Under the pieces are notes generated by a model. That model worked only from the letters and a program-made list of their open reading frames with translations, ran no database searches and had not been told where the DNA came from. Below, piece after piece: positions 1 through 64,000 of a stretch of 64,000 nucleotides of DNA. Both the position numbers and the translations under genes were made by a program. Source of the stretch: Thermodesulfovibrionia bacterium (GTDB lineage: Bacteria > Nitrospirota > Thermodesulfovibrionia > UBA6902). Position 1 is the stretch's first letter, and the number at the start of each line of letters is the position of its first letter. The stretch is taken from contig JAGVNU010000085.1 of assembly GCA_020053105.1 (NCBI GenBank), forward strand, positions 1 to 64,000. The letters run 5' to 3'.

Positions 1-39
1 AAAAAGATACTGGAAGTAGTTGAAAAAGAGACTGCATGA
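1..39 (+). CDS. rpmF: Ribosomal protein L32, C-terminal end (partial)
   Basis: The first twelve codons read in frame to a TGA at 37-39 and give a tail of the form KKILEVVEKETA. This fits the end of bacterial L32, whose C-terminus is usually a Gly/Lys-Lys-hydrophobic run. The stop overlaps the plsX start (ATGA), and rpmF directly upstream of plsX is a classic arrangement. Only the tail is visible, so the call rests largely on gene order. Confidence 0.6.
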   Translation, partial: KKILEVVEKETA

Positions 40-1061
40 GGATTGCCCTTGATGCCATGGGGGGGGATTTTGCCCCTGCCACAAATATTGACGGTGCGAT
101 TGAGGCCCTGAGCGAAAACCGGGACCTGTCGGTCATACTCGTCGGTAATGCATCCGCTGTAAAGGCCGAACTCGACAAGAGGGATTGTTCCAGGCTGCCG
201 ATAAGCATTCAGCACGCTTCCGAGGTGGTGGAGATGGATGAATCACCGCTTATGGCCCTCAGGCGAAAAAAGGACTCATCAATAAGGGTTGCCATTAACA
301 TGGTGAAGGCCGGAGACGCTGATGCGATGGTAAGCGCGGGCAATTCAGGAGTTGTAATGGCCACGGCCCTTTACGTCCTGGGAAAACTGCCCGGGGTTGA
401 ACGGCCTGCGATAGCCGCCATAATGCCCAGCTTGAAGGACCACTTCCTGCTGCTGGATGCAGGGGCCAACGTGGATTGCAAGCCTCTTCACCTGTATCAG
501 TTTGCGGTCATGGGAGAGGCTTATGCAAAATTCATTTTTAATATTGAAAAACCAAGGGTAGGGCTTCTGAGCATCGGGGAAGAAGACGCCAAGGGGAATG
601 AACTTACCAAAGAGGCGTTTAAGCTTATAAAGGGTTCGAATGTTAATTTTATCGGAAACATCGAGGGCCAGGATATTTTCTCCGGTGAGGCCGACGTAGT
701 TGTGTGTGACGGCTTCGTGGGAAATATCGCGCTCAAGGTAAGCGAGGGCCTGGCTGAAACAATAGTGGAGATGCTGAAAAGGGAATTCATGGAACATGCC
801 CAGGGCAAGGGCGATTCATCGGTTTTCAAAGACGTGTTCAAGAGATTTGTGAAAAGGACTGATTATTCCGAATACGGAGGCGCTCCGCTTTTAGGCATTG
901 GTAATCCGTGCATTATCTGCCACGGCCGTTCTACTTCGAAGGCAATAAAAAATGCCATAAAGGTAGCCGGAGCGTTCCATGGCAAAGGGATACTGGATGT
1001 AATTTCAAGTGAATTCAATAAGGAACTTTCACGGGGGGAATCTGTTGCCACTAATGAGTAG
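36..1061 (+). CDS. plsX: Phosphate acyltransferase PlsX
   Basis: PlsX converts acyl-ACP to acyl-phosphate, the donor for PlsY in membrane phospholipid synthesis; it is a peripheral cytoplasmic enzyme. The N-terminus MRIALDAMGGDFAP is the family hallmark, and the SAGNSG and LLDAGAN segments are also typical. At 341 aa it is full length. The ATG at 36 overlaps the rpmF stop, implying translational coupling, and its own stop lies inside the fabH start region. Together with fabH this is the front of the standard rpmF-plsX-fabH-fabD fatty-acid operon; fabD is missing here and sits at 22266. Confidence 0.97.
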   Translation: MRIALDAMGGDFAPATNIDGAIEALSENRDLSVILVGNASAVKAELDKRDCSRLPISIQHASEVVEMDESPLMALRRKKDSSIRVAINMVKAGDADAMVSAGNSGVVMATALYVLGKLPGVERPAIAAIMPSLKDHFLLLDAGANVDCKPLHLYQFAVMGEAYAKFIFNIEKPRVGLLSIGEEDAKGNELTKEAFKLIKGSNVNFIGNIEGQDIFSGEADVVVCDGFVGNIALKVSEGLAETIVEMLKREFMEHAQGKGDSSVFKDVFKRFVKRTDYSEYGGAPLLGIGNPCIICHGRSTSKAIKNAIKVAGAFHGKGILDVISSEFNKELSRGESVATNE

Positions 1062-2028
1062 GATAACCGGCACCGGCTCTTATGTCCCGGATAAGGTCCT
1101 TGATAATTTCGCCCTCGAAAAGAAAGTTGACACGTCGGATGAATGGATCACTGAGCGGACGGGCATTAAGGCAAGAAGGACCGTCTCTGCCGGCCAGACC
1201 AATTCCGACATGTGCCTGGAGGCCTCAAAGAGGGCGCTCCAGTCTGCGGGTCTTAAACCCAAAGATATTGACCTTATAATTGTCGCAACCATGAGCGGTG
1301 ATATGCCCATGCCCTCGACCGCGGCCATTCTGCAAAGCAAGCTGGGGGCGAAAAATGCCGCTGCCTTTGACATTAACGCTGCATGCAGCGGTTTTTTATA
1401 CGGCCTTTCAGTGGCTGACAAGTTTATCAGGACCGGGGCTTCGCAGAAACTGCTTCTCATCGGGTCGGAGGTCAATTCACGTTTTCTTGACTGGAAAGAC
1501 CGGGCCACGTGTGTGCTGTTTGGTGACGGAGCGGGCGCTGTGGTGCTTGAGCCGTCAAGGGGGAAAAGGGGCATATTGTCCACCCATCTTCATACTGACG
1601 GCAACATGTGGGATTTTATCTGTCTGCCGGGGGGCGGATCGCAATATCCACCTACGTCAAAGACGATAAAGGACCGGCTGCATTTTATAAAGATGAAGGG
1701 CAATGAGACCTTCAAGATTGCAGTGAGGACGCTTGAAAAAATTGCTCTCAGCACACTGGAGCATAACAACGTAAAGCCTTCTGAACTTGCAATGCTCATC
1801 CCCCATCAGGCGAACCTGAGAATAATAGCCGCGACTGCCAGCAGACTGAACATTCCCATGGACAGGGTGGCGGTCAATCTTGATAAATACGGGAACACGT
1901 CAAGCGCGTCAATTCCGATCGCCCTTGATGAAGTGGTAAGAGCGGGAAGAATCAAAGACGGTGATTATGTTCTTCTTGAGGCATTCGGCAGCGGACTGAC
2001 ATGGGCCTCGGCTTTGATTAAATGGTAA
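1054..2028 (+). CDS. fabH: 3-oxoacyl-ACP synthase III (KAS III)
   Basis: FabH starts fatty-acid synthesis by condensing acetyl-CoA with malonyl-ACP. The catalytic triad is visible: Cys111 in AACSGFLYG, His251 in IPHQANLR and Asn281 in YGNTSSAS. The glycine-rich C-terminal FGSGLTWAS is also typical. I chose the ATG at 1054 (324 aa, MSRITGTGSYVP), which overlaps the end of plsX by 8 nt. The open frame runs further upstream to 1009, but that extension would only read through plsX and is not FabH-like. Confidence 0.97.
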   Translation: MSRITGTGSYVPDKVLDNFALEKKVDTSDEWITERTGIKARRTVSAGQTNSDMCLEASKRALQSAGLKPKDIDLIIVATMSGDMPMPSTAAILQSKLGAKNAAAFDINAACSGFLYGLSVADKFIRTGASQKLLLIGSEVNSRFLDWKDRATCVLFGDGAGAVVLEPSRGKRGILSTHLHTDGNMWDFICLPGGGSQYPPTSKTIKDRLHFIKMKGNETFKIAVRTLEKIALSTLEHNNVKPSELAMLIPHQANLRIIAATASRLNIPMDRVAVNLDKYGNTSSASIPIALDEVVRAGRIKDGDYVLLEAFGSGLTWASALIKW

Positions 2029-2084
2029 TGACCCCTGGATCCTTTGCAGTAAATTTTTTATTTCCTAATCTCTTTGGAGGGTAA

Positions 2085-3242
2085 ATGGATTATTTTTTTG
2101 ATGAAGAACAGATAATGATAAGAGACCTGGCGCGGCAGATAGCTGACGAAAAGGTAATGCCGATAAGGGCTGAGCTGGATGAGAAGGAAGAATTCCCATG
2201 GGACATTATGAACATTCTGGCGCAGTCGGACTTTCTCGGGATTTATATCCCTGAAGAATACGGAGGCATGGGCAGGGGCGGGTTTGAATTTTGTCTGGCT
2301 GTTGAGGAATTAAGCAGGGCCTGTCTCGGGGTATCAACAACTTATGCTGCAAATGCCCTCGGAACATATCCGATCCTCCTTTACGGTTCAGAGGAACAGA
2401 AAAAGAAATATCTTCCCGACATTGCCTCAGGAAGGAAGCTTGTGGCGTTTGCGCTTACAGAGGCGAATGCCGGCAGCGATGCCGCCGGGGTGCAGACCAC
2501 TGCTCGACTTGAAGGCAATGAATACGTTCTTAACGGCACGAAACAGTGGATAACAAACGGGGGAGAGGCCGGCATCTATACGGTCATTGCGATAACCGAT
2601 AAAAGTAAAGGCGCCAGGGGGGCCTCCGCGTTCATCGTTGAAAAAGATACCCCGGGGTTCACCTTCGGCAAGAAAGAAAATAAAATGGGAATAAGGTCGT
2701 CTTCCACAAGAGAGCTGATATTTGAAAATTGCCGCATCCCGAAAGAAAATGTCATCGGGAAACCGGGGATGGGATTTATCGTCGCGATGAAGACGCTTGA
2801 CAGCTCAAGGACTGGAGTAGGCGCACAGGGAGTTGGGGTAGCGCAGGGGGCATTTGAAGCTGCCGCGGCATATGCCCTGGAGAGGCAGCAGTTTGGCCAG
2901 CCGATAATCAGTATTCAGGCCGTGCAGCATATACTTGCGGACATGGCCACCCAGATAGAAGCTGCAAGGGCGCTGGTATATGCGGTAGCAAAATTCATAG
3001 ACACTAAGGCCAAAGACGTGTCCAAAGAGTCCGCCATGGCAAAGCTGTTTGCCACTGACGTGGCGATGAAGGTGACGGTGGACGCGGTGCAGGTGATGGG
3101 CGGCGCGGGTTATATGAGGGAATATCCGGTTGAAAAGATGATGCGTGACGCGAAGATCCTGCAGATTTATGAGGGCACAAACCAGATACAGAGAAACGTG
3201 ATCGGTCAGGCCTTAGTTAAGGAAACCGCAAAGAAGAAATAG
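2085..3242 (+). CDS. Acyl-CoA dehydrogenase
   Basis: A flavoprotein that introduces the alpha,beta double bond into an acyl-CoA and passes electrons to ETF. The 385 aa show the usual N-terminal helical, middle beta and C-terminal helical domains. The FAD/substrate signature FALTEANAGSDA lies near residue 124, and the catalytic base is Glu363 in IYEGTNQIQRN, the short-chain/butyryl-CoA-type position. A GGAGGG ribosome-binding site precedes the ATG. etfB and etfA follow about 450 bp downstream and are the likely electron acceptor. Chain-length specificity cannot be read from the sequence. Confidence 0.93.
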   Translation: MDYFFDEEQIMIRDLARQIADEKVMPIRAELDEKEEFPWDIMNILAQSDFLGIYIPEEYGGMGRGGFEFCLAVEELSRACLGVSTTYAANALGTYPILLYGSEEQKKKYLPDIASGRKLVAFALTEANAGSDAAGVQTTARLEGNEYVLNGTKQWITNGGEAGIYTVIAITDKSKGARGASAFIVEKDTPGFTFGKKENKMGIRSSSTRELIFENCRIPKENVIGKPGMGFIVAMKTLDSSRTGVGAQGVGVAQGAFEAAAAYALERQQFGQPIISIQAVQHILADMATQIEAARALVYAVAKFIDTKAKDVSKESAMAKLFATDVAMKVTVDAVQVMGGAGYMREYPVEKMMRDAKILQIYEGTNQIQRNVIGQALVKETAKKK

Positions 3243-3255
3243 CGGGTTTAATGTC

Positions 3256-3579
3256 ATGGCCAGAAAGATATTCATATTATTATGTATGGCGGCTTTTATC
3301 GGGTTTACAGGCTGCATTACATTCCTTTCAAAAAGCGGCTCCCTTGTCCGGTTTGAAGAAAAGAGCGGGGCGCTCACGGATTGTAAATACATGGGCGCTG
3401 TCAGGGGGACTTCTCCGGCAGGATTGATCAATGATCTGAAAAAAGAGAACGCGTTAAACGAAATCAGAAACAACGCTGCGCTCTTGGGGGCCAATACGGT
3501 TGTGATAACCAGCAAGGATTCCATGTTTGATGAAACGGTTGTCCATGGCAAGGCCTACCATTGTCCGTTAAATGAATAA
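3256..3579 (+). CDS. Small lipoprotein, DUF4156-like
   Basis: A 107-aa secreted lipoprotein. It has a basic N-terminus, a hydrophobic signal segment (residues 5-18) and a lipobox FTGC with the acylated Cys at residue 20. The mature part has the pattern of DUF4156 lipoproteins: C-x-Y-MG at the start, then a helix ending in N-x-A-A-x-LGANTVV. Function is unknown for the family. It lies 13 bp after the acyl-CoA dehydrogenase and could be co-transcribed, though nothing suggests a shared role. Confidence 0.7.
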   Translation: MARKIFILLCMAAFIGFTGCITFLSKSGSLVRFEEKSGALTDCKYMGAVRGTSPAGLINDLKKENALNEIRNNAALLGANTVVITSKDSMFDETVVHGKAYHCPLNE

Positions 3580-3609
3580 TAAAAATCCCTGAGTTTGTCC
3601 TTTTCCATC

Positions 3610-3639
3610 TTTACCAATTCAAATCCGATATCGTATAAT
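3610..3639 (+). promoter_or_regulatory. Putative sigma-70 promoter for etfBA
   Basis: TTTACC (3610-3615), an 18-bp spacer and a perfect TATAAT (3634-3639) lie about 60 bp before the etfB start, in an AT-rich gap. The -35 element matches only four of six consensus bases and the spacer is one base longer than ideal, so this is a sequence match only. Confidence 0.4.
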
Positions 3640-3697
3640 ATTTCCGCAATTTTAGCCTGTGATTTTTTCTTCAGGATTTCAGGAGGAATAGATATCA

Positions 3698-4480
3698 GTG
3701 AACATTATTGTCTGCATAAAGCAGGTGCCGGACACGGCAGAAATCAGGATCAACCCGGAGACAAACACTCTCATGAGAGAAGGCGTGCCGAGCATTATTA
3801 ATCCCTTTGACCTGCATGCGATTGAAGCTGCAATACAGATCAGGGAACAAATGGGGGGAAGGGTAACTGTTCTGACAATGGGACCGCCCCAGGCCGAAAC
3901 ATCCCTGAGAGAGGCCGTGTCCATGGGGGCTGATGATGCGGTACTGCTGTCTGACAGGGCCTTTGCGGGCTCTGATACATGGGCAACGTCGTATACGCTT
4001 GCGCAGGCCATCAGGAAACTGGGGGCAGACATAGTCTTCTGCGGCAAGCAGGCTATTGATGGAGATACGGCGCAGGTCGGTCCTGAGACCGCGGAATTTC
4101 TCGATATCCCCCATATCTCGTATATACGAAAGATAGAAGAAGTGAATGAAAACTATATTAGAGTGGAACGGCTGATGGACGAAGGATATGATATTGTGGA
4201 ATCCTCTCTGCCTGTGCTGCTTACTGTTGTCCGGGAACTGAATACACCGAGACTGCCGTCACTGAAAGGGAAGATGGCCGCCAAAAAGGCTGAGATAAAA
4301 AAGCTGGGTATGGCGGACATAGGGGCTGACGAGAATAACCTGGGGCTTAAAGGGTCGCCTACGCAGGTAAAAAACATTTTCGCGCCTGAAGTAAAGGCAG
4401 AGAGAAAAATGATAGAAGGATCGCCGGAGGAGCAGGTGGACAATTTGATTAAAGAACTTAAGGAGATCAAATGCCTGTAA
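3698..4480 (+). CDS. etfB: Electron transfer flavoprotein beta subunit
   Basis: EtfB binds AMP (or a second FAD in bifurcating types) and forms the ETF heterodimer that takes electrons from acyl-CoA dehydrogenases. The start MNIIVCIKQVPDTAEIRINPET and the later ADIVFCGKQAIDGDTAQVGP (about residue 109) are diagnostic; the protein has the family's normal length of 260 aa. The start is GTG at 3698 behind AGGAGGA. It overlaps etfA by 10 nt, so the subunits are translationally coupled. Confidence 0.96.
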   Translation: MNIIVCIKQVPDTAEIRINPETNTLMREGVPSIINPFDLHAIEAAIQIREQMGGRVTVLTMGPPQAETSLREAVSMGADDAVLLSDRAFAGSDTWATSYTLAQAIRKLGADIVFCGKQAIDGDTAQVGPETAEFLDIPHISYIRKIEEVNENYIRVERLMDEGYDIVESSLPVLLTVVRELNTPRLPSLKGKMAAKKAEIKKLGMADIGADENNLGLKGSPTQVKNIFAPEVKAERKMIEGSPEEQVDNLIKELKEIKCL

Positions 4481-5670
4481 TCGTTAATCCTGACAAGTGC
4501 ACAGGTTGTGAGACCTGCCCGGCTTCATGCCCATTTGATGCTATTGAGCTGAAGGACGGCAAGGCTTATATCAATGAGTATTGCAATGCATGCATGACCT
4601 GTTTGTCTGTATGCCCTGAAGGCGCGATTACTGATACAGGCACAGGAGAACAGAGCACAGAACAAAAACAAAAACTGGAAGACTACAGGGACGTGCTTGT
4701 ATTTGCCGAACAGAAGGACGGCAAGGTCGTCTCTGTTTCATATGAACTTCTCGGTGCGGGCAAGAGACTGGCTGATGAACTGGGGGCGAAACTACTGGCA
4801 GTGCTCCTGGGCGCGGGAGAACCTGAGGCGCGGGAACTTATAAAATGGGGAGCGGATAAAGTAATAGTTTGCAGTGACCCCGCGCTTGAGAAATTCAATG
4901 ACGACATGTACAGTGAAATGCTCGCAAGGGTAATTAATAATCATAAACCGGCCATTGTCCTTGCAGGGGCCACGCCGGTGGGAAGATCATTTATTCCGAG
5001 AGTCGCCGCTAAACTGAGGACCGGATTGACTGCTGACTGCACGTCTCTTGAGATAGACAAAGAAACAAAACATCTGCTTCAGGTCAGACCTGCATTCGGC
5101 GGCAATATAATGGCCACTATCCTCTGCCCCAATTACAGGCCGCAGATGGCTACAGTCAGGCCCCGCGTGATGAAAAAGGGAGAGTATAACACTGCCGGGT
5201 CCGGGGAGGTTGTTGAAGTGGGCCTTGAAAATATTAAATCCAGGACTAAGGTCTTAGAGTTTGTTAAAGAGGTATCTGAAGTAAGCGTAAACCTGCACGA
5301 GGCCGACATTATCGTTGCCGGAGGGAGAGGCATTGGCGGGGACAAGGGTTATAAGATGCTTCAGGAACTCGCAGAGGCATTGGGCGGGGCCGTGGGCGCC
5401 TCAAGGGCCGCCGTTGATGAAGGCTGGATACCCTACAGCCACCAGGTGGGACAAACCGGCAAGACTGTTAACCCCAAAATTTATATTGCATGCGGCATTT
5501 CCGGAGCAGTGCAGCATCTTGTAGGGATGCAGTCAGCGGATATTATAGTTGCAATCAATAAAAACCCCGAAGCCCCTATTTTCAACGTCGCCACTTATGG
5601 AATTGTAGGTGATTTGTTTGAGATTGTTCCTCTGCTGACCAGGAAGATCAGGGAAGTGAAAAATATATAA
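4471..5670 (+). CDS. etfA: Electron transfer flavoprotein alpha subunit with N-terminal 2x[4Fe-4S] ferredoxin domain
   Basis: This 399-aa protein is longer than a plain EtfA (about 310-320 aa) because of an N-terminal ferredoxin domain of about 60 residues. Two complete Cys-x2-Cys-x2-Cys-x3-Cys motifs are visible (C10, C13, C16, C20 and C38, C41, C44, C48). A linker leads into EtfA proper, whose C-terminal FAD-binding region has GGRGIGGDKGY, SHQVGQTGKTV and GISGAVQH. Such ferredoxin-EtfA fusions occur in anaerobes. The fused clusters should let the ETF exchange electrons with a one-electron carrier as well as with the dehydrogenase; the direction is inference. Confidence 0.95.
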   Translation: MPVIVNPDKCTGCETCPASCPFDAIELKDGKAYINEYCNACMTCLSVCPEGAITDTGTGEQSTEQKQKLEDYRDVLVFAEQKDGKVVSVSYELLGAGKRLADELGAKLLAVLLGAGEPEARELIKWGADKVIVCSDPALEKFNDDMYSEMLARVINNHKPAIVLAGATPVGRSFIPRVAAKLRTGLTADCTSLEIDKETKHLLQVRPAFGGNIMATILCPNYRPQMATVRPRVMKKGEYNTAGSGEVVEVGLENIKSRTKVLEFVKEVSEVSVNLHEADIIVAGGRGIGGDKGYKMLQELAEALGGAVGASRAAVDEGWIPYSHQVGQTGKTVNPKIYIACGISGAVQHLVGMQSADIIVAINKNPEAPIFNVATYGIVGDLFEIVPLLTRKIREVKNI

Positions 5671-5890
5671 GCTCCCAAAACGCAATTGATCTACCCCTGG
5701 CTAGTGTCGCAATAAATTACACTCCATAAAGCAACTTTACACATGTCCTGTAAGTGATATTTTACAATTTCTTTGATTTCAGGATGTTATAAGATGGCAA
5801 GATAATTGCAGTTACATAATGAGTAGACCTAAGGAGAAGGATATAGAAAGAATCCATCAGTTGATTTTTTGGGGAGGTTGAGTAAATATT

Positions 5891-6052
5891 ATGACAAAGA
5901 AAAAACCATTTGTGGAGCCTGTACTGTTTAAGCACAAAGAGAAACTGGACGAAATAACAAAGTTTAATGGCTTCGGATCTCAAGGCACTGATACAAGTAC
6001 AAGCCGCAGGATTAGCAGGAAAAACGGAAGGTGTCCCCTTGGTTTTAAATAG
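5891..6052 (+). CDS. Candidate RiPP precursor peptide 1
   Basis: A 53-aa ORF read directly from the sequence. The N-terminal 24 residues look like a leader for a PqqD-type recognition element: Lys-Lys-Pro-Phe-x-x-Pro-x-Leu, then KEKLDEIT ending at Thr23, close to the lasso-leader pattern YxxPxL...LxxxT. The next part is Gly/Ser/Thr-rich (GFGSQGTDTSTS, residues 27-38), then Arg/Lys-rich with one Cys (C48). A GGGGAGG lies 14 nt before the ATG. Over residues 1-30 it matches the second peptide (6633) at 17 positions without a gap, including Gly29-Ser30, then diverges. A conserved leader with a variable core, next to PqqD/B2-type genes, argues for a precursor; the product type is unknown. Confidence 0.65.
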   Translation: MTKKKPFVEPVLFKHKEKLDEITKFNGFGSQGTDTSTSRRISRKNGRCPLGFK

Positions 6053-6133
6053 ATTTTAAAAGCAAATGAATGGTGTGCCGGAATCCTCTACTCAATCCAG
6101 CCTTACTGTCTCCCTGCTCAGACAATAAATAAT

Positions 6134-6162
6134 TTGACATGCTTCAGATTTTATGATAACTT
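6134..6162 (+). promoter_or_regulatory. Putative sigma-70 promoter before the PqqD-like gene
   Basis: A perfect TTGACA (6134-6139) is followed after 17 bp by TAACTT (6157-6162). It lies in the 204-bp gap between precursor 1 and the PqqD-like gene, about 95 bp before the GTG start. The -10 is weak (4 of 6), but the -35 and spacing are ideal. It would let the maturation genes be transcribed separately from precursor 1. Confidence 0.4.
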
Positions 6163-6256
6163 TTCTTTACACCTCTAGCGCAATGTACTAATCAGTCCAA
6201 ACGCATTTGTTCATATAATGGAGGGGAGAAGCTTAGATGAGGAGTTTTGAAAGTAA

Positions 6257-6553
6257 GTGAATATTATTAATGATCAATTGAAAACCTGGCGAAAGAATCC
6301 GTCGGTGGTGTGCACTGAACTGGATGAAGGAGCAGTGCTTTTAAACCTGGATACCAAGTATTATTTTAATTTGAATGAGACAGGATTAAGAATCTGGCAG
6401 ATCATGGAAGACTCCCTGAACTCCATGGAAATAGCAGAGAAACTGGCCGGCGAGTACGATGTTGATATGGAAAGAGCAAAGTCAAGCGTGGTCAGGCTGC
6501 TGGGAGAATTGGAGAAGGAAGAGTTGATTCTTTCCGCGGGGAATAGACGTTAA
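6257..6553 (+). CDS. PqqD-family peptide recognition protein (RRE)
   Basis: A 98-aa stand-alone PqqD-like domain. The features are typical: WRKNPSVVCTELDEGAVLLNLDTKYYFNLNETG followed by IWQIMEDS and a winged-helix tail (residues 55-95). In RiPP pathways such proteins (PqqD, lasso B1) bind the leader of the precursor and present it to the tailoring enzymes. The start is GTG at 6257, after a GAGGAG about 12 nt upstream; no ATG is in frame nearby. It lies between the two precursor-like ORFs, which supports a leader-binding role. Confidence 0.85.
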   Translation: MNIINDQLKTWRKNPSVVCTELDEGAVLLNLDTKYYFNLNETGLRIWQIMEDSLNSMEIAEKLAGEYDVDMERAKSSVVRLLGELEKEELILSAGNRR

Positions 6554-6562
6554 ATTATTAAT

Positions 6563-6579
6563 TGCTCGAGCGTTTCTTT
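6563..6579 (+). repeat. CTCGAG hairpin-like motif, copy 1
   Basis: TGCTCGAGCGTTTCTTT starts 10 bp after the PqqD-like gene. The core GCTCGAGC is palindromic and followed by a T-rich stretch. A fuller version occurs at 6854-6873, so the two copies bracket precursor 2. It may be a weak terminator or processing hairpin. Confidence 0.35.
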
Positions 6580-6632
6580 ATTGCTCAAAAAATGATACCC
6601 TTATAAAGGGAAGGAAAGAGGAGGTGAAGAGC

Positions 6633-6779
6633 ATGGCAGAAAAGAAACCATTTAAAGAACCTATTCTGATGAAGTACGAAGAGAAGCTTGACCAGGTAAC
6701 CAAGAATACTCAGTTGGGTTCTAATTGCGACATTAAACCGACCCGTACGAAAAGAAGGTCGCGTCGCTTCAGGCATTAA
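6633..6779 (+). CDS. Candidate RiPP precursor peptide 2
   Basis: A 48-aa ORF read directly from the sequence, with a strong AGAGGAGG site ending about 8 nt before the ATG. Its leader parallels precursor 1: KKPFKEPIL, then EEKLDQVT ending at Thr23, followed by Lys24 and Gly29-Ser30. The C-terminal 18 residues are different and extremely basic (nine Arg or Lys), with one Cys at residue 32. It lies 79 bp after the PqqD-like gene and 76 bp before the kinase-like gene. Strong ribosome binding, leader conservation and position suggest a highly translated substrate of the adjacent enzymes. It is not an obvious lasso core, having no Asp/Glu seven to nine residues after a Gly/Ala/Ser/Cys leader junction. 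Confidence 0.65.
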   Translation: MAEKKPFKEPILMKYEEKLDQVTKNTQLGSNCDIKPTRTKRRSRRFRH

Positions 6780-6853
6780 CTCTAAGGCATATGATACATC
6801 ACCCCTTTGGTGCAGAGCTGAGTAGATTGGTCGGGGTAAAAAGTGAGCTTAAG

Positions 6854-6873
6854 AAATGCTCGAGCATTTTTTT
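6854..6873 (+). terminator. Perfect 16-bp palindrome with T-run (possible attenuating terminator)
   Basis: AAATGCTCGAGCATTT (6854-6869) is a perfect palindrome followed directly by four more Ts, the layout of a short intrinsic terminator. The stem (AAATGC/GCATTT, TCGA loop) is weak, so partial read-through is likely. It overlaps the first in-frame ATG (6856) of the kinase-like gene. It could keep precursor 2 transcript levels above those of the enzymes. It may equally be an operator. Confidence 0.4.
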
Positions 6874-7893
6874 ACTACACCTGATTATGTATTTGCCTGC
6901 GGGGGGAGTGTATCAGTGATTAACAGTACACACACAATTCAGGGAGTGAGTATACGGCTTCGCTGTGATCATCGGCTGCATTTACGCATATCATATTATT
7001 TTAATTTCTATTATAAAGGGGAGACCCGCCGGTTAGTAAAACCAGTTCTCTATGAACTGTCCAGAGTAAAAAATCCCCCGACAATACCGGCAGACGCAGT
7101 CAGAGCGTTTAAGGCCCCGGATGTATCATGTTACATAAGCGGCAAAAGTATTTACTATACGTCGGAAGACGGCTCTGTTATGCACCTGGACCCTGTCTCA
7201 AGAAAAGTAAAGGGTTATCTCAGGGAGAAGGTCCTGGACAATACGAGAATACTATACTCTCTGGTAGGCGCGCCTTTTTCAGAAATTCTGAAATATAACT
7301 CACTGTATTCCCTTCACTCATCTGCTCTCTATCGCAACGGGGTGGGATACCTGTTTTCAGGAGACAGCGGAAGCGGAAAAACCACTACGGCGCTGGGTCT
7401 GGTTGCTCATGGCTTCAAATATGCCTCTGACGATGTTGTACTGCTTGAGGAAGTAAAAGGAGAAATAATTGCACATTCATTGACCAGTACGTTTAACGTA
7501 GACAGGATGCTGGGCGAACGCTTCCCCGGAATTGTAAAAGAGGAAAATCTTCCAGTTAAAGAGGGCGCCAAGGTAACTGTCAGCATAGAACGTATTGTCC
7601 CCGATTCTTTTATCCCTCACCTTAGACCGGACGTGATGGTATTTTTGAAGATTAATTCAGGCGGGAAAAGCCGCATTAATCCCCTTAGCCAGTTTGAAGT
7701 GTTCAACAGATTGCTTAAACAGACTTTACTGGCAGCAGATAAAGAAGTTTCACAAAATCAGATACAGACCATTGGAAAGCTGGTCAGGCAGGTCCGCGGA
7801 TTTGAGCTTCTGAGAGGAAAAGACATCTATGAAGACCCCGCATGTCTTGTCAGTCTTATGGCTGAAGCAGGTTGTCATTATGCGGACCATTAA
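6856..7893 (+). CDS. HPr-kinase-like ATPase of the RiPP-like cluster
   Basis: A 345-aa protein with an HPr kinase/phosphorylase-type catalytic fold. LHSSAL (about residue 153) precedes a Walker A GDSGSGKTT (169-177), and SDDVVLL follows at 191. The N-terminal 130 residues are a beta-rich region not found in true HprK. Homologues in lasso clusters phosphorylate a Ser of the precursor, so a precursor peptide is the likely substrate here. The start is uncertain: the ATG at 6856 lies within a palindrome and has a poor ribosome-binding site; GTG codons near 6910 are alternatives. It overlaps the B2-like gene by 14 nt. Confidence 0.8.
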   Translation: MLEHFFTTPDYVFACGGSVSVINSTHTIQGVSIRLRCDHRLHLRISYYFNFYYKGETRRLVKPVLYELSRVKNPPTIPADAVRAFKAPDVSCYISGKSIYYTSEDGSVMHLDPVSRKVKGYLREKVLDNTRILYSLVGAPFSEILKYNSLYSLHSSALYRNGVGYLFSGDSGSGKTTTALGLVAHGFKYASDDVVLLEEVKGEIIAHSLTSTFNVDRMLGERFPGIVKEENLPVKEGAKVTVSIERIVPDSFIPHLRPDVMVFLKINSGGKSRINPLSQFEVFNRLLKQTLLAADKEVSQNQIQTIGKLVRQVRGFELLRGKDIYEDPACLVSLMAEAGCHYADH

Positions 7894-8404
7894 GAAAATA
7901 CGGTCAAACTTTGATTCCCTGGAAGAAGTCGGGCTTTTTCTTCAAATATTTCTGCTCATAACAATTCTGCCTCTTTTAGTAAAACTTATGACAGTCCCCC
8001 AATTAATGAAAATACTTACGCCGCAGAAATCAAAATCAAACGGGAAATGGGACATTGATGAGATCAGAGATAAAATTGAAAAATACACTCTTTATATATT
8101 GAGCAGAGACTTTTGGATATACAAAAACATATGCCTTAAACGTTCACTGGTCCTTTACCATTTTTTAAGGAAATACGGGATGTATGTAACCGTATGTTTT
8201 GGTGTGCGATATAAAAATGAACGGTCCGGGAATGTAGAGGTAAAGAAAATGGAAGGCCATGCGTGGCTCACCTGCAACGGCGATATTTTCATGGAAAAAA
8301 ATGCGGAAGAGACTAAAACCTACAGAATGACCTATTGTTATCCGAAAAATGAAGATGATACGAAAGAAAAGGGTCTCATGCCCGATATAGAGGGATTGAT
8401 GTGA
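7880..8404 (+). CDS. Lasso-B2-like transglutaminase-fold leader peptidase
   Basis: A 174-aa protein of the lasso peptide biosynthesis B2 family, cysteine proteases that remove the leader from a precursor delivered by the PqqD-like B1 protein. The triad is visible: Cys85 in NICLKRSLVLYHFLRKYG, His127 in EGHAWL and Asp135 in CNGD. Residues 15-37 are hydrophobic, suggesting membrane association. I chose the ATG at 7880; an upstream in-frame start at 7829 would lie wholly within the kinase gene. The stop overlaps the GTG start of the nucleotidyltransferase gene. Confidence 0.85.
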   Translation: MRTIKKIRSNFDSLEEVGLFLQIFLLITILPLLVKLMTVPQLMKILTPQKSKSNGKWDIDEIRDKIEKYTLYILSRDFWIYKNICLKRSLVLYHFLRKYGMYVTVCFGVRYKNERSGNVEVKKMEGHAWLTCNGDIFMEKNAEETKTYRMTYCYPKNEDDTKEKGLMPDIEGLM

Positions 8405-9576
8405 ATCTGTCGAATGAAAACGCTCTGTTAATATTATGTGCCCGGCAAGGAAGTTACAGGGACAACCCGGAAAAGATCAATTCTCTTCTCGCTCTTCAGA
8501 TTAAGTGGGATGAACTTTTAAGCGCTGCTGTTTCTCAAGGTATTGCTCCTTTGGTTTATAAGAATCTGAAAGACATTCCGGAGAAGACTTCTGTTCCTGA
8601 CGAGGTGATAGGTAAGCTCAGAATAGTTTACCAGGGCAATGTTGCGAGGAATATGTATCTTTACTCTGAATTAGAGCGCATTTTACAGGCGTTTCATGAA
8701 GAAAAGATAGACGTAATAACGCTGAAAGGCGCGGCATTGGCAGGGACGGTGTACGGGGACATAGGTTTGAGGATCATGAGTGACATTGACCTTCTCGTCA
8801 GGCCGGAGTGTTTAGCGCGGGCAAAGGAGGTAATGTCTGATCTGGCCTATTTTGCAGGGGGGACCAAGACGGAGGGATGGTACAAAGAGAAACATTTTCA
8901 TCTTCCGCCTTTCATACATAAGGAAAAACAAATAATAGTAGAAATTCACTGGAACGTCGCCGGGGATTCGCTAGGCATTAATGTCGACAGATGGTGGGGA
9001 AGAGCGAGAAAAACAAGATTGGGCGAGGGGTGGGTACTCATCCCATCACCTGAAGATATGATACTTCATCTTTGCATCAGCCTTTATCATGGTAATTATA
9101 ACAAAGCGGCCTTAAGAGGACTTTGTGATATATTTTATACCATACGTTACTTTTCAGAAGAGACGGACTGGAAACTGTTTAGGGAGCTGATTGAACAAAG
9201 CAAAATTGCCAGGCCTGTTTATTCCATATTGTTTCTGGTCAGAAAATATTTTGACAGCAGTAATCAGGCTCTTTCCTGGCTTGACCATGTACATACAGAT
9301 ATTAAATTTACTGCCATGGCGGAGAAGATAATTTTCATTCCGGAGAATGAGTATTATTCCCTATTTATGAAGTCATTGGCTGCTGATACAAAGTGGGAAA
9401 AAACGAAAATCATTTTTGCTGATATTTTCCCTTCTCAGGAGAAGATGTCGAAACGATATTCAATACGGGCTGATTCCGCCAAAGTGTATATTTATTATGC
9501 CTATCGTCCCATTGAACTGACCGTAAAATACGGGAGGTCTTTGTTAAAGATGTTTTGCTTCAGAAATTCAACATAG
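8401..9576 (+). CDS. Nucleotidyltransferase-family protein (NTP_transf_5 type)
   Basis: A 391-aa protein with a minimal nucleotidyltransferase core: LKGAALAGTVYGD then MSDIDLLV, where Asp128 and Asp130 form the metal-binding DxD pair. This family is common in lasso clusters carrying a kinase (paeninodin type), where it may modify the phosphorylated peptide; its substrate is not established. The start is GTG at 8401 in a GTGA overlap with the B2-like gene, indicating coupling. The C-terminal half (residues 190-390) is helical with no motif I recognise. Confidence 0.8.
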   Translation: MNLSNENALLILCARQGSYRDNPEKINSLLALQIKWDELLSAAVSQGIAPLVYKNLKDIPEKTSVPDEVIGKLRIVYQGNVARNMYLYSELERILQAFHEEKIDVITLKGAALAGTVYGDIGLRIMSDIDLLVRPECLARAKEVMSDLAYFAGGTKTEGWYKEKHFHLPPFIHKEKQIIVEIHWNVAGDSLGINVDRWWGRARKTRLGEGWVLIPSPEDMILHLCISLYHGNYNKAALRGLCDIFYTIRYFSEETDWKLFRELIEQSKIARPVYSILFLVRKYFDSSNQALSWLDHVHTDIKFTAMAEKIIFIPENEYYSLFMKSLAADTKWEKTKIIFADIFPSQEKMSKRYSIRADSAKVYIYYAYRPIELTVKYGRSLLKMFCFRNST

Positions 9577-9586
9577 GGAGCTGCGG

Positions 9587-10591
9587 TTGTCATACGTTAT
9601 TGAGACAGTCAATCTATCAAAAAAGTATCCTGTACTTAAAGGATACCGGGACATTTTATTCCATCCATTCAGAAAGAAAGAGACCCCGGCCCTCAATAAT
9701 GTAACCATTCAGATAAATGAGGGAGATATATTCGGTCTGCTCGGTCCTAATGGCGCCGGCAAGACCACACTGATAAAAATTCTGTGTACCCTCGTTCTGC
9801 CCAGCGCAGGGAGCGCGTATGTGAAAGGGTATGACGTCACAAGGGATGAGAAGAGCATAAGAAAGCTGATAGGTTATGTGATAAGCGAGGAGAGGAGTTT
9901 TTACTGGAGGCTGTCAGGCAGGCAGAATCTGAAATTCTTTGCAAAGCTGAACAATATCCTGAACAGGGAGGCAGACCAACGGATTGAGAGACTGCTGGAA
10001 TTTCTGGACCTTGCTGCTGATGCCGGCAGAATGTTTAAAGATTATTCAACTGGCATGCGCCAAAAACTGGCGATAGCGAGGGGGCTTCTTACCGATCCGG
10101 CTATATTATTTATGGATGAACCGACAAACGGCCTGGACCCGGTCTCTGCCCATAATTTGAAACTGCTGGTAAAAGAAAAGCTGGTGGGAGAGAAAAAGAA
10201 AACAGTAATCTTCGCGACCCATAACCTGAGGGATGCAGAGGAGCTGTGTAACCACATTGCGATAATCCAGAACGGGGAGGTCAGGATCGAGGGGACATTA
10301 GAAGATATCAGATCTAAATTTAATGAATCGAAAAGATATGTGATGAAATTAAGAAATGTTGAAGGAGAGGTATTAGTAAAGATTCATAATAAGGCTTTGG
10401 TGAAAAGTATGATGTCTGTATCAAATGGATCATCAGGTTTTACAGAAATTGAATTCGAAATCGGACATAACAATGGCAGCCTGCAAGGGTTTGTTAAGGA
10501 AATCGTCGATATGGGCGGTGAATTGTTTTCTGTTTATGAGATTGAGCCTACTCTTGAAGATCTATTTTCAGAGATAGTGAAAGCGAAATGA
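9587..10591 (+). CDS. ABC transporter ATP-binding protein
   Basis: A 334-aa ABC-2-type ATPase. Walker A is GPNGAGKTT (about residues 54-62), the signature loop is YSTGMRQKLA and Walker B is ILFMDEPTNGLDP. A C-terminal extension of about 90 residues is typical of DrrA/NatA-like exporters. The start is TTG at 9587 with AGGGAG just upstream; no ATG fits the conserved N-terminus. It overlaps the permease gene by 4 nt. In context it probably exports the peptide product or gives self-immunity. Confidence 0.92.
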   Translation: MSYVIETVNLSKKYPVLKGYRDILFHPFRKKETPALNNVTIQINEGDIFGLLGPNGAGKTTLIKILCTLVLPSAGSAYVKGYDVTRDEKSIRKLIGYVISEERSFYWRLSGRQNLKFFAKLNNILNREADQRIERLLEFLDLAADAGRMFKDYSTGMRQKLAIARGLLTDPAILFMDEPTNGLDPVSAHNLKLLVKEKLVGEKKKTVIFATHNLRDAEELCNHIAIIQNGEVRIEGTLEDIRSKFNESKRYVMKLRNVEGEVLVKIHNKALVKSMMSVSNGSSGFTEIEFEIGHNNGSLQGFVKEIVDMGGELFSVYEIEPTLEDLFSEIVKAK

Positions 10592-11412
10592 GACCTGTAT
10601 CACTTATATTTGAAAAACCGCTCGCTTTTTTATGGAGAGACATTATAGAAGATACCAGCTATAAGCTGTCATTTTTCATGCAGTTCGTCAGTATCTTTGT
10701 TTCAACCTCTATGTTTTACTTTTTCTCAAGGCTCCTGGGCGATGCAGGGATTTCCTATCTTAAGCCATACGGAGGGAATTACTTCTCTTTTGTTCTTATC
10801 GGCATCGCGTTTTACAGCTATCTCAGTGTATCCATACAGAGCCTCTCGGAAACTATTCGTGAGGGACAAATGCTGGGGACACTGGAAGCGCTGCTCGTAA
10901 CTCAGACGGAGATCCCGACTATCATTATATCTTCATCCCTGTATAGTTTTATCTGGGCGTCTTTTAAGGTGGCAGTGTACCTGTTATTGGGAGGTTATGT
11001 GTTTGGAGTCAATCTCGGCAATGCCAATCTTATCGGGGCAACTATTGTTCTCATGCTCACTATCATTTCCTTTGGCAGTCTGGGAATAATTTCAGCGAGT
11101 TTTGTCATGGTCCTGAAGAGAGGTGACCCTGTTAACTGGATATTTTCAAGTGTTTCTGGATTAATAGGCGGTTTGTACTACCCGGTTTCAGTGCTTCCCG
11201 ACTGGCTGCAAAAACTGTCTTATCTCCTGCCTGTCACCTATGCACTGGAAGGTATGAGAATGGCAGTGCTGAAAGGGTATTCTGTCAGTGAACTGCTCCC
11301 CAATATTTTGGCATTAACGCTTTTCTCAATTATTATGCTGCCGCTGAGCATCCTGGTTTTTAAATACGCTGTTAGGAAAGCAAAAAGAGACGGGACACTG
11401 ACGCAGTATTAA
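10588..11412 (+). CDS. ABC-2 type transporter permease
   Basis: A 274-aa membrane protein with about six hydrophobic spans and the ABC-2 permease pattern, including GLYYPVSVLPDWLQKLSYLLP near the C-terminus (the loop before the last spans). It starts in an ATGA overlap with the ATPase gene and completes a one-ATPase, one-permease exporter. It is the last gene of the RiPP-like operon; a 189-bp gap separates it from cas3. Confidence 0.9.
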   Translation: MRPVSLIFEKPLAFLWRDIIEDTSYKLSFFMQFVSIFVSTSMFYFFSRLLGDAGISYLKPYGGNYFSFVLIGIAFYSYLSVSIQSLSETIREGQMLGTLEALLVTQTEIPTIIISSSLYSFIWASFKVAVYLLLGGYVFGVNLGNANLIGATIVLMLTIISFGSLGIISASFVMVLKRGDPVNWIFSSVSGLIGGLYYPVSVLPDWLQKLSYLLPVTYALEGMRMAVLKGYSVSELLPNILALTLFSIIMLPLSILVFKYAVRKAKRDGTLTQY

Positions 11413-11542
11413 TCTTTGATGACGTCCGATCAACGGCTGCCAGCCATATTTTCTTAAATCGAATACATACCTGAACACCGTCATCCCGAGCCCCGATATG
11501 TTGGAATTCAGGATGATATTTATAAGTTGCCTGATTTCCGGA

Positions 11543-11571
11543 TTGCAGTTTTTTATCTCCTGATATAGAAT
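11543..11571 (+). promoter_or_regulatory. cas3: Putative sigma-70 promoter of the cas operon
   Basis: TTGCAG (11543-11548), a 17-bp spacer and TAGAAT (11566-11571) lie about 30 bp before the cas3 start. Both hexamers deviate from consensus by one or two bases. The position in the only sizeable gap upstream of the cas genes supports it. Confidence 0.4.
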
Positions 11572-11601
11572 TCAACATGCGTTAAAAAAGGGGATATCAG
11601 G

Positions 11602-14370
11602 TTGCAATCATTTTACAGCTACTGGGGGAAGGCGGAGAAAGATGGTGCGGGGTATCATCTTTTGCCGTATCATTGTCTGGATGTGGCGGGGGTGGGACAT
11701 GTGATGCTTTCACAGCGCAATGACTTACGAAAACGCTTTGCTGCAATCTCCGGGCTTGATGAGACGGTTTGCTGTCAATGGATAGCGCTTTTTCTTGGAC
11801 TACACGATATCGGCAAATTCTCAGAGAACTTTCAGAATCTGCGGCCTGACCTGCTGGAGAAACTGCAAGGGAAGAAATCCGGCAAGGCTTATTCCGTACG
11901 TCATGACAGTCTTGGAAATCTGCTATGGATCGAATCTCTTTGGCGGTCATTTGAAGCCTCAGCCTCTGCCAGTGTGCCTGATTTTAGGAATGTCGCTGAA
12001 TACTGGCAGGAACTCTTTCAATATATTGCAAATGCATTTACCGGTCATCATGGACAACCCCCAAGGAGAACAGGTCCCAACGATCTTCAGTTAAGACTCT
12101 CAACATTCTTCACAACTGAGGAAATAAACTACGCATCACAATATATGCATGATCTTCAAGTTGTTCTAAACAAAGAGGTTGGAATTATTCTTCAATTGCC
12201 CTCACCAATAAATATCTATGATTCTAATTCTATGCCGATTGCTTCCTGGCTCATGGCCGGATTTGCTGTGCTTTGTGACTGGATCGGATCAAACAGTCAA
12301 TGGTTCCAATTTTGTGAAAGCGTTATGCCGCTTGACGAATATTGGCGCAACCACGCCATTCCTCAAGCGACATGTGCTATACGCGAAGCGGGCATTAATG
12401 CCGCAAGTCCAAAAGCAACTGATAGTCTATTTGCAGATGTATTTCCCGATATTAGTGAACCTACGCCATTACAAAGACATGTAATCGAATGTCCGATTGT
12501 TGATTCTCCGCAGCTATTCATCCTTGAAGATGTTACAGGTTCCGGCAAGACTGAGGCGGCATTATTTCTGGCTAAACGTCTTATGACGCATGGCCTTGGG
12601 AATGGTATATTTATGGCCCTACCAACAATGGCGACTTCAAATGCGATGTACGATCGTGTTACTAAAGTGTACCGCAAACTTTTCACTGACGAGTCTACTC
12701 CTTCTCTTGTGTTGGCTCATGGAGCGAGACACCTTTCGGATACCTTTATGCGCTCTATTGCAGATCCCTCGAATACACAGAAACAGTATGGAACCGACGA
12801 GGACACAGCTTCTGCTCAGTGCGCTTCTTGGCTGTCTGATAATCGAAAGAAGGCGCTGCTTGCTGATGCAGGAGTCGGAACACTCGATCAGGCTCTTTTG
12901 GCAATCCTGCCTTCCCGCTTTCAGTCATTACGTCTTTTGGGTTTGGCCGGTCATATTCTTATTGTCGATGAGGTACATGCATACGACCCGTATATGAACA
13001 AGCTTCTTCAAACCCTCCTATCTTTTCATGCGGCGATGGGTGGAAGCGCAATTCTTCTCTCAGCGACATTGCCGAATCATGTGCGTCAAGAATTTATTTC
13101 CAGCTTTAACGGAGGGATGGACATGTTTGAATCTATTCGTGTTGAGTCTGCTGCTTATCCGCTGGCAACTCATTTGTCGCGTAATGAGAGTATTGCAGAA
13201 GTCCCTGTAGACGCAACCCCGCAACGAATAACGAGCGTAGACGTGAAAATTATAACTGACTCTGAAGATGCAGAACGAATGGTCATCTCGGCTGCCGGGC
13301 AAGGGAAATGCGTCTGTTGGATTCGGAACACCGTGCATGACGCGATAGCCGGATTTGAAAGTCTTCGGGAAAAGGTAGCTTCAGACAATCTCATGATTTT
13401 TCATGCCCGCTTTGCAATGGGTGATCGGTTAGATATAGAAACCATGGTTAAAGACTGCTTCGGGAGAAAAAGCAAAGAAAAGGACCGGAGCGGAAAAATA
13501 CTGATAGCTACACAAGTTGTCGAACAATCCCTTGATCTTGATTTTGACCTGCTTATCTCAGACCTGGCGCCAATGGACTTGCTGATCCAGCGTGCCGGGA
13601 GGCTCCATCGACATACGAGAGACGAACAGGGTAATCCATTGCCATATGGCTCTGGAAATGATCGACGTGAGCTTCCTTGTTTCATCATTCACGGCCCATT
13701 GCCGGAAGACGATGCAGATGCGAACTGGTATAAAACGATGTTTCCCAAAGCTGCAACTGTATATCCAAGCCACGGTTGCCTGTGGCTTACTGCGCGCCTC
13801 CTGAAAGAAAAGGGTGTACTGCGTATGCCTGATGATGCTCGGGAACTTATTGAGGCGGCCTTTGGTAAAGCGGCTGCAAGTATACCTTCTGCCCTTCAGA
13901 AGAGGGATGACGAGGCGTTCGCGAAAAGAAGTCAAGATAGATCGCTTGCCCATATCAATATGCTGAAACTCGAAGAAGGCTATGTGGCAACACCTAATCA
14001 ATGGCTTGAGGATATGCGGACACCTACGAGGCTTGGCGATACGGAAAGCACGGTGCGTCTTGCCCGATGGGACGGCAGGGCACTGACCCCGTGGTATCCC
14101 CATTCAGACTTTCCGTGGGATATGAGCCAGGTATATCTTCGCAGCTTTTTTGTTCATAGCGAAGCCAACCATACTGATCCTGAGCTTCGGGCAGCAGTAG
14201 AGAAACTGAAAGAGATATTACCCGACAAAGGGAAATGGAGTGTCCTCGTTCCACTATCAAAGAGTGATGACGGGGTTTGGCGTGGAGAGGCCCAAAACAA
14301 GAAAGGTGACGCCGTTACTATTACTTATGATCCGTTAATCGGCGTCACCGTCGGCAAAGAGGAGGCATAA
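11602..14370 (+). CDS. cas3: CRISPR-associated nuclease-helicase Cas3 (type I-E)
   Basis: Cas3 is recruited by Cascade after R-loop formation and degrades target DNA. The 922 aa hold an N-terminal HD nuclease (His24 region; His68-Asp69 in LGLHDIGKF; GHHG near residue 152) and an SF2 helicase. Helicase motifs are TGSGKT (312-317), DEVH (456-459), LSATLP, and QRAGRLHRH from 663. All key motifs are intact. The start is TTG at 11602 behind AAAAAGGGG. It directly abuts cse1 at 14371, so the effector genes form one operon. Confidence 0.96.
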   Translation: MQSFYSYWGKAEKDGAGYHLLPYHCLDVAGVGHVMLSQRNDLRKRFAAISGLDETVCCQWIALFLGLHDIGKFSENFQNLRPDLLEKLQGKKSGKAYSVRHDSLGNLLWIESLWRSFEASASASVPDFRNVAEYWQELFQYIANAFTGHHGQPPRRTGPNDLQLRLSTFFTTEEINYASQYMHDLQVVLNKEVGIILQLPSPINIYDSNSMPIASWLMAGFAVLCDWIGSNSQWFQFCESVMPLDEYWRNHAIPQATCAIREAGINAASPKATDSLFADVFPDISEPTPLQRHVIECPIVDSPQLFILEDVTGSGKTEAALFLAKRLMTHGLGNGIFMALPTMATSNAMYDRVTKVYRKLFTDESTPSLVLAHGARHLSDTFMRSIADPSNTQKQYGTDEDTASAQCASWLSDNRKKALLADAGVGTLDQALLAILPSRFQSLRLLGLAGHILIVDEVHAYDPYMNKLLQTLLSFHAAMGGSAILLSATLPNHVRQEFISSFNGGMDMFESIRVESAAYPLATHLSRNESIAEVPVDATPQRITSVDVKIITDSEDAERMVISAAGQGKCVCWIRNTVHDAIAGFESLREKVASDNLMIFHARFAMGDRLDIETMVKDCFGRKSKEKDRSGKILIATQVVEQSLDLDFDLLISDLAPMDLLIQRAGRLHRHTRDEQGNPLPYGSGNDRRELPCFIIHGPLPEDDADANWYKTMFPKAATVYPSHGCLWLTARLLKEKGVLRMPDDARELIEAAFGKAAASIPSALQKRDDEAFAKRSQDRSLAHINMLKLEEGYVATPNQWLEDMRTPTRLGDTESTVRLARWDGRALTPWYPHSDFPWDMSQVYLRSFFVHSEANHTDPELRAAVEKLKEILPDKGKWSVLVPLSKSDDGVWRGEAQNKKGDAVTITYDPLIGVTVGKEEA

Positions 14371-16038
14371 ATGCAGTTCAACTTGATTGATGAAGAATGG
14401 ATTCCGGTTAAACGGCGAGATGGCACAGAAACAAGAATCACACCGTGGCAAGTCACCGACGGGTTTGCAGAAAACCCTATTGTATCACTCAATGCGCCGC
14501 GTCCTGACTTTAACGGCGCGCTTATTCAATTTCTGATAGGGTTGGTTCAGACAACCTTTGCGCCTGCAAACAGGATTGAATGGAAGCATAAGTTGAGAAC
14601 ACCGCCATCTACAGATCAACTGAAAACGGCATTCATGACGGTTCATAATGCCTTTGAACTTGGAGGAGATGGGCCGAGGTTTATGCAGGACCACGAGGAT
14701 TTCAAGCAGACGTCTAAGCCGATTGATTGGCTTCTCATCGGCGCAGCTACAAAGAACACGATAGCTGAAAACATAGACCATTTCATCAAACGATCCATGG
14801 TCTCTAATATGTGTCCATCATGCTGTACAATGGCATTACTGACAATGCAAACAAATGCGCCCGGCGGCGGTCAGGGATATCGCACATCTCTCAGGGGCGG
14901 TGGTCCGTTAACAACGCTTATCATTGGGGACAAGAATTTCGACACCCTGTGGCATACAATGTGGTTGAATGTTCTGGAATCAAAAATATTCCTGACTTTC
15001 TGCAACTCGAAACGGAGTTCAGATTCAAATAAGTTCCCATGGTTAGCGAAAACTAAAACCAGCGTTACGGAGCAGGATATTCATCCTGCACAATACTTTT
15101 GGGCTATGCCTAGACGCATTAGACTGGGCCTGGAGAAATCCGAAAGCGGGCTTTGTGATGTTTGTGCACTACCGAGCAATTCGCTGATTACAGCATGCAA
15201 AGAAGTAAATAAAGGGACAGAGTATAGATCACCCATGAAGCATCCGTTATCACCATTTGATACAAGGATAAAGAAAAATCAGAAAGAAGAGGCAGCGCGA
15301 AATAAAGCCTTGTTGACGCAATCAGGGGGGGTAAGCTATAGGCACTGGCTGGGAATTGTTGTCAACGATACGGATGGACGCATTGAGCCGGCAAGAATTG
15401 TTCATGAGTTTATCGAGCGGCAGCAAAGCGACTGGCAATTCCGCCTCTGGGCATTTGGGTATGACTTTGTCCCTGGTCAAAGTAAAGCCCGGTGCTGGTA
15501 CGATTCAAAGATTCCACTCATAACGGTAGAGCATGAACATATATCTGATTATGAAAATAAAATCGCAACTCTGATCAAAGCGGCAAATATAATATGTGGC
15601 AACCTAAAGATTGCAATAAAAAAAGTATTACATGGGATACCGGAATATGACGCAATAACCAGACAAATAAAATGGAAATATCAAGATATCAAGAGGCTTG
15701 ATGCTGATGATGAAATGGCGCGAGAAAGAGTTCTGACTTCCGTTAGAACTATATCGGCGTTCACGGCTATTGAAGCGAGTTTCTGGCAGACGACGGAAGC
15801 GTTTTTTTATTCAGTTTTACTCAACTTGAGTCATTGCATTAGAGATAATAAGGGTGGCTCGGAATTCTTCGAGCAGTGGCAGCATGCACTTTGTACAGAA
15901 GCTTTAAAACAATTCGATTCCTATATTCTGAGTGCACCGATTGAGGATATGAAAATTAAACATGTGGCGCTCGCTCAAAAGGAGCTTAATAATTTCAATA
16001 GAGGAACAAGGGTCCGAAAGATACTTGGGCTGTCATGA
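14371..16038 (+). CDS. cse1: Cascade large subunit Cse1/Cas8e (CasA)
   Basis: Cse1 recognises the PAM and recruits Cas3. The N-terminus FNLIDEEWIPV followed by NAPRPDFNGALIQFLIGLVQ is typical of type I-E CasA. The protein is 555 aa, somewhat longer than the E. coli protein (502). Two CxxC pairs (C148/C151 and C262/C265) could form a zinc site. A C-terminal four-helix bundle is expected from about residue 390. It starts immediately after the cas3 stop. Confidence 0.94.
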   Translation: MQFNLIDEEWIPVKRRDGTETRITPWQVTDGFAENPIVSLNAPRPDFNGALIQFLIGLVQTTFAPANRIEWKHKLRTPPSTDQLKTAFMTVHNAFELGGDGPRFMQDHEDFKQTSKPIDWLLIGAATKNTIAENIDHFIKRSMVSNMCPSCCTMALLTMQTNAPGGGQGYRTSLRGGGPLTTLIIGDKNFDTLWHTMWLNVLESKIFLTFCNSKRSSDSNKFPWLAKTKTSVTEQDIHPAQYFWAMPRRIRLGLEKSESGLCDVCALPSNSLITACKEVNKGTEYRSPMKHPLSPFDTRIKKNQKEEAARNKALLTQSGGVSYRHWLGIVVNDTDGRIEPARIVHEFIERQQSDWQFRLWAFGYDFVPGQSKARCWYDSKIPLITVEHEHISDYENKIATLIKAANIICGNLKIAIKKVLHGIPEYDAITRQIKWKYQDIKRLDADDEMARERVLTSVRTISAFTAIEASFWQTTEAFFYSVLLNLSHCIRDNKGGSEFFEQWQHALCTEALKQFDSYILSAPIEDMKIKHVALAQKELNNFNRGTRVRKILGLS

Positions 16039-16060
16039 ATACAAAGATTTTGGAGGTCTT

Positions 16061-16564
16061 ATGGGCAATGAATATTTGAGTTTCAAGAAGGATTCAACGG
16101 AAGTTCAGAAGTTAATTGACTGGTGGGATGACCTGGAAAAGAACTATCGCGGTGAAAGGGCCGTTCTGCGACGATGCAGCACTCTCAATGAGGTGGTTTT
16201 ATCTCCAGCATATCATCGTCTGCGAATGGCGTTGCTTAATATCGGCAGGGTCTACGATAATCAGCTATCACTGGTAGTCGGTTTAACTGTACGTGTTAAA
16301 ACTAATGCAGATGAATCCGGGATTGCCGGGCAAATGGCAACCGGCAAGACAGACGGCTCAGCCAGAGTAAGCGGGCTTCGTTTCCGAAGGCTGCTCAAGG
16401 TGAAGGAACGTGACGAACTTTTTACTGCTATGAGTCGGATTATCGCACTCCTCGGCAGAGCGGTAAACATCCAAAGCTTAGCTCAGAGCGTCTATTTCTG
16501 GAACGATAGAACACGAAAAGACTGGGCGTTTGAATATTACTCAAAAGCCCCTGATGAAAAATAA
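16061..16564 (+). CDS. cse2: Cascade small subunit Cse2 (CasB)
   Basis: A 167-aa all-helical protein; two copies in Cascade stabilise the R-loop. WWDDLEKNYRGERAVLRRC near the N-terminus and the later RFRRLLKVKERDELFTAMSR are Cse2-like. I chose the ATG at 16061, with TGGAGGT 5 nt upstream; the frame is open back into cse1, but that extension has no Cse2 character. Confidence 0.92.
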   Translation: MGNEYLSFKKDSTEVQKLIDWWDDLEKNYRGERAVLRRCSTLNEVVLSPAYHRLRMALLNIGRVYDNQLSLVVGLTVRVKTNADESGIAGQMATGKTDGSARVSGLRFRRLLKVKERDELFTAMSRIIALLGRAVNIQSLAQSVYFWNDRTRKDWAFEYYSKAPDEK

Positions 16565-16600
16565 ATCAAACAACTTAAATTTGAAAGGAGACTCAAAGCA

Positions 16601-17668
16601 ATGAGCACATTTATTCAACTGCATTTACTTACATCCTATCCGCCGTCTAATCTTAACCGGGATGACCTCGGTCGTCCCAAGACTGCTGTTGTCGGAGGTA
16701 GAACTCGTCTCCGTATTTCATCCCAAAGTCTAAAGCGGGCATGGCGGACTTCAGAGTTGTTTAAGGCTGCTGTTGGTGATCATATGGGTAAGAACACTAA
16801 GAGAATGGGGTTTAACGCAGCTAAGGATTTTGAAAAGGCCGGGGTAGCTCCGAAAGACGCTATCGCTTGGGGCAAAAAGATAGCGGATGAGTTTGCAGAG
16901 ACTGAAGGCAAAGACAAAAGTGATCCCTATAAAGAGACGCTTCTGAAGCAACCGATTCATTTGTCGCATATTGAATACAAAAAGCTGCAGGAGCTTGTTG
17001 CCCGGCTGTGTAAAGAAAAGAGAGCACCCAATGATGATGAGTTAGAGTTCCTGAGTAAAGAACATAATTCCGTTGACATTGCAATGTTTGGGAGGATGCT
17101 TGCCGTAAAAGGGAAGATGGACTTGGGCATGGAGGGTGCCGTGCAAGTTGCCCATGCATTCACTGTTCATGAGGTAGCGGTAGAGGACGATTATTTTACC
17201 GCTGTAGATGATTTAAATGAGGGACCCGACGCCGCCCACATCGGAGAGACCGAGTTCGCTTCTGGTGTTTTTTACCTTTATGTCTGCATCAATCGTGATT
17301 TACTGGTAGAAAATCTGAAAAAGAAAGACCCTGAAAAAGCAGAGGCTCTCGCCAATAAGACACTCGAAGCCCTTGTAGAGGCAGCGACAAAGATTGCGCC
17401 GACCGGCAAACAAAACAGCTTTGGCTCCCGTGCCCGTACCTCATACATGTTGGTGGAAAAAGGAAGCGATCAGCCTCGCGCTCTTGCTGTAGCATTTCTA
17501 AAGCCTGTGAAAGGAGAAGACATTCTTAGCACGGCTATTAGCGAACTGGAAAAACGTCGTGACAACTTCGACAAGGTCTACGGGCACTGTTACGATGAGT
17601 TCAAGGCATTGAACGCCGAGACAGGCGTAGGCAGCTTAATCGATATCATTAACTTCGTAAAGGAGTGA
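16601..17668 (+). CDS. cas7: Cascade backbone Cas7e (CasC)
   Basis: Six copies of this RRM-fold protein coat the crRNA spacer. The opening FIQLHLLTSYPPSNLNRDDLG and SQSLKRAWRTSELF are diagnostic of type I-E Cas7 (Cse4/CasC). At 355 aa it has the usual length. It has a GAAAGGAG ribosome-binding site and lies 36 bp after cse2, the largest gap between Cascade genes, which would suit separate strong translation of the most abundant subunit. Confidence 0.95.
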   Translation: MSTFIQLHLLTSYPPSNLNRDDLGRPKTAVVGGRTRLRISSQSLKRAWRTSELFKAAVGDHMGKNTKRMGFNAAKDFEKAGVAPKDAIAWGKKIADEFAETEGKDKSDPYKETLLKQPIHLSHIEYKKLQELVARLCKEKRAPNDDELEFLSKEHNSVDIAMFGRMLAVKGKMDLGMEGAVQVAHAFTVHEVAVEDDYFTAVDDLNEGPDAAHIGETEFASGVFYLYVCINRDLLVENLKKKDPEKAEALANKTLEALVEAATKIAPTGKQNSFGSRARTSYMLVEKGSDQPRALAVAFLKPVKGEDILSTAISELEKRRDNFDKVYGHCYDEFKALNAETGVGSLIDIINFVKE

Positions 17669-17672
17669 AGCC

Positions 17673-18410
17673 ATGCGCGACTATCTTATTTTTAAACTCT
17701 ATGGCCCACTAGCATCGTGGGGTGATATCGCCGTAGGTGAATACCGGCCCAGCTTCGCCCATCCCAGCAAGTCAGCCATAATCGGTTTGCTTGCTGCTGC
17801 CCTAGGCATTCGGCGCGACGAGGATGAACGGCAAAAAGAACTGACCGATGCGTGTTCTTTTGCTGTGCGTGTGGATGCTATGGGTACACTGTTGCGGGAC
17901 TATCATACTGCACAGGTGCCGTCTGAAAAGAAAGGGGTTACCCGTTATACACGTTATTCAGAACTGGCAAATGAAAATTTGAACACAATCCTCTCCACCA
18001 GAGATTACCGCTGTGATGCCGCCTACACTGTGGCAATCACCGTTCGTGATGGAGCAAAGTATACCGCACAGGCGCTGGCTGATAAACTGAAGAAGCCGGA
18101 ATTTTCTCTATATCTTGGCCGTAAGTCTTGTCCATTGGCATTCCCACTTCAGCCAAAGGTTATCCCCAGTGCGGCAACTCTTAAAGAAGCGCTTGCGAGT
18201 GTGTCATTTAACAATGAAGAACTGCCCGACGTCATCACCAATTCTCCATACTTAATTTATTGGGATGACAACATAGAAAGCGGCTTTGAGCAAGAACACG
18301 TCATTACTCGTCGTGATACGCCGCTATCGCGTATCCGTTGGCAGTTTAATGAGCGGCGTGAGCATTATTGCTCTGTAAAAAAGGAGGACAAAACATGTTC
18401 TTCAGTATGA
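17673..18410 (+). CDS. cas5: Cascade subunit Cas5e (CasD)
   Basis: Cas5e caps the 5' handle of the crRNA. The N-terminus YLIFKLYGPLASWGDIAVGEYRP is typical, as is the HPSKSAIIGLLAAALGIRR stretch, where the family glycine/lysine region sits. It has 245 aa, starts 4 nt after cas7 and overlaps cas6e by 16 nt. Confidence 0.94.
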   Translation: MRDYLIFKLYGPLASWGDIAVGEYRPSFAHPSKSAIIGLLAAALGIRRDEDERQKELTDACSFAVRVDAMGTLLRDYHTAQVPSEKKGVTRYTRYSELANENLNTILSTRDYRCDAAYTVAITVRDGAKYTAQALADKLKKPEFSLYLGRKSCPLAFPLQPKVIPSAATLKEALASVSFNNEELPDVITNSPYLIYWDDNIESGFEQEHVITRRDTPLSRIRWQFNERREHYCSVKKEDKTCSSV

Positions 18411-19159
18411 TTCGACTGCGGAAGAATGTTTCACCAAGAGATATTGCATCTCTTGGTGGTGGGGAGGAATACCGATTACACAAATTGATATGGGATCTTT
18501 TCAGTGATGGACCCAATCGCAAGCGGGATTTTCTTTACCGCAACGAAATAATAAACGGCTTACCCACATTCTATACCATTTCAGAACGTGAGCCGAACTG
18601 TGTCGGTAATTTATGGGATGTCCTAGTAAAAAAATACGCGCCAAGACTTGTACAAGGAGAACGCCTGTCCTTCAAGCTCAGGGCAAATCCTGTTCAACCG
18701 GCAAAGAAAGAAAGAACCGACTCTGAAATTAAAGAATGGCTTAGAAGTCGTGAAGCGCGAGGGCTTAAAGAAAAAGAACCCACGAAAAAAAGGATTCGTC
18801 ATGATGTGGTGATGGAGGAAAAGAGCAGGATCGGCTTCAAGGAATTAACACATGACCAGCGGCCTCATACAGCGGAGCTTATTCAGAAAGCTGGTTTAAC
18901 GTGGCTAAAAGCGAAAGAAAAAGAATTCGGATTTTTTGTGGAAGATGAAGAGAACAAGACTGCTGTAAGAGTGGATGGCTACATACAGCACAGATTGTTC
19001 AGAGGCAGGGGACAAAAGCCGATGACATTCAACACTCTTGATTTCAACGGCATTCTTACTGTTACTGAACCTGAGACGTTCGTCAATAAATGTCTCTTCA
19101 ACGGCATCGGCCCCGCCAAAGCCTTCGGCTGCGGCCTCATGCTGGTGAGGCGGGTATGA
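18395..19159 (+). CDS. cas6e: crRNA-processing endoribonuclease Cas6e (CasE)
   Basis: Cas6e cuts the pre-crRNA at the base of each repeat hairpin and stays on the 3' handle. The catalytic His is likely His29 in EEYRLHKLIWDLF, and the glycine-rich loop is GIGPAKAFGCGLML at the C-terminus. I chose the ATG at 18395 (254 aa), behind AAGGAGG inside the end of cas5. It is longer than E. coli Cas6e (199 aa), with a charged insert around residues 110-150. Its stop overlaps a 37-codon ORF (ATGA). Confidence 0.93.
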   Translation: MFFSMIRLRKNVSPRDIASLGGGEEYRLHKLIWDLFSDGPNRKRDFLYRNEIINGLPTFYTISEREPNCVGNLWDVLVKKYAPRLVQGERLSFKLRANPVQPAKKERTDSEIKEWLRSREARGLKEKEPTKKRIRHDVVMEEKSRIGFKELTHDQRPHTAELIQKAGLTWLKAKEKEFGFFVEDEENKTAVRVDGYIQHRLFRGRGQKPMTFNTLDFNGILTVTEPETFVNKCLFNGIGPAKAFGCGLMLVRRV

Positions 19160-19269
19160 AAGTGTTGAGGTCGAATTATCAACATGCTGATGCTGATTTT
19201 GATCATACAAATTTATTGGAGCAGTTGAAAAAAGACTTTCATGTAGCTACAATTGGAGTTATAATATAA
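19156..19269 (+). CDS. Unrecognised 37-aa ORF between cas6e and brnT
   Basis: The ATG at 19156 overlaps the cas6e stop (ATGA), and its TAA is directly followed by the brnT ATG at 19270, so the ORF exactly fills the space between two genes. The peptide is acidic/His-rich at first, then HTNLLEQLKKDFHVATIGVII, an amphipathic helix plus a hydrophobic strand, and looks protein-like. I do not recognise it. It may be a real small protein coupled to cas6e, or the remnant of a gene lost when the toxin-antitoxin pair arrived. Confidence 0.4.
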   Translation: MKVLRSNYQHADADFDHTNLLEQLKKDFHVATIGVII

Positions 19270-19572
19270 ATGAAATTTGAATGGGACAATGACAAGAACA
19301 GACAAAACATAAGGAAACACGGGTTTGATTTAGCAGATGCGCAATTGCTTTTTACCGGCAAGATGCCTTTTTTAGTAGGTCTCGATATTCAGGGCGTCTA
19401 TGGGGAAGATAGATGGAAAGGCATCGGGGTATTGGAGGGGGTTCTGGTTGTTGTTGTGGTGTTTACTGAACGTGGGGAGGACACCATAAGAATTATTTCT
19501 TTGCGAAAAGCAAACTCAAAGGAGAGGAAGGCGTATGAAGAAGAAATCAAAAACAGATTGGGCACGGGTTAA
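19270..19572 (+). CDS. brnT: BrnT-family toxin (type II toxin-antitoxin)
   Basis: A 100-aa BrnT/DUF497 protein, a RelE-fold ribonuclease that blocks translation. The start FEWDNDKNRQNIRKHGFDLADA is the family signature, and the C-terminal IRIISLRKANSKERKAYEEE contains the conserved Arg and Glu residues. Unusually it lies inside the cas operon. It overlaps the antitoxin gene by 38 nt, the usual toxin-first order of Brn modules. The middle is slightly atypical, with a run of hydrophobic residues (LEGVLVVVVVFTE). Confidence 0.88.
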   Translation: MKFEWDNDKNRQNIRKHGFDLADAQLLFTGKMPFLVGLDIQGVYGEDRWKGIGVLEGVLVVVVVFTERGEDTIRIISLRKANSKERKAYEEEIKNRLGTG

Positions 19573-19783
19573 GGCCATAAAGGACAAGGAGATTGATTAT
19601 TCCGACATTCCGCAACTTGACAAGGAATTTTTTAAGAAGGCTATCCTCTGGCCCGGCACAAAAAAGCAGATAACGCTCCGTCTTGATCCTGACGTTATAG
19701 ACTTCTTCAAGAAGCAGGGACGTGGGTATCAAACGACAATCAATACTGTTTTGCGCAAATATGTTGAAGCACATAGTCACTGA
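19535..19783 (+). CDS. brnA: BrnA-family antitoxin
   Basis: An 82-aa BrnA-like protein that should neutralise BrnT and bind its own promoter as a ribbon-helix-helix dimer. The DNA-binding part is KKQITLRLDPDVIDFFKKQGRGYQTTINTVLRKYV (residues 43-77). The start ATG at 19535 follows GGAGAGGAAG. The N-terminal part (DYSDIPQLDKEFF) matches the toxin-binding region of the family. cas1 starts 31 bp later. Confidence 0.88.
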   Translation: MKKKSKTDWARVKAIKDKEIDYSDIPQLDKEFFKKAILWPGTKKQITLRLDPDVIDFFKKQGRGYQTTINTVLRKYVEAHSH

Positions 19784-19814
19784 AACATACAATTAACAGG
19801 TTTAGGATTAGACC

Positions 19815-21027
<1,213 letters not shown>

Positions 21028-21090
21028 GATTTTGTCGGTAGATTTCTGCTCTTTGAAAACTGACTTATAAATTAGTGGGTTATAAGAAGT
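21028..21090 (+). promoter_or_regulatory. CRISPR leader
   Basis: A 63-bp AT-rich stretch between the cas2 stop and the first repeat. It contains GGTAGATT, which resembles the GTTGGTAGATTG leader box of E. coli type I-E arrays, and TTATAAATTAGTGGGTTATAAG just before the repeat. The leader is placed at this end because the opposite terminal repeat (22128) is the degenerate one. Confidence 0.6.
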
Positions 21091-22156
21091 ATGTTCCCCA
21101 CGTACGTGGGGATGAACCGCTGTCTGATAAGACGATAAAAGATATTCTCAGATGTTCCCCACGTACGTGGGGATGAACCGGGTAAACCATATCCCAAGGC
21201 CCGCTTGAATGAATGTTCCCCACGTACGTGGGGATGAACCGTATATTGATTATATCTTTAGCGGGGGACATTAATGTTCCCCACGTACGTGGGGATGAAC
21301 CGGAGAAATAAATTATGGCATGGCCCTATTCTAAATGTTCCCCACGTACGTGGGGATGAACCGTCATTGATTTATTTATATTCTTCAATTTGATTATGTT
21401 CCCCACGTACGTGGGGATGAACCGGCGGGCTTGGCTGACTTAAAATCTGATAAACCATGTTCCCCACGTACGTGGGGATGAACCGTTGAGAATGTATGGA
21501 TACGGCGAAGTGCTACAATGTTCCCCACGTACGTGGGGATGAACCGGAGAAATTATGACAGTAAAAGATTTAATTTTAATGTTCCCCACGTACGTGGGGA
21601 TGAACCGACTGCCGGGGGAGGGCGTAAAATGAAACAGGCATGTTCCCCACGTACGTGGGGATGAACCGGCTTCATTTTTTGTTTTTCTGAGATTCTCCAA
21701 ATGTTCCCCACGTACGTGGGGATGAACCGGGCATATCCCCTGGCATCTCCGTTGACATATAATGTTCCCCACGTACGTGGGGATGAACCGGCGGATGACC
21801 CGGAGACCGTAGCTATTAGAAAATGTTCCCCACGTACGTGGGGATGAACCGGAGGCTTTATGCCTGATGATTGTTTAGATGACATGTTCCCCACGTACGT
21901 GGGGATGAACCGACATTGACGGGAAGCAGGACACTTTTACCTTTATGTTCCCCACGTACGTGGGGATGAACCGAATAGGGAGCATGCTTTTGAATTTATA
22001 GAAAAATGTTCCCCACGTACGTGGGGATGAACCGCAGCCGGAGCGGGGTCTGTGGTCAGTATAAATATGTTCCCCACGTACGTGGGGATGAACCGCTGCT
22101 TGAACTGTACGTATCTCCGAAACGACAATGTTCCCCACGTACGTGGGGATGAACCA
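21091..22156 (+). CRISPR. Type I-E CRISPR array: 18 repeats, 17 spacers
   Basis: Eighteen 29-bp repeats start every 61 bp from 21091 to 22128, so all 17 spacers are exactly 32 nt. Each repeat begins ATGTTCCCC, has the core CCCCACGTACGTGGGG and ends ATGAACCG. The core is a perfect 16-bp palindrome giving a 6-bp stem and GUAC loop for Cas6e. Only the last repeat differs, ending in A rather than G, which marks the old (trailer) end. Newest spacers are therefore near cas2. The transcribed strand should be plus, as in other type I-E loci with this repeat orientation. Confidence 0.98.
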
Positions 22157-22172
22157 CTTTCCCGATGTAAGT

Positions 22173-22202
22173 TTGTCAATGAAGTTGTTAATCGTATATA
22201 AT
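22173..22202 (+). promoter_or_regulatory. fabD: Putative sigma-70 promoter of fabD
   Basis: TTGTCA (22173-22178) and a perfect TATAAT (22197-22202) are separated by 18 bp and lie 64 bp before the fabD ATG, in the short gap after the last CRISPR repeat. This would give fabD its own promoter now that it is detached from plsX-fabH. Confidence 0.5.
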
Positions 22203-22265
22203 CAATGGCCCGGTTTTTTCATGATTTCTGATTGACCGTGATTAATGCCCAAAGGAGAATTAATA

Positions 22266-23195
22266 ATGAAAATCGCCTTCGTATTTCCGGGACAGGGATC
22301 TCAGTATGTGGGTATGGGAAAAGACCTCTATGATAATTTTGATGAGGTCAAAGACCTGTATAAAGAAGCGTCAGACGCCCTTGGATATGATGTTGCGGGC
22401 CTCAGCTTTAACGGCCCGCAGGATGAGCTGAATAAGACCTCCAGGACACAGCCATGTCTGTTGACCGCGAGTTACTCGGCTTACAGGGTACTTTCATCAA
22501 AAGGCGTTACGCCGGTTTATATGGCTGGACACAGCCTTGGAGAATATTCCGCCATCACTGCTTCCGGGGTTTTATCATTTGCCGACGCTGTCAGGCTGAC
22601 GGAACAAAGGGGGCTGTATATGCAGGATGCGGTGCCTTCGGGTACGGGACTAATGGCCGCAGTCATGGGACTTGATAGAGAAGCGATTATGAACGTCTGT
22701 AATTCCGTTAAATCAGGGTATGCGGCCCCTGCCAATTATAATTGCCCGGGACAGATTGTGATAGCTGGTGAAAAGGCTGCTGTTGAAGAGGCGATAAAAC
22801 TGGCTGATGAAGCCGGGGCCAGAAGGGCGGTCCCGCTGGCTGTATCAGCGCCGTCTCACTGCCGGCTGATGGAACCCGCTTCACGGAAATTATCTGCATT
22901 GCTTGACACTATTGAATTACATTCGCCCCGGATACCGGTTGTCAATAACGCGGATGCGGCGTTTTTAAGCAGCGTAGACTCAATAAAGGACTCCCTGGTG
23001 CGCCAGCTCAACAACCCGCTATTATGGGAAGATTCGATTAAGATTATGGTTGAAAATGGAATAGATGCCTTCATAGAAGTCGGCCCCAAAACAGTCCTCA
23101 ACGGTCTCATCAAGAGAATAGACCGAAACGTAAGACTCTTCAATGTTGAAGATACAAAGGGACTTGAAGAGACCCTGGCGGCATTGAAAAATTAA
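22266..23195 (+). CDS. fabD: Malonyl-CoA:ACP transacylase
   Basis: FabD loads malonate onto ACP for fatty-acid elongation. FVFPGQGSQYVGMG opens the protein; the catalytic Ser is Ser90 in AGHSLGEYSA and the His is His198 in SAPSHCRLM. The ATG at 22266 has AAAGGAG upstream; the frame is open to 22245, but that adds a non-homologous tail. Full length at 309 aa. In most relatives it follows fabH directly; here about 20 kb of other genes intervene, and fabG/acpP do not follow. Confidence 0.96.
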   Translation: MKIAFVFPGQGSQYVGMGKDLYDNFDEVKDLYKEASDALGYDVAGLSFNGPQDELNKTSRTQPCLLTASYSAYRVLSSKGVTPVYMAGHSLGEYSAITASGVLSFADAVRLTEQRGLYMQDAVPSGTGLMAAVMGLDREAIMNVCNSVKSGYAAPANYNCPGQIVIAGEKAAVEEAIKLADEAGARRAVPLAVSAPSHCRLMEPASRKLSALLDTIELHSPRIPVVNNADAAFLSSVDSIKDSLVRQLNNPLLWEDSIKIMVENGIDAFIEVGPKTVLNGLIKRIDRNVRLFNVEDTKGLEETLAALKN

Positions 23196-23226
23196 TTAAA
23201 ATTCATGCGTCTCATAAAGTGCCGGT

Positions 23227-24189
23227 ATGCTAATTGACACAGGCCAGAAATTCCTCAAAAAATTATCCGCAGAACATATGTGGAAAAAAAGCGCTGACAG
23301 CCGCGTTCCTCTGACGATCGGCCTTCCCCGGATGTTTTTTTACCATATATACCCGGATCTGTGGGAGACATTCTTCAGTGAGCTGGGAATCAAACCAATA
23401 GTGTCCGGACCTTCAACCGCAAAAACGGTTGAGAAGGCCTCTCAGATATCAGAGACAGAACACTGTCTGCCCAACAAACTGTTTGACGCGCATCTTGCAG
23501 AGCTTGTCGGTAAAGTCGATATGGTATTCGTGCCCCGTGTCCTGTCAACCATTAAAAACCATCTCTCCTGTCCAAAGTTCGGTCCGCTCCCTGATGCGGC
23601 AAGGGCGGACATAGCACGGGGGACGGAAGTATTATCAATAGACATTGATGAAACCGTGTGTCCGTTGTCAGATTCCCTTATGCTTCTCGGCAAAAAATTA
23701 AATATGCGAAGGGACAGGACCGTTTCTGCCATTGAAAGAGCATTCAGTGCCATGGAAGCGGCAAAGAAAAATACGGCCAGGCCCGCCGGAAAAAAAGGGA
23801 GACCGCATTTTCTTCTTACCGGACATCCTTATACCATTCACGATAATTTTATCGCCGGGCCGGTCCTGAACAAGCTGGCAAGCATGGGCGCTGATGTAGA
23901 ATTGATATCATTCGCGGATAACACCCCGTCAAAGAGCTATATCCTGTGGAGCACGGCCAATGCAATTTACCATAAACTAAACACCATTTCTGCTGATGAG
24001 TATGACGGGGTCATTCAGCTTACGGTATTTAATTGCGGCTGCGATTCAATGATGATCGAGACCTACCGGCAGCTTGTCAGAGAAAAAAATATCCCTTACA
24101 TGTACATAATGATAGATGAGCATTCGGCGCAGGCCGGGGTCGATACAAGGGTAGAGGCCTTTATAGACTCACTGAGATGGCGGCAATGA
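23227..24189 (+). CDS. CoA-dehydratase-activase-associated protein (DUF2229-like), part 1
   Basis: A 320-aa protein related to the DUF2229 / 2-hydroxyglutaryl-CoA dehydratase D-component-like regions that accompany acyl-CoA dehydratase activases. Visible features are IGLPRMFFYHIYPDLWETFFSELG, a Cys in SETEHCLPNK, another in NHLSCPKFGPLPD, and FNCGCDSMM near the C-terminus, then DEHSAQAGVDTRVEAFID. These Cys are candidates for an Fe-S cluster. It overlaps the next gene by 13 nt. The substrate is unknown. Confidence 0.7.
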   Translation: MLIDTGQKFLKKLSAEHMWKKSADSRVPLTIGLPRMFFYHIYPDLWETFFSELGIKPIVSGPSTAKTVEKASQISETEHCLPNKLFDAHLAELVGKVDMVFVPRVLSTIKNHLSCPKFGPLPDAARADIARGTEVLSIDIDETVCPLSDSLMLLGKKLNMRRDRTVSAIERAFSAMEAAKKNTARPAGKKGRPHFLLTGHPYTIHDNFIAGPVLNKLASMGADVELISFADNTPSKSYILWSTANAIYHKLNTISADEYDGVIQLTVFNCGCDSMMIETYRQLVREKNIPYMYIMIDEHSAQAGVDTRVEAFIDSLRWRQ

Positions 24190-25262
24190 CGTACATGGCA
24201 ATCCCCAACATAGGCAACTATACGATAGCGCTTGCCACTGCCGTAGAGTCTCTAGGGATCAAGGCATGGGCCTCGACTGCGACCACGCCGGAAGCTCTTA
24301 AGCTGGGCATAAGCGCCGCCCCCGAATCGGTCTGTTTACCGATGAAGGCGCACCTGGGCCACTTCATTGAGGCTGACAGGGCAGGTGTTGAGTATGCGTT
24401 TATGGTCAACAGCGTCGGCACCTGCAGGCTCAGATATTACCGCCACATGATAGGCCGGATACTTAAAGACATGGGCCTGAAAATAAAGATCTTCGGCCTC
24501 GGCTTCGACGGCTTCAAGCCGCCTATCGTGCGATATTTTGATCCCGGACCCCTGACTTTTCTAAAGCCCATATTCCATACCGCTCTGAAGATAAAGGTCA
24601 TTGATGAACTGGAGGTGGCGGCCTGGCGTACCAGGCCTGTTGAGCTTACCCAGGGAGACACAACGAGGGTAATGAACAGGCTCCTCGTGGAGCTCAGCGA
24701 GTCCGGGACAATGGCGAGCACAAGGGCCATTCGTAAAAAAGCCGCCCGATGCTTTGATGAAATTCCAATAGACAGGGACAAACAGCCGCTCAGGGTCGGG
24801 CTTGTCGGCGAGATATCTTTTCTGCGGGACAAGTGCCTGAACAAAAATATTGAATACATCCTCGGTAGCCAGGGGATTGAGCTGAGAAACTTCTTCCTGC
24901 TGGGGGAGGAGTTGAATAATATATCGCGGATTGTGCTGCTGAACCAGAACAGGAGAAAGTACCTGTCCAGGATCGCGGACCGCTATTTACAATGTACGGT
25001 CGGCGGACATGCCCTGGACTCCGTGGCCCATTCAATCCGCTGCGCTGATGAGGGTTATGACGGTATGGTCCATCTTTGTCCCTCAGGATGCATGCCTGAA
25101 GTCAGTGTGCGTCCCATTCTCAAGCGTGTCAGCAAAGACAAGAACATACCCATACTGGAAATGTCTTATGATGAGCATACGTGCGGGGTAGGGATAGCGA
25201 CCCGGCTGGAGGCCTTTGCCGATGTCCTGAGGGAAAGAAGAAAAAAGCAGGTGAACAAATGA
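24177..25262 (+). CDS. CoA-dehydratase-activase-associated protein (DUF2229-like), part 2
   Basis: A 361-aa protein similar in layout to the gene upstream: ESVCLPMKAHLGHFIEAD, then VNSVGTCRLRYY, and near the end HLCPSGCMPEVSVRP followed by SYDEHTCGVGIATRLEAF. The shared DEH...G-x-x-TR-x-EAF ending shows the two are related halves of what is, in many bacteria, one very long activase fusion. Several conserved Cys could hold a [4Fe-4S] cluster. It overlaps the activase start (ATGA). Confidence 0.7.
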   Translation: MAAMTYMAIPNIGNYTIALATAVESLGIKAWASTATTPEALKLGISAAPESVCLPMKAHLGHFIEADRAGVEYAFMVNSVGTCRLRYYRHMIGRILKDMGLKIKIFGLGFDGFKPPIVRYFDPGPLTFLKPIFHTALKIKVIDELEVAAWRTRPVELTQGDTTRVMNRLLVELSESGTMASTRAIRKKAARCFDEIPIDRDKQPLRVGLVGEISFLRDKCLNKNIEYILGSQGIELRNFFLLGEELNNISRIVLLNQNRRKYLSRIADRYLQCTVGGHALDSVAHSIRCADEGYDGMVHLCPSGCMPEVSVRPILKRVSKDKNIPILEMSYDEHTCGVGIATRLEAFADVLRERRKKQVNK

Positions 25263-26341
25263 ACGAAGCATGTTATCTGGGAATCGATGTAGGATCAATC
25301 AGCACAAATTGCGTAATCATTGCGCTGGACGGCGAGGTCCTTTTTGAAATATACAGGCGGGGGGAGGGCAGCCCTATTTCATCTGTGCAGCAGTGTCTCG
25401 CGCTGCTTTCGGAACAGATGCCGGAGAGGTTGAGCATTAAGGGTGTCTGCACTACGGGAAGCGGCCGGATACTTGCGGGCGCGGTAGTTGGCGCTGATGT
25501 GATAAAAAACGAAATTTCCGCGCATGCACGTGCGGCATTACATCTCTATCCTGATGCGCGGACCATATTCGAAATCGGCGGACAGGACAGTAAGGTAACA
25601 ATTCTCAGGGATGGAGCGGTCGTGGACTTCGCAATGAACCTGGTGTGCGCAGCGGGCACAGGGAGCTTCCTTGATTCACAGGCAAGACGCATGAACATCA
25701 CGATTGAAGACCTCAGCAGCAGGGCGATGCTGTCGAAAAACCCTACCAACATAGCCGGGCGCTGCACGGTATTCGCCGAGTCCGACATGATCCATAAACA
25801 GCAGGTCGGGCATGAACAGAAAGACATAATGATGGGACTGTGCAACGCGCTTGTGAGAAACTACCTGTCAAACGTCTGCAACGGGAAGGAGATAAAACCG
25901 CCCGTTGTATTTCAGGGCGGGGTGAGCGCAAACAGGGGAATATGCCGCGCCTTCAGAGAGGCGCTTCAGTGCGATATTATTATCCCGCCTTACAATATGG
26001 TCATGGGGGCCTACGGGGCCGCGCTTATTGCTGCACAGTCATCTATAGAAGAGACAAAATTCCGCGGGATAGAAGTGGCTGCGCGTTCTATTGCCACAAG
26101 GGGTTTTGAATGCGGCGATTGCCCTAATTGCTGCGAGATAATCGAGGTCATTGATGATGATGAAGTAATCGGCAGGACAGGTGGACGGTGTGGAAAATGG
26201 GAGGGAAAGACCGGGCCGAGAGAAGCGCTCAGGGGAAACGGTCCGGCGGGCGCTGTTTCAGCGGCTTCAGCGGACTGTGAAACATGCGGTCAGGTGGATC
26301 ATGTGCCTGACCTTATTCAGATGGGAGTCCACAAAAAATAG
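25259..26341 (+). CDS. Acyl-CoA dehydratase activase (BadF/BcrA/HgdC-type ATPase)
   Basis: An ASKHA-fold ATPase that transfers a low-potential electron to a partner reductase or dehydratase, driven by ATP. YLGIDVGSISTNCVII is the phosphate-binding loop; EIGGQDSKV and NLVCAAGTGSFLDSQARRM supply the Cys and helix that ligate the bridging [4Fe-4S] cluster, and GGVSANRG follows. I chose the ATG at 25259 (360 aa). The last 80 residues carry an added Cys-rich tail (CGDCPNCCE, and DCETCGQ near the end), perhaps a second cluster. With the two preceding genes it forms a three-gene unit. Confidence 0.88.
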   Translation: MNEACYLGIDVGSISTNCVIIALDGEVLFEIYRRGEGSPISSVQQCLALLSEQMPERLSIKGVCTTGSGRILAGAVVGADVIKNEISAHARAALHLYPDARTIFEIGGQDSKVTILRDGAVVDFAMNLVCAAGTGSFLDSQARRMNITIEDLSSRAMLSKNPTNIAGRCTVFAESDMIHKQQVGHEQKDIMMGLCNALVRNYLSNVCNGKEIKPPVVFQGGVSANRGICRAFREALQCDIIIPPYNMVMGAYGAALIAAQSSIEETKFRGIEVAARSIATRGFECGDCPNCCEIIEVIDDDEVIGRTGGRCGKWEGKTGPREALRGNGPAGAVSAASADCETCGQVDHVPDLIQMGVHKK

Positions 26342-26370
26342 GCTGGTCATTATTACAGGTTTCCCGTCTG

Positions 26371-27690
26371 TCAGGTAGCCTGGATCTTATTCTGCCAGGC
26401 CTTCGCCTTTTCAATAACCTCTGCTTCGTCCAATGTAGTCGCTCTTCCCTTATCAACTACTATCTTCCCGTTTACCATCACGGTCTCAATATCACCGGGC
26501 CTCATGCAATAAGTAATGTGAGAGTAGATATCATAAAGCGGGGACAGGTGGGGTTTATCAAGATTGGCTATAACTATGTCGGCCTTTTTGCCGGGCCTGA
26601 TTGAGCCGGTCTTATTCCCAAGCCCGACTATCTCCGCCCCGTTTCTTGTTGCCATCAAAAGGGCCGTCCTGCTGTCAACTACGGTGGCGTCCATAGACAC
26701 TCCCTTGTGGACCTTTGCGGCAGTGGACATCTCGCCCAGAATGCTCAGGTCATTGTTGCTCGCTGCGCCGTCAGTGCCGAAGGCGACCTTGACACCTGCG
26801 TTGAGCATTTTCGGCAGGGGGGCGATCCCGGAGGCGAGCTTTAGATTGCTCTCGATGCAATGGGCCACGCCGACTTTTTTCTCTGCAAGGATTTCAATTT
26901 CTCTGTCTGTCAGCCATACACAATGCGCCGCTGATACACGTTCCGAAAGAAAACCGATTGAGTCAAGGTGCTCAACAGGCGTCTTGCCGTAACGTTTCCG
27001 GCATTCCGCAACTTCATACTGCGTTTCAGCCAGATGTGTATGCAGGGGGACATCATATTTGTCAGCCAGTTCCTTTGCGCGTATATACTTGTCCGGACTG
27101 CAGGTGAATGTGGCATGTGGCGCCACGCAGGGGGTGACCAGCTCATTGCCTTTCCAGGCATTGATCAGTTCCTCACAGTTTGTGAAATAATCATCCGGGG
27201 TCTCTGCCACGTCCTTCCAGGGGAAGTCGATAATTCCCGAACCAAGGACGCCTCTCATTCCTATCTTCTGCAGTTGTTTCCCTGAAGTATTCTGAAAGAA
27301 ATACATGTCAGAATATGTTGTCACTCCTGCCTTCAGCATTTCCAGACAGGCGAGATCTACTGCGTCGGCAACAAATTCACTGCTGAGCCACTTCATCTCA
27401 TTCGGCCATATATGCTGTTCAAGCCAGACCTGCAGGGGGAGATCATCTGCAATGCCCCTGAAATAGACCATGGCGGCATGAGAATGCGTATTTATAAGAC
27501 CGGGGAAGACAACCCTGTTCCTGCCGTCTATGATTTTTTCCGAAGTGTATTTGCCTGAAATGTCCTGAAATGTCCCGGCATCAGTGATGTCGCTTCCCGT
27601 TACTGCTACAGCGCCGTCACGTATGACGGAAAGATCGACTTCCATGGTGAGCAGATAATCGGCTTTGATGATGTAGTCGACGCTCTTCAT
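26371..27690 (-). CDS. mtaD: Amidohydrolase, 5'-methylthioadenosine/S-adenosylhomocysteine deaminase-like
   Basis: A 439-aa metal-dependent deaminase of the TrzN/MtaD group, likely acting on MTA, SAH or a related purine. The metal ligands are visible: His69-x-His71 in LINTHSHAAMVYFRG, the later HTHLAETQYEV and SAAHCVWL, and Asp in FGTDGAASNNDLS. I chose the ATG at 27690 with GGGAG upstream; the frame extends to 27741 but there it crosses the asd terminator. Substrate choice within the family cannot be fixed from sequence. Confidence 0.88.
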   Translation of the reverse strand: MKSVDYIIKADYLLTMEVDLSVIRDGAVAVTGSDITDAGTFQDISGKYTSEKIIDGRNRVVFPGLINTHSHAAMVYFRGIADDLPLQVWLEQHIWPNEMKWLSSEFVADAVDLACLEMLKAGVTTYSDMYFFQNTSGKQLQKIGMRGVLGSGIIDFPWKDVAETPDDYFTNCEELINAWKGNELVTPCVAPHATFTCSPDKYIRAKELADKYDVPLHTHLAETQYEVAECRKRYGKTPVEHLDSIGFLSERVSAAHCVWLTDREIEILAEKKVGVAHCIESNLKLASGIAPLPKMLNAGVKVAFGTDGAASNNDLSILGEMSTAAKVHKGVSMDATVVDSRTALLMATRNGAEIVGLGNKTGSIRPGKKADIVIANLDKPHLSPLYDIYSHITYCMRPGDIETVMVNGKIVVDKGRATTLDEAEVIEKAKAWQNKIQAT

Positions 27691-27708
27691 TATTTTGTCT
27701 CCCTGATT

Positions 27709-27735
27709 AAAAAAGGGCGAGGCAGCGCCTCGCCC
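27709..27735 (-). terminator. Intrinsic terminator after asd
   Basis: GGGCGAGGC-AGC-GCCTCGCCC (27715-27735) is a perfect 9-bp GC-rich stem with a 3-nt loop. On the minus strand it is followed by six Ts (A-run at 27709-27714). It lies 21 bp after the asd stop and ends that transcript before the amidohydrolase gene. Confidence 0.85.
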
Positions 27736-27756
27736 CTGCATGCGTTTGTTGTCGCG

Positions 27757-28779
27757 TTACTTTGCCCGCTTGATCAATTCCTCGGCGATCTGGACTGCGT
27801 TCAGGGCCGCGCCTTTTCTCAGGTTGTCGGCAGCTATCCAGATGTTGAGCCCGTTTTCGATGGTGTCATCTTCCCTGACCCTTCCGACATACACCTCATC
27901 CCTGTTGGCGGCAATCGTCTGCAGCGGGTAGATGTTCTTCTCCGGCGCATCATAAACAAGGACTCCGGGCGCGGTAGATAGTATGGCCCTCGCTTCATTG
28001 GCAGAGAGTTTCTTTTCAGTTTCAATATTGATGGATTCAGAATGCCCCCTGAATACCGGCACCCTGACCGTGGTGGCTGTGACCTTTATTGAATCGTCGC
28101 CCATGATCTTCTTGGTTTCATTTACCATCTTGATCTCTTCTTTTGTGTAACCGCTGTCCGTGAACTTGTCAATATGCGGGATACAGTTAAAAGCGATCTG
28201 GTGAGGATATATCACAGGTGTAATGTCCTTGAAATTCAGAATGTCCCTTGTCTGGTTCAGTAATTCATCCATGGCCTTCTTGCCTGTGCCTGAAACCGAC
28301 TGGAACGTGGTGACCACCACCCTTTTTATCCTGGCCGCATCGTGTATGGGTTTTAAAGCGACAACCATCTGGATAGTGGAGCAGTTGGGGTTGGCGATTA
28401 TCCCCTTGTGCCAGGAAAGATCATTCGGATTTACTTCCGGCACCACGAGCGGGACCCCGGGGTCCATCCTCCATGCGCTTGAGTTGTCTACTACAACACA
28501 TCCGGCCTTTGCAGCGGCCGGTGCGAATTCCAGGCTCCTGTCACCGCCTGCGGAAAACAGGGCGATATCTATGCCGTTGAACACCTTATCGGTGAGTATT
28601 TCCACCGCTACTGGCTTTCCATGAAAATCAAGGGTCTTTCCCTCCGAGCGTTCAGACGCGAAGAGGCGTAATTTCCCCACAGGGAAATTCCTTTGCTCCA
28701 GAGTGGCCACCATCTCATTTCCGACAGCGCCGGTGGCGCCGACAACCGCAACTATGTATTTATCTTTCTTCTTCACCAT
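27757..28779 (-). CDS. asd: Aspartate-semialdehyde dehydrogenase
   Basis: Asd reduces aspartyl phosphate to aspartate semialdehyde, the branch point to lysine/diaminopimelate, threonine and methionine. VAVVGATGAVG is the NADP-binding loop, and the catalytic Cys is Cys133 in ANPNCSTIQM. Other typical parts are SSAWRMDPGVPLVVPEVN and TFQSVSGTGKKAMDEL. Full length at 340 aa, with AAAGGA before the ATG and a strong terminator behind it. Confidence 0.96.
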   Translation of the reverse strand: MVKKKDKYIVAVVGATGAVGNEMVATLEQRNFPVGKLRLFASERSEGKTLDFHGKPVAVEILTDKVFNGIDIALFSAGGDRSLEFAPAAAKAGCVVVDNSSAWRMDPGVPLVVPEVNPNDLSWHKGIIANPNCSTIQMVVALKPIHDAARIKRVVVTTFQSVSGTGKKAMDELLNQTRDILNFKDITPVIYPHQIAFNCIPHIDKFTDSGYTKEEIKMVNETKKIMGDDSIKVTATTVRVPVFRGHSESINIETEKKLSANEARAILSTAPGVLVYDAPEKNIYPLQTIAANRDEVYVGRVREDDTIENGLNIWIAADNLRKGAALNAVQIAEELIKRAK

Positions 28780-28948
28780 TTTCCAAATCCTTTCATCTGA
28801 TAGTTAAGCGTCATTAATTTATCACATTCAGGCGAGAAAATTCTATTCCCATCTTTTAAATATTGCAGCCTATCAGAAGACCAGCATCGTGATACAATTG
28901 TATAAAGAGGGAAAAAGGGACCGCGAGCCGGTTTGCTAGGGATGAATT

Positions 28949-31120
28949 ATGTCTCAGGATAAAAACACAGAAGACGCGCTTGAAAAATACGGGGTGCATA
29001 ACTCTCTCCTGCAGAAAGTGCTGGAGGTTTTGCCTGTCGGGGTATGGATAATAGACAGGGACGGCAAAGTCGTGCACGGCAATCCTGCGAGTCAGTGTAT
29101 TTGGAAAGGCGCAAGGTTCGTCGGGATCGAGCAATACGGAGAGTACAAAGGCTGGCGGCTGGATACCGGGCAGAAGATAGAACCGGCTGAATGGGCGGCT
29201 GCGCGGGCCATTCAGCAAGGAGAAACAACCATTGATGAGGAAGTCGAGATCGAATGCTTTGATGGAACGCGCAAAATTATTCTCCATGCCGCCGTGCCTG
29301 TCAAAAATGAGCAGCAGGAGATCATAGGGGCCATCGTCGTCAATCAGGACATTACTGAGCGCAAGAAGGCTGAGAAAACCCTTATCGAACAATCGAGGAT
29401 ATTGGAGGCATTTTTCAGTAATACGATTACTCCATTAGTAATTCTCGACAGAAATTTTAATTTTATCAGAGTGAATGAGGCCTATGCCAAGGCAGACCAG
29501 CGGGATGTCTCGGAATTTCCCGGCCATAACCATTTCGAATTTTATCCATCCGACGCCAGGCTGATATTTGAACGGGTAGTTGAGACGAAAAAGCATTATC
29601 AAACGCTTGCAAGGCCTTTTGTCTTTCCCGATCATCCTGAATGGGGCGTGACTTACTGGGATTGGACCCTGACACCTCTTTTAGACAACCGGAATGAAGT
29701 AGAATTTCTGGTCTTTTCTCTTGAAGACGTTACGGACCGCAAAAAGGCCGAGGATGCGCTGCGTGAGAAGGAACGCCACGCGCAGTCTCTTCTTCGTGTC
29801 TCTAAAAGGCTGGAACTCGCGAATACGTACGACGAAGTCCTGAATGCCGCGCGCGATGAAGTGAAGATTATCATCGGGTACCAGGACCTGTGGGCTTATC
29901 TTTTTACAGAAGACAAAAAGTACGCCAGGGCGCTGGTTGCCGGGGGGCCGATGGCCGAGACAGTGATGTCGGAGGAGGGCGTGGCGACCCTTACCATCCA
30001 GGGCGACCGGATGCTTGAAGAGATTGCTGAGGCTAAAGATATTGTGGTCGTGGAAGATGCACGCACAGACGAACGGACAAACAAGGAAATCGTATCAAGA
30101 CTGCAAAACCGTACAATCATCAACGTCCCGATCATACTGATGGACAGACATCTCGGCTCGATAGGGACAGGCACATTTGGCGAAGAAGGCGTGCGGGTCC
30201 CTTCAGAGTCCGAACAGAAATACCTGTCAGCGCTGGCGAGCCACATGGCGGTCACATTCGACAGGATCCATTTGCAAACAGAACGCAGGCGGGCAGAGGA
30301 AGCGCTTGGCAGGCTGAATGAAGAGCTGGAGCAGCGGGTGAAAGCAAGGACAGAGGAACTCGAAAATGCCAATATCAGACTGAAAGAACTGGACCGCATG
30401 AAGTCCATGTTTATCGCCTCGATGAGCCATGAACTGAGGACCCCCCTGAACTCCATAATAGGTTTTTCGAGCATTCTGCTTAATGAGTGGACAGGCCCGG
30501 TGAATGCTGAACAAAAAGAAAATCTTTCAACGGTACTGAGGTCAGGCAGGCACCTGCTTAATCTTATAAATGACGTTATTGACGTCTCAAAGATAGAGGC
30601 AGGGAAGATCGATTCAGTAATTGAGAAATTTGATTTGCATGACGTTATTGAAGAGGCTGTTAATTTCTTTACAAAAGAGATAAATGAAAAGAGACTTTCA
30701 CTAACTGTTGAAGTTATGCATCAGGAAATGCACACGGACAGGCGACGGCTCCTTCAATGCGTGCTGAACCTTTTGAGCAACGCAGTGAAATTTACGGACA
30801 AAGGAAGCGTAAGCGTGCAGGCGCGTTTATGGGGCAGGGACTGGGGAGCAGGAGATTTTATAGAAATTTCTGTTGCAGACACCGGCATCGGCATCCGGGA
30901 AGAGGACTGCCCGAAACTGTTTAATGCCTTTGTCCGTCTTGATTCTCCCCTGAGGGCATCGATTCCCGGCACGGGTCTGGGCCTGTATCTTTCCAAAAAG
31001 CTTGCGGCAGAGGTTTTAAAAGGTGATATACTTTTATCAAGTCGGTATGGTGAGGGAAGCACATTTACGATAGTTGTACCAGTGATGATCGATGAAAAAA
31101 GTCCTGGTAATAGAAGATAA
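28949..31120 (+). CDS. Cytoplasmic sensor histidine kinase (PAS-PAS-GAF-HisKA-HATPase)
   Basis: A 723-aa kinase without membrane spans. Two PAS domains (about 20-135 and 148-265) each end in DITERKKAE/DVTDRKKAE. A GAF domain (about 285-440) and a coiled coil (445-485) lead to the phosphoacceptor His494 in SMSHELRTPLNSIIGF. The ATPase has N-box NLLSNAVKF, DTGIGI and GTGLGLYLSKKLA. The following response regulator overlaps by 29 nt, so it is the likely cognate partner. The signal is unknown, but the cytosolic PAS/GAF make-up suggests an internal redox, ligand or gas cue. Confidence 0.92.
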   Translation: MSQDKNTEDALEKYGVHNSLLQKVLEVLPVGVWIIDRDGKVVHGNPASQCIWKGARFVGIEQYGEYKGWRLDTGQKIEPAEWAAARAIQQGETTIDEEVEIECFDGTRKIILHAAVPVKNEQQEIIGAIVVNQDITERKKAEKTLIEQSRILEAFFSNTITPLVILDRNFNFIRVNEAYAKADQRDVSEFPGHNHFEFYPSDARLIFERVVETKKHYQTLARPFVFPDHPEWGVTYWDWTLTPLLDNRNEVEFLVFSLEDVTDRKKAEDALREKERHAQSLLRVSKRLELANTYDEVLNAARDEVKIIIGYQDLWAYLFTEDKKYARALVAGGPMAETVMSEEGVATLTIQGDRMLEEIAEAKDIVVVEDARTDERTNKEIVSRLQNRTIINVPIILMDRHLGSIGTGTFGEEGVRVPSESEQKYLSALASHMAVTFDRIHLQTERRRAEEALGRLNEELEQRVKARTEELENANIRLKELDRMKSMFIASMSHELRTPLNSIIGFSSILLNEWTGPVNAEQKENLSTVLRSGRHLLNLINDVIDVSKIEAGKIDSVIEKFDLHDVIEEAVNFFTKEINEKRLSLTVEVMHQEMHTDRRRLLQCVLNLLSNAVKFTDKGSVSVQARLWGRDWGAGDFIEISVADTGIGIREEDCPKLFNAFVRLDSPLRASIPGTGLGLYLSKKLAAEVLKGDILLSSRYGEGSTFTIVVPVMIDEKSPGNRR

Positions 31121-31484
31121 CGCAGACAATACCCGGCTTATAACCTACGCGCTTGAGCGGAGCGGATATGAGGTTGATTCGGCAACCTCAGGCGAAGAGG
31201 GTATCGCTCTTGCACTGCGCTCGGACCATTTATTCATCATAGTTGATATAAATTTACCCGGCATAGACGGACTAGAGACAATAAGGCGGATAAGGAATTC
31301 GGAGGCAAACGGAACGGTCCCTATTATTACTATAACTTCTTATGCCATGCAGGGAGATATGGAGAAGATTTTGGCGGCAGGGTGCAACGCGTACTTTGAA
31401 AAACCGATCGATCCCCTCACAATCGTAGACCGTATACACAAATCGATCGGGTTAGAGGGGCAGCATGAAGATATTGATAGTTGA
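31092..31484 (+). CDS. Single-domain response regulator
   Basis: A 130-aa receiver without an output domain. The acidic pair is Glu8-Asp9, the phosphoacceptor Asp52 in IIVDINLPGIDG, and the conserved Thr/Ser and Lys are in TITSYA and YFEKPID. It overlaps both the kinase before it and the hybrid kinase after it (by 20 nt), so the three form a coupled signalling unit, possibly a phosphorelay. Being single-domain, it probably acts by protein contact or as a relay. Confidence 0.9.
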   Translation: MKKVLVIEDNADNTRLITYALERSGYEVDSATSGEEGIALALRSDHLFIIVDINLPGIDGLETIRRIRNSEANGTVPIITITSYAMQGDMEKILAAGCNAYFEKPIDPLTIVDRIHKSIGLEGQHEDIDS

Positions 31485-33483
31485 CGATAACAGCGATGAC
31501 AGAAAGCTGCTGAAATACAACCTTGAACGCCACAACTGTGCTGTCTTTGACGCACGGGACGGGGTGGAAGGACTTAAACTTGCGGTTGCTCATAAACCCA
31601 GTCTGATAATCACGGACGCCCTAATGCCGAGGATGGACGGATTTCAGTTGCTCAGGGCGGTAAAGTCCGATGAGACTCTCAGGTCGGTCCCTTTTGTTTT
31701 TTATTCAGCGACTTATGTCGGGGAAAAAGACATCCAGTTTGCACTTTCCCTCGGGGCAGCGGCATATATTGTCAAGCCGAAAGAACCCGAGGAGTTCTGG
31801 AATGAATTGAGCAATATCGTAGAGGGCTGCAAACTCAATATTGAAACCCCTGGTACGGCTATAACGATCGGGGATACAGAGTTCATCCAAAAACACAGCG
31901 AAATCATTGGCGACAAACTGGTGAAAAAAATCCTGGAGCTTCAGGACGCAAATGCGAAGATAGAGCAGTCGGAGGCATTTATAAGAAATATCCTTGAAAG
32001 CGTTGATGTAAGCATTATTGTCATCGATCCGGCATACAGGATTGTGTCTGCCAACAGGGCATATCTTGATATGGTCGGCCTCCCGATTGAAAAAGTTACC
32101 GGCAGACGTTGCAATGAAATTTCGCACCACATGGATGACCCGTGCTTCGAATCGGGGGTAGACTGTGTTGTAAAAAATACTTTTGAGACCGGAAAGCCCC
32201 ACACGGCCATGCATATGCACAAGAAGGGGGACAAGCCTTTTTATGTGGAGACGAAATCTTTTCCAATGAAAAATGCCGCCGGTGAAATAATCTCAGTGAT
32301 AGAGCTCATCAATGATATAACTGAAAAATGCAAACTTGAAGACCAGCTCCGCCAGTCCCAGAAGATGGAGGCCATAGGGCAGCTTGCGGCAGGCATTTCT
32401 CACGACTTCAATAATATCCTGACGGCAATAATAGGCTATGCATACATAGTTCAGTCGAAGATGGACCCGGAAGACCCTTTAAAGAACGATCTCGGTCAAA
32501 TACTTGTTTCAGCGGAAAGGGCCGCAAATCTGACCCGAAGCCTCCTTACCTTCAGCAGGAGACAGACCGGCAAGCCTTCACCGGTAAATTTAAATGATAT
32601 CATCAGGAAGATTGAAAAACTATTAATGAGGATTATCGGCGAAGATCTGGAATTAAGGACCATGCTCACAGATAAAGACGTAACCTTAATGGCGGATGCA
32701 GGGCAGATGGAACAGGTGCTTATGAACCTTGCCACCAATGGCCGTGACGCAATGCCCGGCGGCGGGACCCTGAGCATAAGCACAGATATATTTGATCTGG
32801 ACGACGGTTTTGTCAAAGCGCATGGTTACGGCACACCGGGAAAGTATGTGCTTATGACTGTTTCCGACACAGGCCAGGGGATAGACCGGAGGACACTGGA
32901 ACATATATTCGAACCGTTTTTTACGACCAAGGAGGTCGGCAAGGGCACGGGCCTCGGGCTTTCAATTGTGTACGGCATTGTCAAGCAGCACAATGGGTAC
33001 ATTAATTGTTACAGCGAGGAAGGGAAAGGGAGCAGCTTTAAAATATATCTGCCGCTTATCGGGCCTGAAATTGCAAAAACAGTAAGAACAGTCAGTGAAG
33101 CAGCTCCTGCAGGAGGGACCGAGACAATTCTGCTTGGAGAGGATGATGAGTCTGTAAGAAAACTTATGCGTGAGCTGCTTGAGGATATGGGGTATACAGT
33201 AATAGTTGCGGAAAATGGAGAAGAGGCGGTAGAGAAGTTTGACCTGTATAAAGATAAGATCAGTCTTCTTGTTCTGGATATGATAATGCCGAAGAAAAGC
33301 GGGAAGGAAGCGTATGAAGAGGTCAAAAAAATCAGGACAGATATTAAAGTTATCTTTACTAGCGGCTATCCGGGAGATTTTATCTATAAGTCGGGCATGA
33401 TCGAAAAAGAAATGGGCTTCATGCTGAAACCGGTGTCCCCTGTATTATTTTTAAAAAAGGTAAGAGAGGCGCTTGACAAATGA
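31465..33483 (+). CDS. Hybrid histidine kinase (REC-PAS-HisKA-HATPase-REC)
   Basis: A 672-aa protein with a receiver at each end: Asp51 in [12 protein letters not shown] at the N-terminus, and [12 protein letters not shown] near residue 605 at the C-terminus. Between them lie a PAS domain (170-290), the phosphoacceptor His313 in [13 protein letters not shown], and an ATPase with VSDTGQGID and [16 protein letters not shown]. This is the NtrB-like kinase type. The PAS domain holds a Cys/His cluster (C216, H221, H222, C227, C234). No membrane spans. Confidence 0.92.
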
Positions 33484-33552
33484 AAACAGGCCCCCGGTTA
33501 CTGTTTCGGGAATGACGCAAGTATTTTCAAGAGACATTAGTGATTTAACTAC

Positions 33553-34617
33553 TTACTCCGTAACATATTTGGCAACGAGGTCCCCGACTTCCGTTGTTGT
33601 CAGTCCCATCTTCCCGGCTGCAAGACTCTTTAAATGCTTTGCAGTAACTTTTATGACCGCCTGCTCCACTGCCTTTCCGGATATTTCTTCGCCAAGATGC
33701 TCAAGCATCATGCCGCCGGCGCATATTGCTGCGAGGGGGTTTATGATGTTCTGCCCCTTGTATTTCGGCGCGGAGCCCCCTATGGGTTCAAACATCGAGA
33801 CGCCCTGAGGATTTATATTCCCTCCAGCGGCAATGCCCATTCCGCCCTGGATCATCGCGCCGAGGTCGGTGATTATGTCTCCGAACATGTTGTCTGTTAC
33901 AATGACATCAAACCACTCCGGATTTTTTACAAACCACATGGTTATTGCGTCCACATGAGCGTAATCGGCTTTTACATCGGGGTATTCTTTTGCCACTTCA
34001 TAAAATGTCCTCTCCCACAGGTCGAATGCGAAGGTGAGGACATTCGTCTTTCCGCACAGGGTGAGCTTGTTCATCTTCTTTCTCTTCCTGCAATATTCAA
34101 AGGCGAAGCGGATGCAGCGCTCCACGCCCTTTCTTGTATTGATTGATTCCTGCACCGCCACTTCATCAGGAGTGCCTTTCTTGAGCACTCCGCCCGCTCC
34201 GGCATAAAGTCCTTCCGTATTTTCCCTGACCACTGCGAAATCGATATGCTCGGGTCCCTTATCTTTAAGAGGGCAGTCTATTCCGGGATAGAGTTTGACC
34301 GGCCTCAGATTAATGTACTGGTCCAGTTCAAAGCGGAGTCTCAGCAATATACCTTTTTCCAGTATGCCCGGTTTGACATCAGGATGACCGATAGCTCCGA
34401 GATATATGGAATCAAATTTTCTGAGTTCACTAACCGCGCTGTCCGGCAGCGCCTCGCCGGTCTTTAAATATCTTTCGCCGCCCAGATCAAAATGGGTCAG
34501 GTTGAGTTTAAATCCAGCCTTGCCGGAAACGGCATTCAGGACCTTTATACCTTCAGCAATGACCTCAGGACCGGTGCCGTCACCGGGGATAACAGCGATG
34601 TTGTAAGTTTTTGACAT
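33553..34617 (-). CDS. leuB: 3-isopropylmalate dehydrogenase-family enzyme (LeuB-like)
   Basis: A 354-aa NAD-dependent beta-hydroxyacid decarboxylating dehydrogenase. [11 protein letters not shown] opens the protein; substrate and metal residues lie in [43 protein letters not shown] and [12 protein letters not shown]. The RENTEG motif resembles isocitrate, homoisocitrate and tartrate dehydrogenases and type-2 LeuB more than classical LeuB (RELTGG). Leucine synthesis is the best guess, but a related substrate is possible. It lies on the same strand as, and downstream of, two tRNA genes. Confidence 0.8.
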
Positions 34618-34667
34618 TTGCTATTCCTTCCTTTTTCTAATGCCTGTTACAAAATTCCTGTCATTAA

Positions 34668-34743
34668 TGGTGATCCCAACGGGACTCGAACCCGTGTTTC
34701 CGGCGTGAGAGGCCAGCGTCCTAGGCCACTAGACGATGGGACC
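34668..34743 (-). tRNA. tRNA-Glu (anticodon CTC)
   Basis: On the minus strand the sequence begins GGTCCCATCGTCTAGTGG and folds as a cloverleaf with anticodon loop CTCTCAC (anticodon CTC, reading GAG). The T-arm is GGGTTCGAGTCCC, and the acceptor 3' half TGGGATC is followed by an encoded ACCA. Length 76 nt. Confidence 0.93.
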
Positions 34744-34823
34744 ATAAATAACAGTAATCAGGGATTAGGAGTCGGGGATTAGTTATTGCTATCTAACCTC
34801 CGATCACTAACCCCTTTCTTAAT

Positions 34824-34898
34824 TGGCTGGGGCGGGAGGATTTGAACCCCCGAATGCTGGAGCCAGAGACCAGTGCCTTACCGCTTGGCGACGCCCCA
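34824..34898 (-). tRNA. tRNA-Gln (anticodon CTG)
   Basis: On the minus strand it starts TGGGGCGTCGCCAAGCGG, the usual bacterial tRNA-Gln opening, with anticodon loop CTCTGGC (anticodon CTG, reading CAG), T-arm GGGGGTTCAAATCCTCC and encoded CCA. The last anticodon-stem pair (31-39) is T/T rather than Watson-Crick. Length 75 nt. Confidence 0.92.
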
Positions 34899-34923
34899 AA
34901 ATTTACGTTTCAAAGACATGTTT

Positions 34924-34952
34924 ATATTACTTATTTCACCTTTATCCGTCAA
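34924..34952 (-). promoter_or_regulatory. Putative sigma-70 promoter of the tRNA-Gln/tRNA-Glu transcript
   Basis: On the minus strand TTGACG (34952-34947), a 17-bp spacer and TAATAT (34929-34924) lie about 25 bp before the tRNA-Gln 5' end. Spacing is ideal and each hexamer is one or two bases from consensus. Confidence 0.6.
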
Positions 34953-35105
34953 TATGCGGAGGTCCTGTCCGGTATAATAAAAAATTCAGCTCTATTGAAT
35001 GGTGAAAAAAAGAGGCTGCAGATTTACAAGTAACCGGACCGATATGATAGAATTAATCTTGCCGTCAAAATAAATAAAGACAAACGTATTTATAAGGAGG
35101 AGAAG

Positions 35106-35942
35106 ATGAAAAAAGGAAAATATTTATTGATTATGCTGCTTATGCTGACTGTACCGCTCCTGATGGCAGGATGCGTTGACAAGAACAAAGTTGACAGCAT
35201 AGAGCAGACGCAAAAAGACATCCTTGCAAAACTCAGCCAGATAGAGGCGGCCCAGAAAAATGCCCCGCAGGTTTCCCAGCCTGCAGCCCCGGTTGTTGAT
35301 TCAGGCTCTGAACAGATACAAAAACTGATCCTGGCGAGACTGGACAGGATAGAAGAGAACCAGAAGAATATGGCAAAGGCAATTCAGCAGCCGGCTGCTC
35401 CTCAGAGACCGGCTGTTGATTTTAACAAGGTTTACAATATACCGGTTGGCAGTTCACCTGTTAAAGGAAAGAAGGATGCACGTGTCACAGTCGTGGTGTT
35501 TTCAGATTATCAGTGCCCGTATTGTTCAAAACTGGAGCCGACGCTTAACCAGGTATCTGCGGCATATCCCAAAGATGTGAAGATGGTCTTTAAGGATTTC
35601 CCTTTGTCCTTTCATCAACACGCCAAAAGCGCTGCAAAGGCGGCCCGTGCCGCAGGGGAACAGGGGAAATTCTGGGAGATGCATGACCTGGTCTTTGAAA
35701 ACAACACCCGGCTCGGTGATGACTTATATAAGGAGTTAGCGGGCAAATTGCAGCTGAATGAGGCCAAATTCCTGGCTGACTATAACAGCAATAAATATGA
35801 TGCCCTGATCCAGCAGGACATCCTGCTCGGCCAGAACTCCGGCGTTGGGGGAACACCGACATTATTTATGAACGGCAAAAGGATGCAGGGAAGGTCCTTT
35901 GATGATTTCAAGGCCCTCATCGAGGGATATCTCAAGAAATAG
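35106..35942 (+). CDS. DsbA-family thioredoxin-fold lipoprotein
   Basis: A 278-aa envelope lipoprotein with lipobox LMAGC (Cys23). Residues 28-105 contain two similar coiled-coil segments, each ending in a Pro/Ala-rich linker. The C-terminal part is a DsbA-like thioredoxin domain with CPYC at about residue 140 (FSDYQCPYCSKLEP) and the cis-Pro loop GGTPTLF. It probably oxidises or isomerises disulfides outside the cytoplasm, held off the membrane by the coiled-coil stalk. AAGGAGGAG precedes the ATG. Confidence 0.9.
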   Translation: MKKGKYLLIMLLMLTVPLLMAGCVDKNKVDSIEQTQKDILAKLSQIEAAQKNAPQVSQPAAPVVDSGSEQIQKLILARLDRIEENQKNMAKAIQQPAAPQRPAVDFNKVYNIPVGSSPVKGKKDARVTVVVFSDYQCPYCSKLEPTLNQVSAAYPKDVKMVFKDFPLSFHQHAKSAAKAARAAGEQGKFWEMHDLVFENNTRLGDDLYKELAGKLQLNEAKFLADYNSNKYDALIQQDILLGQNSGVGGTPTLFMNGKRMQGRSFDDFKALIEGYLKK

Positions 35943-36011
35943 AGTGACAGAGAATTTCATAATGGTTCCTTCGGGAATGACGCTCTGAAATCTTTGTCAG
36001 TAAGTAAGGAT

Positions 36012-37382
36012 ATGAATAGAAAATTAAATTTATTTTTTGTTATCCTGCTTATCATTGTATACGGGTGCGCCCATACAGTAAAGGAGACAACCGGAGAAGT
36101 AAAGCCGGCAGAAAACGGCGCTGTATATGAGGAGACCCTTGAAAACGGGCTAAAGGTCTTTATTATAAAAGACCGGAACGCGCCGCTTGCGGTCTTTGAG
36201 ATCTGGTACAACGCAGGCTCCATCAATGAACAGGTCGGCAAAACAGGACTAAGTCATCTGCTTGAACACATGATGTTTAAAGGCACCCCCAGGTACGGGA
36301 GCAAGGTGTTTTCGAAGGTCATCGGCAAGGCGGGGGGGATAGATAATGCCGGCACCAGCCATGACTATGCGTATTACTTTCAGAAGCTGGCGCCTGACAG
36401 GCTGGACCTTTCAATACAGATGGAGGCCGACAGGATGAGGAACCTTATCATGGACAACGGGGATTTCCTTTCCGAAAGGGACGTTGTCATGGAAGAGCGG
36501 AGAATGCGTTACGAAGATGACCCGCAAAACCTTGTGTTTGAAGAGGTGGTCGCCACGGCCTTCAAGAACAATCCTTACAGATGGCCGGTCATCGGGTGGA
36601 TGGAAGATTTAAACAATGTAACGCGGGACGATCTTATGGATTATTACCGGAAACATTATGTGCCGAACAATGCGTTTATAGTCATAGCGGGCAATGTAGA
36701 TGTGAATGCTGTAATGGCAAAGATAAGGAGTGAGTTCGGCCCCATTCCAAAAGGCCCTGAGATCGGAAAGTTAAACATACAGGAACCGGTCCAGAAGGGC
36801 GAAAAAAGGGTCTATATTAATAAGGAGGCCGAGCTTCCCTATGTCATAAGCGCATACAAAACCCCAAATGTCCTTCACGAAGACAGCTATGCCCTTGACG
36901 TGCTTGCCGGGGTGCTTGCCGGGGGAAAGAGCGGGAGGATTTACAGGAGTCTCGTCGATGAAAAGCGGATAGCGCTATCAGCCGGGGCAGGGTACAGCAA
37001 TTTCAATAAATACCCTTTCATATTTTATCTCGAAGGGACCCCATTGCCGGGTAAGAAAATAGAGGAAGTTGAAAACGCGCTTTATGAAGAAGTCCGTAAG
37101 GTCAAGGACCAGCCGCCGTCTGAGAGGGAGGTCCAGAAGGCCAAGAACCAGATAGAGGCGGACTTTATAATGGGCCAGGATTCAGTCTACTCTCAGGCCA
37201 TGGTCCTGGCGCAGTTTGAGATGCTTGACAACTGGAGGCTGAAAGAGAAATATATTGAAGGCCTGAGAAAGGTCACGCCGTATGATGTACAGCGTGTGGC
37301 AAACAAATATATGGTCGTTGACCAGAGAACGGTCGGGACATTAATACCGGTAAAGAACGATGAGAGTGGAAGTGAAAAGTAA
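36012..37382 (+). CDS. M16 family zinc metallopeptidase, catalytic subunit (lipoprotein)
   Basis: A 456-aa processing-protease-type enzyme. The inverted zinc motif HxxEH is intact in SHLLEHMMFKGTPRYGS (about residue 82), with the third Glu ligand expected about 75 residues later. A signal segment ends in a lipobox-like VYGC (Cys19). I chose the ATG at 36012; an in-frame TTG at 35994 is possible, since the AAGGA site is very close to the ATG. It overlaps the next M16 gene by 23 nt, and the two likely form an active/inactive heterodimer. Confidence 0.88.
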   Translation: MNRKLNLFFVILLIIVYGCAHTVKETTGEVKPAENGAVYEETLENGLKVFIIKDRNAPLAVFEIWYNAGSINEQVGKTGLSHLLEHMMFKGTPRYGSKVFSKVIGKAGGIDNAGTSHDYAYYFQKLAPDRLDLSIQMEADRMRNLIMDNGDFLSERDVVMEERRMRYEDDPQNLVFEEVVATAFKNNPYRWPVIGWMEDLNNVTRDDLMDYYRKHYVPNNAFIVIAGNVDVNAVMAKIRSEFGPIPKGPEIGKLNIQEPVQKGEKRVYINKEAELPYVISAYKTPNVLHEDSYALDVLAGVLAGGKSGRIYRSLVDEKRIALSAGAGYSNFNKYPFIFYLEGTPLPGKKIEEVENALYEEVRKVKDQPPSEREVQKAKNQIEADFIMGQDSVYSQAMVLAQFEMLDNWRLKEKYIEGLRKVTPYDVQRVANKYMVVDQRTVGTLIPVKNDESGSEK

Positions 37383-39081
37383 TAACCGGAAGTTAAAAGT
37401 CGTTGCCTGTTACTCGTTACTTGTTACTGCTTTTTTTCTGTTTGCTTCACTATTGACTTCAGCATACGCCCTTGACGTGAAGCGCCAGGTGCTTACAAAC
37501 GGGCTCACGCTTCTGGTTGTGGAACGGCATAGCGTGCCTATAGTGAGGATCTCGGTCGGGATCAATGCGGGCAATCTGCATGAGCCGGCGGACAAGGCAG
37601 GACTTGCCAGTCTTGTTGCAGGTCTTCTGACGGAAGGCGCCGCAAACAGGACGGCCCGGCAGATCAGCGAAGATATTGATTTTATCGGGGGCTCTGTCGG
37701 GGCCTCAGGCGGCGGGGATTATGTGACCGCGAATCTGTCTGTCTTGAAGAAGGACCTCGATCTTGGATTTGAACTGCTTTCGGACATAATTGTCAACCCG
37801 TCTTTTCCGGACAAAGAGATAATAAAAAAGAAGGAACGTATAAAGGGCGGCTTAAGGTCTCAGGAAGATGATCCGGGCTACATCTCGTCAAGGGAATTTA
37901 AAAAGGCGGTGTTCGGAGACCATCCTTACGGCAGGCTGCTCACAGGCATGGTTGAGACCATTGACTCGATAACAAGAGATGATATCGTTAACTTTCATTC
38001 AGGATACTATGTCCCGGAAAATTCAATCATGACCGTTGTCGGCGATATAACGAATGAAGAGGTTGAACGACTGATTCAGAAACATTTGAGCGGCTGGCGT
38101 CAGGGAAAACCTGCAGCGGCTTCCCGGCAGAATATGAATATGACAAAAGAAAGAAAGACCATAACAATTGACAAGGACCTTACTCAGGCCAATATCATCC
38201 TCGGCCATACAGGGGTCAGCAGAGACAATCCCGACTACTATGCGGTATCGGTAATGAATTATATACTCGGAGGCGGGGGGTTTTCATCAAGGCTTATGCA
38301 GAATATAAGGGACGATAAAGGACTTGTCTATGATATCTCCAGCTATTTCGCTGCTGATAAATTCGGAGGAAGTTTTCAGGTGGAACTGCAGACAAAAAAC
38401 GAATCAGCCAATACCGCGATAGAAGAAGCGCTTAAGGAGATCAAGCAGATCAGAAGCAGTCCTGTGGCGGAAGATGAACTTTCTGATGCCAAGTCGTTTC
38501 TCACAGGCAGTTTCCCCATGAGAATCGAAACGGGCGCGCGCATTGCCGGGTTCCTCGTGGCAGTCGAGTATTACGGTTTAGGCAATGACTACATTGATAA
38601 TTATCCCGCGTATATAAACAGCGTGACCCGTGAGGATGTCCTGAGGGTCGCGAAGAAATATCTGGACCCTGAAAATTATGTCCTTGTCGTTGTCGCGGAC
38701 CAGGAGAAGGTGTTGTTGAAGGAAGAATACTCGGATACCCGGATGAAAAAACAATTGAGGACCTTGGCCCCGGGTGCAACGATGAATGACGGGGAAGCGG
38801 AAAAACAGGCCATGGGCCTGACCGTATTTGTTAAAGATACTTTGAATCTGGATGAAGAGATAGGAAAGACCGTAAGGGAACTCGGCGGCCGAATAATCTC
38901 GTCGGAGGCTGTTGACAACAAGCTGTCCTTCACTGTCACGCTTCATTCAGATAAAGTAAAAGACCTGAAGGAAGCGCTGAAGCTCCTTGGTGAAGTTGAA
39001 GAGGATAGTGCCTTATCTTCTGCCGAAGGCGATGTTGAGATTGGAATAAAAGTGGTGAAGACCGAGGTCGTTTTGCATTAA
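37360..39081 (+). CDS. M16 family peptidase-like protein, non-catalytic subunit with extra C-terminal domain
   Basis: A 573-aa secreted protein (signal peptide to about residue 37, ending SAYA). The M16 fold is clear from VLTNGLTLLVVERHSVPIVRISVGINAGN, but the HxxEH site is replaced by SLVAGLL, so it should not bind zinc. In two-subunit M16B enzymes such a partner helps bind substrate. After the usual M16 length (about 445) comes an added segment of about 125 residues containing VRELGGRIISSEAV, then LKEALKLLGEVEE, a pattern like DUF4349-type envelope domains. Confidence 0.85.
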   Translation: MRVEVKSNNRKLKVVACYSLLVTAFFLFASLLTSAYALDVKRQVLTNGLTLLVVERHSVPIVRISVGINAGNLHEPADKAGLASLVAGLLTEGAANRTARQISEDIDFIGGSVGASGGGDYVTANLSVLKKDLDLGFELLSDIIVNPSFPDKEIIKKKERIKGGLRSQEDDPGYISSREFKKAVFGDHPYGRLLTGMVETIDSITRDDIVNFHSGYYVPENSIMTVVGDITNEEVERLIQKHLSGWRQGKPAAASRQNMNMTKERKTITIDKDLTQANIILGHTGVSRDNPDYYAVSVMNYILGGGGFSSRLMQNIRDDKGLVYDISSYFAADKFGGSFQVELQTKNESANTAIEEALKEIKQIRSSPVAEDELSDAKSFLTGSFPMRIETGARIAGFLVAVEYYGLGNDYIDNYPAYINSVTREDVLRVAKKYLDPENYVLVVVADQEKVLLKEEYSDTRMKKQLRTLAPGATMNDGEAEKQAMGLTVFVKDTLNLDEEIGKTVRELGGRIISSEAVDNKLSFTVTLHSDKVKDLKEALKLLGEVEEDSALSSAEGDVEIGIKVVKTEVVLH

Positions 39082-39359
39082 CTCCTTCCTGATATTATTG
39101 CCTTGCTTTTAAGCTTGAAATATTAAGTCATTCGGCCCATCAATAATTATGAAGTGATATTTAAATTGAAGGCGTTTCTGATAAAACATCCATGCTGAAA
39201 AGCTGCGATGGAAAAACTTTCCCATTCAAGAAATATTTTCTATATTAATATCCTCCACCACACAACAGAAATTGTCTGCTATATCATGAAGGAAGCAATA
39301 ACATTGTAGATAACAGGCTTTTTTCCGTTTTTACAGACATCCCCGGGGCGGGAAACTTT
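39082..39359. other. Intergenic stretch before the flagellar operon
   Basis: About 280 AT-rich bases between the M16 pair and the sigma-54-like site of fliK. No ORF with a credible start was found and no clear terminator. A short inverted element (CCATGCTG...CTGCGATGG near 39190) is too weak to call. Confidence 0.4.
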
Positions 39360-39376
39360 CTGGCATGGCTCTTGCT
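39360..39376 (+). promoter_or_regulatory. Sigma-54 (-24/-12) promoter-like element of fliK
   Basis: CTGGCATGGCTCTTGCT matches the RpoN consensus YTGGCACGRNNNTTGCW at all defined positions except one (T for C at position 7), with exact GG/GC spacing. Initiation would be near 39387. It sits directly before the hook gene cluster, where RpoN control is common in polar flagellar systems. Confidence 0.7.
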
Positions 39377-39399
39377 CTTTGAACGGCATGGAAGTATTA

Positions 39400-41160
39400 A
39401 TGAACAGCATGCCTGACATAAACCCGGTCATTTTGCAAACTCCGAGGGCTGACTCCAGTCTTAAGGATAAATCTTCTTCCGGGAAAAGCGAATTCGCTTC
39501 TTTAGTTGAGAATGAATATTCAAAATCAACAGGCAGCAAATTAAACAAGAAAGACATTTATTCAGACAGCGCCACGAAAGAGGATAGCGCGTCAAATAGC
39601 GACAGGTCAGCATGCGATAATTGCGCTGCTGATATTAATAATACGACACACAATACCGATGATATCGAACCAGAGGATGGCGAAGAAGAACATACAAAAG
39701 ATGAAGCTGATTCAGGAAAGGGTCTTAAAACCGGGGCGCTGTTATTTAGTCTGGTGAATAATTATATGGCAGAGATTGGCAATGCTTCACAGGTTTCAAC
39801 CGGTGAAGGAACATCTTGGCCGGCCGATATCGGAGCCGGTAAACCTGAAAGTGAATCAGCATCTGACAATGGGTTGAAAGTGGGGACACTCTTAAATGAT
39901 CTGGTAACTAACTTTGCAGCGGAAACCGGTGGAGAGGTTAATCCTGATCCTGCCAGTGTTCAGAGCACAGGACCAAGCGTCGCTGAAACATCTGATTTGC
40001 CCGCGGACAATGGGTTGAAAGTCGGGACACTGTTAAATAATCTGGTAACTAACTTTGCAGCGGAAATCGAAGGGGGAGTTAATCTTGCCCCTGCCAGTGT
40101 CCAGAGCACAGGACCGATCAGCGCTGAATCATCTGATTTGCCTGCGGGAAATGGTTTGAAAGTCGGGACCTTGTTAAATAATATGATCAGCGAATATGCG
40201 GCAAAGATTGAAGGAGCTTCGGATATTAATTATGAAAATGCAGCCGGCACTGAATCGATGGGGACTGAATCAGTTGAGACAGTCACTGACCCGGAGGGTA
40301 AAAATGGCCTGAAGATTGGAGACTTGCTGAACAGACTGACAGAGCGTCCAGATGAGAAGGGAATCAATACGCCACTGATTAAAGAGGAAGTGACGTCTGC
40401 TGAAAAGACAACAGATAGTAATGCTCATGCAGATGATTCCGCAGCCGATAGTTTAATCTTCAGAAAGGAAATGACAGCGCAGGCCGAAACAAAGAACGAA
40501 GCAGCCGGTTATATGGAAAAAGTCCATACTCATGACAAAACCGTTGTTATGGATATGCCGGAGAATAGTGATAATCCGGAAGGATTAAATAGCCGGCCGA
40601 TGTCAGGGGGCTCAGATCAGTTCAAACAGGGAAACGGGACTGGGGACCATGCATTTAACTTTGCAAAGGGGCAGCATAATTTCGGGAACGAAGATGAGAC
40701 GAGTAATGTAAATTCGATTAACACTTCAAATACAGCATTAGAGAACGCAAGATCAGTTCAAAGTCCCACTGCGCTTCACGCCGTAAAGACACCCGGAGTC
40801 CAGGAACTGCTTGATAACGTCATCTATATAATAAAAGGCAACAGCAAAATGGGCGTATCTGTTGAACATGAGAACCTGGGTAAATTAAACATCAGCCTTA
40901 GTCTGGAAAAGGGGATGGTCAATGTTCACATTAATGCTTCAGACCACGCGGTCCGGGAGATCATAGAAAATAATATGCAGCAGATTATCGACAGCCTTAA
41001 TAAGGACGGCGTCAGCGTTGGAGAGTTTTCTGTCGGCTTAAGGGACCAGAGAGGGCATGAAACGAATCGGTCCTCTTTAAAGAACGGACAGGACCGGAGA
41101 ATTCCGATCGAGACAAAAAAGGAAGACCGGAACAGCGGTCTGGTAAATATTTTCGCATGA
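39400..41160 (+). CDS. fliK: Flagellar hook-length control protein FliK with internal repeats
   Basis: FliK measures hook length and switches the export gate via FlhB. The C-terminal domain (about residues 460-560) is typical: LDNVIYIIKGNSKMGVSVEH, then LNISLSLEKGMVNVHINA and a late basic region. The long hydrophilic middle holds five copies of an NGLKxGxLLNxL motif (starting near nt 39718, 39868, 40009, 40150, 40303), two of them exact 141-nt periods. I favour the ATG at 39400, with GGAAG five bases upstream and after the predicted sigma-54 start; the ATG at 39388 is an alternative. flgD and flgE follow. Confidence 0.88.
   Translation: MNSMPDINPVILQTPRADSSLKDKSSSGKSEFASLVENEYSKSTGSKLNKKDIYSDSATKEDSASNSDRSACDNCAADINNTTHNTDDIEPEDGEEEHTKDEADSGKGLKTGALLFSLVNNYMAEIGNASQVSTGEGTSWPADIGAGKPESESASDNGLKVGTLLNDLVTNFAAETGGEVNPDPASVQSTGPSVAETSDLPADNGLKVGTLLNNLVTNFAAEIEGGVNLAPASVQSTGPISAESSDLPAGNGLKVGTLLNNMISEYAAKIEGASDINYENAAGTESMGTESVETVTDPEGKNGLKIGDLLNRLTERPDEKGINTPLIKEEVTSAEKTTDSNAHADDSAADSLIFRKEMTAQAETKNEAAGYMEKVHTHDKTVVMDMPENSDNPEGLNSRPMSGGSDQFKQGNGTGDHAFNFAKGQHNFGNEDETSNVNSINTSNTALENARSVQSPTALHAVKTPGVQELLDNVIYIIKGNSKMGVSVEHENLGKLNISLSLEKGMVNVHINASDHAVREIIENNMQQIIDSLNKDGVSVGEFSVGLRDQRGHETNRSSLKNGQDRRIPIETKKEDRNSGLVNIFA
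39868..40149 (+). repeat. Two 141-bp tandem repeats inside fliK
   Basis: Units 39868-40008 and 40009-40149 are near-identical, 47 codons each. They encode NGLKVGTLLN-(D/N)-LVTNFAAE followed by a PASVQSTGP linker. Degenerate copies flank them at about 39718, 40150 and 40303. The frame is kept throughout, so unit gain or loss would change FliK length without breaking it. Confidence 0.85.
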
Positions 41161-41188
41161 CATTTCATTACAGACAGGAGGAGGATAA

Positions 41189-41836
41189 ATGGACATATCT
41201 ACGATAGGAAGTTTGACCAATGCCAGTACTGGTTCCGCAGGCGCCAAGGCGCTCGGTAAGCAGGATTTTCTGAACCTGCTCCTGAAGCAGCTGAATTATC
41301 AGGACCCGATGAATCCTATGGACAGCACTGAGTTTACAACACAGCTTTCGCAGTTCAGTTCACTGGAAGAGTTGACGAACATCAACAGCACATTAAGTGA
41401 TGTTCTGGCCTTTCAGCAGTCAATGCAGAACGCGTCTGTCGCTAACCTTGTAGGCAAGACGGTAAAAGTTGAGGGAAACACCGCTTATCTGTCAGACAAG
41501 GCAGATATCAATTATGAGCTTGGAGGTGAAGCTTCAATAGTTGAGATCTCAATTTATGACGGCGCAGGGAGGTTGGTAAGGAATGAAAATATCGGGGCCC
41601 ATTCAGAAGGCGACCAGCATTACACGTGGGACGGACAAGACAGTTCCGGCAACAAGCTGCCGCAGGGCGCGTATACTTTTGCTGTCGAAGCCAAGGATAT
41701 TACCGGTAATCCGGTCTCTGCCCAAAGCATCTCTTCGGGGACTGTCACGGAAGTCCTGTTTGAGAAGGGTCTCACATACATTATGTTGAACGGCAACACC
41801 AAAATTAACCTTAGTGATATAAAATCCATAGGATAA
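41189..41836 (+). CDS. flgD: Flagellar hook capping protein FlgD
   Basis: FlgD caps the growing hook. GKQDFLNLLLKQLNYQDPMNPMDSTEFTTQLSQFSSLEEL (residues 23-62) is the hallmark N-terminal export/assembly region, followed by the FlgD Ig-like domain with YTWDGQDSSGNKLPQGAYTF. 215 aa, normal length, GAGGAGG before the ATG; 13 bp to flgE. Confidence 0.96.
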   Translation: MDISTIGSLTNASTGSAGAKALGKQDFLNLLLKQLNYQDPMNPMDSTEFTTQLSQFSSLEELTNINSTLSDVLAFQQSMQNASVANLVGKTVKVEGNTAYLSDKADINYELGGEASIVEISIYDGAGRLVRNENIGAHSEGDQHYTWDGQDSSGNKLPQGAYTFAVEAKDITGNPVSAQSISSGTVTEVLFEKGLTYIMLNGNTKINLSDIKSIG

Positions 41837-41849
41837 AGGAGGATTTAAC

Positions 41850-43136
41850 ATGGCACTTACATCATTATTCACGGCAGTCAGCGGAATGAATGCCAACGGC
41901 ACGGCATTGTCGGTAATCAGTGACAACGTCGCCAATATGAACACTACCGGCTTCAAGGCAAGCAGGGCTGCCTTCGGGGACATCCTGAGTCAGCAGATCG
42001 GTGAGTCCCAGGTTGGACGAGGGGTTTTACTTACCGATGTTGCGTCGCAGTTTACACAGGGCACCTTTGAGAACACGGCAAGTGTGCTGGATATGGCGGT
42101 CGACGGCGACGGGTTGTTTGTAATGAAAGATACAACCGGGACTTATTACACAAGGGCCGGGCAGTTCTCCGTAGATAAGGACGGATATGTAGTTAACTCC
42201 AGTGGTATTATATTGCAGGGGTACTTATACTCTGATACGGGCACGGCAACAAGCGCCCTGGGAGATATCAATGTTTCATCTGTAAACAGCGCTCCAAATA
42301 GCACAGAAAATGTTGAACTATCAGCTAATCTTGATTCAGGCGCAACCATACTTGCAGCATTTGATGTCGATGATCCTAATACAACATCAAATTTTTCAAC
42401 CTCTGTCACGGCATATGATTCACTGGGAAATGGTCATAATGTCAATGTCTATTTCAGAAAAGATGCTGAAGCTGTTACAGGTAATTCATGGGAGTGGTAC
42501 GCGGTTGTGGATGCAGCAGATTCATTAAGTGGAAACACCGAGATACAGGCGCAAGGCACACTGGGATTTACCACTGACGGATTTCTGGATACAGAAAGCG
42601 CGATAACCTATCCTCTTGTCGGCGGTTTTGATTTCAACGGCGGCGCAGCAGCAGCGCAGGCAATTGATTTTAATTTTGGCACATCAATAACAACAGACGG
42701 CGGGAGTGGTCGGGATGGCACTACACAATATAGTGGAGAATCCGCTACATCATTCCAGAGCCAGGACGGTTATTCCTCAGGGTCGTTAAAGAGTATAACA
42801 ATAAGTCAGGATGGAACGATGACCGGTATTTTTACAAATGGACAGACAAGAGGTCTTGCCCAGCTCGCGCTTGCTAAATTTATATCACCGACGGGCCTTA
42901 CAAAAATGGGGAGGGGGCTCTATGCCGAATCCACTGAGTCCGGTCAGCCTGTAATCACTACCCCGGGAAGCTCAGGCACAGGCGCAGTCCTTTCGAATAC
43001 CCTTGAATTGAGCAATGTTGATCTTGCCGAGGAGTTTGTCAAGATGATACTGTCCCAAAGAGGCTTCCAGGCGAATTCGAGAGTAATATCCACGTCGGAT
43101 GAGTTGATGCAGGAACTGGTGAATTTGAAGCGGTAA
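41850..43136 (+). CDS. flgE: Flagellar hook protein FlgE
   Basis: FlgE builds the hook. The N-terminal rod-type motif SLFTAVSGMNANGTALSVISDNVANMNTTGFK and the C-terminal NVDLAEEFVKMILSQRGFQANSRVISTSDELMQEL form the D0 coiled coils. The Thr/Ser/Gly-rich centre is the variable exposed domain. Full length at 428 aa. It ends the fliK-flgD-flgE unit; the next gene is convergent. Confidence 0.96.
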   Translation: MALTSLFTAVSGMNANGTALSVISDNVANMNTTGFKASRAAFGDILSQQIGESQVGRGVLLTDVASQFTQGTFENTASVLDMAVDGDGLFVMKDTTGTYYTRAGQFSVDKDGYVVNSSGIILQGYLYSDTGTATSALGDINVSSVNSAPNSTENVELSANLDSGATILAAFDVDDPNTTSNFSTSVTAYDSLGNGHNVNVYFRKDAEAVTGNSWEWYAVVDAADSLSGNTEIQAQGTLGFTTDGFLDTESAITYPLVGGFDFNGGAAAAQAIDFNFGTSITTDGGSGRDGTTQYSGESATSFQSQDGYSSGSLKSITISQDGTMTGIFTNGQTRGLAQLALAKFISPTGLTKMGRGLYAESTESGQPVITTPGSSGTGAVLSNTLELSNVDLAEEFVKMILSQRGFQANSRVISTSDELMQELVNLKR

Positions 43137-43190
43137 TAGACGGACCAGTAAAGATTAACAACGGATGACCACAGATCACAAACAAAGCAG

Positions 43191-43214
43191 GGGCGCGTTG
43201 CGACGTGCCCCTGT
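43191..43214. terminator. Bidirectional hairpin between flgE and the two-CW gene
   Basis: AGGGGCGCG-TTGCGA-CGTGCCCCT forms a GC-rich stem with one G/T pair, located between convergent genes. There is no strong T-run on the plus side; on the minus side a T-rich stretch follows. Its position fits a shared terminator. Confidence 0.5.
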
Positions 43215-43242
43215 AACTTATCAAATACACGATTAGCTGTTA

Positions 43243-43554
43243 TTATTTAGCCGCAGCGTGATAGACCTGACCTGGCTTTAGGAGGACGAAGTTCTCTGCT
43301 CCCTCTTCGCTTTTTATCTGCTTGAATACTTCACAGGACATACAGGAAACGGATTTCTGTGCAAAGTCACCCTGTACTTTCCCGCCGCAGAATGTGCCGG
43401 CAATGGCCCAGCATATACGCCCGGCATTATTACCATTGTTAATTCCGCTGCATTGAGAAGCTGAGGCAGCCGGGCAGACTCCGAGATCGTTAGTTTTTAC
43501 TCCGCCGGGTTCTCTCCCGCACTTTTTTAATTCCCAACAATTCTGTTTTGACAC
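43243..43554 (-). CDS. Stand-alone two-CW domain protein
   Basis: A 103-aa soluble Cys-rich protein. NCWELKKCGREPGG and GRICWAIAGTFCGG are the paired Cys-Trp elements of the two-CW domain, followed by CMSCEVFKQI. The domain usually sits at the end of chemoreceptors or sensor kinases and may bind metal or an Fe-S cluster; here it is alone. The start is GTG at 43554 with AAAGGGGG upstream. It lies between the hook genes and cheB, so a link to chemotaxis is plausible but unproven. Confidence 0.75.
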   Translation of the reverse strand: MSKQNCWELKKCGREPGGVKTNDLGVCPAASASQCSGINNGNNAGRICWAIAGTFCGGKVQGDFAQKSVSCMSCEVFKQIKSEEGAENFVLLKPGQVYHAAAK

Positions 43555-43733
43555 TGTCTGACCCCCTTTCTAACTTATAGTTGATACATTATCATGATCG
43601 ATATCTAATGATTGATGTCTACTGAACTCTCTCATGTTTTTATCGACATTCCTGACCATAACTTTAATTTGAATTTATATATTTCAGTAATAGAATGTAT
43701 ATAAAATATAATGCGGCGAACACTATATCAGGC

Positions 43734-44774
43734 CTATACTGAGTTAATAATTTCCCCTGCGATTTCATCCAGAGGCACAACTTTATCTGCAAGCCCGGCT
43801 TCAACAACTGATCTGGGCATGCCGTATACAACACACGTTTTTTCACTTTCTGCAATTGTTCTGCCGCCTTTGTTTTTAATCTCCTTCATGCCCTTTGTTC
43901 CATCATTCCCCAGTCCGGTAAGAATTACGCCGAGTACATGTCCTGAGAAGTTTTCAACGACTGACAGCATCAGAACGTCAATAGAGGGTCTGTAAATATA
44001 TTCCCCCCTGTCTTCAGAAACTGAAATGACAGTCTCTGTTAATTTTTTTCGGACCACACTCATATGTCCTCTGCCTGGCGCAATATATGCGACCCCTTTA
44101 TGAATTGGTTCGCCGTTTTCGGCTTCTTTGACCTGAATGGCGCTTAAGTTGTTTAACCTCTCTGCAAAAGGACCTGTAAATGCCGGGGGCATATGTTGCG
44201 AAATTACTATAGGCACCGGGAAATCTTTCGGGATCAGCGTAATGATGTTTTGTAACGCCTTGGGACCGCCGGTCGATGATCCGATGGCAATAATATTGAC
44301 CCGTCTGTGCGCGGCATATGCGGCTTTTTCAGGCATTTTCAGCGGCTGAAAAGTGGTCCTTCTCGGGGTCCTCACGAGTCCTTTCTTGCCGATCTTTTTG
44401 ATCTTATCAATTAATATTTCTTTTATTTTGATGATATTTATGGAAAGGTCAGAAAGGTTTTTCGGAATAAAGTCGACAGCTCCCATATCGAGGGCGTCAA
44501 GTGTCACCCTGGCGCCTTCTGTTGTCAGCGAGCTGACCATCAAAACAGGGACCGGATGTTTCTCCATAATCAGCTTAAGCGCCTCGATACCGTCCATACG
44601 CGGCATTTCAATGTCCAGCGTTACAATATCCGGATTTAAGGAGACGACTTTCTCAACAGCTTCGATGCCGTCTCTTGCGATTCCCACGACCTGGATCTCG
44701 TGGTCGGAAGAAATCATACTGGAGAGGGTATTTCTCATAAAGGCCGAGTCATCAACTATTAAGACCTTGATCAT
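43734..44774 (-). CDS. cheB: Chemoreceptor methylesterase/glutamine deamidase CheB
   Basis: CheB removes methyl groups from MCPs for adaptation. The receiver has Asp54 in TLDIEMPRMDG. The esterase triad is Ser167 in GSSTGGP, His194 in SQHMPPAFT and Asp291 in TGLGNDGTKGM. 346 aa, full length. It is the last gene of the chemotaxis operon, after cheW. Confidence 0.96.
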   Translation of the reverse strand: MIKVLIVDDSAFMRNTLSSMISSDHEIQVVGIARDGIEAVEKVVSLNPDIVTLDIEMPRMDGIEALKLIMEKHPVPVLMVSSLTTEGARVTLDALDMGAVDFIPKNLSDLSINIIKIKEILIDKIKKIGKKGLVRTPRRTTFQPLKMPEKAAYAAHRRVNIIAIGSSTGGPKALQNIITLIPKDFPVPIVISQHMPPAFTGPFAERLNNLSAIQVKEAENGEPIHKGVAYIAPGRGHMSVVRKKLTETVISVSEDRGEYIYRPSIDVLMLSVVENFSGHVLGVILTGLGNDGTKGMKEIKNKGGRTIAESEKTCVVYGMPRSVVEAGLADKVVPLDEIAGEIINSV

Positions 44775-44857
44775 TCTAGTTCCGTTCTATCGACAGATCG
44801 ATCCTGCTGATCTCATATATACGTCAAACTGTTTATTCCGATTGTCCAACATATTTA

Positions 44858-45325
44858 CTACAGCTGGACTGTTCCGCTTATTAACTTATCGATATCAATG
44901 AGTATTATAAGTCTGTCCTCCATTTTTGCTATCCCTTTTATATACGTGCTGCCTAAATCCGATGACATAGGGGGAGCTGGTTCTATAATGCTCGAAGGAA
45001 CTCTCAAGACCTCGGATACGGAATCCACAATAAGTCCATTCGTGATCCCGTTTATTTCCATTATGATAATTCTCGATGTCTCATTTGTCGGGTTTTCATC
45101 AAAAGAAAATTTTTTCCTCAGATTTATTACGGGGATTACTTTGCCCCTCAAATTTATGACCCCTTCAACATAAGCCGGAGAATTGGGGACCCTCGTAATA
45201 TCAGTTACCCTGTTTATCTCCTGAACGTTCAATATGTCTACAGCATACTGCTCCTTGTTGAGGGTGAAAGTAACAAACTGCAGTACTTCTTCACCTACTG
45301 CTGAATCTTCCATTGTGGCTTTCAT
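44858..45325 (-). CDS. cheW: Chemotaxis coupling protein CheW
   Basis: CheW links receptors to CheA. A single SH3-like CheW domain of 155 aa: LQFVTFTLNKEQYAVDILNVQEINR, VEGVINLRGKVIPVINLRKKF and ITNGLIVDSVSEVLRV. It lies between the CheW-CheZ fusion and cheB. Confidence 0.95.
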   Translation of the reverse strand: MKATMEDSAVGEEVLQFVTFTLNKEQYAVDILNVQEINRVTDITRVPNSPAYVEGVINLRGKVIPVINLRKKFSFDENPTNETSRIIIMEINGITNGLIVDSVSEVLRVPSSIIEPAPPMSSDLGSTYIKGIAKMEDRLIILIDIDKLISGTVQL

Positions 45326-45404
45326 ATATCGTCCTCCTTGATAATTTAATTGAACAATGCTGATATGTCTGCGTAATCTGATATTTTAATCGTCAGCATC
45401 ATCA

Positions 45405-46643
45405 TTAAAATCCAAAATCGTTTAATAGGGCCTGAACATCCGACTGTGAAACTTTTTCCATTGTTTTTTCCTCAAGACAGGATGGGGCACTCTGATCCGA
45501 CCCTGCTGCAACCCCGGCATGCACCTGCTCCGGCTTAACCTGGATGCCGAATTTAGTTATTAATGCAAGCAGTTCAACCTCGACGTGATTCACGAGATCA
45601 ATGACTTTTTTGATAGTTTGGCCCGTAATGTCCTGGAACTGCTGTGCAGTAAGAATAGAGGTCATGTCATTGTCCAGAGACTCTTTAAAAGTCCTGAGGT
45701 AATCCACGCTTTCGTCGTTTTCTTTCAGGTTCTCTATATGCCTTGAGAATTCGCCTGACTCTTCAAAATATCGTTCGACGATTCCCATGGTCTTATTGGC
45801 TGCATCTTCCGTCTTTGTAATGACAAATTGGAGTTTGTCGATAGCATTTGGAACATCATCATCTCTCAGTCTCTGAAGGCCGCTGTCTATAGAACCCTTG
45901 AAATCTTCAAGCGAATCGTGAATTTTTCTTGTTATCTTTCCTACTTCCCTGAAAAGACCGGCATCTGTTTCCTTGGTCAACTGCTCTACGATATTTTCTA
46001 CTTTCTGATACTCCCGGGCTGACAGCGCGTCCATGAACTTCAACATCAGGTTATATGTATTATTTTTTGGGTCGTCTTGACTGAGCTTGTCGCTAAAATA
46101 TTCTTTTGCATCATGCAGCTCGGTTACTACTACTTTACCTCCGATGGTTTCGATCTGCCGGGTAACCTCAACGCTGTTGCCGTCATCCGTCTTTTTCACG
46201 TCGATAATAGCGTCCTCTAACAGACTCATATCATCAAGGGGAAGCAGTCTTTTGGTGTTGAGCAATATAATGAGTTTGTTATTCAGTTTGGCAACCCCTT
46301 CTATATTGTCTGCGCTGTTATGAAAAAAGTTGTCCGGAGGTTCGATATCGGATTCATCAGCTTTAATAACGCCGGTGATCCCGTCTACGATAATTCCGAA
46401 TGTGATTTTCCCGGTTGAAATCACTATGATGGTATTTCCCTCACCTTCTACACCGCATGAATTAAGCAGATGCTTGATATTTATGATCGGTATAATACTC
46501 CCCCTCAGGTTTGTTATGCCCTTTACATAAGGGGGCAGATGAGGGAGGGCCGTCACAGAAGGCATACTGATTATTTCTCGGACTTTTAAAATAGGAATCA
46601 TATATTCACTTGAGTTAATGTTAAACCCTATAAACTGTTGCAC
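45405..46643 (-). CDS. CheW-CheZ fusion protein
   Basis: A 412-aa protein joining two chemotaxis functions. Residues 1-145 are a CheW domain (IGFNINSSEYMIPILKVREI, YVKGITNLRGSIIPIINIKHL). The rest is CheZ-like: a long helical hairpin with ILTAQQFQDITGQTIKKVID, whose Asp338 and Gln342 match the catalytic Asp143/Gln147 of E. coli CheZ, and a C-terminal VQALLNDFGF that matches the CheZ peptide binding CheY-P. It should dephosphorylate CheY-P while docked in the receptor array through CheW. No separate cheZ is seen in the window. Confidence 0.88.
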   Translation of the reverse strand: MQQFIGFNINSSEYMIPILKVREIISMPSVTALPHLPPYVKGITNLRGSIIPIINIKHLLNSCGVEGEGNTIIVISTGKITFGIIVDGITGVIKADESDIEPPDNFFHNSADNIEGVAKLNNKLIILLNTKRLLPLDDMSLLEDAIIDVKKTDDGNSVEVTRQIETIGGKVVVTELHDAKEYFSDKLSQDDPKNNTYNLMLKFMDALSAREYQKVENIVEQLTKETDAGLFREVGKITRKIHDSLEDFKGSIDSGLQRLRDDDVPNAIDKLQFVITKTEDAANKTMGIVERYFEESGEFSRHIENLKENDESVDYLRTFKESLDNDMTSILTAQQFQDITGQTIKKVIDLVNHVEVELLALITKFGIQVKPEQVHAGVAAGSDQSAPSCLEEKTMEKVSQSDVQALLNDFGF

Positions 46644-46652
46644 GGATATCTC

Positions 46653-48032
46653 CTATACTGACGCTATATGTTTATGATTACCTTTATTTATGCTGAAAAT
46701 GCCGATCAGAGACTTAAGCTCCTCGGAAAGAAGATTCAATTCTCTCGTTGTTCCGTGGTATTCATGGGCCATATTTGCGGTCTTTTGGTTGTCATCTGCT
46801 ATTTCCTGGAGGCTTGAAGAGACGTCTTCCCCAGCGGAGCTCTGCTGTCTGGCGGATTCTGCAATCTGTTGCACCATGTCCATAACGTTTTGAACTGACG
46901 CCATTATCTGCTTTAAGGACTCATCTGCCTGGCTGGCCAGGTTTACGCCGGCCTCAACCTCTTTGGTCGCGGACTGCATACATTCAACTGCATGCATGGT
47001 CTCTTCCTGGATGCTCTTTATCATATCTCCGATTTCATTCGTGGCTGATGTTGTCCGCTCAGCTAATTTCCTTACCTCGTCAGCAACTACTGCAAAGCCC
47101 CTGCCTTGTTCACCCGCTCTGGCGGCCTCAATGGCCGCGTTCAGGGCCAGCAGGTTGGTTTGGTTGGCTATATCGTTTATCACCTTGATAATTTCGCCGA
47201 TTTGCTCAGACCTCTCTCCGAGCACTGTAATGGTACCAGCGGATTTATTTACCGACTGAGATATTTTATTCATCCCCTCTATGGTTTCGGCGACAACAGC
47301 GCCTCCTCTCGTAGCGAGCTCCGCTGCGTCCTTAGCGGATTTGGCGGCATTGGTCGAGTTTCTGGTGACATCGTATACTACAATGCTCATCATTTCTACT
47401 GCGGTGGCGACTTTGCCCGTATTTTCTACTTGCGCTCTCGTATCCGAGCTGATGGTTTCCGAGGAGGACAATAATCCATTGGAAGCAGAGGACAGCTTTC
47501 CGATGGTGTCCGTCACGTTGAATACGACCTGTCCGAGGGTATGCTTCATTTTGTTCAGGGAGTCGCTGACCTGCCGGAGCGCTTTATGATCAGCAATATC
47601 TATATCTTTTTGGGTCAAATCACCGTCGGCAATATTCTGGGCAAATTTAGCTACCCTGGCCATAGAATGGATTCCCTTTACAGCCATCATAAATTCATAA
47701 ATGAGCAGCACGGTAACGATTACAGACATCGCTATCATAAAGAGCCTGAAATTTTCCGAGGAATTTTTTGTTCTGGTGATGTTCTCCGCTAACGACTTGA
47801 GGGCATCCATATCCGTGCCTTGTTCCGAGGCATCTGTTATAAGTCCGGTGTCTGTTATTTTCTCCATCCTGTTTAAGTCATCCATTAAATGTAAATTGGC
47901 TATGAATGCATACGACATAATAATTGCAAAAATAACGGCATACGGCATCAGTCTTCCCGCTGTCTTTTTTCGAAGGGATCCCGGTTCATTAATAAGCTGG
48001 ATTATATGAAATGGGTTAAGAAATTTTATCAT
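46653..48032 (-). CDS. Methyl-accepting chemotaxis protein
   Basis: A 459-aa receptor with two membrane spans (about 26-47 and 97-118) enclosing only some 50 periplasmic residues, too few for a normal ligand domain. A HAMP-like segment leads to the signalling tip [42 protein letters not shown]. The C-terminus has no CheR-docking pentapeptide. It probably senses through the membrane or partners. Located between cheA and the CheW-CheZ gene. Confidence 0.94.
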
Positions 48033-48108
48033 GATAATATTCTCCCTTGTCGGTTATAACATCCATTTTGAGTTTCAAATTGAGCAATGTTCATAAGCGC
48101 TTCATCTT

Positions 48109-50001
48109 CTAATTCTTCCCCACTCCCAGCAAATTTCTTGACATGCCGGTCACATCAAGAATGAAAACAACTTTACCGTCCCCGGTTATGGTAGCTCCGA
48201 GCACATTCGAAGACGCGGTGTCTATACCGTCAAGTGATTTTATGACGACCTCTTCCTGTCCGATAAGCTTGTCGACTGCGATGCAGAACTTTTTATCTCC
48301 CATCGCAATAACTACCAGGTATTTATGGCCGGAGTCATTATCATCATGTCCATTAAATCCGGTGTCGAGAAGCTGGTTTAATTCGAATAAAGGACAGATC
48401 TTGTCCCTGATGACAATTACATTTTGGCCTGTGATATTTTTAATGTCCTGTTTTGACACCTTAAGGGTTTCTTCTATCGGCGAAAGAGGGATAGCGTATT
48501 TTGAACCTGAAACCTCGACCATCAGGGCCTGAATAATGGCCAGCGTTAAAGGAATACATAATTTGAAAGTTGTTCCCGCATCTTTTTCAGTTGATACTTC
48601 AACATATCCGTTCAAGAGTGATATGTTGGTTTTTACTACATCCATGCCGACGCCGCGGCCGCTCAGTTGAGTCGCAACCTCCTTGGTAGAAAAACCTGGC
48701 ATGAAGATAATTTCTGTGGCAGTCTCGTCTGACATCCTCTTGACTTCTTCCTCTGTAAGAAGGCCTTTTTCAACGGCCTTTTTCTTGAGCTTTTCTATGT
48801 CCAGGCCTTTACCGTCATCCGAAATCTCAATGACGATCTGGGTGCCTTTTTGATACGTATTGATGACGACATTTCCTTTCGGGGGTTTGCCTTTTGCGAT
48901 TCGTTCTTCAGCAGATTCAAGACCATGGTCGATAGAATTTCTTAATATATGAGTCAATGGGTCCCCGATGTGCTCAATCACGGATTTATCAACTTCGGTG
49001 CCTTCACCGTAAATTGTTAATTCGACATCTTTGTTGACTGAAGAAGACATGTCTCTCACAAGTCTTGGGAATTTGGAGAGCACTTTCTTTATTGGCTGCA
49101 TGCGAATTTTCATCACTGCAAGCTGCATCTCGGACGTCACGCGGTCCAGGAAAGAGACGGTCTCCATGAGGGTCTCGGTCATGGGATCATCAGAGTATCT
49201 CAGGTCAAAATAGTTGGAGATATTCAAAAGCCTGTTCCTGACAAGGACCACTTCACCGGCAAGGTCCATTACCTTATCTATACGCTCGATATCTACTCGT
49301 AGATTCTGTGCAGACTCTTTGGGCCTCTGCTGAGGGCTTTTGGGAGCCTGTTCAGGGGCTTTTAAATTATTCTCCTCCGGAGGGGGGGGCTGATTTATGT
49401 CTTCGGCTATATGCTCAGGGCTTTCAGTAACTGAAACAGTTTGAGTCTTCTGATGAGAAACGTCAGCGTCCCGTTCGGTTGTATTAAATGTCAAACCTGG
49501 AGTATTTACGCTTTGAATCGACCCCCCGGTTTGTTGTGAGGTTATTTCCTGAGCCGAAGGCTCAACCGGCTCTGCCGCTTGTGTGGTTTGCGGAGCGCCG
49601 ACGGACTTTGACATTGCGTTATTTAGAGCAGATCCCAATTCCTTTACTAAAGGACTTACGTCTTCCTCGATTCCGTCTTTGCTTTTTAAGTGTGTAAGCA
49701 GCAGTCTCAGCATATCGATAGACTTAAGAATGACATCCATCAGCTGTTTTGCCAGAGGGAGCTCGCCGTCCCTGAGTTTTTTCATGATATTTTCAGATGC
49801 ATGCGCTACATCTACCATAGTCTGAAAGCCGAGAAAGCCCGCTGCCCCCTTTATAGTGTGCATGGACCTGAAGATATCGTTTAGCAAATCCTTATCTTCG
49901 CCTTTCTGCTCAAGCTCGACAAACAGGGGTTCTATCCGGTCAAGAGATTCCTCGGCCTCTGTAATAAACTCGGATATTATCTCTTCCATCTCATCGCTCA
50001 T
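48109..50001 (-). CDS. cheA: Chemotaxis histidine kinase CheA
   Basis: CheA phosphorylates CheY and CheB. The HPt domain has His48 in FRSMHTIKGAAGFLGF. Residues 130-230 are a Pro/Gln-rich linker where a P2 domain would be, so P2 appears to be missing. Dimerisation (NLRVDIERIDKVMDLAGEVV), ATPase (HILRNSIDHGLE; GRGVGMDVVK) and the C-terminal CheW-like domain follow. 630 aa. Confidence 0.96.
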   Translation of the reverse strand: MSDEMEEIISEFITEAEESLDRIEPLFVELEQKGEDKDLLNDIFRSMHTIKGAAGFLGFQTMVDVAHASENIMKKLRDGELPLAKQLMDVILKSIDMLRLLLTHLKSKDGIEEDVSPLVKELGSALNNAMSKSVGAPQTTQAAEPVEPSAQEITSQQTGGSIQSVNTPGLTFNTTERDADVSHQKTQTVSVTESPEHIAEDINQPPPPEENNLKAPEQAPKSPQQRPKESAQNLRVDIERIDKVMDLAGEVVLVRNRLLNISNYFDLRYSDDPMTETLMETVSFLDRVTSEMQLAVMKIRMQPIKKVLSKFPRLVRDMSSSVNKDVELTIYGEGTEVDKSVIEHIGDPLTHILRNSIDHGLESAEERIAKGKPPKGNVVINTYQKGTQIVIEISDDGKGLDIEKLKKKAVEKGLLTEEEVKRMSDETATEIIFMPGFSTKEVATQLSGRGVGMDVVKTNISLLNGYVEVSTEKDAGTTFKLCIPLTLAIIQALMVEVSGSKYAIPLSPIEETLKVSKQDIKNITGQNVIVIRDKICPLFELNQLLDTGFNGHDDNDSGHKYLVVIAMGDKKFCIAVDKLIGQEEVVIKSLDGIDTASSNVLGATITGDGKVVFILDVTGMSRNLLGVGKN

Positions 50002-50035
50002 GTTCTTGACTCCCTGCTATATATTTTACAGTCCA

Positions 50036-50431
50036 TTATTTCTGTGCCTGAAGTTTCTCTATTATCTTGTCCATTTTTTCCTTCAGGACTTCACCCGTAA
50101 ATGGTTTAACTATATAATTATTGACGCCTGCCTGTATTGCGGTAATGACTTTTTCTTTTTCAGCTTCTGCAGTGACCATGAGAATCGGGAGGTCTTTTAA
50201 CTCAGGATCGCTTCGTACTTTTTTTAAGAGGTCAAGCCCGTCCATATTCGGCATGTTCCAGTCACTGACAACAAAACTGAAGCCTCCGTTTTTAAGTTTT
50301 GAATATGCCTGGGCACCGTCTTCAGCCTCCTCGATATTTGCGTATCCAATTTGTCTGAGAAGGTTTTTAACAATTCTTCTCATTGTTGAAAAATCGTCCA
50401 CTACAAGTATCTTCATGTTTTGATCAACCAT
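50036..50431 (-). CDS. cheY: Motor-switch response regulator CheY
   Basis: A 131-aa receiver closely resembling enterobacterial CheY, with matching residue numbers: Asp57 ([12 protein letters not shown]), Thr87, Tyr106 and Lys109. It should bind FliM when phosphorylated. The ATG at 50431 has AAGGAGG upstream. It overlaps the preceding regulator gene by 8 nt. Confidence 0.95.
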
Positions 50432-50816
50432 GCTGCATTCCTCCTTGGGCGAAAAACTGCTTTATAATATTTTTAATATTTTGGGCTATTGCGTCTCCTG
50501 TTACAGGTTTTACCAGATATCCGTTTACTCCATTGCCGTATGCCTTCTCTCTCTCTGTATCGTCATTTTCGGTGGTGACCATCAAGATCGGGATATCAGA
50601 TAAATTAGGATCTGCGCGCAGGGTCTTTGTCAATTCCATACCGTCCATATACGGCATGTTAAGATCTGTCATCACAAGATTGACTGCGTCTGTCCCGAGT
50701 TTTTCCAGGGCATCGAGCCCGTTCTCGGCAAATACGACTGTGTATCCCCTGGACCTTAAATAATGCCCGAGAAGTTTTCTCGTGGTTTGACAATCGTCAA
50801 CAATCATAATTTTCAT
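50424..50816 (-). CDS. Second CheY-like response regulator
   Basis: A 130-aa single receiver domain: Asp7-Asp8, phosphoacceptor Asp51 in [12 protein letters not shown], Thr in MVTTEND and Lys in LVKPVTG. It differs from the canonical CheY after it, lacking the Trp next to the phospho-Asp and the Tyr106 equivalent. It may act as a phosphate sink or bind another target. Confidence 0.9.
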
Positions 50817-50883
50817 AGTTCGTCCCCTGCTATAGTAAATGTTTTATTAACCCTGTCCGTTATTAAATCAAAGTTTCCCATGG

Positions 50884-51708
50884 TTACACCTTCTGATACA
50901 TAATGACTTTATTAATAACACTGGGTCTGAGCGCCCGTGTGACATTGTGAAGACTCTCTGATTGGCCTATAAATAAATACCCACCTGGGGTCAGACTGTC
51001 ATACAGATTGGAGACGACTTTCTGCTTTGCCTTGGTGTCGAAATAAATAAGAACATTCCGGCAGAAAATTATATCCATACCACGAAGAGATGCCATATTT
51101 TTATTCTCAATAAGATTGACCTTCATAAACTTGACCGTGTTTTTTACAGAATCACTGAGTGCATACGATTGGCCGATGTTTGAAAAGTATTTTTTCATGT
51201 AAGGTTCTGGTATATTTCTTATGGAATATGAGCTATATACGGCTTTTTTTGCAGAGGACAGGACCCCCTCACTGATGTCTGATGCATATATTTCGAATTT
51301 GTCAGGCAATAAACGTTTCTCCAGGAGCATCATGGAAAGCGTGTAAGGCTCCTCGCCGGAGGAACATGCAGCAGACCAGATTTTCAATTTTTTTATACCC
51401 TTTTTTTGTTCTAAAATTTTTGACAAGATTGCTTCCGCAAATACAGTTAATTGCTGAGGTTCTCTGAAGAAATAGGTTTCATTGGTAGTCACAGCGTCAA
51501 AAAGCCTTGTAAGCTCATTTCCGTTTGAACTGAATTTTATGAGTTTGAGATAGTCTTCAAAGCTCTGAAGTTGTTTTTCCTGTAGTATTCGTGAAAGCCG
51601 GTTTTCAATCAGATACTTTTTTGAATCGGATATATATATGCCGCTGTTATCATATATATAATCTCTTATGTCCCTGAATGTTGTTTCTGCAAGGACCATA
51701 TTCAGCAT
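50884..51708 (-). CDS. cheR: Chemoreceptor methyltransferase CheR
   Basis: CheR methylates MCP glutamates using SAM. AVTTNETYFFREPQQ, WSAACSSGEEPYTLSMML (SAM-binding) and IIFCRNVLIYFD are family signatures. 274 aa. It overlaps the HEAT-repeat gene by 7 nt. Confidence 0.95.
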   Translation of the reverse strand: MLNMVLAETTFRDIRDYIYDNSGIYISDSKKYLIENRLSRILQEKQLQSFEDYLKLIKFSSNGNELTRLFDAVTTNETYFFREPQQLTVFAEAILSKILEQKKGIKKLKIWSAACSSGEEPYTLSMMLLEKRLLPDKFEIYASDISEGVLSSAKKAVYSSYSIRNIPEPYMKKYFSNIGQSYALSDSVKNTVKFMKVNLIENKNMASLRGMDIIFCRNVLIYFDTKAKQKVVSNLYDSLTPGGYLFIGQSESLHNVTRALRPSVINKVIMYQKV

Positions 51709-53129
51709 GAAATCCCCGGATTCAATTCTGATGAGTACCTTGAGGCAATCCTTCGTATATTTTCGTTTAATTCATCAATGCGTGATAAAAAAAGAGTTGA
51801 ATTGATGTTCATAAGCGCATTAATGGATTCATCAATCACATCTTTGTATTGTTCGTTAGGGAGCAGCGTCATAAGGGGTTCAAAGGCTGTCATTTCTCCT
51901 ATTTTTCCAAGAGCGGCAACAGCTGTTTTTCTTACATGACTGTCATCGTCGGAAATCGCCTCAATCAGGCATTTTTTAGCTTCATCACTTTCAATTTGTC
52001 CGAGTGATTTGATGCTTGTCCTTCGCACGTCCCTGTAATCACTTTTTTTCAGGAGGTTAATGAGGGCCGGGACGGAATTTTTACATCTTAAATGCCCCAA
52101 TATTTCTATAACCACAACTTTCCCCCTGTATTTAATTGATTCATCACTAAGTAATTTTATGAGCAAGTCGTTACAGCCAAAGCTGTGAATGGCTTCTTTA
52201 ATAACATGTAGCTTGTCTTCACTGTCAGGTTCTGAGAGATCGAAAGACCCTGCCATATCGACCATGTGATGAATAGCGCCTCCGGCTTTGAGGGAAACAA
52301 GACCTTTTATTGCTGTCAATTTATCATCCCACTCATCCTCTTTCAACATATCGATAAGGACCTCTGATATACCGGGCAGGGGCGGAACACAACCTATCCT
52401 GGAGAGACTTTTAATGGCTGCTGTTTTTTCAAATCCCTCAGCTTTGGATGTATGTTCCGTAAGATATTGAACAGCTTTGGAAGAGCCTATTTTACCAAGT
52501 GCCTCAATAGCAGCATATCTTATTGTTTCAGAAGGATTGTTCAATAGGTCAAGCATAGCGTCCATCGAGCTTTCATCGTTTAAATTTGTGAGGGCCTCGA
52601 GCGCTGAGAAGCATACCCACTCCTCATCCGACAAAGCCTTAATAAGCTGGGGGACGGCCTTTTTATACTGAAGCATGCCTATTGTTTTTGCTGCTGCGGC
52701 ACGTACATTTGCATTCTGGTCCGTAGTAAGCATTTCTACAAGTTTTTCAGGGTATCCGCAGTATCGAATATCATGTATGAGGTCCAGTGCGAATTTTCTG
52801 ACATCATCATCTCTGTCATTCAGCAGGACATAGAGAAGCGGGACGGCAATCTTGCCCATTTCCCTTATAATCATTATTGCCGTATTTCTCAGAAATGAGT
52901 TTTCTCTGAGAAGGGGCAGGACCATATACGTGGTGGTCTCTCCTTTTATTTCCATAAGTGACCGCATCGCTGCGTCCTGTACTCCAAAGTTGTCATCTTT
53001 CAGCGCCCTGATCAGAGGATATATGGCCCTTTCATCTCCGCCCGAAAGCGCTTCTGCAGCAGAGCGTCTCTTAGAGGCATCGTCATCATTTATATCTCTG
53101 AGTAATTTTCTAAGCCTTGCTGTATGCAT
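51702..53129 (-). CDS. HEAT-repeat protein at the head of the chemotaxis operon
   Basis: A 475-aa protein built of some 13-14 HEAT/PBS-lyase-like repeats of about 31 residues (for example IRYAAIEALGKIGSSKAVQYL and VRKTAVAALGKIGEMTAFEPL). No signal peptide, membrane span or catalytic domain was seen. Such solenoids bind proteins. It is the first gene of the operon and overlaps cheR, implying a chemotaxis-linked scaffold role by context only. Confidence 0.85.
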   Translation of the reverse strand: MHTARLRKLLRDINDDDASKRRSAAEALSGGDERAIYPLIRALKDDNFGVQDAAMRSLMEIKGETTTYMVLPLLRENSFLRNTAIMIIREMGKIAVPLLYVLLNDRDDDVRKFALDLIHDIRYCGYPEKLVEMLTTDQNANVRAAAAKTIGMLQYKKAVPQLIKALSDEEWVCFSALEALTNLNDESSMDAMLDLLNNPSETIRYAAIEALGKIGSSKAVQYLTEHTSKAEGFEKTAAIKSLSRIGCVPPLPGISEVLIDMLKEDEWDDKLTAIKGLVSLKAGGAIHHMVDMAGSFDLSEPDSEDKLHVIKEAIHSFGCNDLLIKLLSDESIKYRGKVVVIEILGHLRCKNSVPALINLLKKSDYRDVRRTSIKSLGQIESDEAKKCLIEAISDDDSHVRKTAVAALGKIGEMTAFEPLMTLLPNEQYKDVIDESINALMNINSTLFLSRIDELNENIRRIASRYSSELNPGISC

Positions 53130-53673
53130 CGTAACCCTCTACTTGTATTGAGTTTGGTTCTGTTGAAAAACTACCAAACATTGTCATTTCGAGAATATAA
53201 ATTTAAATCACTCTAAGAAACTTATAAGCATCTTATGCATGATTATCGGAACTATAATTTGATTACTTTAGTCTCAATGCAGATAACTTATGAACAGAAC
53301 GACAGATAATGCAGCTGCGAAGACGTAACGGTGCAACATTGTAAATTGTCTGAACAGTATTTGCATTTTAGCCCCTCTGCAGTCATACATCAGATTACGT
53401 CCTGGCTGAATAGACGGGATGTCAGCCTCGACTGGAAGGAGAAGGTATTAATAAATTCACTCATTTAAAATCAAATTTCTTATCAGCACTATTTAAGGAC
53501 AATAATATATCTTGCAAGTCATTTTTTTGACGAAAAAAACTAATCGATAATCACAATAAATCAATGTGTTGCTGCGGGCATGATATTTGTATATGAAAGG
53601 ATGTTATTCGTAGCAGGTTCAAGGGTTCAGCGAGAAAAGAATAACGATTAACAATTAATTGGAGGAAGCAAGA
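53130..53673. other. Divergent intergenic region, chemotaxis versus fliL operons
   Basis: About 540 AT-rich bases between two divergent operons. It contains the sigma-28-like element at 53243-53270 for the minus-strand operon. An open frame of 45 codons from GTG 53331 to 53468 (plus) looks partly protein-like but has no good ribosome-binding site. No convincing fliL promoter was found. Confidence 0.4.
53243..53270 (-). promoter_or_regulatory. Sigma-28 (FliA)-like promoter of the chemotaxis operon
   Basis: On the minus strand TAAA (53270-53267), 16 bp, then TCCGATAA (53250-53243). This matches the FliA -10 GCCGATAA at seven of eight bases and the -35 core TAAA; the spacer is one base longer than the enterobacterial norm. 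It lies about 115 bp before the HEAT-repeat gene. FliA is encoded at 62870. Confidence 0.5.
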
Positions 53674-54159
53674 ATGGCAGATGAAAAAGAAGAACTGAAG
53701 GACGAAGCGCCTGCCCCACCTAAAAAAGGGAGCAAGACACTGATAATTATAATCGTAGCTGCGGCAGTGGTCCTCGGTGCAGGGGGATTTGCAGGGTACA
53801 AATTACTGGCCGGTAAAAAAAGCGACAGCAAGACACAAGAGGCGAAAGCCGATGCCAATACTTCAATTGTTGCACTTGATCCCTTTGTTTTAAATCTTGC
53901 GGACCACGGCAGATATTTGAAGGTAACGATACAGTTTGAAATCTCTGATAAATCTCTAAGTGAGACGGTAAAAAACAAGACCCCGCAATTAAGAGACACG
54001 ATTATCACCCTGGTGAGCAGCAAGTCATTGAATTCCATATCCAGTCCCGAGGGTAAATTCCAGCTTAAGGACGAACTGCTTTTCAGGGCCAATCAGGTTA
54101 TAGGGGTGGACAAAGATATCTTTAAAAACCTTTTCTTTACTGAATTTGTAATGCAATGA
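53674..54159 (+). CDS. fliL: Flagellar basal-body protein FliL
   Basis: FliL is a single-span inner-membrane protein near the stator. A membrane segment (residues 23-43, TLIIIIVAAAVVLGAGGFAG) and the periplasmic VALDPFVLNLADHGRYLKVTIQFE are typical. I chose the ATG at 53674 (161 aa) behind GGAGGAAG; an earlier in-frame TTG lies within that site. It overlaps fliM (ATGA). Confidence 0.92.
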   Translation: MADEKEELKDEAPAPPKKGSKTLIIIIVAAAVVLGAGGFAGYKLLAGKKSDSKTQEAKADANTSIVALDPFVLNLADHGRYLKVTIQFEISDKSLSETVKNKTPQLRDTIITLVSSKSLNSISSPEGKFQLKDELLFRANQVIGVDKDIFKNLFFTEFVMQ

Positions 54160-55130
54160 GCGACAAGATACTTTCACAGGATGAAGTCGATGCCCTGCTT
54201 AAAGGCGTAGCATCAGGCGAGATCGACACAGAAGAGGCAAAAGGCAAAATACTTGCAGGTGTCCGCAACTTTGATTTTACGAACCAGGAGCGTATCATCC
54301 GCGGCAGGATGCCCGGTCTTGAAATGGCAAATGAGTCTTTTGCCAGACTTTTCAGAAACTCGGTTTCCAATCTTATCATGAAATTTGTCGATATAAGTAT
54401 TCAGAATGTCGAGATAATAAAATTTGGAGATTTTATTAAAACCATTCCAGTGCCTTCCAGCATTAATATTTATAAAATGGACCCTCTTAAGGGTTACTCT
54501 TTGCTTGTACTTGAGGCGCCCCTTGTTTTTGCCTTTATTGAATTCTTTTTCGGCGGGGCCAATGCGCAGAACATTAAGTCTGAGGGAAGGGCATTCACTA
54601 CGATTGAACAGAGAGTCATACAAAGGGTCGTTAATATGGCGCTGAAGGATTTTGCGTCATCATGGGGCGGCATAGCGACGATATCCCCGGAATATGTGAG
54701 CTCGGAAATTAATCCGCAGTTTGTCACAATTGTTACACCTGCAGAAATAGTAATCAACATCGAAGTTCTGATTGAAATAGAAGATTTTGCGGGCCGCATG
54801 TTTTTTTGCGTTCCGTATTCCACTGTTGAACCTGTAAAAGAAAAGCTTTATTCAGGTATCCAGGGCGATAAATTTGAAACTGACCAGAGATGGTCCTTAA
54901 TAATGAAGAATATATTAAAGCAGACTCAAGTAAGAGTAACCGCTGAAATAGGCCGCTTGTCCCTTACATTTGAGGATATAATGAAGTTCAAGGTGGGTAA
55001 TGTTATAAATCTCGGCAAGTCGATAAATGATGATCTTGTTGTCTATGTAGAAGGCCAGCCCAAATTTAAAGGCAATCCGGGGTTCAGCAGGGGCAACCAG
55101 GCGGTAAAATTAACAGGGGTCATTGAATGA
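54156..55130 (+). CDS. fliM: Flagellar motor switch protein FliM
   Basis: FliM is the CheY-binding switch protein of the C-ring. The N-terminal LSQDEVDALLKGV is the CheY-P docking peptide; a middle CheC-like domain and a C-terminal SpoA domain (KFKVGNVINLGKSINDDLVVYVEG) follow. 324 aa. Confidence 0.96.
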   Translation: MSDKILSQDEVDALLKGVASGEIDTEEAKGKILAGVRNFDFTNQERIIRGRMPGLEMANESFARLFRNSVSNLIMKFVDISIQNVEIIKFGDFIKTIPVPSSINIYKMDPLKGYSLLVLEAPLVFAFIEFFFGGANAQNIKSEGRAFTTIEQRVIQRVVNMALKDFASSWGGIATISPEYVSSEINPQFVTIVTPAEIVINIEVLIEIEDFAGRMFFCVPYSTVEPVKEKLYSGIQGDKFETDQRWSLIMKNILKQTQVRVTAEIGRLSLTFEDIMKFKVGNVINLGKSINDDLVVYVEGQPKFKGNPGFSRGNQAVKLTGVIE

Positions 55131-55224
55131 AAAAATTGGTTATACGTTATTCATTCACAGTTGTCCGGAAAGCAATGAAGGAAATAAACTTAAAGTAAAA
55201 CGTATAACAATACGGAGGTATTTT

Positions 55225-55575
55225 ATGGAAGAAAAGGATTTAGCTCAGCAGGACAAGTCTAAAGTGCAACAGGCAGAATTCGGAAACCTGAAGGATGATA
55301 ACAGGTCATCAGCTGAAAGAGATGTTGAATTTCTCCTTGATATACCGGTCGAAATTACTGTACAGCTGGGCTCATCTAGGATGCTGATAAAGGAGCTCCT
55401 TCAGCTCGGCCAGGGCTCGGTTGTTGAACTGGAAAAACTTGCAGGTGAACCCATGGAAATACTTGCCAACAGCAGGCTCATAGCAAGAGGCGAGGTCGTG
55501 GTAGTTAATGAAAAATTCGGGGTGAGGCTTACAGACATAATCAGTCCCACAGAAAGGTTGACACAACTGAAATGA
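55225..55575 (+). CDS. fliN: Flagellar motor switch protein FliN
   Basis: FliN forms the lower C-ring with a SpoA domain: LLDIPVEITVQLGSSRMLIKELLQLGQGSVVELEKLAGEP. I chose the ATG at 55225 (116 aa) behind ACGGAGG; the frame is open further upstream but that part is not FliN-like. Overlaps fliO by 4 nt. Confidence 0.94.
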   Translation: MEEKDLAQQDKSKVQQAEFGNLKDDNRSSAERDVEFLLDIPVEITVQLGSSRMLIKELLQLGQGSVVELEKLAGEPMEILANSRLIARGEVVVVNEKFGVRLTDIISPTERLTQLK

Positions 55576-55883
55576 CAGGAACTTATTTACAGGTGGGGGC
55601 GGCCCTTTTGTTTGTGGTCCTTCTGATAATGGCAGGAGGATTCGTCCTGAAGAAAAAACAGAACAGGTTCGGCCTTATGAGTATTGTCAGCTATCAGCCT
55701 TTTGGCCCCAAAAAGGGAGTGGCTGCATTGAAGATCGGAAAAGAGGTGCTCTTACTTGGACTCACTCCTAATGATATCAGGCTCTTAAGAGTATTTAAGG
55801 ATGAAGATATAGATATACCGGAGACGGAAGGATTTCAGGGTAAATTTCAGAAGTTTGTAAATATTGGAGCACACCGAAATTGA
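55572..55883 (+). CDS. fliO: Flagellar export assembly protein FliO
   Basis: A short 103-aa FliO: one membrane span (residues 8-26) then a small cytoplasmic domain (SYQPFGPKKGVAALKIGKEVLLLGLT). FliO helps assemble the FliP ring. The call rests on its size, topology and place between fliN and fliP. Confidence 0.88.
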   Translation: MTGTYLQVGAALLFVVLLIMAGGFVLKKKQNRFGLMSIVSYQPFGPKKGVAALKIGKEVLLLGLTPNDIRLLRVFKDEDIDIPETEGFQGKFQKFVNIGAHRN

Positions 55884-56692
55884 AGATAGAAAATAGCTTA
55901 TTGAAAATTACAGGAAAACATCAGACTGAAACAGGCAACCGTCATCAGTCCGCTGACGGGCGTCAATCATTAAGGGCCGATTTTACCAGGCTGCTTATAA
56001 TAATTGCTTTCCTGTTCGTTATCATGTTTACAACAGCTGCTCCTGCGCATGCCATCGATTTCAAGAACATCAATAATCCGTTAATTGAGACCTTCCTGAT
56101 AATCAGTTTTCTTTCCTTCCTTCCTGCCTTATTGATTATGGTCACATCGTTTACCCGCATTGTGGTGGTCCTCTCTTTTTTACGGCATGCCTTTGGAGGA
56201 CAAACAGTCCCGCCAAATACGGTAGTCATGGGGCTTTCATTGTTTCTGACATTTTTTGTTATGTCTCCCACGATAGATGTTATTAATGAAAAAGCGGTGA
56301 CTCCGTATCTTCATGAAGAGGTGTCCCTGGGAGAGGCCATTGATGAGGCGGTACCGCCTTTAAGGCTATTTATGCTTAAGCAGACGAGACAGAAAGACAT
56401 AGCATTGTTTGCAGGACTGGCGAAGAAACCGATTCCGGCCAAACCCGAAGAACTGACTATGGGGGTACTGATCCCGGCCTTTGCGATAAGCGAATTAAAG
56501 ACGGCCTTTGAAATAGGATTTTTATTGTTCCTTCCATTTCTGATAGTAGATATGGTTATAGCGAGCATACTACTGAGCATGGGTATGATGATGCTGCCCC
56601 CGGTCATGATATCGCTTCCCTTTAAGCTTCTGTTATTCGTGCTTGTTGACGGGTGGAACCTGGTAATCGGATCGCTGATGAGGAGTTTTTAA
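55880..56692 (+). CDS. fliP: Flagellar export gate protein FliP
   Basis: FliP is the core of the export gate. FLSFLPALLIMVTSFTRIVVVLSFLRHAFG and GWNLVIGSLMRSF are signatures. A signal-like segment (about residues 36-55, ending PAHA) precedes the mature part, as is usual for FliP. The start is probably TTG at 55880, overlapping the fliO stop; 270 aa. Confidence 0.93.
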   Translation: MKIENSLLKITGKHQTETGNRHQSADGRQSLRADFTRLLIIIAFLFVIMFTTAAPAHAIDFKNINNPLIETFLIISFLSFLPALLIMVTSFTRIVVVLSFLRHAFGGQTVPPNTVVMGLSLFLTFFVMSPTIDVINEKAVTPYLHEEVSLGEAIDEAVPPLRLFMLKQTRQKDIALFAGLAKKPIPAKPEELTMGVLIPAFAISELKTAFEIGFLLFLPFLIVDMVIASILLSMGMMMLPPVMISLPFKLLLFVLVDGWNLVIGSLMRSF

Positions 56693-56961
56693 TGACTATA
56701 GATACCATTAATGGAATAACAGCGGAGATGTTTAAAGTCGTCCTGTATGTGGCCGGCCCGCCGCTCCTTGTAGGTTTGATAGTGGGACTCATTATAGGCT
56801 TGTTCCAGTCCGTAACGCAGATACAGGAATTTACACTGACATTTGTCCCGAAAATGCTTGCGGTATTTGCGTGCCTGTTTCTTCTCATGCCCTGGATGTC
56901 GGAGAAGCTGATGACATTTACTACAAACCTGATAATGCAGATCCCGTCATATGTTAAATGA
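56692..56961 (+). CDS. fliQ: Flagellar export gate protein FliQ
   Basis: An 89-aa two-span protein. GPPLLVGLIVGLIIGLFQSVTQIQEFTLTFVPK is highly typical. The ATG at 56692 overlaps the fliP stop (TAATG). Confidence 0.95.
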   Translation: MTIDTINGITAEMFKVVLYVAGPPLLVGLIVGLIIGLFQSVTQIQEFTLTFVPKMLAVFACLFLLMPWMSEKLMTFTTNLIMQIPSYVK

Positions 56962-56990
56962 AAATTACAGAAGAAATAAAATGGTGAAAT

Positions 56991-57761
56991 ATGACAGTTG
57001 ACCTAGACGTAAATGCTTTGTCCGGAAATATAACCAACTTTCTGTTTATCCTGCTAAGGACAAGCATATTCATCAGTCTTCTTCCTGTGATAGGCGGCAA
57101 ACAGATGCCTCCTCAATTCAGGATGGGTTTGGCGGTATTTATCTCATTGCTCCTGACCCCTGTAGTCAATTTTACGATTGCGGAAAACAGCATCCCCTTT
57201 TTAATCATTAAAGAGATAATCATAGCTATGGCCCTTGGGTTTGCCGTCAGGTTTGTATTTCTTGCAGTGAATCTGGCTGGTACTTTTATCAGCTATACCA
57301 TGGGACTCTCTATGGCAACGGTCTTTAATCCTGAAGTAGGACAGGACACCCTTGTATCGGAGATTTTCGGGATTATGGCAACGCTGCTCTTTCTTGTAAT
57401 GGATGCACATCACGATCTGATATTTGTTTTCGTTAAAAGTTTCGAGATCCTGCCCATTGGAAAACTGAATATCGCTCCTTTACTGCCTGAAGTCGTGGCC
57501 ATGACGACCGGGCTGTTTGTGATGGCAATAAAAATCGCCGCGCCTGTCATGGTTGGACTGCTGATCGTTCAGCTGCTGACCGGCTTCCTTTATAAGGTGG
57601 CGCCGCAGATGAATATATTTTTTGTTGCATTACCGCTGAACATATTTCTGGGAATAATGCTGATGATATTGAGTATCCCTGTCTTTGAACATGTCCTCGG
57701 CATAAGTTTCAGCGACCTCAGGGGAGAGATGATACGGGTTCTTATGATGGCTAAGGGATGA
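56991..57761 (+). CDS. fliR: Flagellar export gate protein FliR
   Basis: A 256-aa integral membrane protein with about six spans; GYR-like PQFRMGLAVFISLLLTPV, SMATVFNPEVGQDT and GFLYKVAPQMNIFFVALPLNIFLG fit FliR. It completes the FliPQR gate. Confidence 0.94.
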   Translation: MTVDLDVNALSGNITNFLFILLRTSIFISLLPVIGGKQMPPQFRMGLAVFISLLLTPVVNFTIAENSIPFLIIKEIIIAMALGFAVRFVFLAVNLAGTFISYTMGLSMATVFNPEVGQDTLVSEIFGIMATLLFLVMDAHHDLIFVFVKSFEILPIGKLNIAPLLPEVVAMTTGLFVMAIKIAAPVMVGLLIVQLLTGFLYKVAPQMNIFFVALPLNIFLGIMLMILSIPVFEHVLGISFSDLRGEMIRVLMMAKG

Positions 57762-57802
57762 TTAAAACAGTAGACAGAAAACAGGAGATTCAGGAATAGC
57801 AT

Positions 57803-58840
57803 ATGGCGGATGATTTTCAGGATAAAACAGAACAGGCTTCGCCCCGAAAGAAGCAAAAGGCCAGAGAAAAGGGCCAGATTGCAAGGAGCAAAGACCTTAC
57901 GTCAACGGTTACGATGGGTGGAATCATAATGATATTCTATTTTGGCGGACAACAGTTTTTCATGAGTCTGGCCGGCATGACGGGTGGAATGCTCAGCCTG
58001 AAATACGGAACAGATGTTCTGCATGTATCAAGGATAGCGATTTTGCAGGGCGTGAAAATAATTGCTCCATTTTTTCTTGTTTCAGTTGCTCTGGCTTTGC
58101 TTGCCTCTGTAATGCAGGATGGCATTGTTTTTAAGCCGCTCACATTTGAACTGTCCAAACTTAATCCTATCGAAGGATTTAAAAGGCTCTTTTCATCTAA
58201 GGGGCTCATCGAATTATTGAAAAGCCTTATGAAGTTTTCGGTAGGTGGATGGCTTGTTTATTACATAATTAAAAAAGACTTAACGATACTTCCAAGTCTT
58301 ACGGCCATGGAAATGAACGAGCTGGTGAGGGTGTCCGCCAAACTGATAATGGACGCTGTTATTATTGCCTTTGCGTATTACATGGTTTTGGCGATTATCG
58401 GATATTTCATCGACAAATGGCAGTATGAAAAATCGATGAGAATGAGTAAACAGGAGCTGAAAGAGGAGTCTAAAGAGTCTGAAGGGGACCCGATGATTAA
58501 ATCAAGGATAAGAAGCGCGCAGAGGGCTGCGGCAAGAAAACGCATGATGCAGGAGGTGCCGACTGCTACAGTTGTAATTACGAACCCGACCCATCTGGCC
58601 GTTGCAATCAGATATGAGGACAAGGGGATGCCCGCGCCGAGGATAGTGGCAAAGGGCGCGGATATTGTTGCGGAAAAGATAAAAGAGATCGCAAAGAAAC
58701 ACGGTGTGCCTATCATCGAAGACAAACCGATTGCAAGGGCACTTTTTAAACTGGAGCTCAATGAATTTATTCCTGAAGGGCTTTATGTTGCCGTTGCCAG
58801 GATACTTGCATACATTTATAAATTGAAAGGGAAATTATGA
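57803..58840 (+). CDS. flhB: Flagellar export switch protein FlhB
   Basis: FlhB switches export specificity after FliK signals hook completion. QDKTEQASPRKKQKAREKGQ opens the protein, four spans follow, and the autocleavage site is Asn261-Pro262-Thr263-His264 in VVITNPTHLAVAI. 345 aa. Confidence 0.96.
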   Translation: MADDFQDKTEQASPRKKQKAREKGQIARSKDLTSTVTMGGIIMIFYFGGQQFFMSLAGMTGGMLSLKYGTDVLHVSRIAILQGVKIIAPFFLVSVALALLASVMQDGIVFKPLTFELSKLNPIEGFKRLFSSKGLIELLKSLMKFSVGGWLVYYIIKKDLTILPSLTAMEMNELVRVSAKLIMDAVIIAFAYYMVLAIIGYFIDKWQYEKSMRMSKQELKEESKESEGDPMIKSRIRSAQRAAARKRMMQEVPTATVVITNPTHLAVAIRYEDKGMPAPRIVAKGADIVAEKIKEIAKKHGVPIIEDKPIARALFKLELNEFIPEGLYVAVARILAYIYKLKGKL

Positions 58841-58919
58841 ACTGCGGATTGCGGACACGGGAGTCAGGGATGAGAATGCACTCACTCGATCATACGATAT
58901 GTGACGGGAGTCTTTTAAT

Positions 58920-60950
58920 ATGAAAATATTGGCCATGCTGAATAAGAGAGAAGACGTGGTAGTCGCCGTAATACTGGTAGCAATTATCGGAGTTATGCTC
59001 CTGCCGCTGCCTCCGTTCCTTCTTGATATATTGCTGACGCTTTCAATCTCACTTTCAATAACAATTCTTATTACTGCTGTTTATATCAAGAAGCCGCTTG
59101 ATTTTTCAGTGCTTCCGACATTGCTGCTTATCACTACCCTGTTCAGGCTGGCGCTGAACGTTGCTACTACCAGACTGGTACTTTTGAAAGGCCACGAGGG
59201 CGTAGACTCGGCAGGACAGGTTGTCAAATCTTTCGGGAGTTTTGTTGTGGGCGGCGACTATGCGGTTGGGATAATAATTTTCATTATCCTCGTCATCGTC
59301 AATTTCGTTGTCATAACCAAGGGATCGGGAAGAATAGCAGAGGTCGCGGCAAGGTTTACACTGGATGCAATGCCAGGTAAGCAGATGGCCATTGATGCGG
59401 ACCTTAATTCCGGCCTTATAGACGAAAAGGAAGCGCGTAGCCGCAGGGAAATTATAGGACAGGAAGCTGACTATTACGGATCAATGGACGGCGCCAGCAA
59501 GTTCATCAGGGGTGATGCAATTGCAGGCCTGATCATAACCGCAATTAATATTGTCGGCGGGCTTATTATCGGCGTGCTGCAAAGAGGCATGCCAGTACTG
59601 GATGCAGCTGCTACATATACGATCCTCACAATCGGTGACGGCCTTGTGTCGCAGATTCCTGCACTCTTGATATCGACGGCTGCCGGTATAGTGGTCAGCC
59701 GCGCGGGGAAAGAGAGCAATATGGGCAAGGACATAACCAGCCAGATACTCTTTAATCCGAAAGCACTTTTTACCGTGTCAGGTGTTTTAATGGTCCTCGG
59801 CCTTGTGCCCGGTCTTCCTCATATCCCTTTTTTCCTGATATCAATAATGGCAGGAGGGCTGGCTTATGTCATTACAAAGTCGCCGGTAGAGGAAGAAGTT
59901 CCGGTAGCTCCGTCTGATGCGGCCAGGGAAGAAACGAAGATAGAATCTTTTCTTGAGCTGGACCCGCTGAGTCTTGAAATTGGATACGGACTTATTCCTC
60001 TTGTTGATACAGTAAATGGAGAACTGCTGGGGAAAATAAAGGCCATGAGAAGACAGCTTGCGACAGAACTCGGTTTTGTCGTGGCCCCGATCCACATAAA
60101 GGACAACCTGCAATTGAGACCGCATGAGTACAGTTTTCTGATCCGTGGTATTGAGATTGCCAGGGGCGAGGTCATGATGGGCAGCTGGCTTGCTGTGGCC
60201 TCCGGTAATACTGAAAAAATCGAAGGAATCCCCACAAAGGAACCGGCGTTCGGGCTTCCGGCTTTCTGGATTGATGAAAAGAATGTTGAGAACGCCCAGC
60301 TTTCCGGGTATATGGTGGTTGACACGGCTACCATTATAGGCACACATGTTACCGAACTTATAAGGGAATATTCATGGGAACTCCTTACAAGAAGCGAGAC
60401 ACAGAAACTGCTGGATAATGTTTCAAGGACTTATCCCAAGATTGTTGAAGAATTGATTCCGGCAAACCTGACCCTGGGCGCTGTTCAGCGTGTACTGCAG
60501 AACCTTCTGAAAGAAAGGGTGTCAATTAAAGACATAATGACCATTTTTGAAACCCTGCTTGATTATTCACCAAATGTCAAAGACCCTGAGACCCTTACCG
60601 AGTATGTCCGGCAGGCCCTTTCAAGGACCATTACCAAACAGTATGTGAATGACGATGGGAAGCTGACCGTATTTACCCTTGATCCCAGGTATGAAAAAAT
60701 TCTGTCCCAGGCTGAAGGAGGCGGTGTTACTCCCGATGTAATAAACAGGCTGGTGAAGAGTATTGAGAATATTCTTGCTTCAGGAAAGCTTAAAGGGTCA
60801 CAGCCGATAATCCTTTGTTCCGCCAGCATCAGAAAATATATCAGAAAGATAGTGGAAAGGATTTCATCGTCCTTTGTCGTACTTTCAAGTGCGGAAATTG
60901 TATCAAAAACGGACCTTGATATCAGGGGAATGGTGAAATATGAAAATTAA
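58920..60950 (+). CDS. flhA: Flagellar export protein FlhA
   Basis: FlhA is the proton-driven export engine. Eight N-terminal spans, the FHIPEP-like LLLITTLFRLALNVATTRLVL and AARFTLDAMPGKQMAIDADLNSGLI precede a large cytoplasmic substrate-docking domain (from about residue 340). 676 aa, full length. It overlaps flhF by 11 nt. Confidence 0.96.
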   Translation: MKILAMLNKREDVVVAVILVAIIGVMLLPLPPFLLDILLTLSISLSITILITAVYIKKPLDFSVLPTLLLITTLFRLALNVATTRLVLLKGHEGVDSAGQVVKSFGSFVVGGDYAVGIIIFIILVIVNFVVITKGSGRIAEVAARFTLDAMPGKQMAIDADLNSGLIDEKEARSRREIIGQEADYYGSMDGASKFIRGDAIAGLIITAINIVGGLIIGVLQRGMPVLDAAATYTILTIGDGLVSQIPALLISTAAGIVVSRAGKESNMGKDITSQILFNPKALFTVSGVLMVLGLVPGLPHIPFFLISIMAGGLAYVITKSPVEEEVPVAPSDAAREETKIESFLELDPLSLEIGYGLIPLVDTVNGELLGKIKAMRRQLATELGFVVAPIHIKDNLQLRPHEYSFLIRGIEIARGEVMMGSWLAVASGNTEKIEGIPTKEPAFGLPAFWIDEKNVENAQLSGYMVVDTATIIGTHVTELIREYSWELLTRSETQKLLDNVSRTYPKIVEELIPANLTLGAVQRVLQNLLKERVSIKDIMTIFETLLDYSPNVKDPETLTEYVRQALSRTITKQYVNDDGKLTVFTLDPRYEKILSQAEGGGVTPDVINRLVKSIENILASGKLKGSQPIILCSASIRKYIRKIVERISSSFVVLSSAEIVSKTDLDIRGMVKYEN

Positions 60951-62055
60951 AACAATACGCGCAAAAAATTTCAGAGAGGCCCTTTCACTTGTAAAAAAAG
61001 AGCTTGGGCCGGATGCCGTTATCCTGTCGTCGGAAGATAAAAAAGGAATGAAGCCGTATGTGGAGGTAACGGCTGCTGTCGATTATGATATTGAAGAATA
61101 CAGCGGTAAAGCCCAGGTTGCCGCGGTTAAACCGGAAATAGTCGAGAGGAAAATGGAAGCGCGGCAGCACATAGCAACAGAAGCCTGTTCAAGTGATCTA
61201 ATGGTCCTCCAGAGAGACATAAAGAACCTGAGAGAGTATATCGAGGCAATGAAGAACAGCGGATTTGAGCTGAAGATGCCGGAGGAGAGGAAAAATATTT
61301 ATCATTTCCTCAGGGGAAAATCAATCAATGACGAGTTTGCACTGAAGCTTGTAGAAAGGGCCGGCGCGATAGAAGACATCGAAACAGTCATGACCGACGA
61401 TCTGAATATATCAAGGCCTGTCAGAAGCCCGTTTGGACAAATCAAAGATGCAGCGGCAAAAGATACGAGGAGAATAATAATGCTCATCGGACCAACAGGA
61501 TCAGGCAAGACTACCACGCTCGCGAAGCTTGCGTCAATGGCCATTAAGGAAGGGAAAAAAGTGTCAATGATCAGTATAGATACTTACAAGATAGGCGCCG
61601 CGGAACAGATACGGATATATTCGAGGATGATCGGGATACCACTTGATATTGTTGCAAACAGGGAGAGTTTCAGGAAGAGCATCGGGAGGTTTTCTGACAG
61701 GGACGTAATACTGGTAGATACGACGGGACAGAATCCAAGAGACGCCGAGTATATCAGCAATCTGAAAAATATCTATGAGATGGGTATGCCGATTGAGACC
61801 CAGCTGCTGTTAAGCGCATCCAGCGACTGCAGCTTTCTTATGGACACTCATAAATACTATAACTCGCTGCCTATAGATTTTATGGCATTTACAAAGACTG
61901 ATGAGGCTGTGAAGCTGGGTGCGATATATAATCTCTGCCGGTTATATCAGAAACCTGTTGCCTATATAACTACAGGGCAGAGGGTGCCGGGCAATATTGA
62001 ATTTGTTGACAGTAAAAAATTGACTAATCTTATATTAAGAACCGGGAGCGCATAA
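60940..62055 (+). CDS. flhF: Flagellar SRP-type GTPase FlhF
   Basis: FlhF places the flagellum at the pole. An N-terminal basic region (KTIRAKNFREALSLVKKELGPDAVILSS) and an SRP GTPase with Walker A GPTGSGKT (184-191), DTYKIGAAEQ and TKTDEA are present. 371 aa. It abuts flhG with a 1-nt overlap. Confidence 0.94.
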   Translation: MKIKTIRAKNFREALSLVKKELGPDAVILSSEDKKGMKPYVEVTAAVDYDIEEYSGKAQVAAVKPEIVERKMEARQHIATEACSSDLMVLQRDIKNLREYIEAMKNSGFELKMPEERKNIYHFLRGKSINDEFALKLVERAGAIEDIETVMTDDLNISRPVRSPFGQIKDAAAKDTRRIIMLIGPTGSGKTTTLAKLASMAIKEGKKVSMISIDTYKIGAAEQIRIYSRMIGIPLDIVANRESFRKSIGRFSDRDVILVDTTGQNPRDAEYISNLKNIYEMGMPIETQLLLSASSDCSFLMDTHKYYNSLPIDFMAFTKTDEAVKLGAIYNLCRLYQKPVAYITTGQRVPGNIEFVDSKKLTNLILRTGSA

Positions 62056-62876
62056 TGAACACTGCAGAAAAAAAGATTGTGAGGACAATAGCTGTTGCAA
62101 GCGGCAAGGGCGGCGTCGGAAAGACGAATATTACTGCAAACCTGGCCATCGGCCTGAGCAAACTTAATAAGAAGGTGCTGGTATTTGATGCGGACCTCGG
62201 GCTCAGTAATATTGATGTCATCCTGAATCTCGCTACAAAGTATAATATCAAACACCTCTTTAACGGGGAGAAAGGACTCAAAGACCTTATTGTTGACGGA
62301 CCCCTGGGGATAAAGGTACTCCCCGCAAGCTCGGGCATTCAGGAACTCACGGCCCTTGACGAGTTTCAGAGATTGAGGCTTATTGAGGAGTTTGAATCCT
62401 ATGACGGAGGCATTGATTATTTGCTCATAGATACATCGTCAGGGATATCACCGAATGTCGCGTTTTTCTGCATGGCCGCACAGGACATAATTATTGTGAC
62501 TTCCGCTGAACCGACTGCAATGACCGATGCCTATGCGCTTATAAAAGTGCTTTTCACCAAGTACCAGGAAAAAGATTTTAAAGTCCTGGTGAATAATGTG
62601 AAAGATGGAAAAGAAGCGACCGAGGTCTACCGGAGACTTTCAACCGCGGCTGAACGTTTCCTGAGCATATCTCTGGATTATATAGGATATATACCTCATG
62701 ACGACTCAGTCAGGAAGGCTGTCCGTCAGCAAAGGGCGCTGATGGACATTTACCCTGACTGTGAAGCTTCAAAAAGTCTGATGAAGATATCGGAAAAGAT
62801 CAATAATGACAACAATAACCATATTAAGGGAACACTTCAATTCTTTCTTGGAGGTCTTTTAAAAGCGAAATGTTAA
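62055..62876 (+). CDS. flhG: MinD-like ATPase FlhG (YlxH)
   Basis: FlhG limits flagellar number with FlhF. The deviant Walker A is ASGKGGVGKTN (residues 15-25), followed by FDADLGLSNIDVIL and LIDTSSGISPNV. 273 aa. It overlaps fliA by 7 nt. Confidence 0.94.
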   Translation: MNTAEKKIVRTIAVASGKGGVGKTNITANLAIGLSKLNKKVLVFDADLGLSNIDVILNLATKYNIKHLFNGEKGLKDLIVDGPLGIKVLPASSGIQELTALDEFQRLRLIEEFESYDGGIDYLLIDTSSGISPNVAFFCMAAQDIIIVTSAEPTAMTDAYALIKVLFTKYQEKDFKVLVNNVKDGKEATEVYRRLSTAAERFLSISLDYIGYIPHDDSVRKAVRQQRALMDIYPDCEASKSLMKISEKINNDNNNHIKGTLQFFLGGLLKAKC

Positions 62877-63601
62877 AGTACAAAACTGAAATCAAAGAAG
62901 AAACAAGAGAAAAGGTAATAAAAGAGTTTTTGCCGTATATCAAGTATACCGCTTACAGACTTTCATGGAAGCTCCCTGCCCATGTGACCATCGAAGATCT
63001 TGTAAGCGTAGGCCTCATGGGACTAATGGACGCTCTTGACAGGTATGTGCCCGGGAAGGTCAAACTCAAGACGTACGCGGAGTTGAGGATAAAAGGCTCA
63101 ATGATTGACGAGCTGAGGGCAACGGCATGGATCCCGAGGTCTATGAGAAAAAAGATAGAGGTAATAAACAATGCCCGACTGAAGCTCGAGAGGAAGTTAG
63201 GAAGAACGCCGGATGATACCGAAGTGGCGAAGTCGCTGAAGATGCCCCTTGAGGAATATTTCAAGACCCTTCAGTACGCGACTTGTTCAAATCCGGTCAG
63301 GCTTGAAGATTTTCGAAACAATAAATACGCTGACAGCGATCTGAATATATCCGAATGCATAGCAGACCCAACGGCAAAGAGCCCGCTCACGATCCTGGAG
63401 GAAAAAGATACAAAGGAAAAACTGGTAGAGTTAATTGATTCTCTGCCCAAGAAAGAGAAGACGGTCCTGGCGCTTTATTATTATGAAGAACTTACCATGC
63501 AGGAAATAGGGAGGGTGCTCAGTATAACGGAGTCACGGGTCTGTCAGATCCACAGTCAGGCGCTTGGGAAACTTAAAACAAAAATCAGCCAGATAAGTTA
63601 A
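62870..63601 (+). CDS. fliA: Flagellar sigma factor FliA (sigma-28)
   Basis: FliA drives late flagellar and chemotaxis promoters. Region 2 is LVSVGLMGLMDALDRY...KLKTYAELRIKGSMIDELRA, and region 4 is LALYYYEELTMQEIGRVLSITESRVCQIHSQAL. 243 aa, complete. A sigma-28-like site lies before the chemotaxis operon in this window. Confidence 0.96.
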   Translation: MLKYKTEIKEETREKVIKEFLPYIKYTAYRLSWKLPAHVTIEDLVSVGLMGLMDALDRYVPGKVKLKTYAELRIKGSMIDELRATAWIPRSMRKKIEVINNARLKLERKLGRTPDDTEVAKSLKMPLEEYFKTLQYATCSNPVRLEDFRNNKYADSDLNISECIADPTAKSPLTILEEKDTKEKLVELIDSLPKKEKTVLALYYYEELTMQEIGRVLSITESRVCQIHSQALGKLKTKISQIS

Positions 63602-63619
63602 AGCAGTCGAGGCATAAAA

Positions 63620-63787
63620 ATGGCAGTTGAAGGACTTGGCAATACATACGGAATACCGGAAGTGAAAAATGAACGGGAACCGGTCATGAATAAGAAAAAT
63701 AATCACCAGAAAAACGAGAAAAAAAAGAAACGGGAAGAAGAGAAAAAGGAGATTATAAAGGAAGGAAGGGTTGATATACGAATATAG
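63620..63787 (+). CDS. Unrecognised 55-aa Lys/Glu-rich ORF after fliA
   Basis: ATG 63620 to TAG 63787, 18 bp after fliA, reads MAVEGLGNTYGIPEV, then a strongly charged helix and the ending KEGRVDIRI. No clear ribosome-binding site beyond GGCATAAAA. Short charged proteins occur at this position between fliA and rod genes, but I do not recognise this one. Confidence 0.5.
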   Translation: MAVEGLGNTYGIPEVKNEREPVMNKKNNHQKNEKKKKREEEKKEIIKEGRVDIRI

Positions 63788-63924
63788 GGAAGATATTTTC
63801 CTGTGGGAATAATTTTCCAGTATATCAGGTCCCATTGCTATGAAAAACATTAATCTGACAAAGTTAACGGTTGAAAAAATAATAATAAAGGCAAATATTA
63901 TGCAGAGATTTCCTGTAGCGATCT

Positions 63925-63941
63925 CTGGCATTGCGTTTGCA
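63925..63941 (+). promoter_or_regulatory. Sigma-54 (-24/-12) promoter-like element before flgF
   Basis: CTGGCATTGCGTTTGCA matches YTGGCACGRNNNTTGCW at all but two defined positions (7 and 8), with exact GG/GC spacing. Initiation would be near 63952, about two bases before the flgF ATG. Confidence 0.6.
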
Positions 63942-63953
63942 TAAGGAAGGGAT

Positions 63954-64000
63954 ATGTATAAAGGAATTTATATAGCGCTTTCAGGGGCGGTTTTAAAACG
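63954..64000 (+). CDS. flgF: Flagellar rod protein FlgF-like, N-terminus (cut by window end)
   Basis: ATG 63954 after AAGGAAGGG reads MYKGIYIALSGAVLK, the N-terminal rod/hook motif of proximal rod proteins, best fitting FlgF. Only 15 codons are visible, so FlgG or another rod protein cannot be excluded. Confidence 0.6.
   Translation, partial: MYKGIYIALSGAVLK

Follow-up and report, generated by a model that had tools for sequence, protein, structure and literature searches.

A putative cyclase-free, lasso-related RiPP operon with an HprK-like kinase in the Nitrospirota

The window analysed here, a stretch of 64,000 nucleotides from a Thermodesulfovibrionia bacterium, carries an operon that joins lasso-type processing enzymes to a kinase, and it raises the question of what such an operon would make when nothing in it closes the lasso ring. 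We think it rather likely that this is a cyclase-free, lasso-related RiPP operon working like those with which Bacillota make linear polyphosphorylated peptides (LPPs), known from lppAKBSDN of Paenibacillus alginolyticus (PMC13381572, 2026). By analogy, its product is probably a phosphorylated, exported peptide, and probably a linear one because the operon lacks a ring-closing enzyme.

The operon and its precursor genes

The tight arrangement of PqqD-like, B2, kinase, nucleotidyltransferase and ABC exporter genes given in a preliminary description is confirmed by domain searches and by re-reading the sequence: all eight genes are in place, on one strand, between 5891 and 11412 (Table 1). By our reading of the ORFs, etfBA lies upstream and type I-E cas genes lie downstream. 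A promoter scan gave matches not above chance. A possible attenuator hairpin (AAATGCTCGAGCATTTTTTT, at about 6853) in the gap between P2 and the kinase gene is not claimed, because it is missing from the results of a terminator scan and its stem carries a mismatch in the related locus L004. The type I-E CRISPR-Cas genes follow immediately after the operon (11602-20738 of the window), a repeat array is suggested by ORF translation at about 21700-21850, and a Cas3-like gene (L066, 9727-12366) also stands behind the orthologous operon of L066.

Table 1. Genes of the operon, in window coordinates
Feature	Position	Strand	Properties
P1, predicted precursor peptide 1	5891..6052	+	53 aa; leader KKPFVEPVLFKHKEKLDEITK; core ends in CPLGFK
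PqqD-like RiPP recognition element (RRE; lasso B1-like)	6257..6553	+	PF05402, 60 bits
P2, predicted precursor peptide 2	6633..6779	+	48 aa; leader type as in P1; Arg/Lys-rich core
HprK-like kinase	6916..7893	+	PF07475, 34.9 bits; probable start GTG 6916, frame open from 6856
Lasso-type B2 cysteine leader peptidase (Transglut_core3)	7880..8404	+	NF033537, 52 bits
NTP_transf_5 nucleotidyltransferase (PsmN/LppN-like)	8401..9576	+	PF14907, 196 bits
ABC exporter ATPase	9587..10591	+	PF00005; DrrA-like, E=1.4e-75
ABC-2 exporter permease	10588..11412	+	PF01061, 56 bits

The enzymes appear intact at their predicted active sites. The kinase (PF07475, HPr kinase C-terminal domain, cut-off 33.3 bits) matches solved HPr kinases weakly and keeps the P-loop GDSGSGKT, a His and SDD across 20 homologues; its probable start is marked by a stretch shared with the L004 homologue (VISSTHTIQG/VINSTHTIQG). 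We do not count it as a member of HPr-rel-A (TIGR04352), because its match to HprK_rel_A, at 37 bits, is far below the cut-off of 200. In the B2 peptidase (NF033537 cut-off 33 bits), whose start at ATG 7880 agrees with L004, Cys85, His127 and Glu139 are invariant among 17 homologues, as are the KG, R and DxD motifs of the NTP_transf_5 enzyme among 19. The PqqD-like protein reaches 58.8 bits against the lasso PqqD model NF033536, under its cut-off of 80, and its best solved relative is TbiB1, a lasso RRE (E=1.8e-9).

RiPP precursors typically combine a conserved leader with a variable core, and the two short ORFs, put forward earlier as the probable substrates, fit this picture. Shine-Dalgarno sequences precede both, GGGGAGG before P1 and AGGAGGTG before P2, the latter placing the start of P2 at ATG 6633 and not at GTG 6624. 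Their leaders align with a local score of 98, while 20,000 shuffles reach at most 49, and both ORFs recur in the same order behind the same etfA in a Nitrospirae MAG (L004, JACRQA010000052, a contig evidently identical to G459:C2, locus L065). Between the window and L004, the first 25 codons, which form the P1 leader, differ by 12 synonymous and no nonsynonymous changes, and the P1 core by 14 nonsynonymous and five synonymous changes; P2 shows four synonymous and eight nonsynonymous differences in its leader, and five and 11, respectively, in its core. These codon counts point to purifying selection on the P1 leader beside a variable core and, together with the orthologues in related clusters, show that both short ORFs are genes.

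The leader type is also found beyond this pair. The kinases of six loci form one monophyletic clade (support 100/98), and the expectation that the leader would recur in related clusters was borne out, with FxxPxL precursors in all six genomes of that clade, including the same operon in G458 (L066), G378 (L038), G334 (L040) and G454 (L067). P1 has orthologues in L004/L065, L066 and L038 and a P1-like ORF in L040, and P2 has one orthologue so far (L004, 7777-7923), in which LGSNC[DE][IV]KP is conserved. The source genome holds no further copies of P1 besides P2. Features conserved in the inner clade are FxxPxL, EKLD/ERLD, TK at the leader/core junction and LGS, to which P1 adds a C-terminal [RK]CPLG[FY][KR]. 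LGS is present in six of six P1 and P2 sequences of the inner clade, its Ser seven to eight residues past the leader Thr, and is missing from the sister subclade of G334 and G454; the sole ORF found in G334 has a Ser-free core. No NCBIfam model covers these precursors, and the nearest to the lasso leader model is the precursor on contig C93 of the source genome alone, at 15 bits against a cut-off of 19. Each predicted core has a single Cys (in CPLGFK of P1 and GSNC of P2), the same being true in L004, and a disulphide pair between P1 and P2 is conceivable.

Absence of a ring-closing enzyme

Neither the operon nor its flanks contain an Asn_synthase-like gene. A PF00733 search of the source genome, which is 83% complete, found one full-length Asn_synthase protein, encoded on another contig; it scores 459.7 bits as a glutamine-hydrolysing asparagine synthase (cut-off 267) and 226.8 bits as a lasso cyclase (cut-off 525), and its neighbours are MsbA-like, glycosyltransferase and O-antigen ligase-like genes. 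We therefore rejected this sole candidate for a cyclase in trans (L001/L084) as an ordinary AsnB within a glycosyltransferase locus. No lasso cyclase was detected in the source genome, an absence that alone is not decisive because the genome is only 83% complete. The genome G334, however, is 99% complete and carries the operon without a full-length Asn_synthase anywhere, its two matches being short (65-67 positions). Other genomes of the kinase clade have Asn_synthase genes on contigs other than that of the operon. The earlier statement that the cyclase is missing thus holds both for the source genome at its present completeness and beside the homologous operons.

Across the phylum, Asn_synthase is absent from the fetched stretch in 27 of the 28 kinase clusters checked. 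The exception, L041, has one that lies upstream of its PqqD gene at a distance of about 4 kb, with ORFs of about 400 aa alongside. Apparent 'AsnB' neighbours in L056, L071 and L075 were set aside: as we read these sequences, they are PurF, next to PurL. A contrast case is G362 (L070), where Asn_synthase is part of the cluster and B2 and PqqD are matched weakly. This region (L070:8210-16000) includes Asn_synthase, ABC, B2-like, PqqD-like, radical SAM-like and NTase-like genes; one of its ORFs, of 28 aa, ends in seven tyrosines preceded by AATV (MKNYEKPIFMKHKAIESAATVYYYYYYY).

A proposed pathway and its alternatives

The closest experimentally studied parallel is the LPP system. LPP clusters of Bacillota encode an RRE, an HprK-like kinase, an NTP transferase and an exporter, and lack a cyclase; they have been reported as restricted to Bacillota, with the leader processed by a signal-peptidase-like enzyme (SpI-like, cleaving after T-1). 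LppK places several phosphates onto core Ser3, a modification abolished by S3A, the product is described as linear by the authors, and deletion of lppN has no visible effect (all PMC13381572). The window operon shares with these clusters a discrete RRE, an HprK-like kinase and an NTP transferase in one cluster, the absence of a macrolactam cyclase, an ABC exporter, and short precursors (one to three in LPP) with a lasso-like leader, YxxPx in LPP. It differs in that LPP clusters have an SpI-like (SipW-type) peptidase, whereas the window operon has none and a B2 cysteine peptidase instead, and in that the LPP exporter is MsbA-like whereas here an ABC ATPase and an ABC-2 permease are encoded by two genes. 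The leader motif YxxPxVLxHQxIxFETxxS of LPP is likewise not found, the window leaders reading FxxPxL..K..EKLDxxTK with a Pro-to-Thr spacing of 13, one residue more than the 12 of LPP. The leader YxxPxLxKHELLRDITA of the Nitrospira type (as we call the phylum's large family f29), which also has a spacing of 12 as against 13 in the window clade, comes closer to the LPP motif. LPP was described for Bacillota and this system lies in the Nitrospirota. Lacking the SpI peptidase, the MsbA-like exporter and the YxxPxVLxHQ motif, the window system is classed as working like LPP and not as a member.

The lasso peptides themselves share with the window operon the B2 cysteine leader peptidase and the discrete PqqD-like RRE (B1), the latter here scoring under the lasso-PqqD cut-offs, but they depend on an Asn-synthetase-like macrolactam cyclase that the operon lacks. 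Nearest among them are the paeninodin-like peptides and pseudomycoidin, which have in common with the window operon an RRE (B1), B2, an HprK-like kinase, NTP_transf_5, an ABC exporter and a lasso-like leader in which a Thr close to the cleavage site is conserved. The window operon differs from them in that it lacks a cyclase, its precursors do not end in Ser (the last residue is K or R in P1 and H in P2), the leader has FxxP as against WxxP, and the cores are without the canonical ring start. In pseudomycoidin, the C-terminal Ser is phosphorylated by PsmK, and attachment of one or two hexoses to the phospho-Ser requires PsmN (PMC9266682).

On this basis we propose a pathway in which the PqqD-like RRE would bind the P1 and P2 leaders at their FxxPxL motif and the HprK-like kinase would phosphorylate the core, most likely at the Ser of the conserved LGS just past the leader. 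In LPP the (poly)phosphate likewise sits on a core Ser, and the LGS Ser of the six inner-clade precursors appears to be the best candidate site; the target may differ elsewhere, or not be universal, because G334 and G454 have no LGS. The B2 cysteine peptidase would cut close to the Thr-Lys pair where leader and core meet. The exact site is uncertain, because LPPs are cut after T-1 whereas lasso leaders have Thr as their penultimate residue. The NTP_transf_5 enzyme may then add a sugar or a nucleotide to the phosphate, and the two-part ABC transporter would export the linear, basic peptides. The order of these steps is as conjectural as each biochemical step and the biological role. Of the preliminary description's linear, phosphorylated and possibly nucleotidylated peptide, the first two properties agree with the experimentally studied LPPs; nucleotidylation is the weaker part, given the hexoses linked to PsmN and the silent lppN deletion.

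Other readings have to be weighed against this pathway. The peptide might simply be cleaved and exported, for example as a signal, with the kinase and the NTase acting on some other substrate, which would fit the lack of a phosphorylatable residue conserved in all subclades and the accessory status of the operon within its class, where only six of 231 genomes have a B2 homologue; we consider this unlikely, as the kinase of the LPP model system acts on the precursor core and the kinase gene adjoins the precursor gene in most Nitrospira-type clusters. It is quite improbable that the kinase or the NTase replaces the cyclase, activating a side-chain or C-terminal carboxylate as an acyl phosphate or acyl-AMP that leads to a ring or cross-link. 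The conserved KG...R...DxD site of the NTase, the retention of B2/RRE machinery where the cyclase is absent, and the conserved C-terminus of P1, which something may recognise, speak for such a role, but pseudomycoidin has the same two enzymes beside a cyclase, acting on its C-terminal Ser, and LPP products are linear.

The product might also be a true lasso peptide, or another macrolactam, closed in trans by a cyclase from a different locus; in favour of this are the incompleteness of the source genome, its one full-length Asn_synthase on another contig and an acidic residue near position 9 of the P2 core. Yet that candidate scores and is placed as an asparagine synthase of a glycosyltransferase locus, a full-length Asn_synthase is missing from the nearly complete G334 although it carries the operon, and the cores lack the starting Gly usual in lasso peptides, which leaves this reading very improbable. 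That the operon is a decaying lasso cluster which has lost its cyclase in this lineage is hardly credible: the cyclase is indeed missing, but the remaining genes are all intact with conserved catalytic residues, the codon changes in the P1 leader are exclusively synonymous, and the cyclase is equally absent from five more genomes in the clade and from the majority of the phylum's clusters.

The cyclase-free, LPP-like reading that we prefer is less novel than the preliminary description suggested, because cyclase-less kinase RiPP clusters were published in 2026 as LPPs (PMC13381572); the differences here lie in the B2 peptidase, the ABC-2 exporter (in the window clade), the FxxP leader and the phylum itself. 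Searches confined to open literature found no description of this variant among Nitrospira lasso-like RiPPs and HprK RiPPs, and a phrase search for cyclase-less lasso clusters found nothing. If the reading is correct, cyclase-free phosphopeptide RiPPs would be no speciality of Bacillota tied to signal peptidase, but would also occur alongside the lasso B2 peptidase in a distant phylum, some of whose members live in groundwater. B2/RRE processing would then be separable from lasso ring formation, searches that currently require a cyclase could be widened, and many natural precursor/kinase pairs would be at hand for working out the kinase target and the NTase reaction.

Relatives across the phylum

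Of 396 genomes sampled from the phylum, 65 gave a kinase match (E<=1e-10). Among the 29 distinct kinase clusters fetched, 26 contain one or more short ORFs with a lasso-like leader, many reading YxxPxLxKHELLRDITAxRSG. The same pattern scan on the opposite strand gave eight chance-like ORFs, so single weak precursor hits should not be over-read. The precursor families with YVQP...LRDITA and with FxxP...LDxxT are nonetheless clear-cut. Four architectures occur among the clusters: the window type, the Nitrospira type with its fused ABC exporter, a radical SAM type with FFGxFxP precursors, also found on contig C93 of the source genome, and a RimK-like ATP-grasp type. The fused exporter, with PF00664, was seen in two Nitrospira-type clusters scanned. 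There is a fair chance, slightly less than even, that the cyclase-free RiPPs of the Nitrospirota make up a class that spans the phylum and has diversified independently. Its constant core would be an HprK-like kinase and an RRE, the exchanged module would be B2 with an ABC-2 exporter (window clade), B2 with a fused ABC exporter (Nitrospira type), radical SAM or RimK-like ATP-grasp, and the 'lasso' machinery would represent a single branch of a broader family of kinase-based peptides.

Several individual clusters deserve mention. On contig C93 (L007:6063-11252), the source genome has a second cyclase-free cluster, with HprK-like kinase, GNAT-like, radical SAM, PqqD, B2 and NTase genes and a precursor ending in KITAGFFGGFSPSA; FFGxFxP-type precursors occur with radical SAM again in L039, L043 and L050. 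PqqD-HprK clusters in L054 (6487-10356) and L055 (6066-10338) are preceded by two proteins of about 310 aa, the second of which has a RimK-like ATP-grasp domain in L054, and with precursors such as ELYSQPILLAHSALKNFTAKQYPEK they may represent a kinase/ATP-grasp hybrid RiPP. In L057 (8333-8551), a 72-aa ORF between the kinase and the NTase has a Tat-like SRREFLK start (MSEEGKQTSRREFLKKTIRTTGYVLP...) and is unlike the other precursors; a UDP-glucose dehydrogenase family gene lies nearby. A third, lone PqqD-like protein of the source genome is encoded near the end of contig C25 (L083:7542-7850), behind a cupin-like ORF.

Follow-up and report, generated by a model that had tools for sequence, protein, structure and literature searches.

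Twin peptides with a shared leader in Thermodesulfovibrionia as likely precursors of a lasso-derived RiPP pathway lacking a cyclase

Near the start of the contig stretch analysed here, a Thermodesulfovibrionia sequence of 64,000 nucleotides (the window), two short ORFs begin almost alike and end quite differently, which raises the question of what kind of product they encode and which of the neighbouring genes would process it. The answer that we favour, and hold to be fairly probable, is that both are precursors of a RiPP from a lasso-derived, cyclase-free pathway giving linear decorated peptides. Its basis in the sequence is an FxxPxL leader, a discrete RRE, a B2 protease, an HprK-like kinase, an NTP_transf_5 protein and an ABC-2 exporter, together with the lack of an Asn-synthase-type cyclase. 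The ORFs and the repeats around the second of them are as follows.

5891..6052, plus strand: precursor peptide 1, 53 aa, with the Shine-Dalgarno sequence GGGGAGG upstream
5891-5962, plus strand: predicted leader of precursor 1, residues 1-24
5963-6049, plus strand: predicted core of precursor 1, FNGFGSQGTDTSTSRRISRKNGRCPLGFK
6633..6779, plus strand: precursor peptide 2, 48 aa, with an AGGAGG Shine-Dalgarno sequence
6633-6704, plus strand: predicted leader of precursor 2
6705-6776, plus strand: predicted core of precursor 2, NTQLGSNCDIKPTRTKRRSRRFRH
6560..6578, no strand: left arm of a 19-nt inverted repeat around precursor 2
6851..6872, no strand: right arm of this repeat, a palindrome followed by a T-run

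The lengths and coordinates of the ORFs and their 17 identities over 30 ungapped residues, all given in a preliminary description of the locus, proved exact on recheck, as did the single Cys of each peptide (C48 in precursor 1, C32 in precursor 2). In 20,000 shuffles of precursor 2, the best 30-residue ungapped window reached 12 identities and 17 never occurred; the homology of the two peptides is beyond chance. Furthermore, a search of the own genome with precursor 1 returned only itself and precursor 2, the latter with an E value of 7e-7. That the ORFs would be too short for standard gene calling, as was also stated, is doubtful, since common gene callers take ORFs of 30 aa and up and a Shine-Dalgarno sequence precedes each of the two. 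The palindrome and T-run at 6851..6872 could possibly act as an attenuator or terminator between precursor 2 and the enzyme genes; a terminator scan did not report the palindrome. The inverted repeat was also considered as the border of a mobile cassette around precursor 2, a reading countered by its absence from the sister loci examined, and a phage or defence function was dropped because PHROGs held no match for the precursors and PADLOC gave generic ATPase matches only, to the exporter.

Queries with the RRE and with a joint profile of the two peptides located the cluster, precursors included, in five more members of the family (G001, G002, G011, G032 and G034), that is, in six Nitrospirota genomes in total; the public records describe Nitrospirota MAGs, one of them from groundwater. 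Bacterium HR37 and G234, both of another phylum, carry RRE, precursor, kinase, B2, transferase, ATPase and permease in the same order. All assemblies are MAGs, and the contigs of G002 and G034 end inside the cluster. The leader profile matched six genomes out of 230 of the class and two out of 57 in HR37's phylum, and retrieved no new genome from a 395-genome sample of the Nitrospirota phylum, so that the cyclase-free cluster is rare and patchy.

All 12 precursors contain F-x-x-P-x-L, and in every one a Thr stands exactly 16 residues past the Phe. The leaders of the lasso peptide Bsf and of the linear polyphosphorylated peptides (LPP) of Bacillota read YxxPx[L/V], with a conserved Ile or Thr 15 residues past the Tyr (PMC10368454, PMC13381572), and from this comparison Thr23 is most simply taken as the penultimate leader residue. 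By analogy, cleavage probably takes place after residue 24, with Thr23 at -2, and the shared leader proper would comprise about 24 residues; Thr23 is invariant across all precursors, its penultimate position depending on the inferred cleavage site. Cleavage there would make Gly29-Ser30 the fifth and sixth residues of the core, and thus the earlier assignment of this pair to the leader is probably wrong. The 12 cores span 8 to 32 residues, are mostly basic and have little overall similarity. Precursor 1 of four genomes nevertheless has a conserved FN-x-[LF]GS close to the beginning of the core and a terminal [RK]CPLG[FY][KR], only the core middle being variable, and the G011 precursor ends in KCPLFG. 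The cores are thus not variable over their whole length, contrary to the complete divergence described past the leader. The pattern of constant leader and variable core, from which RiPP precursors had been proposed, is what the relatives display, and it supports the assignment of both ORFs to RiPP precursors of the leader/core type, next to an RRE predicted to bind the leader.

This pattern can also be followed at the level of codons. Compared with G002, a sister species, the window has 11 synonymous and 0 non-synonymous changes in the 24 codons of the precursor-1 leader, as against 3.5 synonymous and 13.5 non-synonymous changes in the core middle (codons 35-46), while codons 47-53 are conserved again; the comparison with G001 gave a similar picture. 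For precursor 1, pN amounts to 0.00-0.07 in the leader versus 0.33-0.50 in the core middle, the counts being small and the synonymous sites partly saturated, so that they yield no precise ratio. Purifying selection, as read from these substitutions, acts on the precursor-1 leader, and this synonymous-biased change, despite the small counts, indirectly indicates, as do the ribosome-binding sites, translation of precursor 1 into a peptide that is under constraint. The comparison of leader and core that had been suggested as a check thus comes out clearly for precursor 1 and weakly for precursor 2, where a single pair displays a mild contrast (leader pN 0.17, core pN 0.26).

The putative leader binder is encoded between the two precursors, in the reading frame of precursor 1.

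6257..6553, plus strand: discrete RRE of the PqqD / lasso B1 type, predicted leader binder (PF05402, 2.9e-16)

The RRE matched the lasso_PqqD models at about 5e-16, under the model cut-offs, and TbiB1 at 2.5e-13 in a PDB profile search; its profile scored 53 bits with the lasso protein TbiB1 versus 21 bits with LppB. Foldseek superimposed it on TbiB1, whose structure was solved with the leader (TbiB1/TbiA complex, PDB 5v1u, 5v1v), with a TM score of 0.85, that is, with a like fold. A joint structure prediction of leader and PqqD-like protein was run as a single chain, for which the stops in the translation of 5891-6550 were replaced by Gly and the alignment was composed of fragments of relatives. 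The leader was confidently placed, residues 1-20 having a pLDDT of 89-95 and residues 12-14 forming a strand; the RRE exceeded 90, and core and linker mostly remained below 50.

According to published contacts, Asn33 of LppB fixes the Pro kink of the leader and Asp70 hydrogen-bonds the hydroxyl of the leader Tyr. In our alignment, Asn33 corresponds to Asn40 of the window RRE and Asp70 to Ser77, a Ser in every sister RRE, whereas this column holds Asp in TbiB1 and TfuB1 too. All leaders of the cyclase-free group have Phe, which lacks a hydroxyl to bond, where known leaders use Tyr or Trp; the window locus thereby departs from the TbiB1/TbiA complex both in the RRE residue at the motif contact and in the leader residue. 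Likewise, an FxxP precursor is paired with a Ser RRE at a second locus of the own genome (L020), and YxxP is paired with Asp in a typical lasso cluster of the class (L098); the exception is a radical-SAM cluster (L022), in which YxxP is paired with Gly. The pairing of leader Phe with RRE Ser is a correlation across related sequences, and it would add Phe/Ser to the Tyr/Asp and Trp/Gln pairs by which RRE specificity may be compared at one contact.

Two of these loci deserve a brief description. L020 (contig C93 of the own genome, 19000-37592) holds at 7063-12252 a second, different cluster with no cyclase nearby; its candidate precursor has two FxxP motifs and a core of about GFFGGFSPSA, and its genes encode an HprK-like kinase, a GNAT-like protein, a radical SAM protein, an RRE, B2 and NTP_transf_5. 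L022 (contig C40 of G001) carries at 8761-14284 two near-identical YxxP precursors ending in MMPHGxVPNPSGCGCGGGS, with two radical-SAM-like genes, an HprK-like protein, an S24-type peptidase, two PqqD-like proteins and a methyltransferase as neighbours, and resembles a SynChlorMet-like RiPP locus.

Past precursor 2, five genes follow on the strand of the precursors, mostly overlapping or abutting.

6916..7893, plus strand: HprK-like kinase (ORF open from 6856, GTG start at 6916 preferred; PF07475, 1.4e-8)
7880..8404, plus strand: B2 leader peptidase, a transglutaminase-fold cysteine protease (ORF open from 7829; PF13471, 1.3e-12)
8401..9576, plus strand: NTP_transf_5 nucleotidyltransferase-like tailoring enzyme (PF14907, 9e-58)
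9587..10591, plus strand: ABC exporter ATPase, DrrA-like (PF00005, 2.5e-30; TIGR01188, 1.4e-75, under cut-off)
10588..11412, plus strand: ABC-2 exporter permease (PF01061, 5e-15)

The kinase matched the HprK structure 1ko7 at 1.8e-8, its similarity to HprK being local (~55 residues). Its AF2 model was of poor quality (mean pLDDT 67.5) and gave no significant match in a fold search, and a plasmid search returned only distant, partial kinase matches. A His-Lys-Asp-Asp set reported as essential in lasso kinases (PMC9266682) is invariant in eight homologues. B2 reached 52 bits with NF033537 (lasso_biosyn_B2; cut-off 33), and one Cys and one His are invariant across 11 B2 proteins. An electron-transfer flavoprotein operon upstream looks unconnected, and in G001, G002 and G032 the cluster also follows etfA. 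Directly past the exporter, type I-E CRISPR-Cas genes and an array (window 11602-21900) look unconnected as well. A SynChlorMet cassette was considered and rejected, the cluster having no radical SAM gene and the ScmC/ScmD models scoring far under their cut-offs.

With an RRE of the B1 type and a B2 protease, the cluster has two parts of a lasso pathway, and taken with the kinase, the NTP transferase and leaders that resemble those of lasso peptides, Thr at -2 included, they could suggest that the ORFs are true lasso precursors, their cyclase being encoded elsewhere in the genome and acting in trans. In line with this, the own genome encodes a single full Asn synthase, located away from the cluster contig (on C48), and precursor 2 has an Asp/Glu at core position 9. 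Nevertheless, a PF00733 search of eight genomes gave no match on any cluster contig, and in G011, which is 99% complete, the matches were fragmentary only, with no intact cyclase. Ten of the 12 cores either have no Asp/Glu at positions 7-9 or have one without a usable first residue; Gly1 is absent from most of them, and in precursor 1 and most others, positions 7-9 offer no acceptor and the first residue is Phe, Trp, Asn or Arg. Moreover, the HR37 core, at 8 residues, is too short to thread. Among the control B2 loci of the class, L098, which has a lasso-like precursor, and L100 keep a full Asn synthase adjoining B2, and L099, on a short contig, lacks one. We consider a cyclase in trans very unlikely, and by the tests run the window cluster is not a lasso peptide system, as it presents neither cyclase nor ring residues. 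The phosphorylated lasso peptides (paeninodin, pseudomycoidin from psm, and Bsf; PMC9266682, PMC10368454) do share with it B1, B2, an HprK-like kinase, which in them has a Ser of the precursor as substrate (Bsf: Ser3), and a conserved leader residue, penultimate in them and putatively so in the window peptides; psm also encodes PsmN, which resembles nucleotidyltransferases (PMC9266682). But they have a C-protein cyclase, Gly1 or a similar residue and an Asp/Glu acceptor, none of which occurs in the window cluster. L099 itself carries, at 1654-3431, genes for an HprK-like protein, an RRE and B2 with neither cyclase nor obvious precursor, beside thiamine biosynthesis genes.

A closer counterpart is the lpp cluster of Paenibacillus alginolyticus, published in 2026 (PMC13381572), which likewise unites a discrete RRE, an HprK-like kinase, an NTP transferase and an exporter without a cyclase, and encodes one to three precursors with a constant leader and a variable core (PMC13381572). 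Could the window precursors then simply belong to the LPP family? We regard this as unlikely, if somewhat less so than a lasso cyclase in trans. LPP clusters, described from Bacillota only, have a SpI/SipW-like signal peptidase, an MsbA-like pump and YxxP leaders of the form YxxPxVLxHQxIxFET (PMC13381572), whereas the window system has B2 and no such peptidase, an ABC-2 exporter, FxxPxL leaders and an RRE scoring far higher with TbiB1 than with LppB, and occurs in Nitrospirota and one other phylum. Because peptidase, exporter, leader motif and phylum all differ, the window system is not LPP by the published definition; as far as its gene content tells, it works like LPP with parts of lasso lineage, and LPP is its closest known system. 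A literature search for cyclase-free clusters of this type, in which coverage of subscription journals was mostly lacking, returned the LPP paper only (PMC13381572). These comparisons suggest that at least two lineages, which differ in their proteases, can use the lasso toolkit and leave the ring unclosed, so that in genome mining the presence of B1 and B2 does not by itself indicate a lasso peptide.

What, then, would the enzymes do to the cores? In pseudomycoidin, a Ser receives a phosphate from the kinase, and the attachment of hexoses to this phosphate requires PsmN, a nucleotidyltransferase-like protein (PMC9266682); in Bsf, the RRE (B1) speeds phosphorylation of Ser3 (PMC10368454); and in LPP, where the cyclase is absent, the kinase puts several phosphates on Ser3 (PMC13381572). 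The six precursors of G000, G001, G002 and G032 all retain Gly-Ser, and a Gly-Ser is present in both G234 cores as well; by analogy Ser30 is a likely candidate phosphosite in both window peptides. Cores without any Ser or Thr occur in G011 and in one G034 precursor, and that of HR37 has Thr only, so that Ser phosphorylation is not a rule of the whole group. Such cores, and the local similarity of the kinase domain, would also fit peptides that are cyclised or otherwise altered through some so far unrecognised function of the HprK-like or the NTP_transf_5 protein, with no phosphorylation at all; in view of the invariant lasso-kinase residues and the retained Gly-Ser, we find this highly improbable.

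Returning to linear phosphate-decorated products, which the gene set probably yields, we hypothesize that the RRE would grip the leader at Phe7, Pro10 and Leu12 and present the precursor to the HprK-like kinase, which would phosphorylate a Ser of the core, Ser30 in either window peptide, perhaps repeatedly. The NTP_transf_5 protein could then add a sugar or a nucleotide onto the Ser phosphate, B2 would cut past residue 24 with Thr23 at -2, and the exporter would release the two products as linear cationic peptides, 29 and 24 residues long. Whether the cluster stands for a cyclase-free branch of lasso machinery outside Bacillota, independent of LPP, with its own leader code (Phe/RRE Ser) and linear peptides decorated by kinase and transferase, is a wider proposition that we judge evenly balanced. 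If it holds, cores devoid of Ser and Thr would need a kinase acceptor not yet seen for such enzymes.

Two further observations concern the distant relatives. Bacterium HR37 has a fusion of an RRE with a capsule domain, PGA_cap of the CapA type (L051, 184-1773); a GMC oxidoreductase and the precursor cluster lie downstream of it, and the tail of a further precursor copy reaches the contig end. G234 encodes an orphan precursor of 57 aa (L066, 9868-10038) on a contig other than that of its cluster.
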